Shown here one piece after another: positions 1 through 64,000 of a stretch of 64,000 nucleotides of DNA. Made by a program: the position numbers and the translations under genes. Below the pieces are notes generated by a model, which was not told the DNA's origin, did no database searches, and was given only the letters and a program-made list of their open reading frames with translations. Source of the DNA: Eubacteriales bacterium mix99. GTDB lineage: Bacteria; Bacillota; Clostridia; Caldicoprobacterales; DTU083. The DNA lies in NCBI GenBank assembly GCA_038396605.1, contig CP121690.1, positions 2,694,356 to 2,758,355 on the forward strand. Direction: 5' to 3'. Every line of letters starts with the position of its first letter. Within the stretch, counting starts at the first letter, position 1.

Positions 1-2
1 GC

Positions 3-740
3 TTTGAACAGGTATCCCTCACCTATCCTCTGGCAGCCGGAAAAAGTCTGAAGGATATCAGCTTCTGCGCAAAGAGCGGACAAACAATCGGCATCATTGG
101 CGGGACAGGAAGCGGGAAATCCAGTCTGGTGCATCTGATTCCCAGATTTTATGACGCGACATCCGGGGATGTCCTGCTCTTTGGCAGATCCGTAAGAAAC
201 TATTCAAAAGAAGAATTGCGCCGGCTGACAGGCATTGCCCTGCAGAAGTCCATACTGTTTCAGGGAACCATCCGATCCAATCTCCTGTGGGGAAAGGAAA
301 ATGCAACAGAGGAGGAGCTGTGGCAGGCACTGCATGTGGCACAGGCGGAGGAATTTGTCAGGGAAAAAAGCAAAGGACTGGACGAACCTGTGGAACAGGG
401 CGGGCGCAACTTATCCGGAGGACAAAAGCAGCGTCTCACCATAGCCCGTGCCCTTGTGAAAAATCCGAAAATTCTCATTCTTGACGACAGCACCAGTGCA
501 CTGGATTATACGACCGATGCCGCTTTACGCAGGGCCCTTCGCAATCTGCCTGTGGAAATGACCACTTTTATCGTGAGTCAGAGGGCTTCCAGTGTCCGGT
601 ATGCCGATCAGATTCTGGTCCTGGAAGATGGTTCCCTGGCGGGCATCGGGACCCATGAGAAGTTGCTGCGGTCCTGCAGGGTTTACCAGGAAATATACGA
701 AAGTCAATACAAAAAAGGCGGGAAGCAGGAATGCCGTTAA
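3..740 (+). CDS. ABC exporter half-transporter, ATPase part (5' end outside window)
   Basis: This is the C-terminal nucleotide-binding domain of an ABC exporter half. The reading frame is open from the first bases, so the membrane part lies before the window. Visible are Walker A GGTGSGKSS (about 105-131), the signature LSGGQKQR and Walker B ILILDDSTSALD. The residue after the Walker B Asp is Asp instead of the catalytic Glu, while the signature is canonical. This is the usual pattern of the partner carrying the degenerate site in heterodimeric exporters of the BmrCD/LmrCD/TM287-288 kind. Its 3' end overlaps the next gene by 10 bases, so the two are cotranscribed and the products probably pair in the membrane. 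The substrate cannot be read from sequence; multidrug or lipid-like compounds are usual for the family. Confidence 0.9.
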   Translation, partial: FEQVSLTYPLAAGKSLKDISFCAKSGQTIGIIGGTGSGKSSLVHLIPRFYDATSGDVLLFGRSVRNYSKEELRRLTGIALQKSILFQGTIRSNLLWGKENATEEELWQALHVAQAEEFVREKSKGLDEPVEQGGRNLSGGQKQRLTIARALVKNPKILILDDSTSALDYTTDAALRRALRNLPVEMTTFIVSQRASSVRYADQILVLEDGSLAGIGTHEKLLRSCRVYQEIYESQYKKGGKQECR

Positions 741-2536
741 GACCCATAAAAGATAAAAGAAAAGCCGGAAAGAGCAGAAATGCAGAGGACAGTGAAAATA
801 CCTTGAGTCCATTGAAACAAATCCGCAATTTGCTCTCTCCCTACAATGGATTTGTGATTCTCAGCATCCTTTTTGCGATGGGGAGCGTTGCTACCCAGCT
901 TTATATCCCTATTCTCACTGGCCGGACAATTGATTTCATGCTGGGACCGGATCATGTCGATTTTGATGCGATCGTTCCCATTCTGTTACAGATTGCTGTT
1001 ACCGCTTTCGTATCCGCCGTCTCCCAATGGATCCTCAGCATTTGCAACAATCATATTACATACTGCCTGTCCCGGGACCTGAGAAACCAGGTGATGGCAA
1101 AAATCCAGTCGCTGCCGCTTTCCTATCTGGACTCCCATTCCACCGGGGATTTGCTGAGCCGCATGATTGCAGACATCGAAACATTTTCCGATGGCATCCT
1201 GATGTTGTTTACGCAATTGTTCACAGGAGTCCTTACCATCCTGGGGATCATCGGTTTTATGCTGTCCATCCAGGTAACCATTACGCTTGTTGTGATACTT
1301 TTAACTCCGCTCAGTCTGATTGTCGCAGCATTCATTGCCAAACACAGCCATCGGTATTTTCAGGGTCAGAGTCGGATGAGGGGAAAGCAGACTGCATTGA
1401 TCAATGAAATGGTGGAAGGCCAGAAGGTGGTGCAGGCCTTTGGCTATGAAGACAGAAGTCAGAAAAGCTTTGACAACATCAATAAGAAGCTGCAGAAGGT
1501 TACTTTGAAGTCCGTATTTTACAGTAGTATCACCAATCCCGCCACCCGTTTTGTCAATAATATCGTTTACGCCGGGGTTGGATTGATTGGCGCGCTGTCT
1601 GCAATCCACGGAGGTTTATCCATCGGACAGCTGAGCATCTTCCTGAACTATGCCAATCAGTATACCAAACCATTCAATGAGATATCCGGGGTGGTCACCG
1701 AACTGCAAAATGCGCTTGCCTGCGCAGCCCGTGTTTTCGAATTCCTTGATGAAAAAGACCAGATTCCGGAAGTCCGGCATGCAGCAGCGCTGAAAAGTGA
1801 CGGCCATGTCACGGCAGAAAATGTCTCCTTCCGCTACCAACCCGATCAGGAACTGATCCGGGACTTCACTCTGGACGTACAGCCAGGGCAGCGCATTGCC
1901 ATTGTCGGTCCGACAGGAAGCGGGAAAACGACCCTGATCAATCTTCTGATGCGTTTTTATGATGTGGATACCGGCCGCATCATCGTTTCCGGAAAGAATA
2001 TCCAGGAGGTTACGAGAGCTTCCCTGCGAAACAGCTATGGTATGGTTCTGCAGGATACCTGGCTGAAAACCGGAACCATAAAAGAAAATATAGCCTACGG
2101 AAAACCGGATGCGACGGAGGAGGAAATTGTGGAGGCAGCCAAAACAGCCTATGCCCACAGCTTCATTCAACGGCTTCCGGACAGATATGATACCGTGATT
2201 TCAGAAGATGGTGCCAGCATCAGTCAGGGACAGAAACAATTGCTTTGTATCGCCAGAGTCCTGCTCTGCCTTCCTCCCATGCTGATTCTCGATGAAGCGA
2301 CAAGCAGCATCGATACACGGACGGAAATGAAAATTCAGTCTGCCTTTGCCTATATGATGCACGATCGGACCAGTTTCATTGTTGCCCACCGACTGTCCAC
2401 CATCCGGGAAGCGGATGTGATCCTGGTCATGAATCACGGACGCATCATTGAGCAGGGAAAACATGAGGAACTCCTCAGGAAAAACGGCTTTTACGCCAAT
2501 ATGTACAACAGCCAGTTTGAGGGATCCGAAAATTAG
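731..2536 (+). CDS. ABC exporter half-transporter (membrane domain plus ATPase)
   Basis: A complete half-transporter of 601 residues. A hydrophilic N-terminus is followed by a six-helix ABC exporter membrane domain (roughly residues 30-320) and then the ATPase. Walker A is GPTGSGKT, Walker B is MLILDEATSSID with the catalytic Glu, and the H-loop is IVAHRLS. The signature is degenerate (SISQGQKQ in place of LSGGQ). The partner before it has the opposite defects, so the two make one good and one poor ATP site, as in heterodimeric exporters. The ATG at 731 lies inside the end of the upstream gene, suggesting translational coupling. A similar pair with the same gene order lies at 25284-28819. Substrate unknown. 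Confidence 0.93.
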   Translation: MPLRPIKDKRKAGKSRNAEDSENTLSPLKQIRNLLSPYNGFVILSILFAMGSVATQLYIPILTGRTIDFMLGPDHVDFDAIVPILLQIAVTAFVSAVSQWILSICNNHITYCLSRDLRNQVMAKIQSLPLSYLDSHSTGDLLSRMIADIETFSDGILMLFTQLFTGVLTILGIIGFMLSIQVTITLVVILLTPLSLIVAAFIAKHSHRYFQGQSRMRGKQTALINEMVEGQKVVQAFGYEDRSQKSFDNINKKLQKVTLKSVFYSSITNPATRFVNNIVYAGVGLIGALSAIHGGLSIGQLSIFLNYANQYTKPFNEISGVVTELQNALACAARVFEFLDEKDQIPEVRHAAALKSDGHVTAENVSFRYQPDQELIRDFTLDVQPGQRIAIVGPTGSGKTTLINLLMRFYDVDTGRIIVSGKNIQEVTRASLRNSYGMVLQDTWLKTGTIKENIAYGKPDATEEEIVEAAKTAYAHSFIQRLPDRYDTVISEDGASISQGQKQLLCIARVLLCLPPMLILDEATSSIDTRTEMKIQSAFAYMMHDRTSFIVAHRLSTIREADVILVMNHGRIIEQGKHEELLRKNGFYANMYNSQFEGSEN

Positions 2537-2544
2537 AAACGCCT

Positions 2545-2582
2545 GAAAAAAATCCCGCCTCTGTGAACTGCAGGGACGGGAT
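2545..2582 (-). terminator. Rho-independent terminator of the protease gene
   Basis: Read on the minus strand, a hairpin with arms ATCCCG and CGGGAT and inner CCCTG/CAGAGG pairing is followed directly by seven T. It lies about 70 bases after the protease stop codon, between two convergent genes. Confidence 0.75.
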
Positions 2583-2652
2583 GACATGTATCTGTATCAT
2601 TAGGTTATTTCATTGGATTGTTATATTTTTTTGAAATTGCGTTGGCTTTTTA

Positions 2653-5600
2653 TCACTTTCCAGGTTTTTTGGGCTTGAGCGGATTCAGCTTTTCCTTGCC
2701 GGATTCCACCACATGGATCCTGCCCGGCGCTGTGGCGGTTGCCTTCTTTCCATCCGCATCGGTATAAGTCACTTCAACCATCAGCCCATTGGCTTTTGTA
2801 TTCTGCGGGGCTGTCCATGCTCCTTCATAATACCCCGGAGTGACTTCTCTCATGTTGGATGCGGCAGGTTTCAACGCGCTGAGTCCCGGGAATACCATCC
2901 GAAAAGATGCGGAACCGCCTTTCCCGCTGCGGAAGCTCACGGTAAGCTGTTCTCCTCCCTTCAGGGTAACATCCTCAGAAGGCTTCAGATCCCGTATCGC
3001 ATTTTCGTCCACACCAACCTGTATCTTTCCTGCTGCCTCAGCGGTTACGGTATTTCCGGCCACGTCCATAAACTCTGCTTCCACGACCAGACCGCTAATG
3101 CGGGCATCCGGTGCGGTCCATTTTCCGACATAGTACCCGGCTTCCACTTCTTCCATGGCAAGCGAACGATTTGACTGCGTGGCAGCACTGCCGGGAATCA
3201 AAATACGAAATCTTCCCTGTCCGCCCGGCTCACTGTGAAAGCTTACCGTCAATTCCCCTCCTCCAGGCAGATACATATCTTCTGAAGGCTCCAGATCGGT
3301 TATCACCGGCGCATCCTTTTTCACAACAACACGGACCGTGGATTCCGTCTGATTTCCTGCCAGATCATACGCCCGGATATGAAACAGATTTTCGCCTTGC
3401 TGAACGATTTTTTCCGCATGAAAGGCTCCATTCGTAACTTCAACGGCCTCGTCATTTATTTCCAGTTTTCCGAAATGGTCATCCGAAACCGTTCCGGTAA
3501 CATCGACCACTCTATCCTTTGTAACCAGGCCATCTTTTGGGCTGATAACCATAAGCTCCGGAGCGATCTTATCCTTTATGACGGTCTTGCCGGCAGAGGG
3601 CTCTGTTTCCTTTCCGCTTAATTCGGCGGTTGCCGTGATCAATGTTTCGTCTTCCGGCAGGACAACTTCTTTATGAAACTTCTTTCCTTCGGAATTCACT
3701 TCTCCGATCCGGGCCCCATTGCCATAGATGTTTACCTTGCTGTCTGCTGTTACGGTTCCTTCCACCACAACGGAATCCTCATTGGTATAGCTGGTATCCT
3801 CAAGGTTGCTGATTTCAGGAGTTCCAACCGAGTATTCCATTCTTGCCCGTATCATCAGACCTCCGGTTACATCTTCCTCTTTGATGGGGGTAAAGGTGTC
3901 ACCGGAATACAGATAGGATCTTTCCGCGTATGGGCTGGATTCATCGATACCCGTCCCCGGAGAGAGAGTCCCCACATCCGTCTGACAGGTCGCAATGAAG
4001 AAATCCCGGTCCGTTGAAAATCCAAATTCCGACAAATCGATATTATTCCATTCGCCCCGTACAACATCCACGATCTTCGGTTGGACATCCAGCTTAACGG
4101 GGTTTCCGTCCGCATCCGAATCGTACAGGGTGATACCGATCTTTGAACCGCCCGGAGTCGGCCAGTCATTTCCCCAGAAGAAAATATTGGCTCCCTTTAC
4201 CAGGCCAAATTGTGCCGGGGTAACCCGAATGGCCAGTCCGTTTCCGGCTGCATTCAATACCAGTGCGTTTTCCCCTGTTCCGTCATCATACGCGATTTCT
4301 TCTTCATAGCCTATAAACCGCTTCAGAGGTATTTCCGTTTCGACGGTTTCCTTCCCCACCACGGCAACATGAATCTCTCCGGGTTCAAAACCATCTGCCA
4401 CCGCCTTGAGCGTATATTCCCCTTCATAAATATCCGGGATGGTAAACTCTCCGTTTTCATCCGCAGTGGCAACCGGTACTCTGGGATCCTCCAGCACCCG
4501 TACGGTCGCATTTGCTGCGGGATCGCCGGAATATCGGTCCACAACCCTTCCGGTTATGGTTCCTTTCGGAATTGCCTCCAGGACAAAGTTTGTTTTAACC
4601 GTCTGGTTTTCGTTTAAATGAATCTTTGTTTCCGCCGGATAAAATCCATAAGCCTCCGCCTTCAGGGTCCAGCTCTCATTTCCCTTGCCGGCGGCATGTT
4701 TCATCTGAAATCTTCCGTCTGCCGGATTCGTTTTTACGCTTCTTCCCGTCTCCAGGACCGTCACGGAAGCGTCCACAGGCAATCCCGCTGTTACGGAAGA
4801 AGGGGAGGATACCTTCTGATCCGGTATGGTTTTATATTTGTCTGCTTTTGTCTTTTGCATTGCCTTCAGATCAAGCTGGAATGGCTTCACTTCGGATTCT
4901 TTTTTCGCAGAAATTGAATCCGCATTCAGTCCGGCCCTGATCTTTCCTTTTGGTTTGTCTGTTTTGGCTGCCTTTCCCGCCTCTCCCGATGCATCAATCA
5001 GAACATAATCGAGATACCAGCCGGCTTTGGATACGGAGCTGTCACTGGTCAGCAGGAACCGGACTTTCACTGTTTTCCCTGCATAAGAGGAATCCAACGG
5101 AATTTCCAGGTCTGCCCATGCCTTTCCGTCTCCTGTCAGGTAGTCCCCGGGGGCGATGTCTGCCCACTCCGACCAGTTCTCTCCATCCTGTTGGGCGATC
5201 TGGATGTAACCCTTATCATATCGATTCTCCAGTTCATACCACTGCCCAATGGCTAAAAAGCAGTTTTCTTCCGGCAGTTGGATTTCCGGAGACTTTATCC
5301 AGCAATTGCTGTTGCCGACATAATTGCCGGAAAGGCCGGTGGCCCAGACTTTTTCCCCATAAAATCCGGCTTCCGGACCGGATGTGGGAACGCCCCATTC
5401 CCAGGTGTTATTCTCGCCGCCTGTCGTGAAGTCTCCGTTATCCTCCTTAAAATCGGCCAGGAAGATATGGTCTCCAAAGGCCGGCACTTCTACTGCCAAC
5501 GAAGATGACAATTCGCTTTCGTTCCCCGCAAAGTCGCAGGCCGAGACTTTGTAATAATAAGCCGTTTCCGGAGCAACATCCCGATCCCCATAGGAGGTGC

Positions 5601-8125
5601 CGTCTGTTTCTCCCAACAGGTCATAATCGCCGGCTTCCGCATCGGAGCGGTAAACCCGATAGTTCTGAACATCGGCATCCAATACCGCATCCCAGTTCAG
5701 GGTTACCCCGTTCAGGCGGAATTTGCCGTTCACGTTTGCCGGTGTGGCGGGCGATATGTTGTCCGTCGCGATCAGTTTCGCATCGTCCAGATACCAACCT
5801 GCTCTTTGATCGCTGGCATCCGTAGTCATCCGAAATGCCAGGAATACTGGGTCCTTTGATCCGATATAGGGATTCAGATCAATCAGGATTTCCTTCCATT
5901 CGGTCTGGGTGCCGGTATAGACTGGCCCTGCCTGGGTCCACGTCTCACCGTAGTCATTTGTTACATAGACAAATCCTTTGTCAAAATTATTTTCCATGTC
6001 GTACCACTGACTCACCCGAAATTGTGCAAAGGTCAAATCAGGATTTCTCAAATCCAGTGGTACCGACAGCAAAACACTGTCTCCGCTGTTGGAATAATTT
6101 CCGCCAAGATTGGTGCCGATCAGCTTCGTTCCGCTCAGCGGGGCCGGTCCCACGCTTTCCGCAGGTTCTCCCCATTGCCAGTCTCCATCCATCACCCATC
6201 CTGTCGGATAAACTTCAAAATCCGTCTCATACTGATCCGGGACGACACCGAATTTCACTTTTACCTGATATCCTTCCGTAGCCACCACATTGCCGTCATA
6301 ATCCCTTGCCTTGATTTTATAGGTAAACCCGGGCTGTTCGATGACATCAGCAGGAACCGTACCGGTATAGGTTCCCGACTTATGATCTCCTGCTGTTCTC
6401 GTCATCGGTAATGTGATCCAATAGAATTTTTCGGTTCCCTTTACCAGCAGCTCCGTATCCACAATCGAAACATCGTCGGAAATTTCTGCCTGGATTTCGA
6501 TATCAGAACCCAAATAAGCATCAAATACCTCCTGCTCATGGACGATAACGGGATTCTCCAGATCCTGCCCTTCCGCCAATACCTTTCCTTCTATTGTTCC
6601 GGCCCCGCCTGCCACACTGGATACTGCTTCAAATGCATCGACCAGGCCATAACCATATCCGTTGTTCGGATGGCCGGAATCGTTGGCATCTTCCAGAGGA
6701 GTTGCCGTATCCTTCAACAGGTCTTCCACGTCTTCCACGGAAAGGGAATGGTTGGCGGACAAGACCAATGCTGCTGTTCCCGTAACTGCCGGTGCGGACA
6801 TGCTTGTTCCGCTCCATCCACTTTCATACCCTCCCGGTACGGAGGAACGGATATTCACCCCGGGAGCAGAAACTTCCGGTTTCAGATTGTCATAAGGCCC
6901 CGGCCCTCTTTGTGAAAAATCTGCCTTTTTATTGTTGTTGTCCAAAGCTCCTGCGGCAAAGCTTTCCGGATAGTTTGCCGGCGAACTCACGGAAGCCGGA
7001 GGTGCCTGCTTTCCCGGTTCTTCATTCCCGGCTGAAAAGACCGGCAGGATTCCGGCGGCTCTCCAGTTTACAACAACAGAGCGGAACCATTCGTCCATGC
7101 CCGGTCCGCCGCCCCAGGAATTGTTGATAATATCCGGCGCCGCTTCGGGGTCCCCGCCTGGCGCCATCATCCATTCTGCCGCTTCCAAAATATCATCGTC
7201 ATAACCGCCGATTGGCGAGAAAGCCTTTGCAGCGATCCACTTTGCTCCCGGCGCTGCTCCCACCTTATTGCTCCCATCCGGCTCCTGGCCAAGGATGGTC
7301 CCCAAAACATGGGTCCCATGAGGACTGCTTGCATCGTCATTGGGCAGAGCAGATCCGTTAACCGCGTCAAACCAGTTCCCGTCCGGATTCGGACTGCCGG
7401 GATCATCCGGAAGATATCCCCTCCATTTTCCCCTGAAGAGCCGGATGCTGCCATGTCGCACCGGAATCGATGGTACCCACTACAACTCCTGTTCCATCCA
7501 CTCCAAGATCCCATGCCGCATCCGCCTTGATTCTTTCTATATTCCATTCTACCCCGTTTGCATTTGCCTGAATTTTGGATTTGTTGATCTCAGGCTTGTC
7601 CAGCTTGACGATTTTATTTTCGTATATCTTTTCCACTTCACTGAAATACGAAATATCTTCCAGGACATCCTTCGCTGCCTTTACATAAACCACATTGACA
7701 ATATAGTACGCTTTATACTCCTTTACTTTTCCTTTGCCTTTCTGCTGTGACAGATACTTCACCAGATTGCGCTGCGTATCTTCCGCATTATCCTTCAGCG
7801 CATTGATGACTGCTTTTCTTACTTCGGTTTTCGCTTTATTCGGAGTCAGTGCCGAAGAGAGTTTGGTCCTGGCTTCCCTGGCCGCCTCTTCCCCGTTTGT
7901 CTGACTTTTCAAATAAACAATCGCCTCTCCATACTCCCCATCCGGAAGGGAATCCACCCAGTTCCGATCCATCTTTTTGGCAGATTCCTTACGGAGCTGG
8001 TCCTTCGCTGTGGACAACGGCGCAGACCGGACACTGCCTGCCGCAAAAGCGGGGAAGGAACTGATCAGCATCAGCAGAAACAATCCGACTGCAATTGCTT
8101 TTCGTGCCTTTCTTTTGAGAACCAT
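2653..8125 (-). pseudogene. Secreted multidomain subtilisin-like serine protease (bacillopeptidase F type), one frameshift
   Basis: The first part (8125 to 7403) has a signal peptide ending AFA-AG, a propeptide-like region and the catalytic Asp in GTIDSGATW. The rest (from about 7461 to 2653) has the catalytic His in SSPHGTHV, the oxyanion Asn in FSAGNE and the nucleophile Ser in GTSMSAP. The two join if one base is removed from the TTTT/CCCC run at 7426-7433. After the S8 domain come two similar jelly-roll modules (each ending with AGWYLD), a fibronectin type III module between them, two carboxypeptidase-regulatory-like modules, Ig-like modules and two tandem copies of a roughly 95-residue C-terminal repeat. 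No LPXTG anchor is seen, so the product is probably released. Total length is about 1,820 residues, longer than Bacillus Bpr. The ATG at 8125 has AGGAG ten bases upstream. The frameshift is either a sequencing error or recent inactivation, because the rest is intact. Confidence 0.88.
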
Positions 8126-8410
8126 CTTTCTATCACTCCTATTTTTATTTAAAAGACATCCGCCAGTTGTTGATGCGTCCCCCTCCCCCTCTTATTTGGC
8201 GATTATCCTTTATTGCAGATTTCTGCGGATATAGGGATTGCTGTTTTATTTATGCATATATTGTTATATATATTAGCATCAGTAAATTTATAAGTCAACA
8301 TATATTCCTAGTTATGTATTGTTTTTCTTTACTGTATATATTTTATATATATTGTATTTTAATGTATTAAAATGGGCTTTTGTGTCGAATAGTAAGATAT
8401 GAGAATTCCC

Positions 8411-8465
8411 CATGCGCCGAATACTTACCATTTAAAATCGCATCCAGAAATTCCTTTCCACCCGG
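8411..8465 (-). pseudogene. Relic of the C-terminus of a second DUF512 protein
   Basis: On the minus strand this reads GGKEFLDAILNGKYSAHG, nearly the same as EGKEFVDAILNGKYPAHG near the end of the intact DUF512 gene at 13267. About 55 bases align with roughly 85 percent identity to 13324-13380. Nothing else of the gene is visible nearby, so this is a leftover of a duplication or of a second gene copy. Confidence 0.6.
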
Positions 8466-8498
8466 TTCCAAGAAAGGAATCTCAATCGTGGATCAAAA

Positions 8499-8657
8499 AG
8501 TATTGGAAGATACAGTTAGGTCTTTGGAGCGGACACCGCCAGGAATATGGCAGATCACGCAAAGGAGATACGGTCTGCCGGAGCGAAATATTGTGATTGT
8601 CCGGCTTGTTCCGCTGCTAAAGCGATTCTTGAAAAGAAGGATCTCCTTCTCAAATAG
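8499..8657 (+). pseudogene. Relic of a small Cys-rich protein (CDCPAC motif)
   Basis: One plus-strand frame reads sensibly through an internal TAG. It gives KSIGRYS, stop, VFGADTARNMADHA, then KYCDCPACSAAKAILEKKD, ending with a stop at 8655-8657. The part after the stop could start at ATG 8547 (36 codons), with AGGA just upstream. The Cys-x-Cys-x2-Cys group suggests a metal site. I do not recognise the family. The remaining space between 8126 and 8744 shows only AT-rich DNA next to the protease promoter region. Confidence 0.3.
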
Positions 8658-8718
8658 GAATCTTTTGTAAGGAAGGCGAAAAGCATATCACCAAAATGCT
8701 GAAACGGGCGTCTGTCAT

Positions 8719-8736
8719 AAAAAAACAGGCGCCTGT
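8719..8736 (-). terminator. Terminator of the sugar ABC operon
   Basis: On the minus strand the palindrome ACAGGCGCCTGT runs straight into seven T, nine bases after the last permease stop. It can also form a longer nine-pair hairpin with GGCGTCTGT at 8707-8715. The short loop makes it a modest call. Confidence 0.5.
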
Positions 8737-8744
8737 TCCTTTCA

Positions 8745-9584
8745 TCACAATTTTATAGCACCTGCGGCGACACCCTTTATAATGTACTTCTGTGCAGCCA
8801 GGTAGAACAAGATTACCGGGATTATCGTTAACAGTAAACCAGCCATTGCCAGGTTCCATTCAATGGTAAACTGACCAAAGAAGGAAGCCGTTGACAATGG
8901 AATCGTGCGCAGTCCTTTATTGGAAAGTACCAAAGACGGCAGTAGATAATCATTCCAAATCCATATCACATCCAGGATTGCAATTGTTACTGTGGTAGGC
9001 TTTAGAATTGGGAACACGATCAGCCAAAACACCTTAAATTTATTACAACCGTCAATAGTAGCCGCCTCCTCCAGGGAAACCGGAACGGATTTTATGAATC
9101 CATGATATAGGAAAACTGCCATACTGGCACCAAATCCTACATTCATATAAATGAGACCGCCCAACGAATTCAACATTGGCAAATGCAGTGTATCCCTTAT
9201 CCAACCCATCACTTGCATTAATGGCATCATAATGGTCTGAAATGGTATGATCATCGTAGCGACAAATATGATAAACATGGTTTTACTCAATCTGTTGTTG
9301 TTCCTGACCAACATCCAGGCGGTCATTGATGCCAAAATAATTATGATTCCAATAGAAATCACAGTAACCATCAATGAATTGCCAAAGGCTACTGACAGGT
9401 TCATCTTTCTCATGGCAGTTGCAAAGTATTCAAAAGAAAAACTCCGTGCAGGCGCCAACATATTTTCATAAAGCTGCTGACGGTTTTTAAATGAATTCAC
9501 GATAACGATATAAAGTGGAAAAAGCCAGATACAGCAAAAAGCAATGGCAAGTATTTCGCCGATCATTCCAATAGCTTTTTTCAT
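8745..9584 (-). CDS. Sugar ABC transporter permease, MalG type
   Basis: A 279-residue integral membrane protein with about six transmembrane segments. It carries the EAA loop that docks to the ATPase (EEAATIDGCNKFKVFWLIVFP). The C-terminus KYIIKGVAAGAIKL is typical for MalG/LacG permeases of CUT1 carbohydrate uptake systems. It follows the MalF-type permease with no gap (stop and start adjoin at 9584/9585) and is the last gene of the operon binding protein, permease, permease. No ATPase gene is present here; CUT1 systems often borrow a shared MsmX-type ATPase encoded elsewhere. The sugar is not evident. Confidence 0.92.
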   Translation of the reverse strand: MKKAIGMIGEILAIAFCCIWLFPLYIVIVNSFKNRQQLYENMLAPARSFSFEYFATAMRKMNLSVAFGNSLMVTVISIGIIIILASMTAWMLVRNNNRLSKTMFIIFVATMIIPFQTIMMPLMQVMGWIRDTLHLPMLNSLGGLIYMNVGFGASMAVFLYHGFIKSVPVSLEEAATIDGCNKFKVFWLIVFPILKPTTVTIAILDVIWIWNDYLLPSLVLSNKGLRTIPLSTASFFGQFTIEWNLAMAGLLLTIIPVILFYLAAQKYIIKGVAAGAIKL

Positions 9585-10460
9585 TTACATCTCCACCTCT
9601 CTTTTCTTGGTAAAGGAGACTTGCATCAAGGTAATAATGGCAACTGAGATAAAGAACACAATAGCTTTCGCCTGCCCATAACCAAAATGATTGAGAGAAA
9701 AAATCTCATTATAGATATTCATCGCCATCATCTCTGTTGCATTGTTGGGCCCGCCGCCAGTCAGGGAAAAGTTAATATCAAATATTTTAAAGCAATTCGA
9801 CAGCGTCATAAACAGACAAATAGTGAAGGAAGGCATCAGCAAGGGAAACTTGATATGAAACAATGCCTGCCAATAACCTGCTCCGTCTACTTTTGCAGCT
9901 TCAATCACATCCTCCGGCAAGGATTGAATTCCGTTTATATAGATGATCATAATATATCCGGCCATTTGCCAGGTCGCTACAACAATCATGGCTGCAAGGG
10001 CATATTTCGGGTGAAGCAGCCAGCTGAAGAAAAAGTGATTCAAACCGGTCAGATTGCCAATGGACTGAAAGACATCGGTGAAAATGAACTTCCATATATA
10101 TCCGAGAATTAATCCACCAATCAGATAGGGAGTAAACAGCATGGATCTCGCCGCATTTTTCACCCTGAGCTTTCCCGTGACCGACAAGGCAAAAGCAAGG
10201 CCGATCACATTAATAAGGAGTACCGAGATCAAGGAAAAAGTCAATGTATGTCGGGCGGATTCCATAAATCTCTTATCAGAAAACAGGTTCATAAAATTTT
10301 CAAAGCCCACAAATGTTTTTTCATTTAATGGCATCCCATCCCAGGATATAAAAGAATAGCCGATGCCAATCAGAAAGGGTATGATAACCACTGTTGTAAA
10401 TACAAATACCAAAGGCAGTACAAACAAGGCATACCATGCCTTGTCGCTTTTCCTTTTCAT
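9585..10460 (-). CDS. Sugar ABC transporter permease, MalF type (start uncertain)
   Basis: A permease of about 291 residues, starting MKRKSDKAW at ATG 10460, with around six transmembrane segments and an EAA loop (EDVIEAAKVDGAGYWQALF). It pairs with the MalG-type permease that follows directly. The ATG at 10460 has no good ribosome binding site. A perfect AGGAGGTG at 10523-10530 instead precedes a GTG at 10518 that opens another frame (MATPSRLRLQ...). That frame would enter the permease frame if one A were removed from the five-A run at 10460-10464. So either translation starts at 10460 with a weak site, or the true start is GTG 10518 and the sequence carries a one-base indel. Confidence 0.85.
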   Translation of the reverse strand: MKRKSDKAWYALFVLPLVFVFTTVVIIPFLIGIGYSFISWDGMPLNEKTFVGFENFMNLFSDKRFMESARHTLTFSLISVLLINVIGLAFALSVTGKLRVKNAARSMLFTPYLIGGLILGYIWKFIFTDVFQSIGNLTGLNHFFFSWLLHPKYALAAMIVVATWQMAGYIMIIYINGIQSLPEDVIEAAKVDGAGYWQALFHIKFPLLMPSFTICLFMTLSNCFKIFDINFSLTGGGPNNATEMMAMNIYNEIFSLNHFGYGQAKAIVFFISVAIITLMQVSFTKKREVEM

Positions 10461-10691
10461 TTTTATTGTGGCAGGAAGACTCCAACTTCTGCAAGCGCAA
10501 ACGGGAAGGAGTTGCCACTTTTCACCTCCTATAGCATGTTTCCTCTTCAGGCTTATTACAATTCGTTTTGGCAAGGTACATTCATCCATAAAGCGGGAAA
10601 AGCCGCAGAAATTCAGCATTGATTTATCCATCATACAAAATGCTGAATTTCTGTACAATTTTTTAAACTCCAGTGTGTTTTCTGAAATTAT

Positions 10692-12008
10692 CTATTTACC
10701 TGCCTGCACAAACGCATCGGTCAGTGCCTCAAGGAACTCTTCCCCTGTCATTTTCGTAGTAAAAAACTTCTGTGTTGCTGGTACCAGATATACGTCAACA
10801 ATACCGGCAGGCCAGTGATTCATAGGCCAGGAAAGAATTTCCCCGGAATCAGCATAGTCGGATACGGACTGAGACAGAGGGTCCAGATGCGGATTTTCCA
10901 TACCGGTTACCACAGGAATAAATCCGAATTCCTCCATCAGATATTTCTCACCTGTTTTACTTGTATACAGCCAATTTAAAAGATCTTTTCCCGCTTGTAT
11001 TTCTTCCGGAGATGCCTGTGAATTCACATACCAACAAGTGGGCACGCTGACCGCAATCTTATCATTTCCGGCTATTGGAAGTGGCATAATACCCATCTCA
11101 AAATCCGGATTATAATCCTTGAACATGTTATAGCACCAGTTCCCCTGATGAATGGATGCAGCCTTTCCGGTCGCAAAGTCACCGGTTTCCTGATCGTAAT
11201 TCACTTCCAGAGGATTCCTGGTATATTCCCGTATCGCCTCCATGAATTCAGCAAATTCCACAAACTCAGGAGTATCCTTCATCCGGACTTTTCCTGCGAC
11301 CAGTTCATCGATATATGCTTTAGGATCTTTCTGTAAAGCAAAAGGAGTATTCAGGATATGTCCTATCAAAAAATAACTTTCCTGGGATAAACTAAAGCCA
11401 TTGATTCCAGCCTTCTTTTGTTCCTGTAGCATTTCCACAAACGTATTGTAATCTGTAACTTTGGAAGCGTCCACAAGAGATTTGTTATAAACCATACCGA
11501 AACCTTCCATTGTGTAGGGAATACCTACTACCTTACCGTCTTTTTCATCTGCCATGTTTTCTGTAATTTTCTCAATAAAGGATAAATCACTCAAATCCGT
11601 CAAATACGCTTTTAATTCTTCTGATTCTGCTCCCGGAGCAAGAGAAAACACAGTAGGTCCCTGTTTATTGCCCAGTTTTATCTTCAGCTGCTGCAGATAA
11701 TCATCACCTGTTGTCCCCCATACCTCGGCCTGAACACCCGTCTCTGACTCGTAATCCTTTGCCATAGCTTCCAGTTGATCCGTTATTTCCACCTTTGACT
11801 GGAATACGACGATTTTTTTGGCCGCCTTCAAGTCTTTATCGGTTTCATTTGATTTTTTTGTTGCTTCCGGGATAGTCTCTGAAGAACTGTTTCTTGAATT
11901 ATTGTTAGCCCTGGATTGTCCGCCGGAAGATCCACAGCCCGTCAGGATCATACTGAGCATCAGAGCAAGAACCAGTAAAGTCCTAATTTTTTTTACCTTC
12001 AATTTCAT
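10692..12008 (-). CDS. Extracellular sugar-binding lipoprotein of ABC transporter
   Basis: A solute-binding protein of 438 residues (family 1, CUT1 type). A lysine-rich start is followed by a hydrophobic segment and a lipobox ending LTGC, so the mature protein is anchored by lipid outside the membrane. A Ser/Asn-rich linker and the binding domain follow. The fold is suggested by blocks such as GIPYTMEGFGMVYNK and the late GKDLLNWLYTSKTGEKYL. ATG 12008 was chosen because GGGAGGG lies just upstream and the signal sequence starts there. It is the first gene of the operon and has its own promoter with a LacI-type operator. The sugar cannot be told. Confidence 0.92.
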   Translation of the reverse strand: MKLKVKKIRTLLVLALMLSMILTGCGSSGGQSRANNNSRNSSSETIPEATKKSNETDKDLKAAKKIVVFQSKVEITDQLEAMAKDYESETGVQAEVWGTTGDDYLQQLKIKLGNKQGPTVFSLAPGAESEELKAYLTDLSDLSFIEKITENMADEKDGKVVGIPYTMEGFGMVYNKSLVDASKVTDYNTFVEMLQEQKKAGINGFSLSQESYFLIGHILNTPFALQKDPKAYIDELVAGKVRMKDTPEFVEFAEFMEAIREYTRNPLEVNYDQETGDFATGKAASIHQGNWCYNMFKDYNPDFEMGIMPLPIAGNDKIAVSVPTCWYVNSQASPEEIQAGKDLLNWLYTSKTGEKYLMEEFGFIPVVTGMENPHLDPLSQSVSDYADSGEILSWPMNHWPAGIVDVYLVPATQKFFTTKMTGEEFLEALTDAFVQAGK

Positions 12009-12035
12009 GAGGCACCCTCCCAAAATAAAATTATA

Positions 12036-12047
12036 TGTAACGTTACA
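12036..12047 (-). promoter_or_regulatory. LacI-family operator
   Basis: A perfect 12-bp palindrome TGTAACGTTACA with the central CG typical of LacI-family sites. It lies just downstream of the -10 box, over the expected transcription start of the binding-protein gene, so a bound repressor would block initiation. The likely repressor is encoded next door at 12111. Confidence 0.75.
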
Positions 12048-12052
12048 CCTAC

Positions 12053-12081
12053 ATAATAGTATGTATTGCTCAACTTGTCAA
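12053..12081 (-). promoter_or_regulatory. Sigma-A promoter of the sugar ABC operon
   Basis: On the minus strand, TTGACA (12076-12081) and TATTAT (12053-12058) are exactly 17 bases apart. It drives the binding-protein gene and the two permeases. Confidence 0.8.
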
Positions 12082-12110
12082 TATTTTCTTTGATTAAATT
12101 GCTAACCTTT

Positions 12111-13088
12111 TTACTCGTCTCTTGCAGTGCGGATACTTCCGCGAAGTATAATATTTGCCGGAATTTTAACAGGTTTTGTATCGCGCTGTTCTCTAATGTT
12201 TTCAATCAGATATCGTGCAGCCAGATACCCCCGTTCATAATTGGGTATGGATACAGTGGTCAAATCCATTGCTTCTGCCAAATCACAGTTATCAAAACCT
12301 GTTATGGCAATATCCTCCGGGACATGGATCCCATTTTCCCGAAATGCTTTCATTGCCCCAATCGCCATATTGTCATTGGCACAAACCAGGCAATCCGGAA
12401 GTTCCCTGCTGAACATCAGGATTCTGGCCGCATTGTAACCGCTCTTTTCACGATAATCACCATGAAAATAGCTTTTTTGCTGAAACAATATATGATTTGC
12501 ACAAAGTACATCCGAAAAGGCCTGATATCTCTCCTTATTGTCTGCTGTATCCTCCGGCCCACCGATGTATCCAAAACTACGATAGCCTCTGTCAACAACC
12601 TCTTGAATCAACTCATACATGGGTTCATAATTGTTTACTACTACACTTTTGATATAGGGATAATCTATAATGCGATCCAATACCACAATAGGATAATCCG
12701 CATTGGCGAAATGGAGCAGATCTTCGTTTCGCATTTTTCTGTTTAAAATGATGCTGCCACCGGTTAATGATTTGTTCATGAACTTATCACAGGCTTTTTC
12801 CGTACAGATGATAAGATCAAAATCATTTGCATTGGCATAATCACTGATTCCGTGAATGATTTTAAGATAAAAGCTTCTGTCAAAATCACTGAAATCAAAG
12901 AGAATTGTGTTTGATTTACCGGATTTTAATCCCTTTCCTGCTGCATTTGGGTGATAAGACAGTTCTTCGCAGATCTTCAAAACCTTTTCTCTGGTTTCCT
13001 TCCCTACATTCTTTTTATGATTCAATACATTTGAAACGGTGGAGGCAGACACTCCCGCCCGCCTTGCCACATCCTTTATTCCGACCAT
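12111..13088 (-). CDS. LacI-family transcriptional repressor
   Basis: 325 residues. The N-terminal helix-turn-helix reads GIKDVARRAGVSASTVSNVLN, followed by the hinge region (HPNAAGKGLKSG) and a periplasmic-binding-like effector domain with CLVCANDNMAIGAMKAF and DIAITGFDNCDLAEAM. It probably represses the sugar ABC operon through the TGTAACGTTACA site between the genes and is released by the imported sugar. The ATG at 13088 has GGAGGG upstream, and a weaker promoter precedes it. Confidence 0.93.
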   Translation of the reverse strand: MVGIKDVARRAGVSASTVSNVLNHKKNVGKETREKVLKICEELSYHPNAAGKGLKSGKSNTILFDFSDFDRSFYLKIIHGISDYANANDFDLIICTEKACDKFMNKSLTGGSIILNRKMRNEDLLHFANADYPIVVLDRIIDYPYIKSVVVNNYEPMYELIQEVVDRGYRSFGYIGGPEDTADNKERYQAFSDVLCANHILFQQKSYFHGDYREKSGYNAARILMFSRELPDCLVCANDNMAIGAMKAFRENGIHVPEDIAITGFDNCDLAEAMDLTTVSIPNYERGYLAARYLIENIREQRDTKPVKIPANIILRGSIRTARDE

Positions 13089-13123
13089 CTTATGCCCTCC
13101 TGCTCTGTTTTATATCTATAAAT

Positions 13124-13152
13124 ATTCTATGATATTTTTACTCGTTTTACAA
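13124..13152 (-). promoter_or_regulatory. Probable promoter of the LacI-family gene
   Basis: On the minus strand, TTGTAA (13147-13152) and TAGAAT (13124-13129) are 17 bases apart, about 35 bases before the start codon, in AT-rich DNA. Confidence 0.5.
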
Positions 13153-13266
13153 GATAATTTATATAAAACTTATTTTATTTTACTTATCCAGAACAGACGG
13201 CAGCACTCCACTGCTGAAGATACATTAATTGGGATTTTTCTCCACGCTGCTTGTCATGCCTTATGG

Positions 13267-14709
13267 CTATTTTTTACCTTTCCGGTATGCCTGAATATAA
13301 GCTGAATCTTCATTGCCGTTATCCCCATGCGCCGGATACTTCCCATTCAGAATTGCATCCACAAACTCCTTTCCCTCGGGTGCCAATGCAATTACCTTCA
13401 TTCCCAGCTCTTTTTCCACATTACTGACTGTAAGATCGTCCAGAAATGTCTGCTCCCCTGTCCTCAGCATATTGGAGGGGATCAGCAATACCTTTCCGAG
13501 AGATTCCCCGCTTTCCTTCCTTTCCCGCAACTGCCCGATGAGATCCTGTCCGGTAATCAGGCCAGACACCGTGATGGTCTCCCCAAAAAACTTATTCCGG
13601 ATACAGCACACATGAATGGTTATCCCCGGGAAAAGTCTCATGATCTGATCCGCAAAACCTTGTATGGTCGGATAGGCAAGCTTTCCCGTGGCAATGGTGA
13701 GAGCCCTGAAAAGATTATCCGGTATCTTCCCTTCCTCCCGATCTTCCTGAGCCTGTTTCAGTGCTTCATGAAATTCATTTATAAAAAGCCTCATCATACC
13801 GACACCGTTTTCCAGTTGGATATAACCGTCATATCGCTCTTCTTCCGGAAAATCCTTTTCTGCGGCAATATACCATTCGTCACTGGCATGAATAAAATGG
13901 AGTCCATATTGTTCATAAAATTCCTTTTGTCTGCTTTCGATCTGATCAATCACCGCTGCTGACTCCTGTATATTATACATTTCAAGCGGATATAAATTCT
14001 GTCGATACTTTGTAATCCCTGCCGGAACCACAGAAACACTCCGCATAAAGGGAAGATATTTGGAAAGATCATCTATTGTTCTGTCCAGCTCTCCGCCATC
14101 ATTGATATTCCTGCACAACACAATTTGTCCATTCATCTCAATATGAGCCTCATAAAGTTCATCCAGATACCGGAGCTTTTCTCCTGCAAACCGATTATGA
14201 AGCATTTTACAGCGTAATTCCGGATTGGTGGTCTGTACCGATATATTGATCGGAGCAAGATGCATCCGGATAATCCTTTCGATGTCTTTGTCCTGCATAT
14301 TCGTCAAAGTGATATAGTTTCCCTGCAAAAAGGACAGCCTGGAATCATCGTCCTTGAAATAAAGTGTCTTCCTCATACCAGGAGGCATCTGATCAATGAA
14401 GCAAAATATGCATTGATTGCGGCAGGAACGGTACTCACTCATCAGACTGTTGTCAAATTCGATTCCCAGATCATCATCGTAATCTTTTTCAATCTCCAGC
14501 AGCCATTCTTCGCCGTTCTGCTTTCTTATTACCACTTCAATGTATTCATCTTTGATCAGATATCGATAATCAAATACATCCTCTATCGCTTCACTGTTTA
14601 TGGTCAGCAGAACATCTCCCGCTTCTATGCCCATTTCCTCCGCGATCGAATTTGGATCAACTTTTTTAATCCGATGTTCCGGATTGTCTCTTTTCGCCAA
14701 ACCTATCAC
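13267..14709 (-). CDS. DUF512 protein with PDZ and radical-SAM-like domains
   Basis: 480 residues. The N-terminus is a PDZ-like domain (IAEEMGIEAGDVLLTIN), followed by a radical-SAM-like segment with CRNQCIFCF (Cys-x3-Cys-x2-Cys, an iron-sulfur cluster motif). The C-terminal DUF512 half includes QEDREEGKIPDN and the end EGKEFVDAILNGKYPAHG. The family is widespread in Clostridia and of unknown reaction, often near the GTPase gene der, which is not seen here. GTG 14709 is the longest start; a TTG at 14700 has better spacing to AAAGG. A relic of the same C-terminus occurs at 8411. Confidence 0.88.
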   Translation of the reverse strand: MIGLAKRDNPEHRIKKVDPNSIAEEMGIEAGDVLLTINSEAIEDVFDYRYLIKDEYIEVVIRKQNGEEWLLEIEKDYDDDLGIEFDNSLMSEYRSCRNQCIFCFIDQMPPGMRKTLYFKDDDSRLSFLQGNYITLTNMQDKDIERIIRMHLAPINISVQTTNPELRCKMLHNRFAGEKLRYLDELYEAHIEMNGQIVLCRNINDGGELDRTIDDLSKYLPFMRSVSVVPAGITKYRQNLYPLEMYNIQESAAVIDQIESRQKEFYEQYGLHFIHASDEWYIAAEKDFPEEERYDGYIQLENGVGMMRLFINEFHEALKQAQEDREEGKIPDNLFRALTIATGKLAYPTIQGFADQIMRLFPGITIHVCCIRNKFFGETITVSGLITGQDLIGQLRERKESGESLGKVLLIPSNMLRTGEQTFLDDLTVSNVEKELGMKVIALAPEGKEFVDAILNGKYPAHGDNGNEDSAYIQAYRKGKK

Positions 14710-14828
14710 CTTTCAAAAGAAAACTTTTTCTATCCTAATCTTCATACTCCTTCAATTCCATGCGAGGTAGGAACCTGTAATAAATCTACCCACCATCTTA
14801 TCAAAAACCAAGGAAAATGAACAGGTAC

Positions 14829-14863
14829 AAAAAAGCATCCTGTGTGAAATGCAGAATGCTTTA
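14829..14863 (-). terminator. Terminator of the SDR gene
   Basis: On the minus strand AGCATTCTG and CAGGATGCT pair (one G-T) around a short loop and are followed by six T, about 65 bases after the SDR stop. Confidence 0.65.
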
Positions 14864-14926
14864 TCGTTTCTAATCCATTGAAATTTTCATTCCCTTGCAA
14901 ACGTTATTCTCCATTTATCACATTTT

Positions 14927-15829
14927 TCAGGACTGCATGGATTGTCCGGCATCCACATGAAGAACCTGACCTGTAACGTAAGAAGAGTCTTCACTTGCCA
15001 GGTATACATAGGTCGGCGCCAGTTCCACCGGCTGTCCCGCTCTTTTCATCGGGGTGTCCGAACCAAATGTCGGCATGACACAGGCAGGCCAGCTGGCAGG
15101 CTGAAGCGGGGTCCAGATCGGACCCGGTGCGACTGCATTGACCCGAATGCCTTTTGATACGAGGGAACGGGCCATGGCACGGGTAAAGCTGACAATGGCA
15201 CCTTTGGTGCTGGAATAATCAATCAACTGATCATCCCCGAGATAAGCGGTGATGGATGTCGTGTTAATGATGGAGCTGCCGCATTTCAGATAAGGCAAAG
15301 CTGTCTTCGTCATAATGAACAGGCCAAAAAAATTCACTTCAAAAGTAAGTATCATCTGATTTACGGGAATATCCTCAATACTTGCCTGTGGAAACTGTAC
15401 TCCGGCATTGTTCACCAGAATGTCAGGACCTCCAAAAGTGGAAACCGTACAGGCTACCGCTTCCCGGCAAAACATTTCATCCCGGATATCCCCTGCCATT
15501 AAAAGGCATCTTCTCCCCTGTGCTTCGATACAGGACTTTGTGATTTGTGCATCTTCATGCTCATTGTAGTAAGCGATGCAGATATCTGCACCTTCTTTGG
15601 CAAACGCAACTGCAGTAGCTCTTCCGATCCCGCTGTCCCCTCCGGTAATCAATGCCACCTTGTCCTTAAGCTTGCCAGTCCCGATGTAGCTCGGCCGGTC
15701 AAAGACAGGTTTCGGTTCCATCAGGGTTTCCAGACCCGGCTGTACGAGCTGACTCTGCGGCGGAAACTGAATGGGAACCTGTTGACATTCTTCCTGATAG
15801 CCTAAATATGGATACCAATAATAACCCAC
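14927..15829 (-). CDS. SDR family oxidoreductase
   Basis: About 300 residues. A proline-rich N-terminal extension of some 45 residues (GYYWYPYLGYQEE) precedes a Rossmann-fold short-chain dehydrogenase with the cofactor motif TGGDSGIGRA, NNAG, and catalytic Tyr and Lys in DYSSTKG. The late GPIWTPLQPASWP and LHVDAGQ match the glucose-dehydrogenase-like and general-stress SDRs of Firmicutes that carry this extension. The substrate is unknown. GTG 15829 is chosen because AGGAG lies seven bases before it; ATG 15835 is only one base from that site, and TTG 15862 is farther up. Confidence 0.88.
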   Translation of the reverse strand: MGYYWYPYLGYQEECQQVPIQFPPQSQLVQPGLETLMEPKPVFDRPSYIGTGKLKDKVALITGGDSGIGRATAVAFAKEGADICIAYYNEHEDAQITKSCIEAQGRRCLLMAGDIRDEMFCREAVACTVSTFGGPDILVNNAGVQFPQASIEDIPVNQMILTFEVNFFGLFIMTKTALPYLKCGSSIINTTSITAYLGDDQLIDYSSTKGAIVSFTRAMARSLVSKGIRVNAVAPGPIWTPLQPASWPACVMPTFGSDTPMKRAGQPVELAPTYVYLASEDSSYVTGQVLHVDAGQSMQS

Positions 15830-15907
15830 AATCATTCTCCTTTCTGTTATTGATATTTCCAATACAATGTATGAAAGGCGGTAAATATCTGTGCGACACC
15901 CATCATA

Positions 15908-15954
15908 GATCTCACCGTCATTTACAACAAAGCAAATCCCGTTCCTATAGCGGG
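15908..15954 (-). repeat. Dispersed 47-bp repeat, copy A
   Basis: 41 of 47 bases match 21383-21429. On the minus strand both copies read RYRNGI-FVV-DGEI in one frame, so they may be pieces of the same lost gene or of a small repeated element. In this copy a short inverted repeat (GGTGGC-AAA-GCCACC) adjoins it. The space 15830-16087 holds nothing else recognised, apart from an open stretch ending HYVKIA with no clear start. Confidence 0.55.
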
Positions 15955-16087
15955 CGGTGGCTTTGCCACCCAGTCCTTAGGCTATCTTTACGTAATGAGG
16001 GATCATCTCGTCATCATTCAGACGGCGCCCATTGATCACACGAACATGGACACCGGGCTGCTCTGAATAAACTCTCCCTTCGTGTCA

Positions 16088-16966
16088 CTACCTTCTATAA
16101 TCCTTTCGGATGAAAGGCTCTTCAATCCTCTCCGAAACGAGCAGCTTATATTTTTGCGGATGACGATAGGCATTGCCATGTACTTCATGCTGTCTGTATT
16201 TCCGGATCTCATCAACAGGAAAATCTGCGATATAGATTCCTTCCTTTTCACCGGCTTCCATGAACAGCGTATCCCTTGAACCGGATTCAGAAGGCCGATA
16301 TGCAATCCCGTCAAAAGCAGTGGAATGGCCGTTGCAATCGGGATTGCCCGTTGGATAATTGACTGTCGCAATGCCAAGCATATTTTCAAAGGCTCTTGCC
16401 CGCAGTTGGGAAATGCGGTTAATCTCCATCGGGCAAGCGTTCGGCACTAAAATTATTTCGGCTCCCTTCAGCATCAGAATCCTGGCGCTTTCGGGAAATT
16501 CGCGGTCATAACAGATCATTGCACCGATCTTTACGTTCCCCTGTGCCGTGTCCAGATCCGTGACATAAAAATCATCACCAGCTGTTAAATTGCTTTCCAC
16601 ATCAAAATCACAGGTATGTACCTTTGCGTAAGTAAGTATCTTGTTGCCGAAACGGTCGAACAGGCATAGGGTATTTCTCGGCAACGGATCATACTTTTCA
16701 AGAAAAGTGATACCGATTGCCATACCAAGTTCTTTCGCGAGCCGGCCAAATGATTTGACAAACTCATCATTGGCTGATACGGCGTTTGCCTTCCATTCCT
16801 CAGGATCTTCCGACATGTGGTAGCCGATGCTCCACATTTCAGGGAACAATACTATGTCTGCACCTTTTTCCCTTGCTTTTCTGCAATATTCCATTCCCTT
16901 TTGCAGATTGCCTTTCAGGGTGCCTTCCGGCAAAAGCTGTAACAATGCAACTTTCAAACTTTTCAT
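16088..16966 (-). CDS. Carbon-nitrogen hydrolase (nitrilase superfamily)
   Basis: 292 residues with the full Glu-Lys-Cys triad of the nitrilase fold: Glu in VLFPEMW, Lys in YAKVHTCDF and the nucleophile Cys in MICYDREFPES. The length and the NACPMEINRISQLRARAFEN block fit amidases of the N-carbamoyl/omega-amidase branch. It hydrolyses a carbon-nitrogen bond of a small amide, substrate unknown. It is cytoplasmic, with no signal peptide. It follows the TrkA genes on the same strand. Confidence 0.9.
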   Translation of the reverse strand: MKSLKVALLQLLPEGTLKGNLQKGMEYCRKAREKGADIVLFPEMWSIGYHMSEDPEEWKANAVSANDEFVKSFGRLAKELGMAIGITFLEKYDPLPRNTLCLFDRFGNKILTYAKVHTCDFDVESNLTAGDDFYVTDLDTAQGNVKIGAMICYDREFPESARILMLKGAEIILVPNACPMEINRISQLRARAFENMLGIATVNYPTGNPDCNGHSTAFDGIAYRPSESGSRDTLFMEAGEKEGIYIADFPVDEIRKYRQHEVHGNAYRHPQKYKLLVSERIEEPFIRKDYRR

Positions 16967-17054
16967 GATAACCCGCTCTCTTCTTCAGATGATTGATCCC
17001 ATGATCCCATAGTCATACTTTCATATGCCTGACTTTTTCAATAGGAAAAAGCAA

Positions 17055-17732
17055 CTACCCGATTCTCGAAAAAGGTCCGAAGAGTTTGTTCAAAACGACT
17101 TGTGAATCCTCGTCTGTCAGTGCAAGAATCTTGTCATTGGCGCAGACGATGGTATCTCCCCGCGGTATGATTACGTCATTTCCACGCAGTATCGCAATCA
17201 GCAGCGAATCCTGCGGTATGATCATATCCTTCACCGGCCTGCCCACAGCCTCTGAAGCAGCATCGACAGCCAGTTGCACGATTGAACAATCTCCAGTGCT
17301 TATTTTCATCAAAGTCAGCATATTCTTCAGGTCCATCTGTTCCACAACGATGTGGGCCATCAAATCTGCCTGACTGATCCTTACGTCGACTCCCATTCCG
17401 GAATCAAAAAGCCACGAATTTTTAGGATTATTCACTCTGGCAATCACGCGCGGAACGGCAAACTCAAACTTTGCGATCGTGGACGCAACCAGATTTGTCT
17501 CATCCGCGCCCGTAACGGCCGCAACCACATCGGCATCGACGATACCTGAGGATTCGAGTACATTCGGTTCCGTCCCGCTGCCGCGTATGATCACATCGTG
17601 AGGAAGTTCCCCCTTCAGTTTAGCCAATACATTTTCCCTGTTCTCAATCACTTTTACCAGGCAGTCGCTCTTTAACAGCAAATCGGCGATGTAAGCTCCA
17701 ACCTGGCCTCCACCTATTACGATCACCTTCAT
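17055..17732 (-). CDS. TrkA-type NAD-binding/RCK regulatory protein 2
   Basis: 225 residues. The Rossmann TrkA-N domain begins MKVIVIGGGQVGAYIADLL and includes AAVTGADETNL; a TrkA-C domain follows (GRPVKDMIIPQDSLLIAILR). Such RCK proteins form rings that gate Trk/Ktr potassium channels in response to nucleotides. It overlaps the preceding trkA-like gene by four bases (ATGA), so the two are coupled. No channel subunit lies here; a P-type ATPase does. Confidence 0.9.
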   Translation of the reverse strand: MKVIVIGGGQVGAYIADLLLKSDCLVKVIENRENVLAKLKGELPHDVIIRGSGTEPNVLESSGIVDADVVAAVTGADETNLVASTIAKFEFAVPRVIARVNNPKNSWLFDSGMGVDVRISQADLMAHIVVEQMDLKNMLTLMKISTGDCSIVQLAVDAASEAVGRPVKDMIIPQDSLLIAILRGNDVIIPRGDTIVCANDKILALTDEDSQVVLNKLFGPFSRIG

Positions 17733-18406
17733 CTGTATTCCCCACCTTTCTGCCCCAGCCCAAGCAGTTTTTTCAGCTTTCCCAGAGAGGATGAATAAGC
17801 AGCGATATACAGTATATCATGGCTTTGAAATATCGTCCCTCTTGTTGGCATGAACGCCTTGTTGCCCCTCATAATGGAAACAACCTGTATCTCACCGTAC
17901 ACTATAAGCTCGTTTACGGATCTTCCGACAAGCAGTTCCGGAATCTCAACCCTGACAATCTCCATATCCCCCATTTGCAAAAGGCTGTCAAACTGATCGT
18001 AGCTCAGCATCTCGGTCGCTTGCTGCACGCCCCATGTCGTCGTGGAAATCGTCTGAATGCCGAGACTGCGGTAGATCTCCGCGCTGCGCGGGTCATACAA
18101 TCTTGAAATGACGCGCGGTACCCTGTATATATTCCTCGCGACCCTTCCTACCAAAGCATTCACATCATCGCTTTTGCTGCATGCGATAAGCGCATCCGCC
18201 ATCCGGATCCGGGCTTTCTCGAGTATGTCCTTGTCAAATCCAACACCCAAAATCGTCTTGCCCTTAAAATTTTCACCGAGCAATTTAAAGGTTTCAGCAT
18301 TGACGTCGATAACGGTTATGCTGTGTCCCTTCTTCGAAAGATTCAGGGCCAGCCCCGAACCCAGCTTTCCGCAACCAACTATGATGACCTTCATAGTGTC
18401 CAACAC
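17729..18406 (-). CDS. TrkA-type NAD-binding/RCK regulatory protein 1
   Basis: 225 residues, a paralogue of the next gene: TrkA-N with MKVIIVGCGKLGSGLALNL and a CSKSDDVN block, then TrkA-C (GRSVNELIVYGEIQVVSIMR). It starts seven bases after the ATPase stop, clearly in the same operon. Two RCK proteins of equal size suggest a heteromeric ring. What they regulate is inference: either a channel encoded elsewhere or the adjacent ATPase. Confidence 0.9.
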   Translation of the reverse strand: MLDTMKVIIVGCGKLGSGLALNLSKKGHSITVIDVNAETFKLLGENFKGKTILGVGFDKDILEKARIRMADALIACSKSDDVNALVGRVARNIYRVPRVISRLYDPRSAEIYRSLGIQTISTTTWGVQQATEMLSYDQFDSLLQMGDMEIVRVEIPELLVGRSVNELIVYGEIQVVSIMRGNKAFMPTRGTIFQSHDILYIAAYSSSLGKLKKLLGLGQKGGEYR

Positions 18407-18413
18407 CTCACTT

Positions 18414-21227
18414 CTATTTTATTTTAACACATTTCCTCATAAAATACTTTCTGAGCTCCTCAACCAGCACAACGATCAGAGGCAGCATTATCAAAAACAG
18501 CCAATCCCTTGCGCCAATCGAAGCGGTCTGGAAAATATCCTGCAAAAACGGTACATAGATTATCGCACTGATCAACAATATTTCAAACACGATCCCTCTG
18601 ACCACCTGTTTATTGCTGAACAGCCCCACCTCCAGGAGGGATCCCGATTGCGTACGGCAGTTCAGCACCATACCGGCCTGGCAGAAGACAATGGACGCAA
18701 GCGCCATAGTCGTAGCCTGTGCGTAGACTGTTCCTGAGCCTGCAAGCGGTACGGCAGGCCAACCGTTGAGCTTGTTCACATAGAAATATGCCAGCATCGA
18801 GAAAGCAGATTCCATCATTCCATACCATAGAAAGCCCTTAATGGCAACATGTTTGTTCAATAACGGCTCGCTCTGCCGACGGGGCGGTCTGTCCATAACA
18901 CCCTTTTCAGGCAATTCCATGCCCAATCCGAGTGCAGGCATCATATCGGTTCCCAGATCAACCAATAATATCTGCATCACAGTCAGAGGCAGCGGTATTC
19001 TGCCCCGCGAAAAAAGGAAAAAAGCAGAAGGCACTGCTTCCGGCATATTGCTGCAGAGAATGTAGAGAAGAAACTTCCTGATGTTGCTGTAAACAGCACG
19101 CCCCTCCCCTATTGCCTTCACGATTGAGGCAAAATTATCATCCGTCAGGATCATGTCGGCGGCTTCCTTCGCGACATCGGTACCTGTCATCCCCATTGCG
19201 ATACCTATGTCAGCCTTCTTAAGTGCGGGAGAATCGTTTACACCGTCGCCCGTTACCGCGACGATATGACCCATCTCCTGAAGGTTGGACACCACCCTGA
19301 ATTTTTGCTCGGGCGCCACTCTGGCAAAGATGACTTCATCCTGCAAAGCCTTCTTAAGCTCATCATCCTGCATGTTTTGCAGCTCTATTCCCGATATAAT
19401 CCGCGGATGATCACCATTTACAATGCCAATATGTTTTGCAATGCTCTCGGCAGTCAAGCCATAGTCGCCGGTTATCATTATGATTCGAATATCAGCCTTG
19501 TGGCATAGGTCAACAGCCTTTGCAACTTCCGGTCTCGGCGGATCCATCATTACGGTTAACCCGACAAAGGTAAGATCCTGCTCAACCATCTCCGACGTAT
19601 ACGCACTCAGCGCCGATGGCAGATTATCGTTCTTCTTTAAAAGCCTGTATGCAACTGCAAGCACCCTCAATCCCCTGCGCGCATAGCCATCATTGGCGGC
19701 CATTATCCGCTTTCTCTGCTCATCCGTGATCTCATGCCGCCCTCCGTCTGTAAATACGCCGCTGCAGAGCTCCAGAACCTCTTTCGGTGATCCCTTCACA
19801 TATGCGATCCTCCAAGTTCCATCAACGGGCTGTTTTAGCTGATTGATGGTCGTCATCCTCTTGCGCCTTGAATCAAACGGCAGTTCTCTCAGCCTCGGAG
19901 TGGATGTAAACATATCCTCGGGATTAAGCCCTGCCTTCTTTGCTGCTACCCCAAGGCAGGCCTCGGTCGGGTCGCCGAGCACGGTATATTTATCACTTCC
20001 CCCGTCGGGAGGAACCACGCGTGCGTTGCTGCAAAGACTTGCCCCCTTAAGGAGAAGCTTTAATCCCTTATTGTCGGCTGCGGTCACTTTCCTGTCCCCA
20101 GCCATGATATCCCCGACGGGAGCATATCCGAGTCCCGTAACCTTGTATTCCGCCTCCGGAGTCCATAAATTGGTAACTGTCATCTCATTCTGGGTCAGAG
20201 TGCCTGTTTTATCCGAACATATTACAGTGGTACAGCCAAGCGTCTCCACAGCTGAAAGCCGCTTCACAAGCGCGTGTTCCTTTGCCATCCGCTGAACCGC
20301 CATCGCAAGAGACAGCGTAACAGTCGGCAAAAGTCCTTCCGGTATAAACGCGACAATCATCCCCAGCGAAAAGATGAAAGCCTGCGCAAAAGGCTGGTGC
20401 ACGATAAATATCGCCGCAGTGAAGAAAGCTACTCCAAAGCCGACTGCGATGAATGAAACCTGCTTTGTCAATCTGTCCAGTTCCTTCTCCAGAGGGCTCT
20501 GCTCCTCCTGAACCGTTTGCGTCAAATTGGCAATCTTTCCGAACTCGGTATCCATCCCTGTCGAAACTACGACGGCCCGGCCGGTACCGCTTGACACACT
20601 CGTGCCGGCGAATATCAGATTCGGGATCTCGTATATCGACATGTCCTCCCTCAGAACAGAGTCATGTGTCCTGCGGACCGGATTGGATTCTCCTGTCAGC
20701 GTGGACTGGTTTACCTGAAGGTCGTTACTCGAAATCAATCGCGCATCGGCAGATATCTTATCGCCTTCGGAAAAAACCATTATATCTCCCGGAACCAAAT
20801 CCTCAGCCAGTATCTGCTGTTCCCTGTTATCCCGTATAACATTCGTATAAGAGGGAAGCATCTTTTTCAACGCATTGGTGGCTTTCCCGGCGCGGTATTC
20901 CTGCCAGAAGCTGAAAACTCCGTTTATGATATTCACCAGCCAGATCGCAAAGCCAAGCTCCGGTATTTTGGCAACGAACGCGATGATGCCACCTGCCCAG
21001 AGCAAAATAGCCATCAAGCTTATGAAGCTCGACAGGAAAACCAGGATCACAGGCTTGCCTTTGGCCTCCTTTATTACATTCTTCCCATACCTGCGCTGCC
21101 TTGCCGCCGCCTCTTCCGGTGTCAATCCACCATTTGCACTGCCCGTCTCCCGGCACACATCTTCCGGCGACAACTTACATATCTCCCTCATTTCATGATC
21201 ATTCCGTTTCATTTTCTTCTCGCCCAT
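18414..21227 (-). CDS. P-type cation-transporting ATPase (P2 type)
   Basis: About 937 residues with all P-type landmarks: TGES in the actuator domain, the phosphorylated Asp in CSDKTGTLTQNEMTV, TGDGVNDSPALKKADIGIAM at the hinge, and about ten membrane segments. The M4 motif is FIPEGLLPTVTLSLAMA with RMAKEHALVKRL after it, closer to Na,K-ATPase-like (P2C) proteins than to classical SERCA types. It probably exports Na+ or Ca2+, but the ion is not certain. ATG 21227 has AAGG eight bases upstream; the longer ATG 21242 has no visible site. It heads an operon with two TrkA proteins and is preceded by a promoter and palindrome. Confidence 0.92.
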   Translation of the reverse strand: MGEKKMKRNDHEMREICKLSPEDVCRETGSANGGLTPEEAAARQRRYGKNVIKEAKGKPVILVFLSSFISLMAILLWAGGIIAFVAKIPELGFAIWLVNIINGVFSFWQEYRAGKATNALKKMLPSYTNVIRDNREQQILAEDLVPGDIMVFSEGDKISADARLISSNDLQVNQSTLTGESNPVRRTHDSVLREDMSIYEIPNLIFAGTSVSSGTGRAVVVSTGMDTEFGKIANLTQTVQEEQSPLEKELDRLTKQVSFIAVGFGVAFFTAAIFIVHQPFAQAFIFSLGMIVAFIPEGLLPTVTLSLAMAVQRMAKEHALVKRLSAVETLGCTTVICSDKTGTLTQNEMTVTNLWTPEAEYKVTGLGYAPVGDIMAGDRKVTAADNKGLKLLLKGASLCSNARVVPPDGGSDKYTVLGDPTEACLGVAAKKAGLNPEDMFTSTPRLRELPFDSRRKRMTTINQLKQPVDGTWRIAYVKGSPKEVLELCSGVFTDGGRHEITDEQRKRIMAANDGYARRGLRVLAVAYRLLKKNDNLPSALSAYTSEMVEQDLTFVGLTVMMDPPRPEVAKAVDLCHKADIRIIMITGDYGLTAESIAKHIGIVNGDHPRIISGIELQNMQDDELKKALQDEVIFARVAPEQKFRVVSNLQEMGHIVAVTGDGVNDSPALKKADIGIAMGMTGTDVAKEAADMILTDDNFASIVKAIGEGRAVYSNIRKFLLYILCSNMPEAVPSAFFLFSRGRIPLPLTVMQILLVDLGTDMMPALGLGMELPEKGVMDRPPRRQSEPLLNKHVAIKGFLWYGMMESAFSMLAYFYVNKLNGWPAVPLAGSGTVYAQATTMALASIVFCQAGMVLNCRTQSGSLLEVGLFSNKQVVRGIVFEILLISAIIYVPFLQDIFQTASIGARDWLFLIMLPLIVVLVEELRKYFMRKCVKIK

Positions 21228-21254
21228 ATCAAGTACCTTCATTCATAAAAAATA

Positions 21255-21271
21255 GATTGAACAGTTCAATC
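21255..21271 (-). promoter_or_regulatory. 17-bp palindromic operator of the ATPase-trkA operon
   Basis: GATTGAACAGTTCAATC is a perfect inverted repeat around a central A. It lies just downstream of the -10 box and 27 bases before ATG 21227, a typical repressor position. The binding protein is unknown; no regulator gene adjoins it. Confidence 0.65.
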
Positions 21272-21281
21272 AAATGTTTAC

Positions 21282-21310
21282 ATTTTACCACAACATAATC
21301 ACGACTACAA
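21282..21310 (-). promoter_or_regulatory. Probable promoter of the ATPase-trkA operon
   Basis: On the minus strand, TTGTAG (21305-21310) and TAAAAT (21282-21287) are 17 bases apart. Confidence 0.5.
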
Positions 21311-21382
21311 TCATTAAATTTATGGAGGGCCTGACATAACGAAGAACGGTTCACCGGGGATGTCATCACCGAAATGCCAACA

Positions 21383-21429
21383 AATCTCACCGTCGGTTAC
21401 GACAAAGTAAATCCCATTCCTATAGCGGG
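21383..21429 (-). repeat. Dispersed 47-bp repeat, copy B
   Basis: 87 percent identical to 15908-15954. In the minus frame it continues on both sides as DISRYRNGIYFVVTDGEI and then WHFGDDIPGEP up to a stop near 21325. That frame is one step off the end of the DUF1848 gene, so it could be a small ORF, a relic, or a frameshifted DUF1848 tail. Confidence 0.5.
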
Positions 21430-21446
21430 AAATGTCTTTGCCTGCC

Positions 21447-22388
21447 TCAGCCAAAAAACCGCATCTGTGTATCACGACATGATTTCACTTCGCGGTTGCT
21501 TATTCTGTCATCCCTGCCGACCTCGCCTGAAATCAGCGGTGATTTCGGGTTGTGTCTGGTAACGTTGCCATCCACAGCCCTTTTGTTATAATTGGCATAG
21601 CAATAGCGGCAGCCGTTTTTACAGGTGTTGTACATACCAATGTCCATACTGGTTACGCAGTCGCATTCGGGGCGCTGGTTCCTGTCCTTGCTGACATTCA
21701 AATGAAAACCAAGCAGCTTTGTGAACAACCGGTCATCAATGCAGCGTGCATGCCCTATTCCATACTGCCGTAAGTCAATTGATTCTGCACAGGCGTCCAT
21801 CTCCAGATCATAGCTATGGGCAATTTCAGCGAGTTTGGCACTCAGTCCCATCTGATCTGCAGGTGGAAAGTCCAGCAATGCCATCTCCTTTAAATTGCCC
21901 TGGACCCCCCGGTAATCCTTATCAATAAAACTGAAAATCACCTTTTTTGTATAGCCCTTCAATTCTTTTACAATCCTGTCAAACGCATGAATGTGATAAT
22001 CCATCGGATATCGTTTGCTGATGAGAATGGGATCATATCGCCAGATAACCCTGTCTGCACCAATCGTATCGGAAAGCCGCCTGAAAGAAGAAATAATCGT
22101 ATCCGGCTTGTCCGGCAGATTCGGCTCGATATCCCTGCCATAAGGCGTGATGGTGAATTGGAAGCAGTACATGTAATCCCTGAGCTCGGCAAGCCGGTCC
22201 AGCATCGGTACTGGATTTTTTGTCCAGAATACAATGCCGTCCACAACATCCGGTGCAAGCCGGATTCTGCTTATCTGGTGAAAGTTCATTGGATTACGCA
22301 CCAAAACATACCCTTCCCTGATCCGGTTATAGAACCAGTCCGAGTAGTACGCCGGTATATCAGTCCGCCGGCTTGCACTTACGATCAT
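21447..22388 (-). CDS. DUF1848 family protein (radical-SAM-like)
   Basis: 313 residues beginning MIVSASRRTDIPAYYSDWF, the hallmark of DUF1848. A TIM-barrel-like body has FWTKNPVPML and VIWRYDPILIS, and near the C-terminus is a Cys-x3-Cys-x2-Cys cluster (CKNGCRYCYANYN), here at the end instead of the start as in ordinary radical SAM proteins. The reaction is unknown. ATG 22388 follows GGAAGGTGGGG and overlaps the stop of an acetyltransferase relic by four bases. Confidence 0.9.
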   Translation of the reverse strand: MIVSASRRTDIPAYYSDWFYNRIREGYVLVRNPMNFHQISRIRLAPDVVDGIVFWTKNPVPMLDRLAELRDYMYCFQFTITPYGRDIEPNLPDKPDTIISSFRRLSDTIGADRVIWRYDPILISKRYPMDYHIHAFDRIVKELKGYTKKVIFSFIDKDYRGVQGNLKEMALLDFPPADQMGLSAKLAEIAHSYDLEMDACAESIDLRQYGIGHARCIDDRLFTKLLGFHLNVSKDRNQRPECDCVTSMDIGMYNTCKNGCRYCYANYNKRAVDGNVTRHNPKSPLISGEVGRDDRISNREVKSCRDTQMRFFG

Positions 22389-22660
22389 TTCCCCACCTTC
22401 CTTTCCATATACCTGTACATCCAAGTAGCGGTATACTGGTACGCTATCCGCGGCGATCCATCCTTCTCATATATAATGCCGCATCTTTCAAAGCCATCCT
22501 TTTCCACGACATGCTGCATGGTCAGATTATCCGAATGGGTATCCATACGGATATTACAGGCCCTTTTTCGGCAAAAATCGAAGCAGCATCGGAACACACC
22601 CCGTAGTATCCCGTCGCAGCGTATGGTTTCCTTCCAGATGCTGCTTTCCGCTGCGACACA
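22385..22660 (-). pseudogene. C-terminal remnant of a GNAT acetyltransferase
   Basis: The frame gives RMDTHSDNLTMQHVVEKDGF and CGIIYEKDGSPRIAYQ, the typical acetyl-CoA-binding C-terminal half of small GNAT enzymes. Its N-terminal half is missing or unrecognisable, replaced by the end of the alcohol dehydrogenase region. The stop TGA overlaps the DUF1848 start (ATGA), showing the two genes were once an operon. Confidence 0.6.
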
Positions 22661-22673
22661 TCTGCAGCATCCA

Positions 22674-23849
22674 TCATCTTGCCATTCTGTAAATCTCTTC
22701 AATTTCTTTTGCTCCCAGCGGAATGAGCCTTGAGAATTTCAGCGTATCACCCTGTGTGGCATTGAGGGCAAGTGCTTTTATATCATCTTCCGTGGCGGAC
22801 AGCCCCAGCTCATGCAAAGATACCGGCATACCTACCTCGCTGAAGAATTTTTCTGTGGCTTCAATCCCGGAAAAGGCCGCTTTTTCATCGTCGGTCTCCG
22901 TCATGCCCCATACCTTGCGCGCATACCTGGCGAAGCGGTCCACTGCCTGTTTGTACTGGAAGCGTGCCCAGGAAGCCCATACTGCCGTCAGCGTCGCGCC
23001 ATGGGTATAGTCATAAAAGGCACTGAGTGGCATTCCAATCTTGTGCACTGAAAAATCCTTGCCACGTCCGCATCCGGTCAGATCATTATGAGAAAGGCTC
23101 GAGCACCACATGATTTCCGCCATGGCATCATAATCCCTGCGGTCCTTCAGAGCCGCCTTCGCATTTTTTACAACTGTCCTCAGCAGCCCTTCTGCGATCT
23201 CATCAGTAAGGTCGCACTGAATGCCGGGAATAAAATATCGTTCCATCGTGTGCATCATAATATCCGCAATGCCTGCTGCCAGCTGGTAATCCGGCAGTGT
23301 AAAGGTTAGCTCAGGATTCATAACCGCAAATTTGCAGCGGTTGAACTCGGTACTGAGACCGGTTTTAATATCCGTTTCCTCATTGGTCAACACTGCGGAG
23401 TCGCTCATCTCGCTTCCTGCTGCCGCAATGGTAAGCACTACACCTACCGGCATCGACTTGGTAAGCGGAGCCTTCTGCGTCCATATATCCCAGAGCTGAA
23501 TGCCGGGATTCGCAGCTCCATGAGCAATCCCCTTGGCTGTATCTATGGCACTGCCACCCCCAACAGCGAGGACGAAATCACAATGCTTCTTTGCTGCCAG
23601 TGCCGCACCTTCCTCGGCGTGTGCAAGCGTCGGATTCGGTCTCGCTCCGCCGAATTCCACAGAATCGACGCCTTCCGCCTTCAGTGATTTTTCAACACGC
23701 CCAAGCAGCCCACTTCTTACCACACTGCCTTTGCCGTAAACCAGGATAACCCTGGAACCACCCCACTTCTTCACTTCCTTACCTGTTTCATTTTCCGTTC
23801 CTTTTCCGAACACGACTTCCGTTGGTGCATACTGCGTAAAATTGTCCAT
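22674..23849 (-). CDS. Iron-containing alcohol dehydrogenase (butanol dehydrogenase-like)
   Basis: 391 residues. The NAD(P)-binding motif is GGGSAIDTAKG, followed by a metal-binding C-terminal half with AGIADIMMHTMERYF and YTHGATLTAVW, whose His residues coordinate iron. The start MDNFTQYAPTEVVFGKGTE is typical for the BdhA/YqhD-like branch, which reduces aldehydes to alcohols with NAD(P)H. ATG 23849 was chosen because AAAGGAGAG lies upstream. It appears to be its own unit. Confidence 0.92.
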   Translation of the reverse strand: MDNFTQYAPTEVVFGKGTENETGKEVKKWGGSRVILVYGKGSVVRSGLLGRVEKSLKAEGVDSVEFGGARPNPTLAHAEEGAALAAKKHCDFVLAVGGGSAIDTAKGIAHGAANPGIQLWDIWTQKAPLTKSMPVGVVLTIAAAGSEMSDSAVLTNEETDIKTGLSTEFNRCKFAVMNPELTFTLPDYQLAAGIADIMMHTMERYFIPGIQCDLTDEIAEGLLRTVVKNAKAALKDRRDYDAMAEIMWCSSLSHNDLTGCGRGKDFSVHKIGMPLSAFYDYTHGATLTAVWASWARFQYKQAVDRFARYARKVWGMTETDDEKAAFSGIEATEKFFSEVGMPVSLHELGLSATEDDIKALALNATQGDTLKFSRLIPLGAKEIEEIYRMAR

Positions 23850-24102
23850 ACCATGCTCTCCTTTTTTTGTTATGAATTCACTTTCCAATCCGCTCTGCTC
23901 CATGTACTTTGTTTCACGCTATGAACTCTCTGAATTCCCATTTTCAGAAGGCCATCATTCTTCTTATCCCCTATTATAGCATAGATTATGGGTATCCTTC
24001 CAACGTCCCTCTGTTGAAAGAGCCTGCCTTTCCTCCTTCGATATGGCATCCAGATAACAAAAGCCCAACAACAGATGCTTTCCATTTTTGAGATTTCAGC
24101 CT

Positions 24103-25269
24103 TTATTTGTTTTTTACAATGAGTTTGGACAAACATTCGGACATGACGAGCATGAGTACGGCAAAGAACAATAAATAGAACGGATACACTCCAATGCTGA
24201 TATGATCGGCGATCACACCAAAAAGCGGCGGCATGAAAGTACTTCCCACATATGCACTTGCCATCTGAATACCAATGATTGCCTGTGAATTTTCCTTGCC
24301 AAAATTCGAAGGGGTTGCATGAATAATGGAAGGATAAACAGGAGCGCATCCCAGACCTGTCAGCACCAATCCAATCAATGCCAATGTACTGGCCTTTACA
24401 GGAAGTCCGATCAGAACAATGCCGGTTGCAGCTAAAAGGATTCCATAGCGAATGAGCCGTTTGTCACCGATCTTTTCCGAAACAAAGCCACACAGAAAAC
24501 GTCCAAAGGTGATGCCAAGATAAAAAAACGAAGCAAAACTCGCCGCAGTCCCGGTTTCGATCCTACGGGATTGTACAAGATAACTGCTGGCCCATAGCCC
24601 CGCTGTCGTTTCAAGGGCGCAATAGCTGAAAAAGGTGATCAGAACGAATGAAACTCCGGGAATCTTCAAAGCCTGCAGCAAAGGCAAAGCCTTCACAGGA
24701 GAATCGCTGTTGTTGTCATCAGGTGATTTTCTTTTCCAAAGCGGAAGACTCATGAAAAACATCACAGTCAGAACAATTTGTATGATCGCTACTGAGCGAT
24801 AGCCATAATGCCATCTGTATCCCCTTTTCAGGCAATAGCTCATGATATAGGGACTTACTGCCGCACCAACGCCCCAAAAGCAATGAAGCCAGCTCATATG
24901 CCTTGCCGCATAATGAAGTGCAACATAGTTGTTCAAGGCTGCATCCACCGCACCTGCTCCAAGTCCGTATGGAATCGCCCACAAGCAGAGGGAGATCATT
25001 GATCCGGAAACAGAAAATCCGAAAAGTGCGACTGCTGTCATCATTACGCTGACTGCGGTGATCCACCCTGCCCCAAACCTTTTTGTCAGCCTGTCTGACA
25101 TAAGGCTGGATACAATCGTTCCACCGGCTATTATCATGGTTATGATTCCGGCATAGGACAACGGTACGCCAAATTGCCTGTACATAACAGGCCACGCAGA
25201 ACCGAGAAGGGAATCGGGCAGGCCAAGACTGATAAAAGCAATATAGATGATTGGTAAAAGTAAATGCAT
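24103..25269 (-). CDS. MFS transporter
   Basis: 388 residues with twelve predicted membrane helices. The loop 2-3 motif of the major facilitator family appears as SDRLTKRFGAG, and the second half repeats it as GFVSEKIGDKRL. It resembles the FucP-like/YfmO-type MFS of unknown substrate. It ends 14 bases before the ABC exporter pair on the same strand, though the transcript order (exporters first) would place it last in that operon. Confidence 0.88.
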   Translation of the reverse strand: MHLLLPIIYIAFISLGLPDSLLGSAWPVMYRQFGVPLSYAGIITMIIAGGTIVSSLMSDRLTKRFGAGWITAVSVMMTAVALFGFSVSGSMISLCLWAIPYGLGAGAVDAALNNYVALHYAARHMSWLHCFWGVGAAVSPYIMSYCLKRGYRWHYGYRSVAIIQIVLTVMFFMSLPLWKRKSPDDNNSDSPVKALPLLQALKIPGVSFVLITFFSYCALETTAGLWASSYLVQSRRIETGTAASFASFFYLGITFGRFLCGFVSEKIGDKRLIRYGILLAATGIVLIGLPVKASTLALIGLVLTGLGCAPVYPSIIHATPSNFGKENSQAIIGIQMASAYVGSTFMPPLFGVIADHISIGVYPFYLLFFAVLMLVMSECLSKLIVKNK

Positions 25270-25283
25270 GTGTCCTCCATAGA

Positions 25284-27092
25284 TTACATTTTCAGCGAAT
25301 CGTCAGCCTGTTCCTCATCGAACTGGCTGTTATAAAGCTTCCCGTACGCACCCTTTTTAGCCAGCAGTTCCCTATGGGTTCCCTGCTCCACAATGTCTCC
25401 GTTTTCCATTACCAGAATGAGGTCTGCATCCCGGATGGTGGACAGCCGGTGTGCGATTACAAAACTGGTCCTTCCTTTCATAGCCCGTTTCATAGCTGTC
25501 TGAATCAGCACTTCCAGCCGGGTATCCACACTGCTGGTCGCCTCATCCAGAATGAGAATCCGGGGATTTTTCAGAATAGCCCGGGCAATGGTAAGAAGCT
25601 GTTTCTGCCCCAGTGAAACATTGCTGCCCTCTTCGTTGATCATCATGTCATATCCGCCCGGCATTGTCTGAATAAAGTGGTGCACATTGGCAGCCCTGGC
25701 AGCCTGTACAACTTCCTCATCGGTAGCGTCCGGTTTTCCAAAGCGGATATTGTCCCGGATCGTGTCGTGATACAGCCAGGCGTCCTGCAGTACCATGCCA
25801 AACAGCTTTCGTTCCGAGCTCCTCCGCATATCATAAATGCTTTCCCCGTCAATCCTGATATCTCCTGCGTCCACATCGTAAAAGCGCATCAGCAGATTGA
25901 TCATCGTGGTCTTCCCCGCTCCGGTGGCTCCAACAATGGCAATGGTCTGCCCCGGCTTTGCCTCCAGGGAAAAATCCCTGATCAGCGGCTTCTTCTTTGT
26001 ATAGGAAAATTGCACATGTTCAAACTGCACATGGCCACTGCATTTTTCCGGTTCCAACCGAGTATCGCTTACTTTCCCGGCGCTTTCCTCTGCCTCATCC
26101 AGAAAATTCATAATCCGCTCCATGGAAGCAACGGCGCTTTGAAGTGCCGGGAAAAGCTGGGTAATTTGTCCCAGCGGATCATAGAGAATCCAGATGTATT
26201 GAACGAAGGCCTGCATGTTTCCCAGCGTCATCCCGGAAAACAGCACCGAATACCCCGTCAGCACTGCCATGACGATATAGGTGAAATTCACCATAAACTC
26301 CATGACAGGTGATATCAGTGAGGATTTGAAGTTGGCCCTGAAACCGACCCGGTTGATTTTTTCATTGATCTTCCAGAACCCCCTGATCGTTTCCTCTTCA
26401 TTGTTATACAGTTTAATGACCGTAAAACCGGTATATCTCTCCTGCACATAACCGTTTAGATCCGCCAGGGCATTCTGCATGGTAAGAAAATCCCCCTGGG
26501 AACGTTTCATGAAATAGCGTGACAGGAAGAAGGATGCCGGTATCATGATCATGGAGGCCAACCCCAGGGGGACAGAGATATAGAGCATCATGACAAAGGT
26601 AATGATGACGCTGATAACCGAATACGTCATGGCCAAGAGGGATTGAAGAACCGCATTGCTTACCACATCCACATCATTTGTCACCGTATTCAGTACGGTT
26701 CCCTGTTGGTGCCTGTCAAAATAGGATACCGGCAGGCGATTCATCTTTGCATAAATGCGGGTCCGCAAATCCTTGAACGCATCCTGTACGCCGCCGCCCA
26801 TCATAAAGCTGGAAATATAGGTGAGAGACTGTCTCACCACATTAAAAATGATAAGCACAAGGACAACCTTCCATATATAGGGGAAATTAACCCCCGCACC
26901 CGGTGTGCCTGCCTTCATATCCTTTACGTTTTTTCCAAGCTCTGTAATTCCAAGCCCTATGATAAAGGGATTCAACCCTCCCAAAATACTGCCCAGAGAC
27001 GTAAATACAATGGGCAGTATGATTTGTAATTTATAAGGCGAAAAACACAGATGGACAAGCTTTTTCGCCCTGGATAACTGAATCTGTGTCAA
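25284..27092 (-). CDS. ABC exporter half-transporter (canonical Walker B partner)
   Basis: 602 residues: six-helix exporter domain (about 20-330), then the ATPase with Walker A GATGAGKT, the degenerate signature NVSLGQKQ, Walker B ILILDEATSSVD with the catalytic Glu, and H-loop IAHRLS. It starts inside the stop of the upstream half (ATGA overlap) and forms with it a heterodimeric exporter. It is the counterpart of the gene at 731. Confidence 0.93.
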   Translation of the reverse strand: MTQIQLSRAKKLVHLCFSPYKLQIILPIVFTSLGSILGGLNPFIIGLGITELGKNVKDMKAGTPGAGVNFPYIWKVVLVLIIFNVVRQSLTYISSFMMGGGVQDAFKDLRTRIYAKMNRLPVSYFDRHQQGTVLNTVTNDVDVVSNAVLQSLLAMTYSVISVIITFVMMLYISVPLGLASMIMIPASFFLSRYFMKRSQGDFLTMQNALADLNGYVQERYTGFTVIKLYNNEEETIRGFWKINEKINRVGFRANFKSSLISPVMEFMVNFTYIVMAVLTGYSVLFSGMTLGNMQAFVQYIWILYDPLGQITQLFPALQSAVASMERIMNFLDEAEESAGKVSDTRLEPEKCSGHVQFEHVQFSYTKKKPLIRDFSLEAKPGQTIAIVGATGAGKTTMINLLMRFYDVDAGDIRIDGESIYDMRRSSERKLFGMVLQDAWLYHDTIRDNIRFGKPDATDEEVVQAARAANVHHFIQTMPGGYDMMINEEGSNVSLGQKQLLTIARAILKNPRILILDEATSSVDTRLEVLIQTAMKRAMKGRTSFVIAHRLSTIRDADLILVMENGDIVEQGTHRELLAKKGAYGKLYNSQFDEEQADDSLKM

Positions 27093-28819
27093 GCCAATTC
27101 CTCCTCTGTCAGCTGGGAAGCTGCGATGTCGTGGTAAATTCTGCTAGTCTTCAACAGTTCCTCATGTGTGCCTTCTGCAGCCATCTCCCCTTCATTCAGC
27201 ACGATAATCTTATCCGCATAGCGGATTGTGCTGATTCTCTGGGCTACAATCAGAACCGTTGCATCCGTGATTTCCTGCTTCAGACGCTTCCGCAGCTTTT
27301 TGTCCGTAGCATAATCCAGGGCGGAGAAGGAATCATCAAAGATATAAATTTCCGGATTCTTCACAATGGCGCGGGCAATGGCAAGCCGCTGCTTCTGTCC
27401 GCCGGATAGATTGCTTCCGCCTTCGGAAAGTATTTCGTTCAGGCCGCTTTCCTTTCGTGCAATAAATTCAGACGCCTGGGCAATTTCTGCTGCCCTCTCC
27501 ATTTCCTCTGTAGTCGCCTCTTTTTTGCCAATACGTAAATTATCTGCAATGGTTCCGGTAAACAGTTGGGCCTTTTGAGGGATGTAGCCGATCCGGTCGC
27601 GGAGAACCTGGATATTGTAATCCCGTACATCCACCCCATCAATCCGAATTCTGCCCTCGGTCACATCATACATCCTCGGAATAAGCTGCACCAACGTGGA
27701 TTTCCCGCTTCCCGTACTTCCGATAAAGGCCACAGTCTGTCCGGGAGATGCGGTAAAACTGATATTTTTCAGAATGGGTTCTTCAGAATCAGGATAGGAA
27801 AAGGTTACGTTTTCAAAACGCACTGTACCCTTTTCCCTCGTTTTGGTAACACCATTTTTCAGGTTTTCATCGATACCCGGAGTACTTTCCAGAACACGCT
27901 GAATCCGGCGGGCCGATACCGACGCACGGGGATACATGAGGAACAGAACAGCCAGCATCATGAAGGAAAACAAAATGTGAAACACATATTCGATGGATGC
28001 GCTCAGGGTTCCCACATCCAGCGCTCCAAGCCCGATGGATTTGCTGCCTTTCCACAGGATAACAGCGATCATGGTATTGAACAGCAGATAAAAACCCGGC
28101 TGGGAAATAGATACGATCCGGTACACCGTTTTGGATACGCCGCAGTATTCCCGGCTTACATCCCCAAAACGTTCGGACTGAAAGCCCTCATTTCCGAAAG
28201 CACGGATGACACGAAGTCCGGAAATACCTTCCCTCATATTTAAGTTGATTTTGTCCAGTCCCTGCTGCTGGGCGCGGGAATAGGGAATGGATTTACGGCT
28301 GATAAAGAACACTCCGAAAAGCAGTATGGGAATGACCAGCACAACCACCCAGATCAACTGGGGATTGGTTTTGACAATCAGGACGAACCCACTGACCGTC
28401 ATCACCGGAGTAATCAGGGCACTGCGCAGCATATTCTGAACGAAAAGCATAATCTGGTAGGCGTCGCTGGTAATGCTGGTAAGCAGCGAAGACACGCTGA
28501 ATTGATTAAACTCCGCGTGGGAAAAGCTCTGGGTCTTCCGAAAAGTGTCATTCCGAACGTCGCGGATGACATTGGAAGCTATGCGGCTGTTGGCGTAGGA
28601 CATACAGACTTCCCCGAGGCCTCCTGCCAGAATGACAGCCAGCATCAGCAGTGCCAGGGATAAAAGACGGGAGGAATTGCCCGTCATCAGGGAATCATTA
28701 ATAATATATTTCAACAGGGTGGGAACCCCCATCTGAATAAGCACAAAGCCCGCCACTCCCAAAAGACTGAGCAATAAGTATTTCCTGTAACGCCAGGTAT
28801 ATTTTAAAATAAGTTTCAT
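27089..28819 (-). CDS. ABC exporter half-transporter (degenerate Walker B partner)
   Basis: 576 residues: exporter membrane domain, Walker A GSTGSGKS, canonical signature NLSGGQKQR and Walker B IYIFDDSFSALD, where Asp replaces the catalytic Glu. The paired defects with the next gene are those of heterodimeric exporters such as LmrCD and BmrCD. Likely a drug or amphiphile exporter. First gene of the unit. Confidence 0.93.
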   Translation of the reverse strand: MKLILKYTWRYRKYLLLSLLGVAGFVLIQMGVPTLLKYIINDSLMTGNSSRLLSLALLMLAVILAGGLGEVCMSYANSRIASNVIRDVRNDTFRKTQSFSHAEFNQFSVSSLLTSITSDAYQIMLFVQNMLRSALITPVMTVSGFVLIVKTNPQLIWVVVLVIPILLFGVFFISRKSIPYSRAQQQGLDKINLNMREGISGLRVIRAFGNEGFQSERFGDVSREYCGVSKTVYRIVSISQPGFYLLFNTMIAVILWKGSKSIGLGALDVGTLSASIEYVFHILFSFMMLAVLFLMYPRASVSARRIQRVLESTPGIDENLKNGVTKTREKGTVRFENVTFSYPDSEEPILKNISFTASPGQTVAFIGSTGSGKSTLVQLIPRMYDVTEGRIRIDGVDVRDYNIQVLRDRIGYIPQKAQLFTGTIADNLRIGKKEATTEEMERAAEIAQASEFIARKESGLNEILSEGGSNLSGGQKQRLAIARAIVKNPEIYIFDDSFSALDYATDKKLRKRLKQEITDATVLIVAQRISTIRYADKIIVLNEGEMAAEGTHEELLKTSRIYHDIAASQLTEEELA

Positions 28820-28906
28820 AAAAGCACCTCGAAAATAATAAAAGCAGTGCCATGGCTGGAAAATGGTACTGACTGAGTATTATTATAAGGAAAATAGAGA
28901 ATGCCG

Positions 28907-29905
28907 TCAAGTTTCAGTTTCTTCAAGCGCCTTCTTCGGCCATGCGGAATCCCGAAGAATCGCTCTGCCGACTCCCACAAGATCCGCCTTATTCTCTCTG
29001 ATAATCCGGTCGGCAGCATGTGGATCGTTGATGCCGCCTGTTACGAGTACCGGGACGGAAACGGCCTGCTTTACCGCTTCCGACACATCAGAGAAATACC
29101 CCTGCACCTGTTCCATATTGTGTCGTACATAACCGGTTATGCCGCCGGATATATCAATGAGACTGATACCCGCCTGTTCAAAAGCTTTTGATGCCTCTAC
29201 AGCATCCTGAATACCATTGCCGCCCGGTGTGTCATCAATGCCTCCCAAACGGATCAATACAGGATAATCCTTTCCCACGGCCTCTTTTACAGCCCTTATT
29301 GTTTCCAAATGGATTCGGATTCTCCAGGAAAGATTGCCGCCGTACTCATCTGTCCTGTTATTTATCAAAGGGGAATAGAACTCATTCAGGAGATATCCGT
29401 GTGCAGAATGGATCTCTACCGCATCAAATCCCGCTTTCTTTGCCCGGCGGGCCGCATCGGCAAACTCCTGTACAACAGTCCGGATGTCAGTATGTGTCAT
29501 ACTGCGGTCGGCAAATTTTGCACCGTCTGAAAGAACAACAGATGGGGCCATTGTCGGATATCCGGTGATACTGCTTCGCGTATTTCCACCTGCATGATTG
29601 ATCTGGCAGGCAACCCGGACTCCATTTTCATGAATCACATCTGTCAGTTCCTTAAGTCCGGTCAACTTGTCATCGGAAGCGATCGAAACCTGCCTGTCAC
29701 TTGCTTTTCCATCCGCAGCAATAAAGCTATGCTCTGTAATGATCATTCCGAGATAACCGCCGCGGGATTTCTCGTCATAATAACGCAGCAACTTTTCTGA
29801 TATATTCCCGTCCTCATCTGAGCTCTCTGTTGCCATCGGCGGCATGACCAATCGATTTTTCAATTTCAGTTCGCTGATCTGGATTGCACTTCCCAGCGTT
29901 TTCAT
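28907..29905 (-). CDS. NADH:flavin oxidoreductase (Old Yellow Enzyme family), TIM-barrel only
   Basis: 332 residues forming an FMN TIM barrel: KLKNRLVMPPMAT at the start, the substrate-binding His pair in EIHSAHGYLLNEFYSP, and NRTDEYGGNLSWR. The phosphate-binding end is VLVTGGINDPHAAD and GVGRAILRDSAWPKKA. Multidomain relatives (BaiCD, 2,4-dienoyl-CoA reductase) add iron-sulfur and NADH domains that are absent here, so an external electron donor is likely. It reduces activated alkenes or similar compounds. ATG 29905 follows AAGGGGAT. Confidence 0.9.
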   Translation of the reverse strand: MKTLGSAIQISELKLKNRLVMPPMATESSDEDGNISEKLLRYYDEKSRGGYLGMIITEHSFIAADGKASDRQVSIASDDKLTGLKELTDVIHENGVRVACQINHAGGNTRSSITGYPTMAPSVVLSDGAKFADRSMTHTDIRTVVQEFADAARRAKKAGFDAVEIHSAHGYLLNEFYSPLINNRTDEYGGNLSWRIRIHLETIRAVKEAVGKDYPVLIRLGGIDDTPGGNGIQDAVEASKAFEQAGISLIDISGGITGYVRHNMEQVQGYFSDVSEAVKQAVSVPVLVTGGINDPHAADRIIRENKADLVGVGRAILRDSAWPKKALEETET

Positions 29906-30099
29906 CTGATCCCCTTCTTTCATAAATTTTTAACCGGGCAGGAGCATAAAAACTCTGTCTGCCCTACCGAGATAGCCTTTTCCCTGTCACAGGCATTCTA
30001 TCATAAGCTGAGGTAAAAAAGCAGCCTCTGATTTGTTTTTCTCATAATAACGAAAATCAGGCGCTCCGTACTCCAGATAAAATACATTGCTAAATATAA

Positions 30100-30146
30100 A
30101 ATGAAAGTGCTAATCCCCGGTTATGCTGGAAATTAGCACTTTCATT
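30100..30146. repeat. 15-bp perfect inverted repeat
   Basis: AATGAAAGTGCTAAT at 30100-30114 is the exact reverse complement of 30132-30146, with a 17-base loop. There is no T run, so it is not a standard terminator; it lies just after the last gene of the defence operon. The rest of 29924-30214 shows nothing recognisable. Confidence 0.6.
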
Positions 30147-30214
30147 CCGTAATAGAATGCCGAACTCGTTTCCTTTTCCATTCATCAACAATATACTTTA
30201 AATATTAAATCAGA

Positions 30215-30394
30215 CTATTTCCGATATCCACATTTTGGGCATACACCGTTTTCGTCCAACGCAACGCCACATAATGGGCGACGCTCTATATTCTTTTGCG
30301 GCTCGTATTCCTGGGTAGCACCATTGTCTCCGCTGGTAAATGTAATTCTGGCTAGATCCTTGACGGATGCCGGATCCAGATTTAACGGTGTCAA
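30215..30394 (-). CDS. 59-residue zinc-ribbon ORF after mcrC
   Basis: The frame starts at TTG 30394, overlapping the mcrC stop by four bases (TTGA), and ends RRPLCGVALDENGVCPKCGYRK. The three Cys with CPKCG look like a zinc ribbon. Two readings are possible: a translationally coupled small protein, or the true C-terminus of McrC displaced by a one-base indel in the nearby seven-A run. The sequence reads as natural protein (LTPLNLDPASVKDLARITFT), so it is unlikely to be chance. Confidence 0.6.
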   Translation of the reverse strand: MTPLNLDPASVKDLARITFTSGDNGATQEYEPQKNIERRPLCGVALDENGVCPKCGYRK

Positions 30395-31467
30395 AGCTTT
30401 TTTTCCGGTTTTCCGAAATATTTCTCTGCAATACCGTCCAGCTGTGCGGAGATGATTTTGAAATCCTTATTCAGGTCAAGAGTTCTTGCTCCTATCTGAT
30501 TACCGCCAATATTGAAGGAACAATCCGGGGCAATATCCTCATCTGTCCTGGCATACAGCAGTAATCCGGACACTTTCCCGGTATGATTTTTATCCTGATT
30601 TTTGACATAAGTAAAAATCTGATAAATGTTTCCTGAGATAAGAGTGGGTTTATCAAATCGCTTCTGTAGCGTATTGCCGTAATATTTTGCATCGATGATC
30701 AAAACAACATCGTCCTTCCGAAGAAAGATATCTGTCTGCATGACCGGAAGGAAGCGAATTGCCGTGTTTTCCCCGTTTTCATCCCTTACATCCCATTTTA
30801 TCTGAGCTGCTCTTACCTCCGAAAGGCAGGTGCAGTTCTGACGATAATATTCAAGAATAAACTTTTCATACAGTCTGGCCATATGCTCATCCGCGAAGGC
30901 GGCCATACGATATTTGCCTTTCTCCGTCGTCTGAAGCATTCCGTCAAGAACGAACCAGCAAATATTCAGGAGCATCTCATAGCTTCGGTTATTCCTCTGG
31001 TAATGGAGCTTGTTCCACTGTATTTTCGATGGCATCAGAAGATCTATGTCACCAAAAAACACAAGGACTTTTTTCAACCCGGCTTTTTGTTTCGCAGCTA
31101 CACCGGCATCCCGCACAAGACAGAACATAGTTGTCTTCAATACCTGATTGAAGATATTATTTTCTGAAAGCTCATCATATTCACAGGCCAGCTTTTGATT
31201 TCGCTGAACTCTGTTCCGGATTGTTCCCGACATATCAATTTTGCCGCGCATTGCAGCCAAAGTTTCGTTCCTGGGAACGTACTCCCGGTAAAGTCCCTGC
31301 TTCAGCTGCTGTGCTACGCCCCTATTAAGAATCGCCGCGAATAAGTCCTGAACATTTTCAAAATCCTCTGCTGCTATACTCTCGTAATTGGATTGTTTCA
31401 AAACCTGAAAAGCATAGGACAGCATATAATAAATATTCTTGATGAAGATCCCTTTATCTTCAGTCAT
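30391..31467 (-). CDS. mcrC: McrC-like nuclease subunit of a McrBC restriction system
   Basis: 358 residues from ATG 31467, which overlaps the mcrB end by eight bases. The N-terminal part begins GIFIKNIYYMLSYAFQ, as in many McrC proteins. A PD-(D/E)xK nuclease core has Asp246 in MQTDIFL and Asp259-Ala-Lys261 in LIIDAKYYG. McrBC systems cut DNA carrying modified cytosines or other marks; McrC supplies the nuclease and the stimulus for McrB GTP hydrolysis. The C-terminus is short, and the next frame may be its continuation. Confidence 0.9.
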   Translation of the reverse strand: MTEDKGIFIKNIYYMLSYAFQVLKQSNYESIAAEDFENVQDLFAAILNRGVAQQLKQGLYREYVPRNETLAAMRGKIDMSGTIRNRVQRNQKLACEYDELSENNIFNQVLKTTMFCLVRDAGVAAKQKAGLKKVLVFFGDIDLLMPSKIQWNKLHYQRNNRSYEMLLNICWFVLDGMLQTTEKGKYRMAAFADEHMARLYEKFILEYYRQNCTCLSEVRAAQIKWDVRDENGENTAIRFLPVMQTDIFLRKDDVVLIIDAKYYGNTLQKRFDKPTLISGNIYQIFTYVKNQDKNHTGKVSGLLLYARTDEDIAPDCSFNIGGNQIGARTLDLNKDFKIISAQLDGIAEKYFGKPEKKL

Positions 31468-33433
31468 CGAATACACCACGCAGGTTCTGTTCCCAGCGTT
31501 GCACCTTTGCCGGTTCGTCAAACCAATATTCCGACAACAACGGAAGGATATCAAATTCAACGATGGAGTGCAGCTGGTCTATGATACACGTCTCAGGTTT
31601 CAATCCGCAAAAATAGCTGTGGCCGATTCGGAATCCATTGCCCAGAGATTCATCCTCTGCAATTTCTTTATTCAGAGCTTTGATCTGTTCCATAAGGGTA
31701 TCAAATGTTTCACTGGCTAGTCCAGCCTGGTAGCTTCTGAAGCCTTCAGAACTGAATCCCGGTTCCATTTCAAAGAAACTGAAACGTCTGCGAAGAGCAT
31801 AGTCCATCATGGCAAGACTTCGGTCTGCCGTATTCATCATTCCAATAATGTATAAATTTTCCGGAACATAAAAAGGCAATTCATTATATACAAGCGTAAT
31901 TTTATTCTTCGGGCCTCGCTTATCGTTTTCAATAAGCATTAGCACCTCACCAAAGATCTTACTCATATTGCCTCGGTTGATTTCGTCAATGATAAAGAAA
32001 TAATCTTTATTAGGATCGTTGGCAGCTTTTTGACAGAACCTGAAGAAAACCCCTTTCGTCAGTTTAAAATCAGTGCCTTCAGGCCGGTACCCGAGCATAA
32101 AATCCTCGTACGAATAATTTTGGTGAAACTGCACCATCTCAATATGGGAATCATCCATTTCACCCATCATGGCATAGGCCAGCTTCTTTGCCGTGAAAGT
32201 CTTACCCACGCCCGGTGCGCCCTGCAGAATGATATTCATCTTATTGCTGAGTAAAGCTTTCAGTACATCAAAATGTTCCTCCGTCATATAAACTTTACCG
32301 AGGAAGTCTTTTTTTGTGTATTTTGGAACAACTCCACCCGGTATCGTATCAGCATACAATGGTATACCCGTCAAATCCACCTGATCCAGAGCGCTTGAAA
32401 GTTCATCCCGAATTCTCCATATGAATATGCCATCCGTGTGGCTGTCAGCATATTTGCCAATATAGAGAATTGGCCACCATTTGGAGTTCTCTGTGTCTTT
32501 TGTCATAACCGGGCAACCGGACTTTTTGGCGACTCTTCGCGCAAGCGCAGAGGAACCGACATTGTAGAAATTACTGCTCTCACCGTATTTAATGGAGAGT
32601 TGCTTGCAGGTGGCCTGTCCCCCGTAATCTTTCATTCGCTTTAATATCTGGAGGCTGCTCAATGTAAAGACAGTATTGTTGTTCAGAAGTTCTACCCAAT
32701 CCTTTACAGAAAGCCTGGGCGAATAATCTTTCGGAAACCATCTGCCCATATCATCAAGATAAAATCTACTCAGATAAAATCCCACATCGACTGTAAGGGT
32801 CTTGAACTTCGGATCCGGATAGCAACTTTCCGTCAACGCACTCTGCACCATCGCAACAACCCCTGCATCTTCGGCGATTGCTTTACAGATCTCATCATAC
32901 ATCTGAAATCCACCAGTCATATTGTCGGCAGAGCCATTTCGCTTCGGCTTATAATCTGCGGCAAGCTCTGTCGCTGCATTCTTGTATAGTTCATACTTGT
33001 AGATGTAATATTTATCCGGAAATCGAAGCCATAGATAAGTGCTGACAGCATTTATACTCTGATAATGATTCTTCCACGTTCCGTCATCGTATTTCGCACG
33101 GAGAGTTTCGGCGACGGACTGGAAATCGTCAACCCGCTCACCAAGATCACGGGATTTATCATAAAGATTGCGGAACATCTGCCTTGTTGCTTCATCATCG
33201 ACTTTCGCAAAGTTCAGAATCATGCCCCGGGGATAGACATATCCGGAAGTCAGCAGGTTATCGGTCTTATCCGTAGCGATCCTAAACATGTCTCCAAAGT
33301 TTGGAGCGTCTATATTCCAATTATCCTGAAAACACTTTACCGCCTCCCACTTGTACTTCTCGTCATTGAAATGGCCCGGAAAATACGTCTTGTATCCCTC
33401 AAGAATATCTTTTAATTTTTCGATGTCAATCAT
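31460..33433 (-). CDS. mcrB: McrB-like AAA+ GTPase of a McrBC restriction system
   Basis: 657 residues. The N-terminal 380 residues form a specificity region; within it, 315-345 (WWPILYIGKY...GIFIWRIRDEL) looks like a target-recognition fold. The AAA+ motor follows: Walker A GAPGVGKT (405-412), EDFMLGYRP, Walker B FFIIDEINRGN (479-489), and the McrB-specific MNTADRS (533-539) that binds GTP. GGAGG precedes the ATG. It is 85 bases from the ADP-ribosylglycohydrolase gene upstream, in the same direction. The N-terminus differs from E. coli McrB, so the modified target may differ. Confidence 0.92.
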   Translation of the reverse strand: MIDIEKLKDILEGYKTYFPGHFNDEKYKWEAVKCFQDNWNIDAPNFGDMFRIATDKTDNLLTSGYVYPRGMILNFAKVDDEATRQMFRNLYDKSRDLGERVDDFQSVAETLRAKYDDGTWKNHYQSINAVSTYLWLRFPDKYYIYKYELYKNAATELAADYKPKRNGSADNMTGGFQMYDEICKAIAEDAGVVAMVQSALTESCYPDPKFKTLTVDVGFYLSRFYLDDMGRWFPKDYSPRLSVKDWVELLNNNTVFTLSSLQILKRMKDYGGQATCKQLSIKYGESSNFYNVGSSALARRVAKKSGCPVMTKDTENSKWWPILYIGKYADSHTDGIFIWRIRDELSSALDQVDLTGIPLYADTIPGGVVPKYTKKDFLGKVYMTEEHFDVLKALLSNKMNIILQGAPGVGKTFTAKKLAYAMMGEMDDSHIEMVQFHQNYSYEDFMLGYRPEGTDFKLTKGVFFRFCQKAANDPNKDYFFIIDEINRGNMSKIFGEVLMLIENDKRGPKNKITLVYNELPFYVPENLYIIGMMNTADRSLAMMDYALRRRFSFFEMEPGFSSEGFRSYQAGLASETFDTLMEQIKALNKEIAEDESLGNGFRIGHSYFCGLKPETCIIDQLHSIVEFDILPLLSEYWFDEPAKVQRWEQNLRGVFDD

Positions 33434-33518
33434 TTCTGCGCCTCCAGCTGTTTACTCATCTGGTACCCGGAAAGTTTGTTCAAATGCACTGGAATAATAT
33501 GATATCAAATCTTCTGTT

Positions 33519-35393
33519 TCAATCATCTTCATCCTCCTCGTCCCCGACGGATCCAGTCAACAGGTTCGATACGGACGGCTCCTCTTTGTCGCTCACCAGG
33601 CAGATAATCTCTTTTGTCTTTTCAAGCGGGTATGGCGTATCGTCCCAATGGCAGAACTCAATGGTCCTGACCGTTGCTTCCCGCTCGTAATTGCTTTCTC
33701 CGACGGGCACGACGACCTCATCGCCGATATCAATTCGCAAATCAGCGGTGCGATAGTGATAGATCTTTCCGCCATCCGGGAACTCAACGCCGCAGTATTT
33801 GACCTCGCCCTTTTTCAGCGCGGACATAAAGCCGGAAAGACCGACAATGCCGCCAAACCCAAACGACCGGATAATGGCATGAATGGCATCGATGAACACG
33901 ATAAATTGCTTTTCCGGCATGTGGGCACGGTCGAAAATACCCTTGTGAACGACAGTCTTGCCGCCTTCGTACTCAGCTTTCAATTCATAAACGTTGAACA
34001 CAGAGCTTGTTCCGCTAAAGGACCGGGCATCATCTTGCCAACCTTCCGCGTCAAGGCAGTCCTCCATTATGCTCAGGGAATCTTCCCCGATCCCCAAAGC
34101 CGCTTCAATTTCATACTGATGGGTGACGCTGCCGCCCTCAGGTATGCTGTTCTTAATGACCACCTGCTCATTGGTTACGAGTAATTCACTTGTGCTGCCC
34201 CCACGGATAGGCTGCAGACTGACCCTGACCTGCTTCAGGACAGGCCTGTCCGGCTCGGGTTTACGCTTGTCGTCAATCGTTTTCAAACGACGGAGCCATT
34301 TTGTAATATATCCCTCGCAGATAAACGTTTCCAGCACGCCCTCCGTAAAGTGTTCAGCACGGTGTGCGCCAAGGATCAGAGCAAGAACCGTTTGCTCGTC
34401 AAGTATATCAACATCGGCGGTTTTCATGGATTCTTCAGTCCACTTCAAGCCTTGCTTTTCGAGAATAGCTTGATAATCCTTCAATCCATATTCGGGATTC
34501 AATTGAGCAAAGATATAGAATTCCCTATAAAAGTCCTGCCAATTGTCCCTGTCATCCAGCTTACCAATATATTTCGTAATGAAATCAAATTTTCGGTTGG
34601 GTTTACCTCTACGGGTCGCTTGTTCCCATTCGCGACAGATGCCGCGCAGCTCGTCATCAAGATAGGTGAGTGCCTTGCGCTTCAGCGGGAATGGTATACC
34701 ATAATATGCTTCGGCGATGGCACCGGTTATCGCAGCAAGTGTGTTGCTGTCGCCGCCAATGCTGATCGCATTTCGTATGGCATCTTCAAAGGTTATGGAT
34801 TCAAGGAACGCCACGATCGCCCGCGGCACGGTTTCCTGGCAGGTTTCGCTGAATTGGCAGGTGTCACGGATACCGTCAAGGGTGAAGTCCAATTTGTAAT
34901 AATCGCGTTCGATCCGCTCACGGATTTCCTTTTTCGTCGCACCGCTGCGAGCCAGAAAGATTGCGATGGTGACCGCCTCGGCACCCTTGATGCCTTCTGC
35001 ATGATTGTGTGTTACTTCCGCGACCTTTCTGGAGAGCAGTTTTGCCTCTTCCTCGGTCCTGGCGATGAACCCGCACGGCGAAACATGCATGGCGACGCCG
35101 CTCCCGAAGCTATAGTACGACTTCGAGTCGTCGCTGAAAATCCAGCGATTGAACATACTGCTAAAGCCGCAATCCGGATGTTTGTGTCCGATTTCCTGCA
35201 TAAACCCTGCAGCCCGTTCACCAAAGCTTTCCCAATCGCCTTCACAGGCAAGGATCGCCTTTGCAATGGCAAGGGTCATGATGCTGTCATCCGTGACGAA
35301 GCAACCTGCGGCCAACAGGTCGAAGTTCTTGCTCCTATAGTTATTGAATTTAAAACGCGACCTTACAATGTCGCCGATGATTGCTCCGAGCAT
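33519..35393 (-). CDS. ADP-ribosylglycohydrolase fused to a long C-terminal region
   Basis: 624 residues. The first 265 form an ADP-ribosylglycohydrolase: start MLGAIIGDIVRSRF, metal-binding TDDS (34-37) and GGDSNTLAAITG (213-224). These enzymes remove ADP-ribose from proteins or nucleic acids. Residues about 265-375 resemble DUF6508 (EQTVLALILGAHRAEHFTEG). The remaining 250 residues are unlike anything I recognise and end in an acidic tail. The gene sits between the helicase and mcrB in a defence island, so it may reverse or sense ADP-ribosylation during phage attack. ATG 35393 has AGGAGG. The 148-base gap before it contains only a possible 11-codon relic (DPDGIAVEFSA) of a glyoxalase-type protein. 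Confidence 0.88.
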   Translation of the reverse strand: MLGAIIGDIVRSRFKFNNYRSKNFDLLAAGCFVTDDSIMTLAIAKAILACEGDWESFGERAAGFMQEIGHKHPDCGFSSMFNRWIFSDDSKSYYSFGSGVAMHVSPCGFIARTEEEAKLLSRKVAEVTHNHAEGIKGAEAVTIAIFLARSGATKKEIRERIERDYYKLDFTLDGIRDTCQFSETCQETVPRAIVAFLESITFEDAIRNAISIGGDSNTLAAITGAIAEAYYGIPFPLKRKALTYLDDELRGICREWEQATRRGKPNRKFDFITKYIGKLDDRDNWQDFYREFYIFAQLNPEYGLKDYQAILEKQGLKWTEESMKTADVDILDEQTVLALILGAHRAEHFTEGVLETFICEGYITKWLRRLKTIDDKRKPEPDRPVLKQVRVSLQPIRGGSTSELLVTNEQVVIKNSIPEGGSVTHQYEIEAALGIGEDSLSIMEDCLDAEGWQDDARSFSGTSSVFNVYELKAEYEGGKTVVHKGIFDRAHMPEKQFIVFIDAIHAIIRSFGFGGIVGLSGFMSALKKGEVKYCGVEFPDGGKIYHYRTADLRIDIGDEVVVPVGESNYEREATVRTIEFCHWDDTPYPLEKTKEIICLVSDKEEPSVSNLLTGSVGDEEDEDD

Positions 35394-35541
35394 AACAGTC
35401 CTCCTGTATCAATGCCTGAATACTTGCAGCCGGCTGTAACAAGTCAATAAATGACACCTTATTCAATGCACAATCCCACTTTCTTATTTGTAAAATCAAG
35501 CACTGAATTCCACAGCAATCCCATCGGGATCAATTCATCCC

Positions 35542-38500
35542 TTACAGGTCAAACAGTTTTTTCATTACTCCCTCAAGTGTTCCGCTCTTTGCATACTCCA
35601 ATGTGTCGCATAGCTTAATGTTGTACTTATCAATATGGATCTCATCACTGAATCCAAGAATATACCTTAGGCAAATCCGGTAGATGATTTCCGTCGGTGC
35701 ACAACCATATACCTGTTTTGCAAAGATATGATTCAATCTTTCCGCATTATCAGGGTATAAAGCTTTCATACACTTGCTCTGGTACAGGCGGGTGACAATC
35801 TCTGTGATGTACATGCCTGACTTCATGTAAAGGTCAGCAAACGTATTGTTCGGATCATCGAAGCATCTGGGATTCTCCTGCTCCAGGCGATCAACCATGT
35901 CCTTGACTACGTGCTTTGGCGTGAAGATCTGGTTTGTTTTCTGTGGCGGAATATAATCGAAGATGTCACCTTTGCTGTCGCCGCTGAAATAATCGGCAAG
36001 TTCCGTGCGCTTCTTCATGAACTCCTGGATGGCATCATTGAACACGACCTCATCGAACAGATGTCCGTTGAAACGCTTCTTGTGCTCCTCGTCTCGGATC
36101 TCATTCCCATTTTCGTCCTTCTGGTAGTAATCACCGCCATCACGCAGCAAGCGGAACTGAGCCAAGGTCACGCCTTCTCCGCTCTGTGGATTAACAGTCA
36201 CTTCCCAGAATACGGCAGCCGGCACGAGCGTGTTGAAATTGGCGAGCGTCGTGTTCTCATCCCCATAAGCCATAAGAAATGCGGGTATGGTACGGGAGAA
36301 TCCGCGTAGATGATCCCTCACGCTTCCCTCAATGGAGTCCTTCTGCGTGTTGAGCTTTTCCGTCTCGACTGTCTCCACGATGGTTTCAGCGGCTTTCTTG
36401 ACAGCCTCATCATCATGAAGCTTCTTCTGCATGTTCTCCACCGTGTCCTTATAGCCCTGAAGCCTCTTCTTCGTGTACTCATTGTCGAGTCTTGAAATTT
36501 CCGACATGGAAGCACCGGACTTCTGTGCCTCGGAGATCTTGTCGTCACGTTCTTTGACGAGCTGGTGATCGCGGATGGTGTAATCACCGTATTCCTGGTT
36601 GACTACAGTGTCCGTGGTTTCCTGAATTTTCCGCTCCAGCTGGTTTTGCGTGGATTTCTTCAAGTCACGCCCATACTGCTGACGCGCAGTCTCGATGAGC
36701 GTGCTCGCTATCGGCTTGCTGAATTTCTCTCTGAGTTCCTTCAGCTCATCTTTCTTCGGATTCTTCGCATGCTGCTCCGTAATATCAGTAACCGCCTGCG
36801 TAAGTTCTTTATCCACATCACTATAGACCTTGTCTCCGAAAAGTTCACGTGCTGTGCCAATAACCTGCTCTTTCGGAATCTCAACTTCACCTTTATCATT
36901 CAGATTCAGCCCGTCCGCCGTATTTTCATCCATGTCAACAGGCGTAAGCGTCTTAGGCTCCTCAATTGCCTGCATTCCATTGATAAGGTCGATGATCTCC
37001 TTTGGTGCACTAAAAATACCGGAAATGTTGGTGAAAAGGAAGTTTGACATGAAACCGCGCTCCACGACTTCTTTAGCATGGATGTGTCGAGGAATCGTGA
37101 GAACGGACTCGGCATCCAGTTCGATCATAGAGCCCTGATCATCCTCACCATAGACAGGGAAGAAATTCAAAAGCTCGCGCACATGCTGCTTACGCTGGTC
37201 GAAGTCTCCCTTGTCCCCTGATGTTTCCGGAATCAGATCATTGGCAAACTGCTCGAATATAGTCAGTGTACGCGCCGGATCAAAGTCAAAGACATAAGCG
37301 TTCTGCTTCCTGTAGAAACCCTGCGCGTCGTGGAACAGGCATGGATTCTGTGCGCGGAAAGCGGCTTGCATGTACAGTGCCGGACTCGCCATGTTAGAAA
37401 GCATAAGAACTGCCGTCCACTCCGGGATCGTGATCCCGGTCGTCAACTGGCCAACAGACAGGGTAATGGTCTTATCATCTTCTTTGATGGCCTCGGTGAC
37501 GCGATCGAATGCCTTCTCATTTTCGTCATCGTCATCCAGCTTGCCGTCACCGGCAGCGAGGATAATCTTATAATCCTTGAACACCGGATGCAGTTCAAGC
37601 TTCTTTGCCAGAGCCTTTGCGCTCGCCACACGGTTCAATAGCCAGAACGTGTGCTTCAGTTCATTTCGCAGTTCCGATGTAGAGAACGGGAACTTCTCCT
37701 GACATGTCAGTGCATCGAGAAACCTGTCCACATCCGTGTCATGTATAAACTTGCCGGATTCGTTCGTCTTGAAGAATTCGTTCAGGTCAAACGCGTATTC
37801 CTCAACATCATTGTCTGCAAGCTCAATGCCTTGCTTCACCTTATTGCGGACAATATCCGACATCTGGTATGTAAACAGACTGAGCCGTGGAAGGTTTTCA
37901 TACGGATTCTCTATCTCGCTGGAATCATCCCAATCACGCTTTTTCTTCTGCTCGTCCGCATATGTCCAGTTGAAAATCGCATCATCCGCAAATTTGTCGC
38001 TTGCCAATGCCTTAAACGGTGTTCCAGAAAGATGAAGCGTCCACTTGCGATGAATATGACTGAAGGCTGTATCCGTCTTGTAGGTATCCACGCCTTCATG
38101 AGCCTCATCAACAATGAGAATGTCCCAGTTTAGGCCTTTTTCTGCGCTTACTTCTGATAACTTGTCATACTGCCCGCCGAAATAGATGGAACCTTTCAGA
38201 TCCTGCAAGCTCACAAACTCAATGCATCCTTTGATTTGGTGGTGTTCATCCATCAGCCTATCAAGATACTCCTGACGGCTCATCACATATTTTTTATCCT
38301 TGATGCCGTCCACACTGCTGACAAACAGATAGCCGGACTGCGGACCGAAAAACGTCTCATAGTCCGAATACCATGAGTTCGCAATCACCGGGCGGTTCGT
38401 AACGATGAGAATGTTCGTTGCATCAAGTCTCTTGCACAGATCATAAGCTGAAAGTGTTTTCCCAAAACGCGGCTTCGCATTCCATAAAAATTCACCATTG

Positions 38501-38946
38501 CTGTGAGACTTGAAATAATCAAGTGTCATCTCAGCAGCTTTGTTCTGCTCGTCGCGGAGCTGATACGGAATGACAGCGTCCGCGTCATCATCGGAAACAA
38601 CGCCGTGATTCTGGGTAAAATCGAAAAAATTACCCTTTGCGGTGTTTGGCTCAATGCGGAACCACTCCGTACCTTCTTCTCTGGAAACGCTAAGCTTCTT
38701 AAGATAGGCATGAAAGTCCTTATCTGTAAATGTTCCGAACGGTTCCGTCATGTATGCAGCGCGCAGGTGCCACCACGTTTTATGCAGCACACCAACTGTA
38801 TGTGTCTGCTCTTTAATGCGAGTCTCAACCTCCCGCTCTGTAAATCCGATCTTTGTCCAGCCGTCATGCGCTGGCACTCCCGGCGTCGTGTACGCATAGC
38901 ATTGAGGAGTGACTTTTGTGGCTGCTTTAATCTTGATTGCTGCCAT
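35542..38946 (-). CDS. GIY-YIG / DEAH helicase / MTase-like restriction protein
   Basis: About 1,134 residues. Residues 17-110 form a GIY-YIG/T5orf172-type nuclease domain (CYAYTTPG...WTKIGFTEREVETRI). A superfamily 2 helicase follows: Walker A-like NAKPRFGKT (157-165), DEAH (281-284), SGTPF (308-312) and LTTGITIPEW later. A long charged coiled-coil region comes next. The last 170 residues begin QIFTPKHVVKDMVDRL and have DLYMKSGMYITEIV, like the N-terminal part of an adenine methyltransferase with a degraded AdoMet motif. It follows the Eco57I-like methyltransferase gene with stop and ATG sharing one base (TGATG), so the two act together, probably as the cutting and modifying arms of one restriction system. 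Confidence 0.9.
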   Translation of the reverse strand: MAAIKIKAATKVTPQCYAYTTPGVPAHDGWTKIGFTEREVETRIKEQTHTVGVLHKTWWHLRAAYMTEPFGTFTDKDFHAYLKKLSVSREEGTEWFRIEPNTAKGNFFDFTQNHGVVSDDDADAVIPYQLRDEQNKAAEMTLDYFKSHSNGEFLWNAKPRFGKTLSAYDLCKRLDATNILIVTNRPVIANSWYSDYETFFGPQSGYLFVSSVDGIKDKKYVMSRQEYLDRLMDEHHQIKGCIEFVSLQDLKGSIYFGGQYDKLSEVSAEKGLNWDILIVDEAHEGVDTYKTDTAFSHIHRKWTLHLSGTPFKALASDKFADDAIFNWTYADEQKKKRDWDDSSEIENPYENLPRLSLFTYQMSDIVRNKVKQGIELADNDVEEYAFDLNEFFKTNESGKFIHDTDVDRFLDALTCQEKFPFSTSELRNELKHTFWLLNRVASAKALAKKLELHPVFKDYKIILAAGDGKLDDDDENEKAFDRVTEAIKEDDKTITLSVGQLTTGITIPEWTAVLMLSNMASPALYMQAAFRAQNPCLFHDAQGFYRKQNAYVFDFDPARTLTIFEQFANDLIPETSGDKGDFDQRKQHVRELLNFFPVYGEDDQGSMIELDAESVLTIPRHIHAKEVVERGFMSNFLFTNISGIFSAPKEIIDLINGMQAIEEPKTLTPVDMDENTADGLNLNDKGEVEIPKEQVIGTARELFGDKVYSDVDKELTQAVTDITEQHAKNPKKDELKELREKFSKPIASTLIETARQQYGRDLKKSTQNQLERKIQETTDTVVNQEYGDYTIRDHQLVKERDDKISEAQKSGASMSEISRLDNEYTKKRLQGYKDTVENMQKKLHDDEAVKKAAETIVETVETEKLNTQKDSIEGSVRDHLRGFSRTIPAFLMAYGDENTTLANFNTLVPAAVFWEVTVNPQSGEGVTLAQFRLLRDGGDYYQKDENGNEIRDEEHKKRFNGHLFDEVVFNDAIQEFMKKRTELADYFSGDSKGDIFDYIPPQKTNQIFTPKHVVKDMVDRLEQENPRCFDDPNNTFADLYMKSGMYITEIVTRLYQSKCMKALYPDNAERLNHIFAKQVYGCAPTEIIYRICLRYILGFSDEIHIDKYNIKLCDTLEYAKSGTLEGVMKKLFDL

Positions 38947-40937
38947 CACGCCATCTCCTTTACATGTGATTCTATGAAATTGATCTCCTTTTCATCAAGC
39001 CCGTACTTGCGGTAAAGCTGCAAGTCAACCTCGTGAACGGATTTCAACCAATCGATGTCGGAGGATGAGGTAAAGTCTTGAAGCGGGACATATGACCATT
39101 TATCTTTTGTATTATCTTGTGTAATTTTCAAAATACCAAGCATTACTCTGGCAAATTTACTCTGCACATACTTAAGGCAATGCTCCGCTTCTCCTGAAGT
39201 ATCAAAAGATCCTATGGATAAAAATGTTTCAGTAGCCCCGATTATGGGCTCCCCGATTATGGGTGTAGAAAGTACTTCACCGAGTGCACCACTTCCATTG
39301 GCTTTTGGTATAAACACTTTATATTTGTAAAAACTCTCTGGAACATCCTGATAGTCTTTTCTTCCCCAACAATAAATTCTTTTTCCTGATACAAGGCCTA
39401 AGAATTTCACGTATTCATAATCATCCGAGGGCTTATCCTCAAAAAAGACAATATTTATAAGTTTCTTAAAAGCTCCAGCGCCTACGTCCTTTTTGTGTCC
39501 CTTAGACTGAATTTCAATTATTTCTGGGTGTTCTTCCAGAGCCTTATCTGAAAGTTTGTATACACCTCTGCCAGAAATGATGGTACTTAAAAAAGCATCG
39601 GACAATGGCTTTACCTTTTTTAGAATGGAATTAAGCTCAGGAAATGATGTAAAGATTTCAATTGGAGCATATTTCACATCACAGTCATGATATGTTATCG
39701 CAACTCCTCCTTTAATATCCGTATTAGGAAACACAGCAGTACTGTTTGCTTCATATTCAAGAACTTTAAAATGCTCATCATTAAGCATTTTCTCGTTCCA
39801 TGCTTTAGGTGTACTGCCAGCATTAAAAAGGAAACGTGCTGGATGAATAAGTTCTACTTTATCAGCGACTTCATATGCCGCATTCATAAACTGGTTATAT
39901 ACAGGTTTTGCAAAATTCTTGTTGCTGCCGGAATTTTCAAAGTCCTCGTTATACGGTGGATTGCCAATAACGAAATTAAAAAGTTTTTTGCCCATGACTT
40001 TCATCTCCTTAAGCTTTTTGAAGAGAATGGAGTTGTTCTTTCTCCAGTTGTATATCTTACAGGGTATGGCCTCGGGTTCTTCATCTGCCATATCCGTCAT
40101 TTCAGAGTACATATCGAAAAACGTCATCTGCCGGAATTCCTCGTACAGCTTTCCAAGGGGTACTGTGTCCTTAAGGCCATCCATCTGCCAGATATTCCAT
40201 ACAATTTTGTTCACGATCGTTTGCAGAAGCTTTTCGTCCGGTTCTTTATCCCAACGCTCCCTGTAATAATCGATGAACGTCAGCAGCAGGTTGATTCGCG
40301 CTATCAGAAGATTGTCCCCTTGGTACTCATACCCATAGGATGCTTCGAATGCCCGGATCGTCCACTTCACCCATTCATCATAGTCCCTGGCATTTTCATT
40401 CACGATTCGGAGTTTCCGATCCATCTGTCCGATTCTCCGTTTCGGTGGAACGATGAGTTCTCCGGTCGAGACATCATACCGGGAAACAAGGTAAGGTGCT
40501 TCACCGCAAGTAATTTCCAGCCGTCTGGAGTCCACGTAGTGTTTCCATGTTTTGCGCTTCGGAAACTCAATCGGTTCTTCGATAACCGTCCATGTATGGT
40601 CATCGTTCTCTACATTGAATACGTCTTTCCTGCCGAACCATTCTTCATCACAATAATTGTTCATCAGGTTGCACAGCCATGCCGGGGTGAAAACCTCGGC
40701 CTTTTTTCGTGTGCGCTCCTGCTGCGCTTCCTGTGACTTCTGGATTCTCGGCTTGATGATGTCCGCGTGCTGCAAGAGAAAGCTGCGGCTTATCTGTTCC
40801 TTATCTGTGAAGTCGTCTCCCAGCTTATCATAGGTTTCGGTCGCCCAGATGATGTTTTTCTTTGTCGATTTATTCTTAAGAAGCAAGTCCAAAAGAGGGG
40901 CTACCGGACTGCTCTGAATATCTATCAGCTTTTTCAC
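38946..40937 (-). CDS. Eco57I-like N6-adenine DNA methyltransferase
   Basis: 663 residues starting at GTG 40937 after AGGAGGG. The entry motif EVFTPAWLCNLMN (81-93) and the catalytic NPPY (326-329, in FVIGNPPYNEDFEN) identify an Eco57I/type IIG-like adenine methyltransferase. The usual glycine-rich AdoMet motif is replaced by EITCGEAPYLVSRYD. The C-terminal 250 residues (GRGVYKLSD..., YKVFIPKANGSGALGEVL) look like a target-recognition domain. It protects host DNA and sets the recognition site for the partner helicase-nuclease gene that follows. Confidence 0.9.
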   Translation of the reverse strand: MKKLIDIQSSPVAPLLDLLLKNKSTKKNIIWATETYDKLGDDFTDKEQISRSFLLQHADIIKPRIQKSQEAQQERTRKKAEVFTPAWLCNLMNNYCDEEWFGRKDVFNVENDDHTWTVIEEPIEFPKRKTWKHYVDSRRLEITCGEAPYLVSRYDVSTGELIVPPKRRIGQMDRKLRIVNENARDYDEWVKWTIRAFEASYGYEYQGDNLLIARINLLLTFIDYYRERWDKEPDEKLLQTIVNKIVWNIWQMDGLKDTVPLGKLYEEFRQMTFFDMYSEMTDMADEEPEAIPCKIYNWRKNNSILFKKLKEMKVMGKKLFNFVIGNPPYNEDFENSGSNKNFAKPVYNQFMNAAYEVADKVELIHPARFLFNAGSTPKAWNEKMLNDEHFKVLEYEANSTAVFPNTDIKGGVAITYHDCDVKYAPIEIFTSFPELNSILKKVKPLSDAFLSTIISGRGVYKLSDKALEEHPEIIEIQSKGHKKDVGAGAFKKLINIVFFEDKPSDDYEYVKFLGLVSGKRIYCWGRKDYQDVPESFYKYKVFIPKANGSGALGEVLSTPIIGEPIIGATETFLSIGSFDTSGEAEHCLKYVQSKFARVMLGILKITQDNTKDKWSYVPLQDFTSSSDIDWLKSVHEVDLQLYRKYGLDEKEINFIESHVKEMA

Positions 40938-40955
40938 AAACGGAGCTTCCCTCCT

Positions 40956-41171
40956 TTAAGCCTGTTCTTTATCTTCCGTGTCGTTCTCGTCTGATGCGCC
41001 GCCGGATCTGATCCATCCGTCAACTTCGGACAGCTTGAATTTCCAAAACCTGCCGGCCTTATAGTCAGGCATATTACGCTTATTGATCCATTGCAGGATG
41101 CTTTCGCGTCCGACTCCGAGATATTCCTGTACTTCTTTAAGTGTCGACCATTTTTCTATGTTCTCATCCAC
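40956..41171 (-). CDS. Small helix-turn-helix (excisionase/MerR-type) protein
   Basis: 71 residues. The core WSTLKEVQEYLGVGRESILQWI and then WKFKLSEVDGWIRSG is an excisionase-family winged helix, common as the first gene of restriction islands. GTG 41171 was chosen because GGAGGAG lies six bases upstream; the ATG at 41186 overlaps that site. It ends 18 bases before the methyltransferase and may control the island. Confidence 0.85.
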   Translation of the reverse strand: MDENIEKWSTLKEVQEYLGVGRESILQWINKRNMPDYKAGRFWKFKLSEVDGWIRSGGASDENDTEDKEQA

Positions 41172-41679
41172 GGGTCTCTCCTCCATCGCTCGTATGGAAT
41201 ATAACATTAATTCTTATATTGAACTCCAATCTATGGTTAGGGAAGCAGTTCTCGCCATCAGTGTCCTGCATTTCCCACTTGTTTCCGCCCATGCCATTCT
41301 TTATCCCCGTAATTCTGAATGAACCAGATATGACGGACGATCTCATAACAGGGCTGCATCATGGCTTCTTCCGCTCATATCTACTATGATATCATCGCCA
41401 GAATATCGTGGACCGCGCAAGTCTTCCGTCTTTATCTGCTCGTCTCATAGGAACGTCTGACAGACCGGCCATACCGAATCGTTCACATCGTCCGCCGGAC
41501 TCGTCACAAACAGGCTGAACTGCACAGCTTCTTAAGAAACTCGTAGCTTTTGATGCCGAGCTCCTCCCGGTACCTGATTCTGAGCGTTTCATCTGTTCCC
41601 CGGTACCTGATGCTTCCCCGATACTAAAGGCAGTTGCTTGGAAGAGCCCTGATGAAAACAAAAGCAGACTTCTAATTTC
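41172..41679 (-). other. Long leader between defence promoter and first gene
   Basis: About 500 bases without a convincing gene. On the minus strand ATCAGGTACCGGG occurs twice, 30 bases apart. An open stretch there reads ETLRIRYREELGIKSYEFLKKL before a stop, which looks like a gene fragment I cannot assign. An 89-codon frame at 41392-41661 has no ribosome binding site or recognisable motif. Confidence 0.4.
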
Positions 41680-41708
41680 ATTATAAGCATTTGACAGATA
41701 ACCGTCAA
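41680..41708 (-). promoter_or_regulatory. Promoter of the defence island
   Basis: On the minus strand TTGACG (41703-41708) and TATAAT (41680-41685) are 17 bases apart. TTGAC and GTCAA form an inverted repeat (TTGAC-N8-GTCAA) across the -35 box, a possible repressor site. Confidence 0.65.
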
Positions 41709-41727
41709 CTACATAGAGGTTAAAGAT

Positions 41728-43600
41728 AGCGTCAATTTACTGTAGGGAAAGAAAGAATAGAGACATCCTGAAATATTCTTACTAGCAACAGTGGTCTTGA
41801 TTGATTTCATTAATTTTAACAGCAATCAATCTTGTCAGCTGCATTTATTCCACGATCTGCTTGACAACGAGCCTCTGCCGGTGTGGCTTACGGCAGATGT
41901 CGGCAGCAGCCATCTCTAACAGCGGGATAGGCTTTGGAGCGGTTGCTGCCGTACCTCAATGCTACCACACCGACTTCTCGTTATCAAGCAGCTTTCGCGG
42001 CATAAACGCTTGATCTATGTCGTCCCGGCTATTAAAAACGCCATAACGAGCTTTATGAAGGGCCTAATAGCGTATTCCGGCCATACTCCTCATCTCATTA
42101 AACAGCCCTGTCTTTTTCCCCATGGTAATTACAGTTGGGCTGCTACTCCATGAACCAGCATATCTGCTTTCTGATGATTTCCTTACTTCCTTGATTAATT
42201 CATCCTGCAATTCATGTTTCCTGTTCTCCTTCTCCTTAAGCTTCTGTGCCATAACCAGGTCATAGATCCTGCCGCCATTTTTCTTATATACGATAAGTTT
42301 GGACATCCTGGCAACACCTTTTTCAGACCATCCCTTAGGCCTGCTGCTTAGCCTGCTTGAAAACACATGGCTTATATGACCTTCGGCACTGCATCCTATC
42401 AGTTCATGGCCCTTATCAGCCTTTATCTCTATTCCATGCCAGTTATTCAATATGTACCGTCTGGCATCCTTAACTGCCTTCCTCTTCGTTTTGGAAACCG
42501 TTCGTTTGAGGATCTTCTTGAAAACATCCTTGACCATGTCCTTGTCCGGCCAATCCAATGCATCCTTCAACTCCTGATAGATGTCTCCATCGTTTAAGTG
42601 TGCAGTCGCAGTTATCATATATTTCTTAAGATGAAAATTGTCCAGCACAAACTTGCTTTTGGGAATCCAGTCAAGCCCGGCCTTAATCCATGATGCCCCA
42701 TCCCCGGAAAGGTATATGGTTTCAATGAAATCCATGTTGTACTGCTTGTCTATATATTCTATGACCTCCAGCCACAGATCCTCACTCTCATCATACATGC
42801 CGCCAAAATATTTAACGTTTTTAAGTCTGGTCCTCGTTTGGCTGCTTTTTTCGGGATCTACGCCTTCATGAACATAAACCAGCCTGGGCATAGCTATCTT
42901 GCTTTTATCGTCTTCTCCCTGCAGGGAAACATGATCTTCATCTGCTTCAACATACAGTATCCTGACATCCCTCTTCTTGTCCACCTTATGCTCATGTTCG
43001 CTGATCTCAAGGTTATGTATTTTATCCATAACAGCCTGCTTGCTTATTTCATCCATATATCCGGCTCTTTCTCCACCTTTCCTGTAGCTGCTGTCTATGG
43101 CCTCTTCCACCACATTGATCACCACATCTGCACTCACTCTGTCATGTGGCTTAAGACCAACAAGCTCATCAACGAGATATTTCCTTTTGCCACCACTCTT
43201 TGGCTTAAAATACGTTCTATTATACTTGATCGTTCCAAAGGTCGTTAAGATCCCTGTCTCATCTTTCCTGACAATCTCCCAATTGTTTTTCCTGACCCCG
43301 GACTTTCGAAGCTGTTCATCCATCCCCTCAAGAGTCTCCACCAGTATATTCCGACCAAGTTCAAACAGATCCTCCTGCAGCCCCAGAGTCAGTTCCGCCA
43401 GATCCTTACCTTCCCTTAAAAATTTTCTTACCTTATTTTCTGTTTTTCTTGCAAACTCGTTAAAATCTTGTATACTGTACATGGAAGGTGGCACCCTTTC
43501 TTGATATTTTTGTTGATGATCAATATTTTAGCAGGATGCCACCTTCTTTTCAATCCTTATGGTAATTTATTACTCTTAATCCCTACGGTAACTTTACGCT
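41728..43600 (-). mobile_element. ISLre2-like insertion sequence
   Basis: About 1.87 kb. Imperfect terminal inverted repeats are visible at 41728-41759 and 43569-43600 (AGCGT-x-AA-x-TTAC-x-GTAGGG on each end, read inward). It contains one transposase gene. Between the left end and the transposase stop, 41760-42063, there is no intact gene; a minus frame shows a fragment (MAAADICRKPHRQRLVVKQIVE in part). It lies about 20 bases upstream of the defence-island promoter. Confidence 0.7.
42064..43482 (-). CDS. ISLre2 family transposase
   Basis: 472 residues starting MYSIQDFNEFARKTENK. The family blocks are VRILYVEADEDHVSLQ, YLSGDGASWIKAGLDWIPKS and FVLDNFHLKKY, with the DDE-type acidic residues, then HVFSSRLSSRPKGWSEKG near the end. 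The length fits the family. The gene is open throughout, so the element may still be active. The longer GTG start at 43494 has no spacing from its AAAGG. Confidence 0.9.
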   Translation of the reverse strand: MYSIQDFNEFARKTENKVRKFLREGKDLAELTLGLQEDLFELGRNILVETLEGMDEQLRKSGVRKNNWEIVRKDETGILTTFGTIKYNRTYFKPKSGGKRKYLVDELVGLKPHDRVSADVVINVVEEAIDSSYRKGGERAGYMDEISKQAVMDKIHNLEISEHEHKVDKKRDVRILYVEADEDHVSLQGEDDKSKIAMPRLVYVHEGVDPEKSSQTRTRLKNVKYFGGMYDESEDLWLEVIEYIDKQYNMDFIETIYLSGDGASWIKAGLDWIPKSKFVLDNFHLKKYMITATAHLNDGDIYQELKDALDWPDKDMVKDVFKKILKRTVSKTKRKAVKDARRYILNNWHGIEIKADKGHELIGCSAEGHISHVFSSRLSSRPKGWSEKGVARMSKLIVYKKNGGRIYDLVMAQKLKEKENRKHELQDELIKEVRKSSESRYAGSWSSSPTVITMGKKTGLFNEMRSMAGIRY

Positions 43601-43668
43601 AACAATTAAAAAAAAGCCACGGACAGTACAACAAACATATACATCCCAGGAAGATAATATTGATTTCA

Positions 43669-44259
43669 TTATAGATTACCTGAATATATCGATAAGCCAT
43701 GCTTAATACAATAAACAAACAGTTTGCCACCGGTAGTTATAGGAAACCTACAAGTTGGACTTTGTTCTGGGTACAAGCGATTTAGAAATACTCTGTCACT
43801 TTTAACATAGGCCACAAAAGAAAGATAATGATCTTTGGTCATTGGATGGTCAAAAGTGATGAAGTAATCAGTATCTATTTCCTCTACCGTGATTTTTGGT
43901 ACAATAGTTGCAACAGTAGGCAAGATACGTTCTAATTTTCTTCCGCAGCAGAAGATAGAGGCACTTCCTGTGCTCACCAAAATATTTCCACAGGAAGGAC
44001 AGACGTAAAAACGTACTTTACCAATATTGCCGCTATCCGGCTTATTTGATGTGATTTCACCCTCCATCATCTGTTTCATATCAACACCCAAAATAGTAGA
44101 TAGTTCTGGCCATAGCGATAGGTCAGGACATCCTAAACCACATTCCCATTTTGAAACCGTTTTATTTTGAATACCCAACGCATCTGCAATATTTCTCTGG
44201 GTAAGGTTTTTTTCCTTTCGCAGTTTGGCGATTAAATTGCCTATTTTCACACAATCCAT
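43669..44259 (-). CDS. XRE regulator with desulfoferrodoxin-like domain
   Basis: 196 residues. The N-terminal XRE helix-turn-helix reads LRKEKNLTQRNIADALGIQNKTVSKWE. A linker and a Cys-rich knuckle (CPSCGNI...IFCCGRKL) follow. The C-terminal half (FDHPMTKDHYLSFVAYV, RLYPEQSPTCRFP, YCIKHGLSI) resembles the iron site of superoxide reductase/desulfoferrodoxin. It may sense redox or metal state. It starts 33 bases after the AAA-VWA gene, on the same strand, probably as last gene of that operon. Confidence 0.85.
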   Translation of the reverse strand: MDCVKIGNLIAKLRKEKNLTQRNIADALGIQNKTVSKWECGLGCPDLSLWPELSTILGVDMKQMMEGEITSNKPDSGNIGKVRFYVCPSCGNILVSTGSASIFCCGRKLERILPTVATIVPKITVEEIDTDYFITFDHPMTKDHYLSFVAYVKSDRVFLNRLYPEQSPTCRFPITTGGKLFVYCIKHGLSIYSGNL

Positions 44260-44292
44260 GCCACCACCTCCATTTCTGCTTAGTATATCATA

Positions 44293-46341
44293 CTACATGA
44301 ACCTTGCGATTACTTGTACCAATCTTGCTGGAAGCTGCTTCAAATCAGTTATATCCAGTGTGTTTTCAGCACCGTAAAGTTCTTGGATAGCTTCCTTATC
44401 CTGTCCAATAGCTGCAGCTAGGAACTGGATGCCTTTTCGCCTAAATTCCTGCAAAGTATCTTTCATATCATGCGCTGCCTTTTCACCTGAATAATCAGGC
44501 ATAGCCTTAGGCTGCCCGTCACTGATGCTGATTATTAATTTGGATTTTTGGGGCGCATTAAGCAATCTATCAGAAATAATGCGCAATGCCATACCATCCC
44601 GATTGTTGCTGCGAGCCTGAATGTTCATAAGAGCATATTTTTCATCTGCATCTTTGCTTTCAAAGTCTACATAGGCATAGACAGACATTTGCTCCAGCTT
44701 GGAGCGGTCTGCTGTATCCCCGTAAACCATTATCGGAATGCCACACCCGGTGCAGAATTCATATAAAGCAACTGCTGCCTGTTTTGCTGCCTCTAAACGG
44801 CCGAAGGCTGACATAGAAGCCGATTCATCAATCCTGAGAGCAACCGCAATAGAGGGTTCTTCCTCAGGCGGACGCTTGCGGGCAAATGTGCGAAAATCCA
44901 TAGAGGCAACCTGATCCGCGCAAAATTTTGTGCCATACAACTGCGATTTCGCGAATTCAGCTGATACTTCATGCTCTAAAAGCGGGTTTGCTTTTCTGAT
45001 TAGTTCCCGAATAACTGGCATCAAGGTTGCAATCATGCTGTTATACTCTTCCCTGTTCTGGTCGGTAACTTCCGGACGATGGACAATAAGCCTGATTTCT
45101 TCATGGCAGCTGCCTTGAACACTTTGCCTTGCTTCCCTGTTCAACTGTTTACGAAATTCTTTTTTTTCTATTTCGTTTGTATCGGATTTATTAAGCTCAT
45201 GATAAAACGGAGTGCCGTTTTCTCCATTATCATTGCTTGAAATATCAGTATTTTCATCACTGCTCGTATCAGAATGCCCTTCACTGTCTTCTGATTTTCT
45301 CAGACGCACTGTATTTTTATCAGCTTGATCTGTCTTGGCAGAGAATTCTCCGTTTTCGGAAATATTAAGTTCCATTACTTCAGGTACTTCAGGATTTTCT
45401 CCGTCTTTTTGTGACTGACATATGTGTTCCAATTCCTCAAGCTTTTCTGTCAAGCCTTGACTAGCCAGTGCCTGCTCTAAAATAACAAGCTCCTGCGGAT
45501 CGGTCGTGATTTTGTATAACGCCTTATAATACAAACTTTTTTGGATTGAGGCACCACTTTGAACGGCATCCACCCAAAAGATATAAGAACGCATACCGGC
45601 CACACCTTTAATGGCATTAGCCCGGGCTGTCTCATCCAGCACCATAATCGTTTCAGCTAATAGAGATAGTACAGGTTCAGATTGATAACCAGTCTTAGCC
45701 TTTGCCCGTTCCATCATAACCTCTTTGGGTGGTAAATCCAGTTTTTCTGCATGCTGCACTCGATCTCGCAAAGCTTCATTTAAAGGCCGGAAGCCATTGT
45801 AACCGCGGTTTGTTGTGATAACCGCAATAAAATCAGGGTGACGATGCGCGATACGAGTTGGCAAGTTTAGACTGCCATCTAGTTCTAATGCGGAATTTAG
45901 CGCCATTAAAACAGCAGCATCCCGAATCACTGTCGGTTCCTGAATCTCCAAGAGCCATCCATTTTCATATGCACGAACAATTTCAGAAGGATAATAGCGA
46001 TATTCAACCTTATCAGAATGACCATCTTCTTCTGACAGCACCGGAAGAATCGAACCCAGGACATCGGATTTATCCATATCTGCAAAACAGGTTACTTTCG
46101 TATAAGGCAGGTTAAAATCAGCAGATAAAGCTTTGGCAATCTGGGTTTTCCCCGAACCAGCATCCCCCTCCAGCAAAATGGTGCTAATTTTCATTTCACC
46201 GCGATTCCAATTTCGTATGATCTCTTCATATATTCGTTTTTCTGCTTCACTTTCAATATGTGAAGGCGGCTTTTTCCAGACAAGCGACTGTTCCTCTTCA
46301 GTCAGCTGCCTGTCCGGTGACAAAATACAAGTCTGTTTCAT
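44293..46341 (-). CDS. MoxR-type AAA+ ATPase fused to a VWA domain
   Basis: 682 residues. The first 300 are a MoxR/CbbQ-like AAA+ ATPase with Walker A GDAGSGKT (59-66), Walker B-like LLEIQEP and sensor VITTNRG. A long Ser/Asp/Asn-rich linker (about 310-400) follows. The last 190 residues are a von Willebrand A domain with a complete MIDAS (DESAS, 505-509), as in CobT-like and NorD-like partners. MoxR-VWA pairs act as metal-loading or remodelling chaperones; here both are in one chain. It follows the DUF6530 gene with only a few bases between. The start ATG 46341 is 11 bases after GGAG. Confidence 0.88.
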   Translation of the reverse strand: MKQTCILSPDRQLTEEEQSLVWKKPPSHIESEAEKRIYEEIIRNWNRGEMKISTILLEGDAGSGKTQIAKALSADFNLPYTKVTCFADMDKSDVLGSILPVLSEEDGHSDKVEYRYYPSEIVRAYENGWLLEIQEPTVIRDAAVLMALNSALELDGSLNLPTRIAHRHPDFIAVITTNRGYNGFRPLNEALRDRVQHAEKLDLPPKEVMMERAKAKTGYQSEPVLSLLAETIMVLDETARANAIKGVAGMRSYIFWVDAVQSGASIQKSLYYKALYKITTDPQELVILEQALASQGLTEKLEELEHICQSQKDGENPEVPEVMELNISENGEFSAKTDQADKNTVRLRKSEDSEGHSDTSSDENTDISSNDNGENGTPFYHELNKSDTNEIEKKEFRKQLNREARQSVQGSCHEEIRLIVHRPEVTDQNREEYNSMIATLMPVIRELIRKANPLLEHEVSAEFAKSQLYGTKFCADQVASMDFRTFARKRPPEEEPSIAVALRIDESASMSAFGRLEAAKQAAVALYEFCTGCGIPIMVYGDTADRSKLEQMSVYAYVDFESKDADEKYALMNIQARSNNRDGMALRIISDRLLNAPQKSKLIISISDGQPKAMPDYSGEKAAHDMKDTLQEFRRKGIQFLAAAIGQDKEAIQELYGAENTLDITDLKQLPARLVQVIARFM

Positions 46342-46343
46342 TG

Positions 46344-46808
46344 TTAGTAACACTCCAACTCTTCTAGTATGCGGCTAAGCACCCGCCTGCGTTCTCCAAT
46401 TATTTCTCCTAAATCATTTAAACTTTGGGCAAATGCTTTGATGTCCTCATTGATGTTTTGATTGTCTACACACACTTCTACTGGTAATACCCCGCCTTGT
46501 ACTCCAACTCGCTCCACTGTGGGTTTTTCCGGGTCATATAAAAGGGGGAGCCGGTAAGCCTCCTTGAAGTAAAGCAATGTCCTGGACAAAAAAATCATCA
46601 AATCAAATATTTGATGGATGGGCAGCTCCTGGGCCAAAATCAATTCACCATCTTTATCATTTTCCCAGATCTGTGCGGCAATCTGCATTTTTTTATTTTC
46701 TTCCAACCTAGGCGCACCTAGCGTTAAACGTTTGATGTCAGATTGATAAGCATTTCTGCCATCTATACGGTCATAATCATTTGACACCATAACAACTTTT
46801 TCATTCAT
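46344..46808 (-). CDS. DUF6530-like protein
   Basis: 154 residues starting MNEKVVMVSNDYDRIDGRNAYQSDI. It includes RLTLGAPRLEENKKMQIAAQ and, later, LGEIIGERRRVLSRILEELE, probably a helical C-terminus. It has no signal peptide or membrane segment. I assign DUF6530 from the overall pattern; function unknown. ATG 46808 has AAGGAGG eight bases upstream and overlaps the stop of the GIY-YIG gene by four bases (ATGA). It lies between a putative nuclease and an AAA-VWA protein and is probably their partner. Confidence 0.75.
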   Translation of the reverse strand: MNEKVVMVSNDYDRIDGRNAYQSDIKRLTLGAPRLEENKKMQIAAQIWENDKDGELILAQELPIHQIFDLMIFLSRTLLYFKEAYRLPLLYDPEKPTVERVGVQGGVLPVEVCVDNQNINEDIKAFAQSLNDLGEIIGERRRVLSRILEELECY

Positions 46809-47149
46809 CGCCATATCCTCCTTGCATTTGGATCAGCAGCGAGACACTGTTCTCTCAAACTTTCTAATTTTGCTGTATGATCTTCATGTGGGTCATCATA
46901 CTTTAACACTTTAATAACTGATAGTTCAAAGCCTTCAGAGCTATATTTGTTCCAGAGTTCCTGTAATCGTTTATTAGGATGCCAGTTGGCTGCCAATTTC
47001 ATATTAGTGCTGTTAAAGTCTGATTTTGTATCTTTGGAGATACCCAAAAATACCTCGCCAGTTTCTTTACAACGGTAAGATATTACGCCCATTTCAGGAT
47101 GTCTGCTTTTATAGGCTTCTAAGAGCTCTTTTTTCCTTTTTATATCCAT
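46805..47149 (-). CDS. Small GIY-YIG superfamily protein
   Basis: 114 residues. After a helical start (MDIKRKKELLEAYKSRH) a compact domain reads GVISYRCKETGEVFLGISKDT, then NMKLAANWHPNKRLQELW and FELSVIKVLKYDD. This is the layout of stand-alone GIY-YIG proteins, though the YIG part is FLGI, so nuclease activity is not certain. ATG 47149 follows GAGGTG. It is the first gene of the four-gene operon. Confidence 0.8.
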   Translation of the reverse strand: MDIKRKKELLEAYKSRHPEMGVISYRCKETGEVFLGISKDTKSDFNSTNMKLAANWHPNKRLQELWNKYSSEGFELSVIKVLKYDDPHEDHTAKLESLREQCLAADPNARRIWR

Positions 47150-47322
47150 TGTTTTCACCTCGACTCTAGTATAAAACAATGTATCTCAAAATATAATCCA
47201 CGCTCCGTAGACCATACGAATGTAGAATTATCCAATAGACAGTATTTTATAAAAATAGTAGCTTGTGCAACTTGCCGTTAAGTTTTTTCAATTTCCTGTA
47301 TGACATAAGCATTATAAAAACG

Positions 47323-47362
47323 AAAAGCCGCCAATCAAGAGCTGTTTCCCTTAATCAGCGGC
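47323..47362 (-). terminator. Terminator behind the minus-strand recombinase tail
   Basis: On the minus strand a 13-pair stem with three G-T pairs (GCCGCTGATTAAG against CTTGATTGGCGGC) is followed by TTTT, 12 bases after the stop of the recombinase relic. Confidence 0.6.
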
Positions 47363-47373
47363 AAGTCTTATAT

Positions 47374-47460
47374 CTAATTTTCTATATCTATTGTAATACT
47401 TGACTTAAATTCCACCTCAATTCTGTCACCATGCACCGTAACCCTGTTTCCTCGTTTATG
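47374..47460 (-). pseudogene. Serine recombinase C-terminal tail, minus strand
   Basis: Reads VTVHGDRIEVEFKSSITIDIEN and stops at 47374. It matches the last 25 residues of large serine recombinases (compare FENNVVVRFKSGIEVEI of the gene at 62493). Homology ends abruptly near 47460, where a second tail in the opposite direction begins. Confidence 0.65.
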
Positions 47461-47673
47461 GTAGGTGCCGTACATTCAGAGCCTTTTCCTCTAAACGACT
47501 GACACATCTCCAAGCAATAGCCGATATGAGCACATTCCTGCAGAAACAGCCCACCGACATTACCGAATACGATGCGGCGCTTATACGGCGGCTCATTGAA
47601 AAGGTTACCGTCTTCGAGGGAAAATTCACCGTAGAATTCAAGTCCGGCGTGACGGTGGATGTGGTAGAATAAG
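47461..47673 (+). pseudogene. Serine recombinase C-terminal tail, plus strand
   Basis: About 70 codons: RAFSSKRLTHLQAIADMSTF, then LIRRLIEKVTVFEGKFTVEF and KSGVTVDVVE, stop at 47671. Typical end of a large serine recombinase. The catalytic and zinc domains are gone. Confidence 0.7.
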
Positions 47674-47683
47674 GGCAAAATAA

Positions 47684-47728
47684 ACAAGGCGCTCCATGTG
47701 AATTTGGCATAGGTCGCCTTGTTTTTTG
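47684..47728 (+). terminator. Terminator of the plus-strand recombinase
   Basis: AACAAGGCG and CGCCTTGTT form a nine-pair stem, followed by six T. It may also stop transcripts of the convergent anti-sigma gene. Confidence 0.75.
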
Positions 47729-47732
47729 GTTT

Positions 47733-48494
47733 TTAATCTGCGGTTATTTGTGTAATATCTGGCGGGCTCTTTGTAAGCTGCTCAACAACGCCGCCGATTT
47801 CATCGCAGAGGACCTCGCTGTCAGATTCGGCACCACCCCGTTCAACGTAGATGGTCGCGCCGGGAACGTCAAAATCAGCAAAGCAAATGATATTTTTAAT
47901 GTCTTTGCTATTTGCATCAGTTACAAAGTAGCCCGCCTTGACGGGTATGCCGTTGATTTCGGATACTTCCTCATTGCCTTTGACTACTGTGTCGGTCACG
48001 GGTGTGTCGGTCGCGGAGAGGATTATTTTCGTTTCTCCAGTCTTGCCCTCAAAGTGTACAAGGGCGTTATCTGTCGAACGGAATGTCGCATAACCGGTTG
48101 CGTTCAGTTCTCCAAACAATACCTTGCTTTTATCTGCGGTAAGGTCACGGTCAATATGGTCGCCCCAATCAGCGTTCCAAGAGAAACTTGCCGCTCCGCC
48201 TACGCTGTCGGCTTTGTAGAAGTTCAGCGTTCCGCTGTCACCCAAATCAGAAACAAGCGTTTTACCGCCGAACCACCCGGCATTATTGCCAAAAACGCCG
48301 ACTATCGCAACAACCACCACGAAACAAGCCGCTATGGGTGCGAGCCGCTTCAATGTTTTATTCATATGATACACCTTTTTCCTTTCAGATTTGCCCGAAT
48401 GGTTACGGGCGAGGATTGCGGAAAGCATTCGCTCATCGGCGGTGCTGTCCGGTTCAATCTTGTTCCAAGAGTCAATGATTCGTCTATTCTTCAT
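47733..48494 (-). CDS. Anti-sigma-factor-like membrane protein (DUF4367 type)
   Basis: 253 residues. A short cytoplasmic part (KNRRIIDSWNKIEPDSTADERMLSAILAR in two pieces, helical) is followed by one membrane segment (LAPIAACFVVVVAIVGVFG) and an outer domain of about 180 residues ending in a DUF4367-like fold (EVSEINGIPVKAGYFVTD, ATIYVERGG). The start lies inside the sigma gene, the usual arrangement of an ECF-like sigma and its membrane anti-sigma. Because the sigma gene has lost its front half, this protein is probably an orphan. Confidence 0.8.
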   Translation of the reverse strand: MKNRRIIDSWNKIEPDSTADERMLSAILARNHSGKSERKKVYHMNKTLKRLAPIAACFVVVVAIVGVFGNNAGWFGGKTLVSDLGDSGTLNFYKADSVGGAASFSWNADWGDHIDRDLTADKSKVLFGELNATGYATFRSTDNALVHFEGKTGETKIILSATDTPVTDTVVKGNEEVSEINGIPVKAGYFVTDANSKDIKNIICFADFDVPGATIYVERGGAESDSEVLCDEIGGVVEQLTKSPPDITQITAD

Positions 48495-48969
48495 AGAAGT
48501 TACCACCTAACCTTTCCCGGAGGATGCGGCGCGCCTCGCTGAGGTAATTGCGGATTGTGGATTGCGGTTTTTCGAGAATCTTGGCAATCTCGACGCTGTC
48601 GTAGCCTTCATAATAATAGAGATAGATAACCATCTTGTATTTATCAGGCAAGCCCATGACTACGCTGAAAACCTCGTCGATTTCAACATTCCCTTTGCCT
48701 TGGAGGAATTCGTAATCCTCCAAGTTCCCCCGTTTGCGCCACCAGTTCCGCAGGATGTTCTCAATACGGTATGTAACTACGGCTCCATTTTCAAAGGAGA
48801 TCAGCCAGCGGCCATATATTGCATGCTTTTTCCAATCAGGATCTTTTGTATCGCACCATGGGCAGCTGTGTTCCCCGGGATTGAATTCAGACATATATTT
48901 GTTGAATAGGTCCTCAGCAGATAGATTTTTTAAATTTAGCTTGTGAAACAGTCCAAAACCTCTTATCAT
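48484..48969 (-). pseudogene. DUF6431 fragment fused in frame to sigma factor region 4
   Basis: An open frame of 161 codons. Residues 1-70 (MIRGFGLFHKLNLKNLSAED, CPWCDTKDPDWKK, FENGAVVTYRIE) are the N-terminus of a transposon-linked DUF6431 protein with its zinc-knuckle Cys pair. From NILRNWWRKRGNLEDYEF on it is the C-terminal half of an ECF-like sigma factor, with EVFSVVMGLPDKYKMVIYLYY and the helix-turn-helix YDSVEIAKILEKPQSTIRN. The sigma region 2 needed for the -10 box and core binding is missing. The fusion point is near 48757. It has its own GAGG ribosome site, so it could still be made. Confidence 0.8.
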
Positions 48970-48985
48970 AGTAGTGTACCTCAAT
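48838..48985. repeat. 148-bp direct repeat, copy A
   Basis: Identical, as far as I can compare by eye, to 51002-51149 and in the same orientation. It covers the start of the DUF6431 frame with its ribosome site. Six bases (48986-48991) separate it from the IS1634-like element. Confidence 0.85.
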
Positions 48986-48991
48986 CTCAAG

Positions 48992-50995
48992 TTTGACAGT
49001 AAAAAAGAGAAAAAGGAGCCGTAAGCCTTAGGTATGAGCAAGGTTGCGGCTTTTATCATATGAGAAGAAGTTGTAGTGAAAATTATCTTTTTTTGCTTGT
49101 CCTAAACTTTTTTTAATTTCGGATCGGGTAAGTCTCTTCTTTGTAAAATCGAAGCCCATTGCCTTACCGATTGCATCCGTTACATCTGACCTGTAATCAA
49201 AAAGATAGATATTTTGGGATTCAGGTGAGCAGGTAATGTTCTTCAGGGCATTGATGATAGCTTCGGGGTAGTACGCGCCACCAAGACGTTTTTGGATCAG
49301 TCTGAGGATTACCAGCGATATATAACAAATGAGGAAGTGCGCATGAATCCTGTCTTTACGGGAAACGTACACAGGCCGCGTTTCAAGATCACTTTTTGTA
49401 ACACGGAAATTATCCTCAATTCGCCAGAGCCCGCGGTACATATCGATGATCCTGTCATCAGAGAATGTGTCGGATCCATCTTCATCGAACAGGTTTGTCA
49501 CGATGCAGTAATAACCGTCATACTTTTCATCTTCCCTGAATTTCTCCATGTCGATACATGGCCGGCCTTTGGGAGCTTTTTTGATTTCACCTGTTTTCTT
49601 ATCCACCTTGATATTCTTAACATATCTGAGAGCCCCATAGGACGTGGCCCTTGTGTATGCAGACGGTGTTGAGGCGATACACTGGGCCTTTTTGAGCACA
49701 GCTTCCCGTTTCGCTTTGGAGCGGTCCGCATACTTCTTGTTATAGAAAACGATTTGCCGCTGATCCACAAGTACCTTCTTTTTATATGTTCTTCCGCCTT
49801 CCTTTAACATATCGACTTCTATCTCCCGCCTGATTACCCGGGACTTGCGCTTGTACTGATCACTGAACTGCTTGTAACCGGATTGATTATTAACATAATC
49901 CTTGAATTCTTTGCTTCCTCCCCGGATCGTCTGGCTGAATACGTAGGAGCATTTGCCGCTTTCCAGGTAATAGATGTTGTTCCCGGTATTTTGGGCCGCA
50001 TCAGCCACTGCGACAACTCTGCCGGATTCATAGGCTCGTACAAGCTCTCCAATCATAGGCCTCAGGTGCAGCTTTTCCGAATTGTTACCAGGGAACAATT
50101 CGTAAGAAATCGGAATGCCATCCGCATCCATGGCAAGGCCCAGCTGTACAATGGGATCGGGCCGGTGTTCCTTGGAAGGACCTTTTGCCCTCAGTTCGTC
50201 TTCCATATCAATCTCAAAGTAGTAATTCGTCGCATCATAATATACCAGGCTGGTGTCCCGGCTGTATTGCTCTGTAATCCGCTTATGGATTTGAAGCTGT
50301 ATGGCAGAATCGATCCCTGCATAAAAGCTCAGTGACCGGTATATGTCAATAAGGGAGAAATCATCTTTCTTCTCGAAATCAAAATAGGTGCTCCGATGCT
50401 CAAAGGTGCGTTTCTTTGATGCAGGTTCAAGAATCCGCGATATGACAAGCAGTTTCAATATGGTGCTTGTGTTGTAGTCGAAATTCCTGCCTCTCTGCCT
50501 GTTGAGAAGGAGCCGGTCCAATCCCAGCTCATAGTAGATCTTTAGAATGGCAATATATCCAAAATTTTTACGGCCGGCTGTATTTTCAGGGAGAACAGTG
50601 TCCTTACGTTCTTTTACGATATATTCCGCATCGTTTAAAGCCTTTTCTTTGTTCTTCTCCTCTACATAGGCCTTAAAGTGGGCAATGGGATCATCGTAAA
50701 CTTTTTGAAGATCATCCAGATACCCGAAGGACTCGACAGTAGTACTGCCTGGATATTTCTTTCCTTTTTTCCGATAGCTTTGCGCCATGCTTAAGTATGT
50801 ACGTCCAGTTTTTTTGTTTGTTACAGTTTTTAGATACATGACAAAACCTCTCCAAACGGTGTAATATATATCTATTATACCATATATCTCTACGATTGTC
50901 TACTATTATTTATCATAATTTTGGTTTAAAAAAAGCCCTGTAGCCTATCGGCTGCAAGGGGTTCAGGAATCGTTGTTCTGTTTTCTACTGTCAAA
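48992..50995 (-). mobile_element. IS1634-family insertion sequence
   Basis: About 2.0 kb. The terminal inverted repeats begin TTTGACAGTA at both ends (48992 inward and 50995 inward) and remain similar for about 25 bases. It carries one transposase. The bases next to the ends (CTCAAG and GAAGCG) do not match, so no simple target duplication is seen; instead 148-bp direct repeats flank it. Confidence 0.75.
49028..50839 (-). CDS. IS1634 family transposase
   Basis: 603 residues. An N-terminal segment (MYLKTVTNKKTGRTYLSMAQ) precedes a DDE transposase fold: VYYDATNYYFE, VAVADAAQNTGNN, YVFSQTIRGG and the late IIDMYRGLWRIEDNFRVTKS holding the final Glu. Length and blocks fit IS1634 (IS4-like) elements. 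It is intact and possibly active. Confidence 0.93.
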   Translation of the reverse strand: MYLKTVTNKKTGRTYLSMAQSYRKKGKKYPGSTTVESFGYLDDLQKVYDDPIAHFKAYVEEKNKEKALNDAEYIVKERKDTVLPENTAGRKNFGYIAILKIYYELGLDRLLLNRQRGRNFDYNTSTILKLLVISRILEPASKKRTFEHRSTYFDFEKKDDFSLIDIYRSLSFYAGIDSAIQLQIHKRITEQYSRDTSLVYYDATNYYFEIDMEDELRAKGPSKEHRPDPIVQLGLAMDADGIPISYELFPGNNSEKLHLRPMIGELVRAYESGRVVAVADAAQNTGNNIYYLESGKCSYVFSQTIRGGSKEFKDYVNNQSGYKQFSDQYKRKSRVIRREIEVDMLKEGGRTYKKKVLVDQRQIVFYNKKYADRSKAKREAVLKKAQCIASTPSAYTRATSYGALRYVKNIKVDKKTGEIKKAPKGRPCIDMEKFREDEKYDGYYCIVTNLFDEDGSDTFSDDRIIDMYRGLWRIEDNFRVTKSDLETRPVYVSRKDRIHAHFLICYISLVILRLIQKRLGGAYYPEAIINALKNITCSPESQNIYLFDYRSDVTDAIGKAMGFDFTKKRLTRSEIKKSLGQAKKDNFHYNFFSYDKSRNLAHT

Positions 50996-51001
50996 GAAGC
51001 G

Positions 51002-51133
51002 AGGATCTTTTGTATCGCACCATGGGCAGCTGTGTTCCCCGGGATTGAATTCAGACATATATTTGTTGAATAGGTCCTCAGCAGATAGATTTTTTAAATT
51101 TAGCTTGTGAAACAGTCCAAAACCTCTTATCAT
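51002..51133 (-). pseudogene. 5' fragment of a DUF6431 gene
   Basis: The same first 44 codons as at 48969 (MIRGFGLFHKLN to CPWCDTKDP) and then a jump into the IS1634 end (RFFDSRKQNNDS). It is part of direct repeat copy B. Confidence 0.75.
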
Positions 51134-51149
51134 AGTAGTGTACCTCAAT
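51002..51149. repeat. 148-bp direct repeat, copy B
   Basis: Second copy of 48838-48985. Beyond it lies a strong hairpin, CGGGGGG-TTAT-CCCCCCG (about 51156-51173), absent next to copy A. Confidence 0.85.
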
Positions 51150-51406
51150 GTACATCGGGGGGTTATCCCCCCGGTTGATCCATGCTCCTTAAGGCTGCAT
51201 GGTGCAAAAGAGAGAAAGAGGCAGCTGTTGTGGGCGTATACTCTTTCTCTCTTTTTATATACCCATTAACTATATGGTATATTATGTACATCGGTCAATA
51301 CTTACTGATAAAAAAGTGCCGTATATTACGGCATACAAATATCTGTTATGTACTAAGCAAACAGAACACAATTTGCTGTTTGTTTGCTGATTTAGAAGAA
51401 TTTAAA
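51150..51406. other. AT-rich junction with several hairpins, no gene
   Basis: Contains CGGGGGG-TTAT-CCCCCCG, a perfect 11-pair hairpin GAGAGAAAGAG / CTCTTTCTCTC (51210-51251) followed by five T that would stop plus-strand transcription, and a GCCGTATATTACGGC palindrome. TGTACATCGG occurs at both about 51150 and 51286. Composition changes sharply near 51405, where GC-rich nrdD DNA begins, so a recombination boundary lies here. Confidence 0.55.
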
Positions 51407-53612
51407 ATGAAGCACTACAACAAGAGGACCCCCGCCGTGGAAGAGATCCAGGATGCCGTGGAAAAGATACTTATCGAGTCCGGCCATGCCCGGACGACCA
51501 AGGAATTTATCCTCTACCGGGCGGAGCGGACCCGCGTCCGGGAAATGAATACCCGGCTGATGAAAATATATGAGGGACTGACCTTTCAGGATGCCAGGGA
51601 CAACGATCTGAAACGGGAGAACGCAAACATCAACGGGATACCGCCATGGGGACCATGCTGAAATACGGCTCGGAGGGGGCAAAGCAGTTCAACAGCCTGT
51701 ACATATTGAAGCCGGAGCATTCCGAGGCCCACAGGAACGGCGACATCCATATCCACGATATGGACTTTCTGACCCTGACCACCACCTGCTGCCAGATCGA
51801 CATCGAAAAACTGTTCCGGCATGGTTTTTCCACCGGCCACGGGCATCTCCGGGAACCACAGGATATCCAGAGCTATGCGACCCTTGCCTGCATCGCCATC
51901 CAGTCCAACCAGAACGACCAGCACGGGGGGCAGAGTATTCCCAATTTCGATTACGGAATGGCTTCCGGCGTTGCCAAAACCTATACAAAACTTTACCGGC
52001 AGAATCTGGCCAAGGCCCTGGAACTCCTTGCGGATCGGGAAGACGCGGCGGAACAGGCCCTCCGGATCATCGGGACCGTTCGGGAGGAACATCGCCTTGT
52101 GCCCTCCCTGAAGAATACCAATCACTATCAGGAAGCGGAAAAGGAGCTGTTGAACCGTATTCTTCCCGACGAACAGACGGGTAACAGGATTCAGGCATTC
52201 GCGGAAAAAAGCGTCAAAAAGGAAACGACCGAAATACCTTTCAGACCATGGAAGCCTTGGTTCATAACCTCAATACCATGCACAGCAGGGCAGGCACCCA
52301 GATTCCTTTCAGCTCCCTCAATTACGGGACGGATACCTCCCCTGAAGGGAGAATGGTGGTCAAAAACCTGCTGCTGGCAACGGAAGCGGGTCTGGGAAAC
52401 GGAGAAACCCCCATATTCCCCATCCATATCTTCAAAGTGAAGGAAGGGGTCAATTATCATCCGGGTGAGCCCAATTACGATTTGTTCCGGCTGGCCTGCA
52501 AAGTCAGCGCGAAAAGGCTCTTCCCCAACTTCTCTTTCCTGGACGCTCCCTATAACCTGAAATACTATAAGCCCGGCGATCCCGATACGGAAGTCGCCTA
52601 TATAGGCTGCCGGACCCGGGTCATCGGCAATGTTTACAATCCTTCCCGGAAAGTAGTTTCCGGAAGGGGAAACTTAAGCTTTACGTCTGTGAATCTTCCG
52701 AGGCTGGGATTGAAAAACGCGAAGGACACCGCCGGGTTTTGAGAAGAGTTGGACCGGGTCATCGATCTGGTGATCGATCAGCTTTGGGAACGCTATGAGA
52801 TCCAGGCGAGGTAAAAGGTAAAGAACTATCCGTTCCTGATGGAGCAGGGCATTTGGCTGGATTCGGACAAGCTGGGGCAGGAAGACGAAGTCCGGGAAGT
52901 CCTCCGGCACGGCACGCTCTCCATGGGATTCATCGGTCTGGCCGAATGCCTGAAGGCTCTGACGGGCGCGCACCACGGGGAAACGGAGGAGGCGCAGGAG
53001 CTGGGCCTCCGAATCATCGGGCATATGCGCCGGCGCATGGATGAGGCAAGCAAAGCCCGCCGGATGAACTACACGCTGCTGGCGACCCCCGCGGAGGGAC
53101 TGTCGGGCCGGTTTGTCAAAATGGACCGGGAGATTTTCGGCTCCATACCGGGCGTCACGGATCGGGAATATTACACAAACAGCTTTCATATCCCGGTCTA
53201 TTATGAAATCAGCGCGTTTGACAAGATTCGGCTGGAAGCCCCGTATCACGAGCTTACCAACGCCGGGCACATTACTTATGTGGAGCTGGACGGGGATCCG
53301 CTGAAAAACCTCACGGCATTTGAAAAGATCATCCGGGCAATGAAGGAAGCCGGGATCGGCTACGGATCCATAAACCATCCGGTGGATCGGGATACGGTCT
53401 GCGGGTATACGGGGATTATCGATGATACCTGCCCCGCCTGCGGCCGGGAGGAAGGCGATGTGCCATTCGAGCGGATCCGGAGGATCACCGGATATCTGGT
53501 GGGGACCCTGGACCGCTTCAACGACGCCAAAAAAGCGGAGGTAAGGGGCCGGGTCCGGCATTCCACCGGCAGCTTGCATATGCCGCAAGCAAAGGAAAGG
53601 GTACAGGTTTAA
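51407..53612 (+). pseudogene. nrdD: Broken anaerobic ribonucleotide reductase (class III)
   Basis: Pieces of NrdD follow in order: the end of the ATP-cone (KRTPAVEEIQDAVEKILIES), the catalytic barrel (NGDIHIHDMDF, NTMHSRAGTQIPFSSLNYG, FSFLDAPYN, SMGFIGLAECLKAL) and the C-terminal zinc and glycyl-radical part (CGYTGIIDDTCPACG, TGYLVGTLDRFNDAKKAE). The first part of the ATP-cone is missing. One base is lost in a G run at 51635-51637, a second shift lies near 52225, and TGA (52740) and TAA (52812) stop the frame. DNA is much richer in GC than its neighbours. The enzyme would reduce NTPs to dNTPs without oxygen, but this copy cannot make it. Confidence 0.92.
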
Positions 53613-53732
53613 TCGAGCTTTTGCCGCAAAAACTTATCCGCTGCAGCCACGAAAGCAAATAGCAGCGACAGAACTTGTTGCAGGTGAATCAATAAACAGC
53701 CTTTCTATAAATGAAAAAGGAGTAAAAGCAAT

Positions 53733-54299
53733 ATGCCGGTAGAGACCATAGTAAATGACAAAAAAGGCATCCGAAAAACTTCATCGCCGACTAAATTACG
53801 AATCGCAGGGGTAATCGGGGAATCCATTGTGGACGGGCCCGGGATCCGGTATGTGGTATTCGCCCAGGGCTGCGGGCATCACTGCCCGGGATGCCATAAT
53901 CCCCAGACCCACTCCTTTGACGGGGGAAACCTGATGAAGATCGGCGATATCCTTCAGGAAATAGAAAAAAAACCGCTGCTGGACGGCATAACCTTCAGCG
54001 GCGGAGAACCCTTTGAGCAGGCGTCCGCCTTCGCGGGGCTTGCCCGGAGGGTGAAAGCGTTGCATCAGGATCGAAACGTCTTCGTCTATACCGGTTATAC
54101 CTATGAGGAAATCCTCCGATATGCCGATATCCGCCCCGAATGGGGTGAGCTGCTGGATGTGGCGGATATTCTGATCGACGGACCCTTTATGCAGGAAAAA
54201 AAGAGCTACCAGTTGCTGTTCCGGGGCTCTTCCAATCAGCGGATCATCGATATGAGGCAAACCGGGCGTTCCGGAAGGGTGGTTCTGGCAGAGGTTTAG
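53733..54299 (+). CDS. nrdG: Anaerobic ribonucleotide reductase activating protein
   Basis: 188 residues. A radical SAM enzyme with the cluster motif CGHHCPGC, GPGIRYVVFAQG before it and the AdoMet motif TFSGGEPFEQ. It makes the glycyl radical on NrdD. It is intact, with an AAGGAG ribosome site, although the partner nrdD just upstream is broken. The host must have another nrdD for it to be useful. GC-rich like nrdD, so both came together. Confidence 0.93.
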   Translation: MPVETIVNDKKGIRKTSSPTKLRIAGVIGESIVDGPGIRYVVFAQGCGHHCPGCHNPQTHSFDGGNLMKIGDILQEIEKKPLLDGITFSGGEPFEQASAFAGLARRVKALHQDRNVFVYTGYTYEEILRYADIRPEWGELLDVADILIDGPFMQEKKSYQLLFRGSSNQRIIDMRQTGRSGRVVLAEV

Positions 54300-54410
54300 G
54301 TCTCTCCGCCAGAGTAAACATTAATTGTATGGCTGACTAATACACCAAAAACTCAATACCGGTGGCTTATCGGACCTTTTCAGCCCGGTAAACTACCTGC
54401 TCTTTTGCAG

Positions 54411-55270
54411 TCACCCCTTAATTGATCCAATCATAATTCCCTTTACAAAGTACTTCTGAAGGAACGGATAGGCACAAATAATAGGCACGGTCACAACAAC
54501 CATAGTAGACATACGGATCGTTTCAGCCGTAAATGTCTGTGCGGCATACGTAGCGCTTCTTTCAACACTGGCAGTTGAGGCGCCTGCCTGGACAGCCGTC
54601 AGATTAGCCTGATTAATTAGCTCCATAAGCATAAATGCTACCGTCTTTAATTTTTTGTCCGTTACATAATAAGCCGCGTCGAACCAATTATTCCAATGTC
54701 CTACTCCAATGAATAAAGCTATCGTCGCAAAAACCGGCAACGATATCGGAAATATTATTCTAAAAAAGATCACCAAATCGTTTGCTCCATCAATTTTAGC
54801 GGATTCCTCAAGAGATGCCGGAATGTCTCGAAAGAAGCTCATCATGATCATCGTATTAAAAGAGCTTAATAAATTCGGTATAATATATACCCAAAAAGAG
54901 TTAAACAATCCAAGATTCTTGATCAATATAAAAAAAGGTATCAGCCCTCCCGAAAAATACATAGAGAAAATCATTAAGGCAATATAAACCCGCTTATACA
55001 TTAAGTCTTTATGTGCCAAGCTATAAGCAAACAATCCGGTAAAAAACAAACCGGTAACCGTACCGATCAGAGTTCTCGCGATTGTGACGGCAAACCCTCC
55101 TAAAAGATCTTCATTGGAAAACACAGCTTTATAATTCTCCAATGTGAATTTACGCGGCCAGAAAAAAATCCCTCCTCTGGACGCATCGATTCCCTCATTG
55201 AATGAGATAATGACAGAATAATAAAAAGGGTATAGCGTAGCAATAAATACGATAATCAATACAAAGTATA
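54411..55270 (-). pseudogene. Sugar ABC permease (LplC/YtcP type) cut by IS66
   Basis: About 285 codons of a permease whose first residues are replaced by the IS66 end (a TGA lies in frame at 55277-55279). It shows about six membrane segments, an EAA loop (LEESAKIDGANDLVIFFRIIFP) and the C-terminus KYFVKGIMIGSIKG of the LplC group, which import oligosaccharides. A TTG at 55259 could restart it without most of the first helix. Its usual partners (LplB-type permease, binding protein) are absent on the other side of the IS. Confidence 0.85.
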
Positions 55271-55277
55271 GTAACCG

Positions 55278-56810
55278 TCAAGCCAAGGGTGACACCTTCC
55301 ATGGCATAAGGGTTTTAGGATCGACGCCGTTCGGGGCTTGAGTGAAAATCTTCGTGAGATATTCAAACGGCACAAGCCCGTTTTCTCTGGCGGAAACGAT
55401 CAGGCTGTAATAAACCGCGCTGGCTCTCGCGCCGTTAGGGGTGTTGGAAAACAGCCAGTTTTTGCGTCCCATCACAAAGGGACGGATCGAATTTTCAGCA
55501 CGGTTGTTGCTGATTTCAAGCCTGCCGTCCAATAAATAAGCTCTGAGATATTTGCGCTGGCTCTGCGCATAATAGACCGCCTTGCCCAGCAGGGACTTTG
55601 GCAGCGCGCGAAGCGAATCGGCCCATGTGAAAAAAGCCTCCATCATCGGTTTGGAGAGTTGTTCACGCTTTTCCCGGCGTTCTTCCGGGGACAGCAAAGC
55701 AAACTGTTTCTCAAAATGAAACAGCCTGTCACAGTAGGCGATCCCTTTTTGGGCATCGGACGAGTCACGTTTTTCTTTCGGCAGCGTTTGCAGCGCCTCG
55801 TCGAACTTTCGGCGCAGATGTGCCCAACAGCCCACAACGGTAATCCGGTCAGGGAGTTTGTGATAGCCGTCATAACCGTCCGTATGGAGAAAACCCGAAA
55901 AATCTTTCAAAAAGGTTTCCGGGTGGGTATACTTTCGGTCCCTTTGGTAGTCATACAGCACAATTTGGTGTTCCGCCTCGCCGCTTGTCCGGTAAAGCCA
56001 CATATAGCTCTTGCTCCGGGCGGGCTTGCCGTCCTCATGCAGCACTTGGAGGGTGGTTTCGTCTGCGTGAAGGACCTGATGCTCGCATAGCTGCCGTTTC
56101 ATCTCTTTGTATATCGGCTCCAGCCAACCTTCACTGGCTTTTACGAGCCAATTCGACATCGTCTGACGGGAAAGCAGAATGCCGTTTTGTGCCCATTCCC
56201 GCTCCTGCCGGTAAAGCGGGCTGCCCATCACAAATTTCTGCACAGCGATGTGGGCGACCGATTCGGGCGATGCGAAACCGCCTTTGATGACGGGTTCCGG
56301 CATGCTCGCCTTGACGATCGGCACACGGTCGGAAGATTCCTCGCAGTGCCGGCAGGCGTAAATATGCCGTACATGGCGGACAAGCACGGCTTTTGCCGGG
56401 ATGATTTTCAGTTCCTCGCGCACCTCTTCGCCCATCTTGTGCAGAGGACAGCCGCAGTCAGGACAGACACGTTTTTCTTCCGGCAGCTCATGCAGGATGA
56501 CCTCGACGGGCAAATCTTCCGGCAGCTTGTCGGTGGTCAGACGGGTCTTCCGGCGATAATGCGCTTTGACTTTAGTGATCTCCGGCTCCGGTGCGGTCAA
56601 ATCGGCGGTTTCCTCCGCTTCGTTGAATAAGCACAACTGTCCGTTGTCCGTCTGCTCACTGGACGTGCCAAATCGTTTGTGACTGGCAAGTCGAAATTGT
56701 TCCGTCAGCCACTCTACCTGCTGTTTCAGCTCGGCAATCTGCTCCGCCTGCTTGAGAAAATTCTCATAAACATGCAGCGGAATTTCAACTGTTTTCTCTC
56801 GCTTTTCCAT
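55278..56810 (-). CDS. tnpC: IS66 transposase TnpC
   Basis: 510 residues. An N-terminal coiled coil (QIAELKQQVEWLTEQ) is followed by a zinc-finger segment (CPDCGCPLHKMG, CRHCEES) and a DDE core: HADETTLQVL, HTDGYDGYHKL, ISNNRAENSIRPFVMGRKNW. It is full length for the family and ends eight bases inside the left terminal repeat. Confidence 0.95.
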   Translation of the reverse strand: MEKREKTVEIPLHVYENFLKQAEQIAELKQQVEWLTEQFRLASHKRFGTSSEQTDNGQLCLFNEAEETADLTAPEPEITKVKAHYRRKTRLTTDKLPEDLPVEVILHELPEEKRVCPDCGCPLHKMGEEVREELKIIPAKAVLVRHVRHIYACRHCEESSDRVPIVKASMPEPVIKGGFASPESVAHIAVQKFVMGSPLYRQEREWAQNGILLSRQTMSNWLVKASEGWLEPIYKEMKRQLCEHQVLHADETTLQVLHEDGKPARSKSYMWLYRTSGEAEHQIVLYDYQRDRKYTHPETFLKDFSGFLHTDGYDGYHKLPDRITVVGCWAHLRRKFDEALQTLPKEKRDSSDAQKGIAYCDRLFHFEKQFALLSPEERREKREQLSKPMMEAFFTWADSLRALPKSLLGKAVYYAQSQRKYLRAYLLDGRLEISNNRAENSIRPFVMGRKNWLFSNTPNGARASAVYYSLIVSARENGLVPFEYLTKIFTQAPNGVDPKTLMPWKVSPLA

Positions 56811-56874
56811 ACTCTAATTATACCGTAAAAACCGCATGGAATCAAGAAATATCGGCTTTTTTGCACCCGATATT

Positions 56875-57228
56875 TTACGAAATTTTACGTTCGGAAACCT
56901 CGCTTCGGCTGAGCTTCTTTGCAAGCCTTGCACTGTCAATCAGACAGGATAATTCTTCGCTGTTCAGCGCCATTGTCGCTTCTCCATCCGACGACGGCCA
57001 ACGGAAATGTCCGCGTTCCAGCCGCTTGAAATACAGCCAGAAGCCGTCGCCGTCCCATTCAAGTATTTTTATGCGGTCACGGTTTCGGTTGCAGAAAACG
57101 AACAGCGCATCGGCGAAAGGGTCCAGAGAAAAGCTCTGCTGCACAAGCGTCATCAGCCCATTGATGGATTTCCTCATGTCCGTGCATCCGCAGCACAGAT
57201 ACACGGGCTTTTCGCCGAAGCGCATCAC
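56875..57228 (-). CDS. tnpB: IS66 accessory protein TnpB
   Basis: 117 residues with the family start VYLCCGCTDMRKSINGLM and FVFCNRNRDRIKILEWDGDG. Needed for IS66 transposition, exact role unknown. It overlaps tnpA by four bases. Confidence 0.95.
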   Translation of the reverse strand: MMRFGEKPVYLCCGCTDMRKSINGLMTLVQQSFSLDPFADALFVFCNRNRDRIKILEWDGDGFWLYFKRLERGHFRWPSSDGEATMALNSEELSCLIDSARLAKKLSRSEVSERKIS

Positions 57229-57584
57229 AGCGACCTCAGTACGCAGCAGACCTTCGCCAGCAGTTCCGAATCCGTCGAAGCAGTTACCTTGATATGACAG
57301 CCGCCGATTTCGATGGTCAGCATACTTTCGGCACCGGCGGCAAGTTTAGGCTCCTCAAGCTGCGTCCATCCGTTCGGCACAAGCCCACCCTCGCCGCCTT
57401 GTTTCTCCAACAGCCCCCTACAGGCAGCTTCCCGTACTTTCTTCTGTCTGTAGTAATAGGTGGCTTTGCTGATTCCCTTTTCTTCGCAGAATGCGTTTAC
57501 GGTCTGCCCGCTGGCTATCCGTTCTTTTACCTCTTCACCCCAGCCCGACAGCCGGAACCTCGTCACAATTTTTTGTGTATCCAC
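57225..57584 (-). CDS. tnpA: IS66 accessory protein TnpA
   Basis: 119 residues with an N-terminal helix-turn-helix (ASGQTVNAFCEEKGISKATYY) and the C-terminus SMLTIEIGGCHIKVTASTD. First gene of the element. It binds DNA as in other IS66 TnpA proteins. Confidence 0.93.
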   Translation of the reverse strand: MDTQKIVTRFRLSGWGEEVKERIASGQTVNAFCEEKGISKATYYYRQKKVREAACRGLLEKQGGEGGLVPNGWTQLEEPKLAAGAESMLTIEIGGCHIKVTASTDSELLAKVCCVLRSL

Positions 57585-57722
57585 TCAATTCACTCCAATT
57601 TGCTTCAAAACACTTCTTAGAGCGTTTTGAACTCTTTTGAAGTAAATTGTACCCTTTCTGACGCCTTTCCTGCAATGTGACGGCCGGGTTGACGGTTACG
57701 CACATTTCGATAATATAATACT

Positions 57723-57757
57723 ATAACGCCAACTACTATATTTGTAATTGGCGTTAT
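57723..57757 (-). terminator. Stem-loop after arsC
   Basis: ATAACGCCAA and TTGGCGTTAT form a perfect ten-pair stem with a 15-base loop, directly after the arsC stop. The following stretch is AT-rich but without a T run, so it may be a weak terminator or 3' protector. Confidence 0.5.
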
Positions 57758-57762
57758 AAATA

Positions 57763-58167
57763 TTATGACTTTAGTCTGCCTTTTAGCTCGTTGATTTTTG
57801 TTTCTATTGTAGAGATTATTTTTTTAAATTCCTCATCGCTCTTTCCAGTTGGATCATCAAGTCCCCAATCTTCTCTGTGTTTACATGGAAGGTAAGGGCA
57901 CTCCACATTGCATCCCATTGTAATAACGATATCTACTGAAGGGATTTCTTCAAGCAACTTTGAATGTTGAGTTTTCTCCATATCTATACCATAAAGTTCT
58001 TTCATTAGGCGAACAGCATCTTGATTAATTTGTGGTTTTGTTTCTGTGCCAGCAGAGTAGCTTTCAAATATATCTCCCGCAAAATGTTTACCAAGTGCCT
58101 CAGCTATTTGGCTTCGACATGAATTATGAACACATATAAATGCGACCTTTGGTTTATTTTCTCTCAT
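57763..58167 (-). CDS. arsC: Arsenate reductase (thioredoxin-coupled type)
   Basis: 134 residues of the low-molecular-weight phosphatase fold. The P-loop is CVHNSCRSQ; the resolving Cys pair is in MGCNVECPYLPC, followed by DDPTG. It reduces arsenate to arsenite with thioredoxin, which Acr3/ArsA then export. Last gene of the ars operon, 13 bases after arsA. Confidence 0.95.
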   Translation of the reverse strand: MRENKPKVAFICVHNSCRSQIAEALGKHFAGDIFESYSAGTETKPQINQDAVRLMKELYGIDMEKTQHSKLLEEIPSVDIVITMGCNVECPYLPCKHREDWGLDDPTGKSDEEFKKIISTIETKINELKGRLKS

Positions 58168-58180
58168 AATCGTATCTCCA

Positions 58181-59923
58181 TTATTTTATCAATTCTAATA
58201 ATTTACTTCCTGTTATATCCTCTGCACTCCAACTGATAACAGCAAAGTTACCCTCCGTATGAGTATCGACCTTGTTTATCCACTCAATTTCATGACTGGC
58301 CTTTGCTTTTAGTAAGCGGTTAGTGGTTTCGGTAGCGTACATTGATGAATTAATTACCCACCACTTTGTGGAAATCTCTGCACGTTTTAAATCCTCTTCC
58401 AAACGCATAGCTTCATATACAGGAGTGGTTTCTGCAAGCGTCACGATAATAACTTCGGTTTCTTTTTCGTTGCGCAAGCGAGGCAGCAACTTTTTAACAT
58501 TCTCAGGAATATCTCCCTGCGTCCGTTTCACCTCACGATGATAGCTCTGCGTGGAATCAAGCAATAAAAGCGTGTGCCCTGTGGGTGCGGTATCTATGAC
58601 AACAACCTCATTATCGGCCCTTTCTACCACCTCAGCGAAGGCGCGGAATACGGCAATTTCCTGTGTACAGGGTGAACGTAGATCCTCTTCAACATAAGCA
58701 ACATCATCTTCTGACATTGTCTCACGCGCTTTGGAAAGCACCTCGTCCTGATAGCGCTTCAATTCCGCTTCTTCGTCGATATGGCTCATGGTGATGTTTT
58801 CTGTTTCTTTGGCAACATACTTCAGATGCGCTGCTGGATCGGTAGTTGTAAGGTGTACTTTTTTGCCTTTAGAAGCCAAAGCAAATGCAATTGCTGCAGC
58901 AATAGAGGTTTTACCGACTCCGCCTTTTCCCATTGTAAAAATGACCTTTTTGTCATTCTGATACAAATCATCAATCACATTTTTCAAAGAAGGTACTGTA
59001 GTTGCATTTATAGTTTCTTCGCTGATTTCAAAACTATCCTTAGACAGAAGTGCGCGAACATTATCCATTCCTGTGATGTTATATGCCCGTAGCGGAACAG
59101 AGTACAAGTCAAGCTTTTTAATATTATTGGGTATCTCGGCCAATGCTGCTTGCTGTTTATTATAAAGGCTTTCAGATACGCTATCATCAAAGGAAGGCAT
59201 AACACCGTTTATGACAAGTATTTGATTGTTCACACCCAAATCTGCAAGCTCACCGGAAGCACGTTCTGCTTCTTTTAGTGGTGTTTTATCGGGTCGAGAT
59301 ACCAATACAAGCGTAGTAGCATTACCGTCTGCAAGCGTATTGACTGCCTGTTTGTATATATCTTTTCGTTCCTCTAACCCTGAAAGTTGACCTAAGCAAG
59401 ATGCACCATGTGTGCTTTCGCTAATAAAATTAGTCCAAGCAGACGGAAGTTGCAACATTCTAAGCGTATGTCCTGTAGGTGCTGTATCAAATATGATATG
59501 GTCATATTCTCTCTCGGCTGTTTTGTCAGTTATAAAATTAGAAAACTCGTTAAATGCAGCAATCTCAACTGTACAGGAACCAGAAAGTTGTTCCTCCATA
59601 TTGTCAAGGACAGCATCAGGTAGCTTACCTCGATAAGGGGCAATTACGCTTTCTCTATACTCAGCTGCGGCTTGAATTGGATCAAGGTTCGCAACAATAA
59701 GACCGGGGACTTCATTAATCGGAACTCCCTTACTTGTTAGATCAGTAGAAAATACATCCTGAAGATTGGAAGCCGGATCGGTACTAATGAGTAGTACCTT
59801 TTTACCGTTATCAGCAAGGGTAACCGCAGTAGCACAGGCAATTGATGTTTTTCCAACGCCACCTTTGCCGGTAAAAAACATATATTTGGTTAGGGGAATA
59901 TTCTTTACATCAAAGTCTTTCAT
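58181..59923 (-). CDS. arsA: Arsenite-stimulated ATPase ArsA
   Basis: 580 residues with two ATPase halves. P-loops are FFTGKGGVGKTS (A1) and FTMGKGGVGKTS (A2); both have the DTAPTGHTLR/L block. It binds arsenite handed over by ArsD and drives efflux through the membrane carrier. ATG 59923 shares a base with the arsD stop (TAATG). ArsA next to Acr3 instead of ArsB is the usual clostridial layout. Confidence 0.95.
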   Translation of the reverse strand: MKDFDVKNIPLTKYMFFTGKGGVGKTSIACATAVTLADNGKKVLLISTDPASNLQDVFSTDLTSKGVPINEVPGLIVANLDPIQAAAEYRESVIAPYRGKLPDAVLDNMEEQLSGSCTVEIAAFNEFSNFITDKTAEREYDHIIFDTAPTGHTLRMLQLPSAWTNFISESTHGASCLGQLSGLEERKDIYKQAVNTLADGNATTLVLVSRPDKTPLKEAERASGELADLGVNNQILVINGVMPSFDDSVSESLYNKQQAALAEIPNNIKKLDLYSVPLRAYNITGMDNVRALLSKDSFEISEETINATTVPSLKNVIDDLYQNDKKVIFTMGKGGVGKTSIAAAIAFALASKGKKVHLTTTDPAAHLKYVAKETENITMSHIDEEAELKRYQDEVLSKARETMSEDDVAYVEEDLRSPCTQEIAVFRAFAEVVERADNEVVVIDTAPTGHTLLLLDSTQSYHREVKRTQGDIPENVKKLLPRLRNEKETEVIIVTLAETTPVYEAMRLEEDLKRAEISTKWWVINSSMYATETTNRLLKAKASHEIEWINKVDTHTEGNFAVISWSAEDITGSKLLELIK

Positions 59924-60768
59924 TAACAACAACCTCCACCGTTACAGCAGCCACCGCCACTTGGTTTTTTTTCTTCACCAAGATAAGACTTCGGAACACC
60001 AAGCAATTCTGCAATCTCAGCATTACTCGGGTATTTCTTTGTCATAACGATTTTTCCGTCCACTACCGTTGCAGGCAGTGACTCAACACCATCACCCATA
60101 ATAAGTTTATTGATTTCAACGTTCTTTATAAATTCCTGTGGAGCATTGCTCAAGTTATAGCGGTTGACCACTACACCGTATTTCTTCAAGTTACTGAATG
60201 CAGTTGAAATGCGAAGCAGTTCAGGGTCAACGCCGACTCCGCAAACTCCGGTTTCACAGCACATAGCTGGCTCATAAATAGATATTTTTTTCATAGTAAA
60301 TTCTCCATTCTTATTATTATTATTTTTACTTGCATAGAACTCTTTAAGATTTTCTGGCATGATATAATCTGTTTTGGTAATGTCAATATTGTCGGAAAAC
60401 AGGGTTTTCAAAATGGCATATGCGAGCAATTCTTTCGGAGGAATTTCGTAGACTTCATCTTCATATCGAAAAACGCGGCATTCCACGTCGCATCCGGCTA
60501 TATCACTGCAACACCCGCAATCATTTTCTTCTACGGTAAGGCAGATATCCTTACCGTTTACACGAATAGTCGGGGATGATAGAAACTGATATTCAGCCGC
60601 TATCTCCGCTGTAGACATTTCTATTTTACGTCGAACGACTATATATCCAGCCAGTTGCAATGCCGGTTCTAAAACATCTAAGACCTCGTCTAAAACTTCA
60701 TCTGTTCCGACACAGCGGTCGCAGGTATTTAAATCGAGATAAAGGTAATCAATAGTTATTTCTTTCAT
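59923..60768 (-). CDS. arsD: DUF2703-ArsD fusion, arsenite metallochaperone
   Basis: 281 residues. The first 130 are a DUF2703 domain (DYLYLDLNTCDRCVGTDEVL, SSPTIRVNGKDI, CGCCSDIAGCDVECR). After a basic Asn-rich linker, ArsD begins MKKISIYEPAMCCETGVCG with the arsenite-binding Cys-Cys and Cys, and ends with GGGCCNGGGCC. ArsD passes arsenite to ArsA and can repress the operon. Normally two genes; here one frame. An internal ATG (MKKISIY) with GGAG upstream could also give ArsD alone. AAGGAG precedes ATG 60768. Confidence 0.92.
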   Translation of the reverse strand: MKEITIDYLYLDLNTCDRCVGTDEVLDEVLDVLEPALQLAGYIVVRRKIEMSTAEIAAEYQFLSSPTIRVNGKDICLTVEENDCGCCSDIAGCDVECRVFRYEDEVYEIPPKELLAYAILKTLFSDNIDITKTDYIMPENLKEFYASKNNNNKNGEFTMKKISIYEPAMCCETGVCGVGVDPELLRISTAFSNLKKYGVVVNRYNLSNAPQEFIKNVEINKLIMGDGVESLPATVVDGKIVMTKKYPSNAEIAELLGVPKSYLGEEKKPSGGGCCNGGGCC

Positions 60769-60782
60769 AGAAAACAACTCCT

Positions 60783-61862
60783 TTATGATTGATGGGGTAA
60801 TTTGCTATCGGTCGTTGCTTGAGGGAACCAACGCTTCGTTTTATTGACAAACTTGACAAGCAGAAGCATTACGGGAACCTCGGTTAATACCCCGACAGTA
60901 CAAACAAGAACCACCGGTGAATCCACACCAAAGAGTGCTATTGCGACTGCCACTGATAATTCAAAGAAATCAGAAGCAGCAATCAGAGAAGCGGGTGCTG
61001 CAATATCACGAGGTAATTTTGCTGCTTTACTTACGGCATATGTCAAGGCAAATGAAATGGTATTCTGAAGAACAAGCGGTACAGCAATTAACAGTACATA
61101 AAGAGGATTTTTTACAATAATATCTCCTTGGAATATAAAGATAATAACAAGTGTCAATAGCAAACCGATAGTTGTTACACCATCAAACTTAGTCACAAAC
61201 TTTTTATTGAAATAATCTTCACCCTTATGCTTTGTAATTAAAACTCGGGACAGAACACCTGCGACCAAAGGTATTACCACAAATAAGACAATTGACATAA
61301 TAAGGATACCAATTGGTAGCACCACATTATTAATGCCAAGCAAGAACTGAACGATTGGTACAAACAATACTAAAATAAGCAAATCATTGACAGAAACCTG
61401 AACGAGCGTTTGTGCGGGATTGCCTTTTGTCAACGTACTCCAAACAAACACCATAGCGGTACAAGGTGCTGCTCCTAACAACACAGCTCCCGTTACAAAA
61501 TCTGTTGCTAAATTTGCCGGAATGATGGAACTAAATATATACTGAAAAAATACCGTAGCCAATCCAAACATCAGAAAGGGCTTAATACCCCAACTTGCAA
61601 GGGTAGATATGATGACGCCTTGCGGATTCTTTCCTACATTTTTTACAGACTTAAAATCAACTTTTAACATCATTGGATAAATCATAATCCACATAAGTAT
61701 TGCAAGAGGAATGTTCTGACCACCTATTTGCATACTTTCTAAAATCGAACGAACCCCCGGTAAAAACCTGCCAATTAAAATCCCCACAGCCATACATAGT
61801 AAGACCCAAACTGTAAGATACTTCTCAAAGAAACTAATACCTTGTGTTTTTTCATTGCTCAT
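60783..61862 (-). CDS. acr3: Acr3-family arsenite efflux carrier
   Basis: 359 residues with ten membrane segments. Family blocks are FFEKYLTVWVLLCMAVGILIG, GAAPCTAMVFVWSTLTKGNP (with the essential Cys) and ALFGVDSPVVLVCTVGVLTEVPVML in part. It exports arsenite, either by itself or with ArsA. It lies between arsR and arsD. Confidence 0.95.
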   Translation of the reverse strand: MSNEKTQGISFFEKYLTVWVLLCMAVGILIGRFLPGVRSILESMQIGGQNIPLAILMWIMIYPMMLKVDFKSVKNVGKNPQGVIISTLASWGIKPFLMFGLATVFFQYIFSSIIPANLATDFVTGAVLLGAAPCTAMVFVWSTLTKGNPAQTLVQVSVNDLLILVLFVPIVQFLLGINNVVLPIGILIMSIVLFVVIPLVAGVLSRVLITKHKGEDYFNKKFVTKFDGVTTIGLLLTLVIIFIFQGDIIVKNPLYVLLIAVPLVLQNTISFALTYAVSKAAKLPRDIAAPASLIAASDFFELSVAVAIALFGVDSPVVLVCTVGVLTEVPVMLLLVKFVNKTKRWFPQATTDSKLPHQS

Positions 61863-61968
61863 AATAATATCTCCTCAAATGCCTATATAGGCCATTAAAC
61901 TTATTTTTTACTTTTTGTTACTTTGTTGCTTCGGTGTGAACTTAATATTCTTAAAGCCAAATACCTCC

Positions 61969-62304
61969 TTAACAACATTGATTATCTGATTTTTTATTTT
62001 TACACTTTTTGCAAATGCAATCTTCTTCCTCGGAAGTTATGCCAGTAAAAAAAGCTATGATATCATTTGTTTTTTCCTTGTTTAACGTATACCTCATCCA
62101 TGCCCCGTCGCGTGCTCCATTTACAAGTCCGCTTTCTGTTAAAATTTTCATATGATAACTAAGAGTGGATTGGGAAATACTGAATTCTTCTAATATATCA
62201 CATGCGCACATTTCTCCACATGATAGCATATCAATAATCTTTAACCGTGTTTCATCTGACATAGCCTTAATTGCAGGTACATATTCAGAATATAATCGCT
62301 CCAT
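61969..62304 (-). CDS. arsR: ArsR-family arsenic-responsive repressor
   Basis: 111 residues with a winged helix: KAMSDETRLKIIDML, the metal-site motif GEMCACDIL in the recognition region, and SQSTLSYHMKILTESGLV. A C-terminal Cys group (CICKKCKNKKSDNQCC) may give extra metal binding. It releases its promoter when arsenite binds. First gene of the operon, with GGAGG upstream. Confidence 0.95.
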   Translation of the reverse strand: MERLYSEYVPAIKAMSDETRLKIIDMLSCGEMCACDILEEFSISQSTLSYHMKILTESGLVNGARDGAWMRYTLNKEKTNDIIAFFTGITSEEEDCICKKCKNKKSDNQCC

Positions 62305-62368
62305 AAAATTACCTCCCTATATATTTATATGTATCAATGACATCGAAGGTTCTCGATATCCTAAAATA

Positions 62369-62397
62369 ATAATATCAAGCATATCGATAGTTGTCAA
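62369..62397 (-). promoter_or_regulatory. Promoter/operator of the ars operon
   Basis: On the minus strand TTGACA (62392-62397) and TATTAT (62369-62374) are 17 bases apart. The spacer holds the palindrome TATCGATA (62382-62389), and ATCGA-N6-TCGAT (62342-62357) lies downstream; either could be the ArsR site. Confidence 0.75.
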
Positions 62398-62433
62398 TAT
62401 GTATTAATTAAAATTCGCAAAAAAGTTACAGAC

Positions 62434-62474
62434 AAAAAGCACACCCCCAAAACATTATTGTTTAAAGGGTGTGC
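62434..62474 (-). terminator. Terminator of the serine recombinase gene
   Basis: On the minus strand GCACACCC and GGGTGTGC form an eight-pair stem followed by five T, 18 bases after the recombinase stop. Confidence 0.75.
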
Positions 62475-62492
62475 CGCATTTTTCGGTTTTAA

Positions 62493-64000
62493 TCAGATTT
62501 CTACTTCAATTCCTGACTTAAACCTAACAACTACGTTGTTTTCAAATATAGTTGCTTTCTCAACTAAGAGCCTTACCAATTCTTCATCATAATTGAGGCT
62601 CTGGTCGACGTGTTTTTCTATAAACTCCATCATCTCTGTAATTCGTTCTTTCTCACCTTGGCTTTCCGCCTCCGCCGTAAGGATGGCTTGCTTTCTTTCG
62701 CTAAGAGCCTGTATTTCATCAGCAAGTTTTTCATAGTCCTTGCCGGAATTAGCATAGCTGATGAGTTCCATCTGTTTCTCTTCCATTTGCTTGTCAATGT
62801 TGGCAATGGCTTGTTCATTGCTCTCGCGGACCAACGACTCAATATTCTCTCGTAAAATCGCAATCATCGATTCGCCACCGCTAAGAACCTGGTTAAATGC
62901 ATCTGTTACTGCAGCATGGAGGTCTTCCTCAGAAATAGTCCTTGATGTGCAACCTTTCGGCCCATCTTCCAATCGTGTAACGCATCTCCATACAGTAGAC
63001 TTCTTGCCACGGTTGTTCCAATAAGTCCGTCTATAAATGTCTCCACAATCACTACAAAAGGTGATGGAGGATAATGCATACTTACTACTATATATCCTTC
63101 TCCTTCCTTCTTTGCCTTTGAATAAAAGGCTCCTGCGTTTCATTTCTTCTTGCACTTGCAGATATAACTCTCTTGGAATGATATAGCCTCGTGATTATTC
63201 TCAACATAATATTGTGGAACGATGCCTTCATTTTTGACACGCTTTTTTGTTAGGAAATCCACCGTGTAAGTTTTCTGTAACAGTGCATCTCCCATGTACT
63301 TTTCGTTCTGCAGTATCTTTTGGACTGTTTCTGGTCTCCATTTTGAATTGCCCGCCGCTGTGTAAATTCCGTCTTTCATCAAACCCTTACAAATTCCTGC
63401 GAGGCTCTCGCCCTCAAGGTACTCTCTGAAAATTCGCTTTACAACCTCAGCACCTTTTGGCTCAATGATAAGGTTTCCATCCTCGTCCTTTGTATATCCA
63501 AGAAATCGGTTATGGTTGACCTGCACTTTGCCTTGTTGGTATCTATATTGAAGGCCAAGTTTAACATTCTGTGAAAGTGACTGACTTTCCTGTTGTGCTA
63601 AGGACGCCATAATGGTAAGGAGCACCTCACCCTTGGCATCCATTGTATTAATATTTTCCTTTTCAAAATATACCGGAATGTTCTTTGCCTTTAGCTCACG
63701 AATGTACTTTAGACAATCCAAGGTGTTACGAGCAAATCGGCTAATGGATTTGGTAATAATCATGTCAATGTTGCCCGCCATGCATTCATCTATCATACGG
63801 TTAAACTCATCACGCTTTTTCGTGTTTGTGCCTGAGATACCATCATCAGCAAAGATGCCTGCGAATTCCCATTCAGTATTTTTCCTAATGAAATCTGTGT
63901 AATGCTCCACCTGTGCCTCGTAACTTGTAGCCTGTTCATCTGTATCCGTAGAAACACGACAGTAGGCTGCAACTCTGAGTTTCGGTATATTTTCTGTTGA
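62493..64000 (-). pseudogene. Large serine recombinase, frameshifted and cut by the window end
   Basis: The frame enters from the right edge with [14 protein letters not shown], holding the catalytic Ser, and continues through [38 protein letters not shown] and the recombinase domain ([19 protein letters not shown]). Near 63180-63187 (ATAT) the frame shifts: it ends [10 protein letters not shown], while the other frame goes on with [20 protein letters not shown], the zinc-ribbon (CSDCGDIYRR), a coiled coil and the tail KSGIEVEI. Removing an extra AT restores one protein. Such recombinases move large elements; the ars operon may be the cargo or a neighbour. Confidence 0.9.

Follow-up and report, generated by a model that had tools for sequence, protein, structure and literature searches.

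A candidate restriction-modification pair with a half-methyltransferase lobe on its helicase, beside an unrelated McrBC-like pair

The genes described here, from a window of 64,000 nucleotides (the whole stretch of DNA analysed), are best read as a stack of independent modules in which two unrelated restriction modules adjoin by chance. One module, a methyltransferase (MT) and a helicase (HEL), appears from its relatives to belong to a widespread GIY-YIG restriction-modification family. The other, McrB and McrC, looks like an ordinary type IV-like modification-dependent pair and is preceded by an unrelated ADP-ribosylglycohydrolase (ADPRGH). As the best explanation we propose, with somewhat more confidence than doubt, that the modules are independent, that MT and HEL would form an ATP-dependent restriction-modification system, that HEL would be recruited by docking of its C-terminal lobe (KSG) on the catalytic lobe of MT (MTC), and that a swap of MTC would change specificity.

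Over eleven kilobases, seven open reading frames run in the same direction on the minus strand, with the overlaps and gaps that a first-pass annotation had described. They are a small excisionase/MerR-type HTH_17 gene (40956..41171; Pfam HTH_17 1.7e-10), the Eco57I-type methyltransferase MT (38946..40937; Pfam Eco57I), the GIY-YIG-like/SF2 helicase HEL (35542..38949, alternative ATG start at 38946; ResIII 8.2e-11), ADPRGH (33519..35393; Pfam ADP_ribosyl_GH 7.8e-27), the McrB AAA+ subunit (31460..33433; AAA_5, PF07728, 3.8e-25, with the Walker A motif GAPGVGKT), the McrC nuclease subunit (30391..31467; PF10117, and NF007277 at 379.7 bits, above the cut-off of 338), and a called ORF of 59 amino acids with the C-terminal end CPKCGYRK (30215..30394). 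MT and HEL overlap by 4 bases with the GTG start of HEL and by 1 base with the ATG start, McrB and McrC overlap by 8 bases and McrC and the 59-aa ORF by 4, and the remaining neighbours are separated by 18, 148 and 85 bases. The one strong promoter also claimed for the run drew weak support: the best sigma-70-like site, TTGACG-17-TATAAT, matches at 11/12 positions, its end falling 509 bases upstream of where the HTH gene starts, but such sites were no commoner than in shuffles (21 observed in 29900-42100, 20.5 expected). An Rfam scan of 27000-47000 gave 0 matches. The HTH_17 gene was found beside MT and HEL in only 2 of 98 loci, those of the two nearest relatives (L027 and L033), and was dropped as a conserved part of the system. 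No relative of the 59-aa ORF was found in the 98 HEL loci and 20 McrB loci, and it has no Pfam match.

The annotation had read the seven genes as one layered operon through which DNA would be modified, unmodified DNA restricted and wrongly modified DNA restricted by McrBC, with ADPRGH as an accessory. In favour of this reading are the close packing and shared orientation of the genes in the window; the neighbourhoods of the same genes elsewhere oppose it. The search matched 593 relatives, and the 98 HEL loci analysed are among the matches listed; at least 2.1 kb of downstream sequence was available in 84 of them and at least 5.2 kb in 70. ADPRGH lay beside HEL in none of the 98, nor in any of the 84 with a flank of at least 2.1 kb. 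The sole ADPRGH-like matches near HEL were one of 25% at 8.6 kb (L058) and one of 36% to the C-terminal part, about 7.6 kb upstream (L103). McrBC lay within 10 kb of HEL in two of the 98 loci, 3.8 kb downstream in L029 and at 7.8 kb on the opposite strand in L046. Conversely, the 20 McrB loci, drawn from 18 genomes out of the 25 others that gave a match, included McrC in 16 cases and ADPRGH, MT, HEL or the 59-aa ORF in none. DNA similarity between the window and the near relative L027 ends at the HEL stop codon, and blastn of 30001-35541 gave no match in L027 or L033. In an empty-site comparison, the two flanking proteins tested found nothing closely similar at a corresponding position in the 12 other family genomes compared. 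The full combination was absent from the other loci searched; the layered operon is not supported and we consider it very improbable. The sub-pairs recur alone, the outcome that the annotation itself had named as pointing to a chance island, and the supposed layered defence operon is thereby removed. The annotation's pairing of methyltransferase and helicase was borne out as a conserved restriction-modification pair, and its McrB and McrC form an intact type IV-like pair.

This second pair combines a McrB AAA+ protein and a McrC nuclease partner with overlapping reading frames, as in type IV McrBC (PF07728 and PF10117 present, NF007277 above its cut-off); the only difference found is the 59-aa ORF downstream. 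McrB also matches NF008457 at 5e-94, yet below that model's cut-off. ADPRGH consists of a DraG-like domain (residues 27-233) followed by DUF6508-like and unassigned C-terminal parts. It found matches in 41 of 391 genomes of the class, its own included, and apart from the window's own protein none extended past residue 290 of 624. No relative appeared in the viral scan. A link between ADPRGH and McrBC was rejected, their listed places in the 391 genomes coinciding only in the window and 0 of 20 McrB loci having an ADPRGH.

MT is built of two lobes. The SAM-binding-type lobe MTN (40005..40937, minus strand; AF2 model, fold match and residue counts over 80 sequences) carries motifs X (FTP), I (TCGEAP), II (YGYE) and III (QMDG) without NPPY. 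The lobe MTC (38946..39995, minus strand; Pfam Eco57I, AF2 and VIA) holds the catalytic part, with GNPPY at residues 325-329 of MT, and the target-recognition region. The Pfam Eco57I match in the window bridges the junction between them. The AF2 model of the MT chain alone had a pLDDT of 86.9 and a pTM of 0.80, and VIA aligned it with CamA (7lt5; Z 20.1, rmsd 5.7, 415 residues, model residues 62-647), MmeI (5hr4; Z 18.3) and LlaGI (5ffj; Z 17.0), while no usable match for it came from searching PDB sequences. As modelled, MT by itself is predicted to fold as a complete CamA-like N6-adenine methyltransferase. The idea that KSG and MTC are the sole working pair, MT alone being no methyltransferase, was dropped, as both the model and the fold match oppose it.

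HEL comprises a GIY-YIG/T5orf172-like nuclease (about residues 16-121), an SF2 motor (about residues 125-617), a helical middle and the KSG lobe. Its N-terminus matches PDC-S57 over residues 26-121, and its relatives L025 and L020 match T5orf172. VIA placed HEL close to RadD (Z 17.9) and its motor part close to LlaGI (Z 17.9, 188 residues); with LlaBIII (4xqk) the model aligned over residues 128-1135, into the KSG lobe, but at an rmsd of 17.1. UvrB was the sole match in a sequence search of the PDB.

The KSG lobe (residues 986-1135; 35545..35994, minus strand; alignments, residue counts and AF2) is a half-methyltransferase: motif X is present, motif I takes a KSG form, and the lobe stops before the catalytic motif IV. 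In 102 of 103 lobes, those found by similarity to the window's lobe, lysine replaces the motif-I glycine and alanine replaces the motif-II acid (K 102, S 102, G 103; A at the motif-II acid position 102). At the equivalent sites all 80 MTN sequences keep G, and all 80 have E or D. These substitutions suggest that KSG is SAM-incompetent, though it may bind SAM non-canonically. The window's lobe had no match of its own in profile searches, and no description of the pair's architecture was found in the titles and abstracts of the literature searched. If KSG only capped HEL structurally, or were a relic there, MT and HEL would meet through other surfaces and KSG would not touch MTC. The complete fold of MT alone and the lack of KSG-MTC covariation (see below) fit such a cap, but K, S, G and T are identical in 102-103 of 103 lobes and the lobe is continuous with MTC in L019 and L135. 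This near-invariance exceeds what a relic would need, and we regard the cap or relic as rather unlikely.

The three lobes are joined and separated in many ways among relatives. MTN and MTC are fused in 37 of the 98 loci and are adjacent separate genes in 26. HEL, KSG and MTC form one protein in L019 and L135; HEL-MTC single chains occur in L019, L020, L021 and L135, with L155 a further HEL-MTC fusion. Genes coding for KSG-MTC were found in L025 and, among 40 viral loci, in 22, one of them broken, and in L019 the Pfam Eco57I match bridges the KSG-MTC junction. No MT match was found for L071 with 5 kb upstream of HEL available, and no MTC match in L064. These loci are not independent (near-copies are L012/L042, L045/L075, L046/L128, L130/L131 and L129/L138/L161), and broken or cut loci such as L022, L024, L038, L051, L070, L139 and L144 were kept unrepaired in the counts where listed. 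A tree of 115 rows out of a possible 139 (138 loci and the window; it excludes loci whose architecture was unclear or whose motor match was short) came from a quick search, was rooted arbitrarily and drew long-branch warnings. It needs at least 21 changes of the fused/split label that we assigned, with 10 for the fused label required by starred branches; the direction of evolution we infer. L020, L021 and L155 form a separate deep group, L164 stands on a very long branch away from the 22 remaining clade A rows, and the branch that isolates L019 and L135 within the displaced clade carries a support of 94 and is not starred.

That the split and the extra pieces come from frameshifts or decay in an ordinary methyltransferase gene is the least probable of the readings considered, and we give it almost no credence. 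Some loci are indeed broken (L038, L051, L139, L144), but separate MTN and MTC genes are spread over several phyla, most MTC genes begin shortly upstream of NPPY, and unrelated genes sometimes stand between the halves. Somewhat less improbable, though still improbable, is that KSG-MTC is the working methyltransferase, KSG binding SAM non-canonically and MTN serving as an accessory or activating subunit. The covalent KSG-MTC of clade A, L019 and L135 and the solitary MTN of clade A and L019 are consistent with it. Against it, the motif-I glycine and motif-II acid that MTN always keeps are missing from all but one of the HEL lobes and from 22/22 scorable of 24 shorter ORFs, MTN-MTC fusion is recurrent, and AF2 folds MTN with MTC.

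MTC behaves, on the comparisons available, as an exchangeable specificity cassette. Between L027 and L033, identity is 97% in MTN and 95% in HEL, 73% in the catalytic part of MTC and 38% in its recognition part, and the drop in DNA similarity is bounded at about 8950-9880. GC3 of MTC was below that of HEL in 62 of 64 loci; in the window it was 0.33 for MTC, 0.60 for MTN and 0.58 for HEL.

On the preferred reading, that of independent modules, MTN would hold SAM, and MTC, with its NPPY motif, would recognise the target. Self sites would be methylated by MTN-MTC, HEL would be brought to its target through KSG docking on MTC, where KSG would share MTC with MTN or compete for it, and unmodified sites would lead to translocation and cleavage by HEL. 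A swap of MTC would then change the specificity, and docking, if true, would explain how a single recombination event could do this with the two activities still coupled. A stronger version, which we hold only tentatively, is a lobe-exchange switch: MTC would be common to two rival half-lobes, the SAM-binding MTN giving a methyltransferase and the SAM-blind KSG a restriction enzyme; modification and restriction would then be alternative completions of that half-protein, always with the same, jointly swappable specificity. If KSG does dock on MTC, the choice to protect or cut at a site would be set by which half-lobe completes the shared enzyme. Such coupling of protection and cutting was not found in the titles and abstracts searched. 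In a weak covariation test over the 70 loci with all parts (of 113 given; Neff 61), 0.08% of MTC-KSG pairs and 0.19% of MTC-MTN pairs lay at z>3, against 0.21% for the MTC-helicase core control. Since neither exceeds the control, neither pairing of MTC is supported by covariation. The AF2 model of MT was made without KSG and therefore fits competition and simultaneous binding alike.

Among known systems, Type I restriction-modification (HsdR/HsdM/HsdS) has a specificity part that is AT-rich and can be exchanged while the subunits around it are conserved, and unrelated genes can be inserted between its subunit genes. The window's family is alike in both respects, whereas its recognition appears to reside in the methyltransferase's catalytic half; the window proteins scanned had no HsdS-type Pfam match and no separate HsdS. 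With Type ISP (LlaGI, LlaBIII) it shares an SF2 translocase-type motor (ResIII; VIA as above) and an N6-adenine methyltransferase with a recognition domain, and both window proteins match its structures. The abstract of PMC4666363 describes Type ISP as single-chain enzymes whose nuclease is of the Mrr family. Type ISP places nuclease, helicase, coupler, methyltransferase and recognition domain on one polypeptide; the window has two ORFs, with a GIY-YIG-like nuclease, no Pfam match to the Mrr family (PD-(D/E)XK) in the window, and a second SAM-type lobe. The conserved DnmA-YeeB-YeeC cluster of Bacillus subtilis, with Vibrio homologues, likewise combines an N6-adenine methyltransferase, an SF2 helicase and a T5orf172/GIY-YIG protein, according to passages of PMC9973331. 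That cluster encodes nuclease and helicase in two different genes, where the window has one protein, HEL; the window lacks the cluster's three-gene set (MmeI-like methyltransferase, SF2 helicase, GIY-YIG); those passages mention neither a KSG-tailed helicase nor a split methyltransferase. In PADLOC, HEL and MT match different parts of REase_MTase_IIG PDLC03626, and the two halves of a single methyltransferase fall to models that are named as distinct type II enzymes (MTase_II; MTN PDLC03390, MTC-type chains PDLC03375). MT-HEL would be Type ISP/Type I-like in working and different in build. Judged from its domains, it belongs to a restriction-modification family that carries a half-methyltransferase on the tail of a DNA-cutting motor.

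All seven genes of the 30215-41171 stretch are encoded by the minus strand, and their spacing agrees with the first-pass annotation. A small gene identified by domain search (HTH_17) heads the stretch and is followed by profile matches to an Eco57I-type N6-adenine methyltransferase (MT), a nuclease-helicase (HEL; GIY-YIG-like nuclease plus SF2 motor) and a DraG-like ADP-ribosylglycohydrolase of 624 aa (ADPRGH; 33519-35393), then by McrB, whose NCBIfam profile matched below its cut-off, McrC, which scored above its own, and a 59-aa ORF. MT and HEL overlap by 1 base if HEL starts at ATG, a start favoured by the second-residue M, which is invariant in 16/16 aligned sequences. The proposed single strong promoter held up poorly: the best promoter-like site, an 11/12 match, is present 509 bases upstream, and the number of sites in the region is that given by chance. 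Upstream of the island, an ISLre2/UPF0236 transposase (42064-43494, profile match) was found, and at 43669-44259 an HTH protein whose second half is weakly desulfoferrodoxin-like (below the family cut-off). An AAA + VWA protein (44293-46353, profile match) went unmatched in 12 further genomes of the family at E up to 1e-40. In the near relative L027, the HTH_17 gene (7194-8009) is fused in frame after ~218 residues of another ORF.

The seven genes had been proposed to form a single layered system with ADPRGH as an accessory. HEL occurs in 15/391 class genomes including its own (E up to 1e-60). At least 593 stretches of GTDB contigs encode a HEL relative, and the 80 loci kept from these, together with 18 from searches at class, family and order level, gave 98 HEL loci. 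At least one MT part was located inside HEL or within 6 kb of it in 92 of the 98. Five of the other six begin at HEL or within ~115 bases of it, and L071, with 5 kb upstream of HEL in view, lacks any MT match. McrBC lay within 10 kb of HEL in two loci only (L029, L046), and ADPRGH adjoined HEL in none of the 84 loci whose sequence runs at least 2.1 kb past it, which speaks against the accessory role. McrB was detected in 26/391 class genomes, its own included, and McrC accompanied it in 16/20 fetched loci (L124-L126 show none, and L107 ends within McrB); the other genes of the stretch were found in 0/20. L027 has HTH-MT-HEL in common with the window, DNA similarity being lost directly after the HEL stop, and the ADPRGH-McrBC stretch had no blastn match in L027 or in a further HEL locus, L033. 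On this evidence, the stretch seems to be a local stack of three or more units. Among the 98 HEL and 20 McrB loci, the two sub-pairs (MT-HEL and McrBC) recurred but the full combination did not, the very outcome that the first-pass annotation had set against its own reading, and chance stacking is the most likely origin of the island.

ADPRGH itself is present in 41/391 class genomes, own included; outside its own gene, only the N-terminal hydrolase is matched. Its C-terminal region is represented by pieces in 16/391 genomes (own included), which adjoin the hydrolase in two order-level relatives (G017, G018); this region also has relatives within 514-525-aa ORFs of G069, G347, G137 and G381. 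A further part of the protein resembles DUF6508, with a score under the Pfam cut-off. A second, stand-alone ADP-ribosylglycohydrolase is encoded in the same genome (L026:9693-10688), with 57% identity over the first 256 residues.

Over its relatives, MT divides at about window residues 311-320 into a SAM-binding-type lobe (MTN) and a catalytic NPPY and target-recognition lobe (MTC). The two form a single gene in 37/98 loci and two genes in 26/98, and further variants exist. A helicase-core tree of 115 rows requires at least 21 changes of the fused or split label, so fusion and separation of the halves are recurrent. In L010, L037, L053, L055, L060, L080, L085, L097 and L099, the MTN-MTC or the MTC-HEL interval holds unrelated genes; from their translations we take these to be RhuM-like, nucleotidyltransferase plus HEPN-like, DUF559-like, DUF1016-like, toxin-antitoxin-like, Abi-like and DUF262/GmrSD-like. 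MTC behaves like an exchangeable specificity part, as indicated by sequence identity and third-position GC (GC3). Between L027 and L033, identity is 97% in MTN and 95% in HEL versus 73% in the catalytic and 38% in the recognition part of MTC, and the drop in DNA similarity is bounded at ~8950 and ~9880 of L027. In the window, GC3 is 0.60 for MTN, 0.33 for MTC and 0.58 for HEL; among 64 loci where MTN, MTC and HEL are all present, MTC lies below HEL in 62 and deviates more than MTN in 59. A second MTC copy is found in L036, L066 and L076, incomplete in the first two and 58% identical to its partner in L076. The truncated L036 copy (1946-2818) lies in opposite orientation upstream of MTN-MTC-HEL and may be left over from a switch of specificity.

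A second methyltransferase half occupies the last 150 residues of HEL (KSG, residues 986-1135), with motif X (TP) and a motif-I variant, D-x-Y-M-K-S-G. This lobe ends exactly where motif IV (NPPY) would start, the point at which MTC begins. In L019 and L135, KSG and MTC form one protein, and the Pfam Eco57I domain crosses their junction in L019; in L098, L100 and L134, MTC lies directly downstream of HEL-KSG. In clade A (L025 and 22/40 viral loci; MTN in view in 21, a broken gene in one), KSG and MTC make up a single methyltransferase gene, mostly with MTN as a separate gene next to it, and KSG is absent from the helicase.

MTN retains its SAM-site residues (G145 in 80/80, E204 or D in 80/80). 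KSG carries K for the glycine and A for the acid, each in 102/103, and the residues are also missing from all 22 that could be scored among 24 shorter ORFs with KSG. The AF2 model of the window MT is a confident, complete methyltransferase (pLDDT 86.9, pTM 0.80) that matches CamA over 415 residues (Z 20.1, rmsd 5.7), followed by MmeI (18.3), BrxX (17.6) and LlaGI (17.0); HEL matches the motors of RadD and LlaGI. From the residue counts, model and fold matches, we read MTN-MTC as the putative methyltransferase and KSG as a conserved half-lobe, probably SAM-blind, which relatives carry joined to MTC. HEL would then dock on MTC via KSG, which we infer only, since neither lobe pairing exceeded the control in a covariation test.

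In the helicase-core tree, 22/23 clade A rows formed one fully supported group, with L164 outside it on a very long branch. L019 and L135 fell at the base of the displaced clade, the rest of which joined with an unstarred support of 94. Near this base lay L100 and L134 as well, L098 grouped with three fused-type rows, and L020, L021 and L155, likewise HEL-MTC fusions, formed a separate deep group. Because the root was arbitrary and the tree search quick, we can only infer an order of events, which may have led from a whole KSG-MTC to HEL-KSG-MTC, then to HEL-KSG and MTC apart, and then to MTN-MTC.

The closest described gene set is DnmA-YeeB-YeeC (PMC9973331; PMC7261158), and PMC12898733 concerns an unrelated system. 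Among the titles and opening lines of abstracts retrieved by literature search, none described a methyltransferase-type lobe on the helicase. In its predicted mode of action, the putative MT-HEL system most resembles Type ISP and Type I enzymes. It is assigned to neither, however, since it lacks the single chain and Mrr nuclease of Type ISP and the separate HsdS of Type I. We regard the MT-HEL pair as a candidate variant of known restriction-modification, one that carries an unusual and testable hypothesis of lobe sharing.
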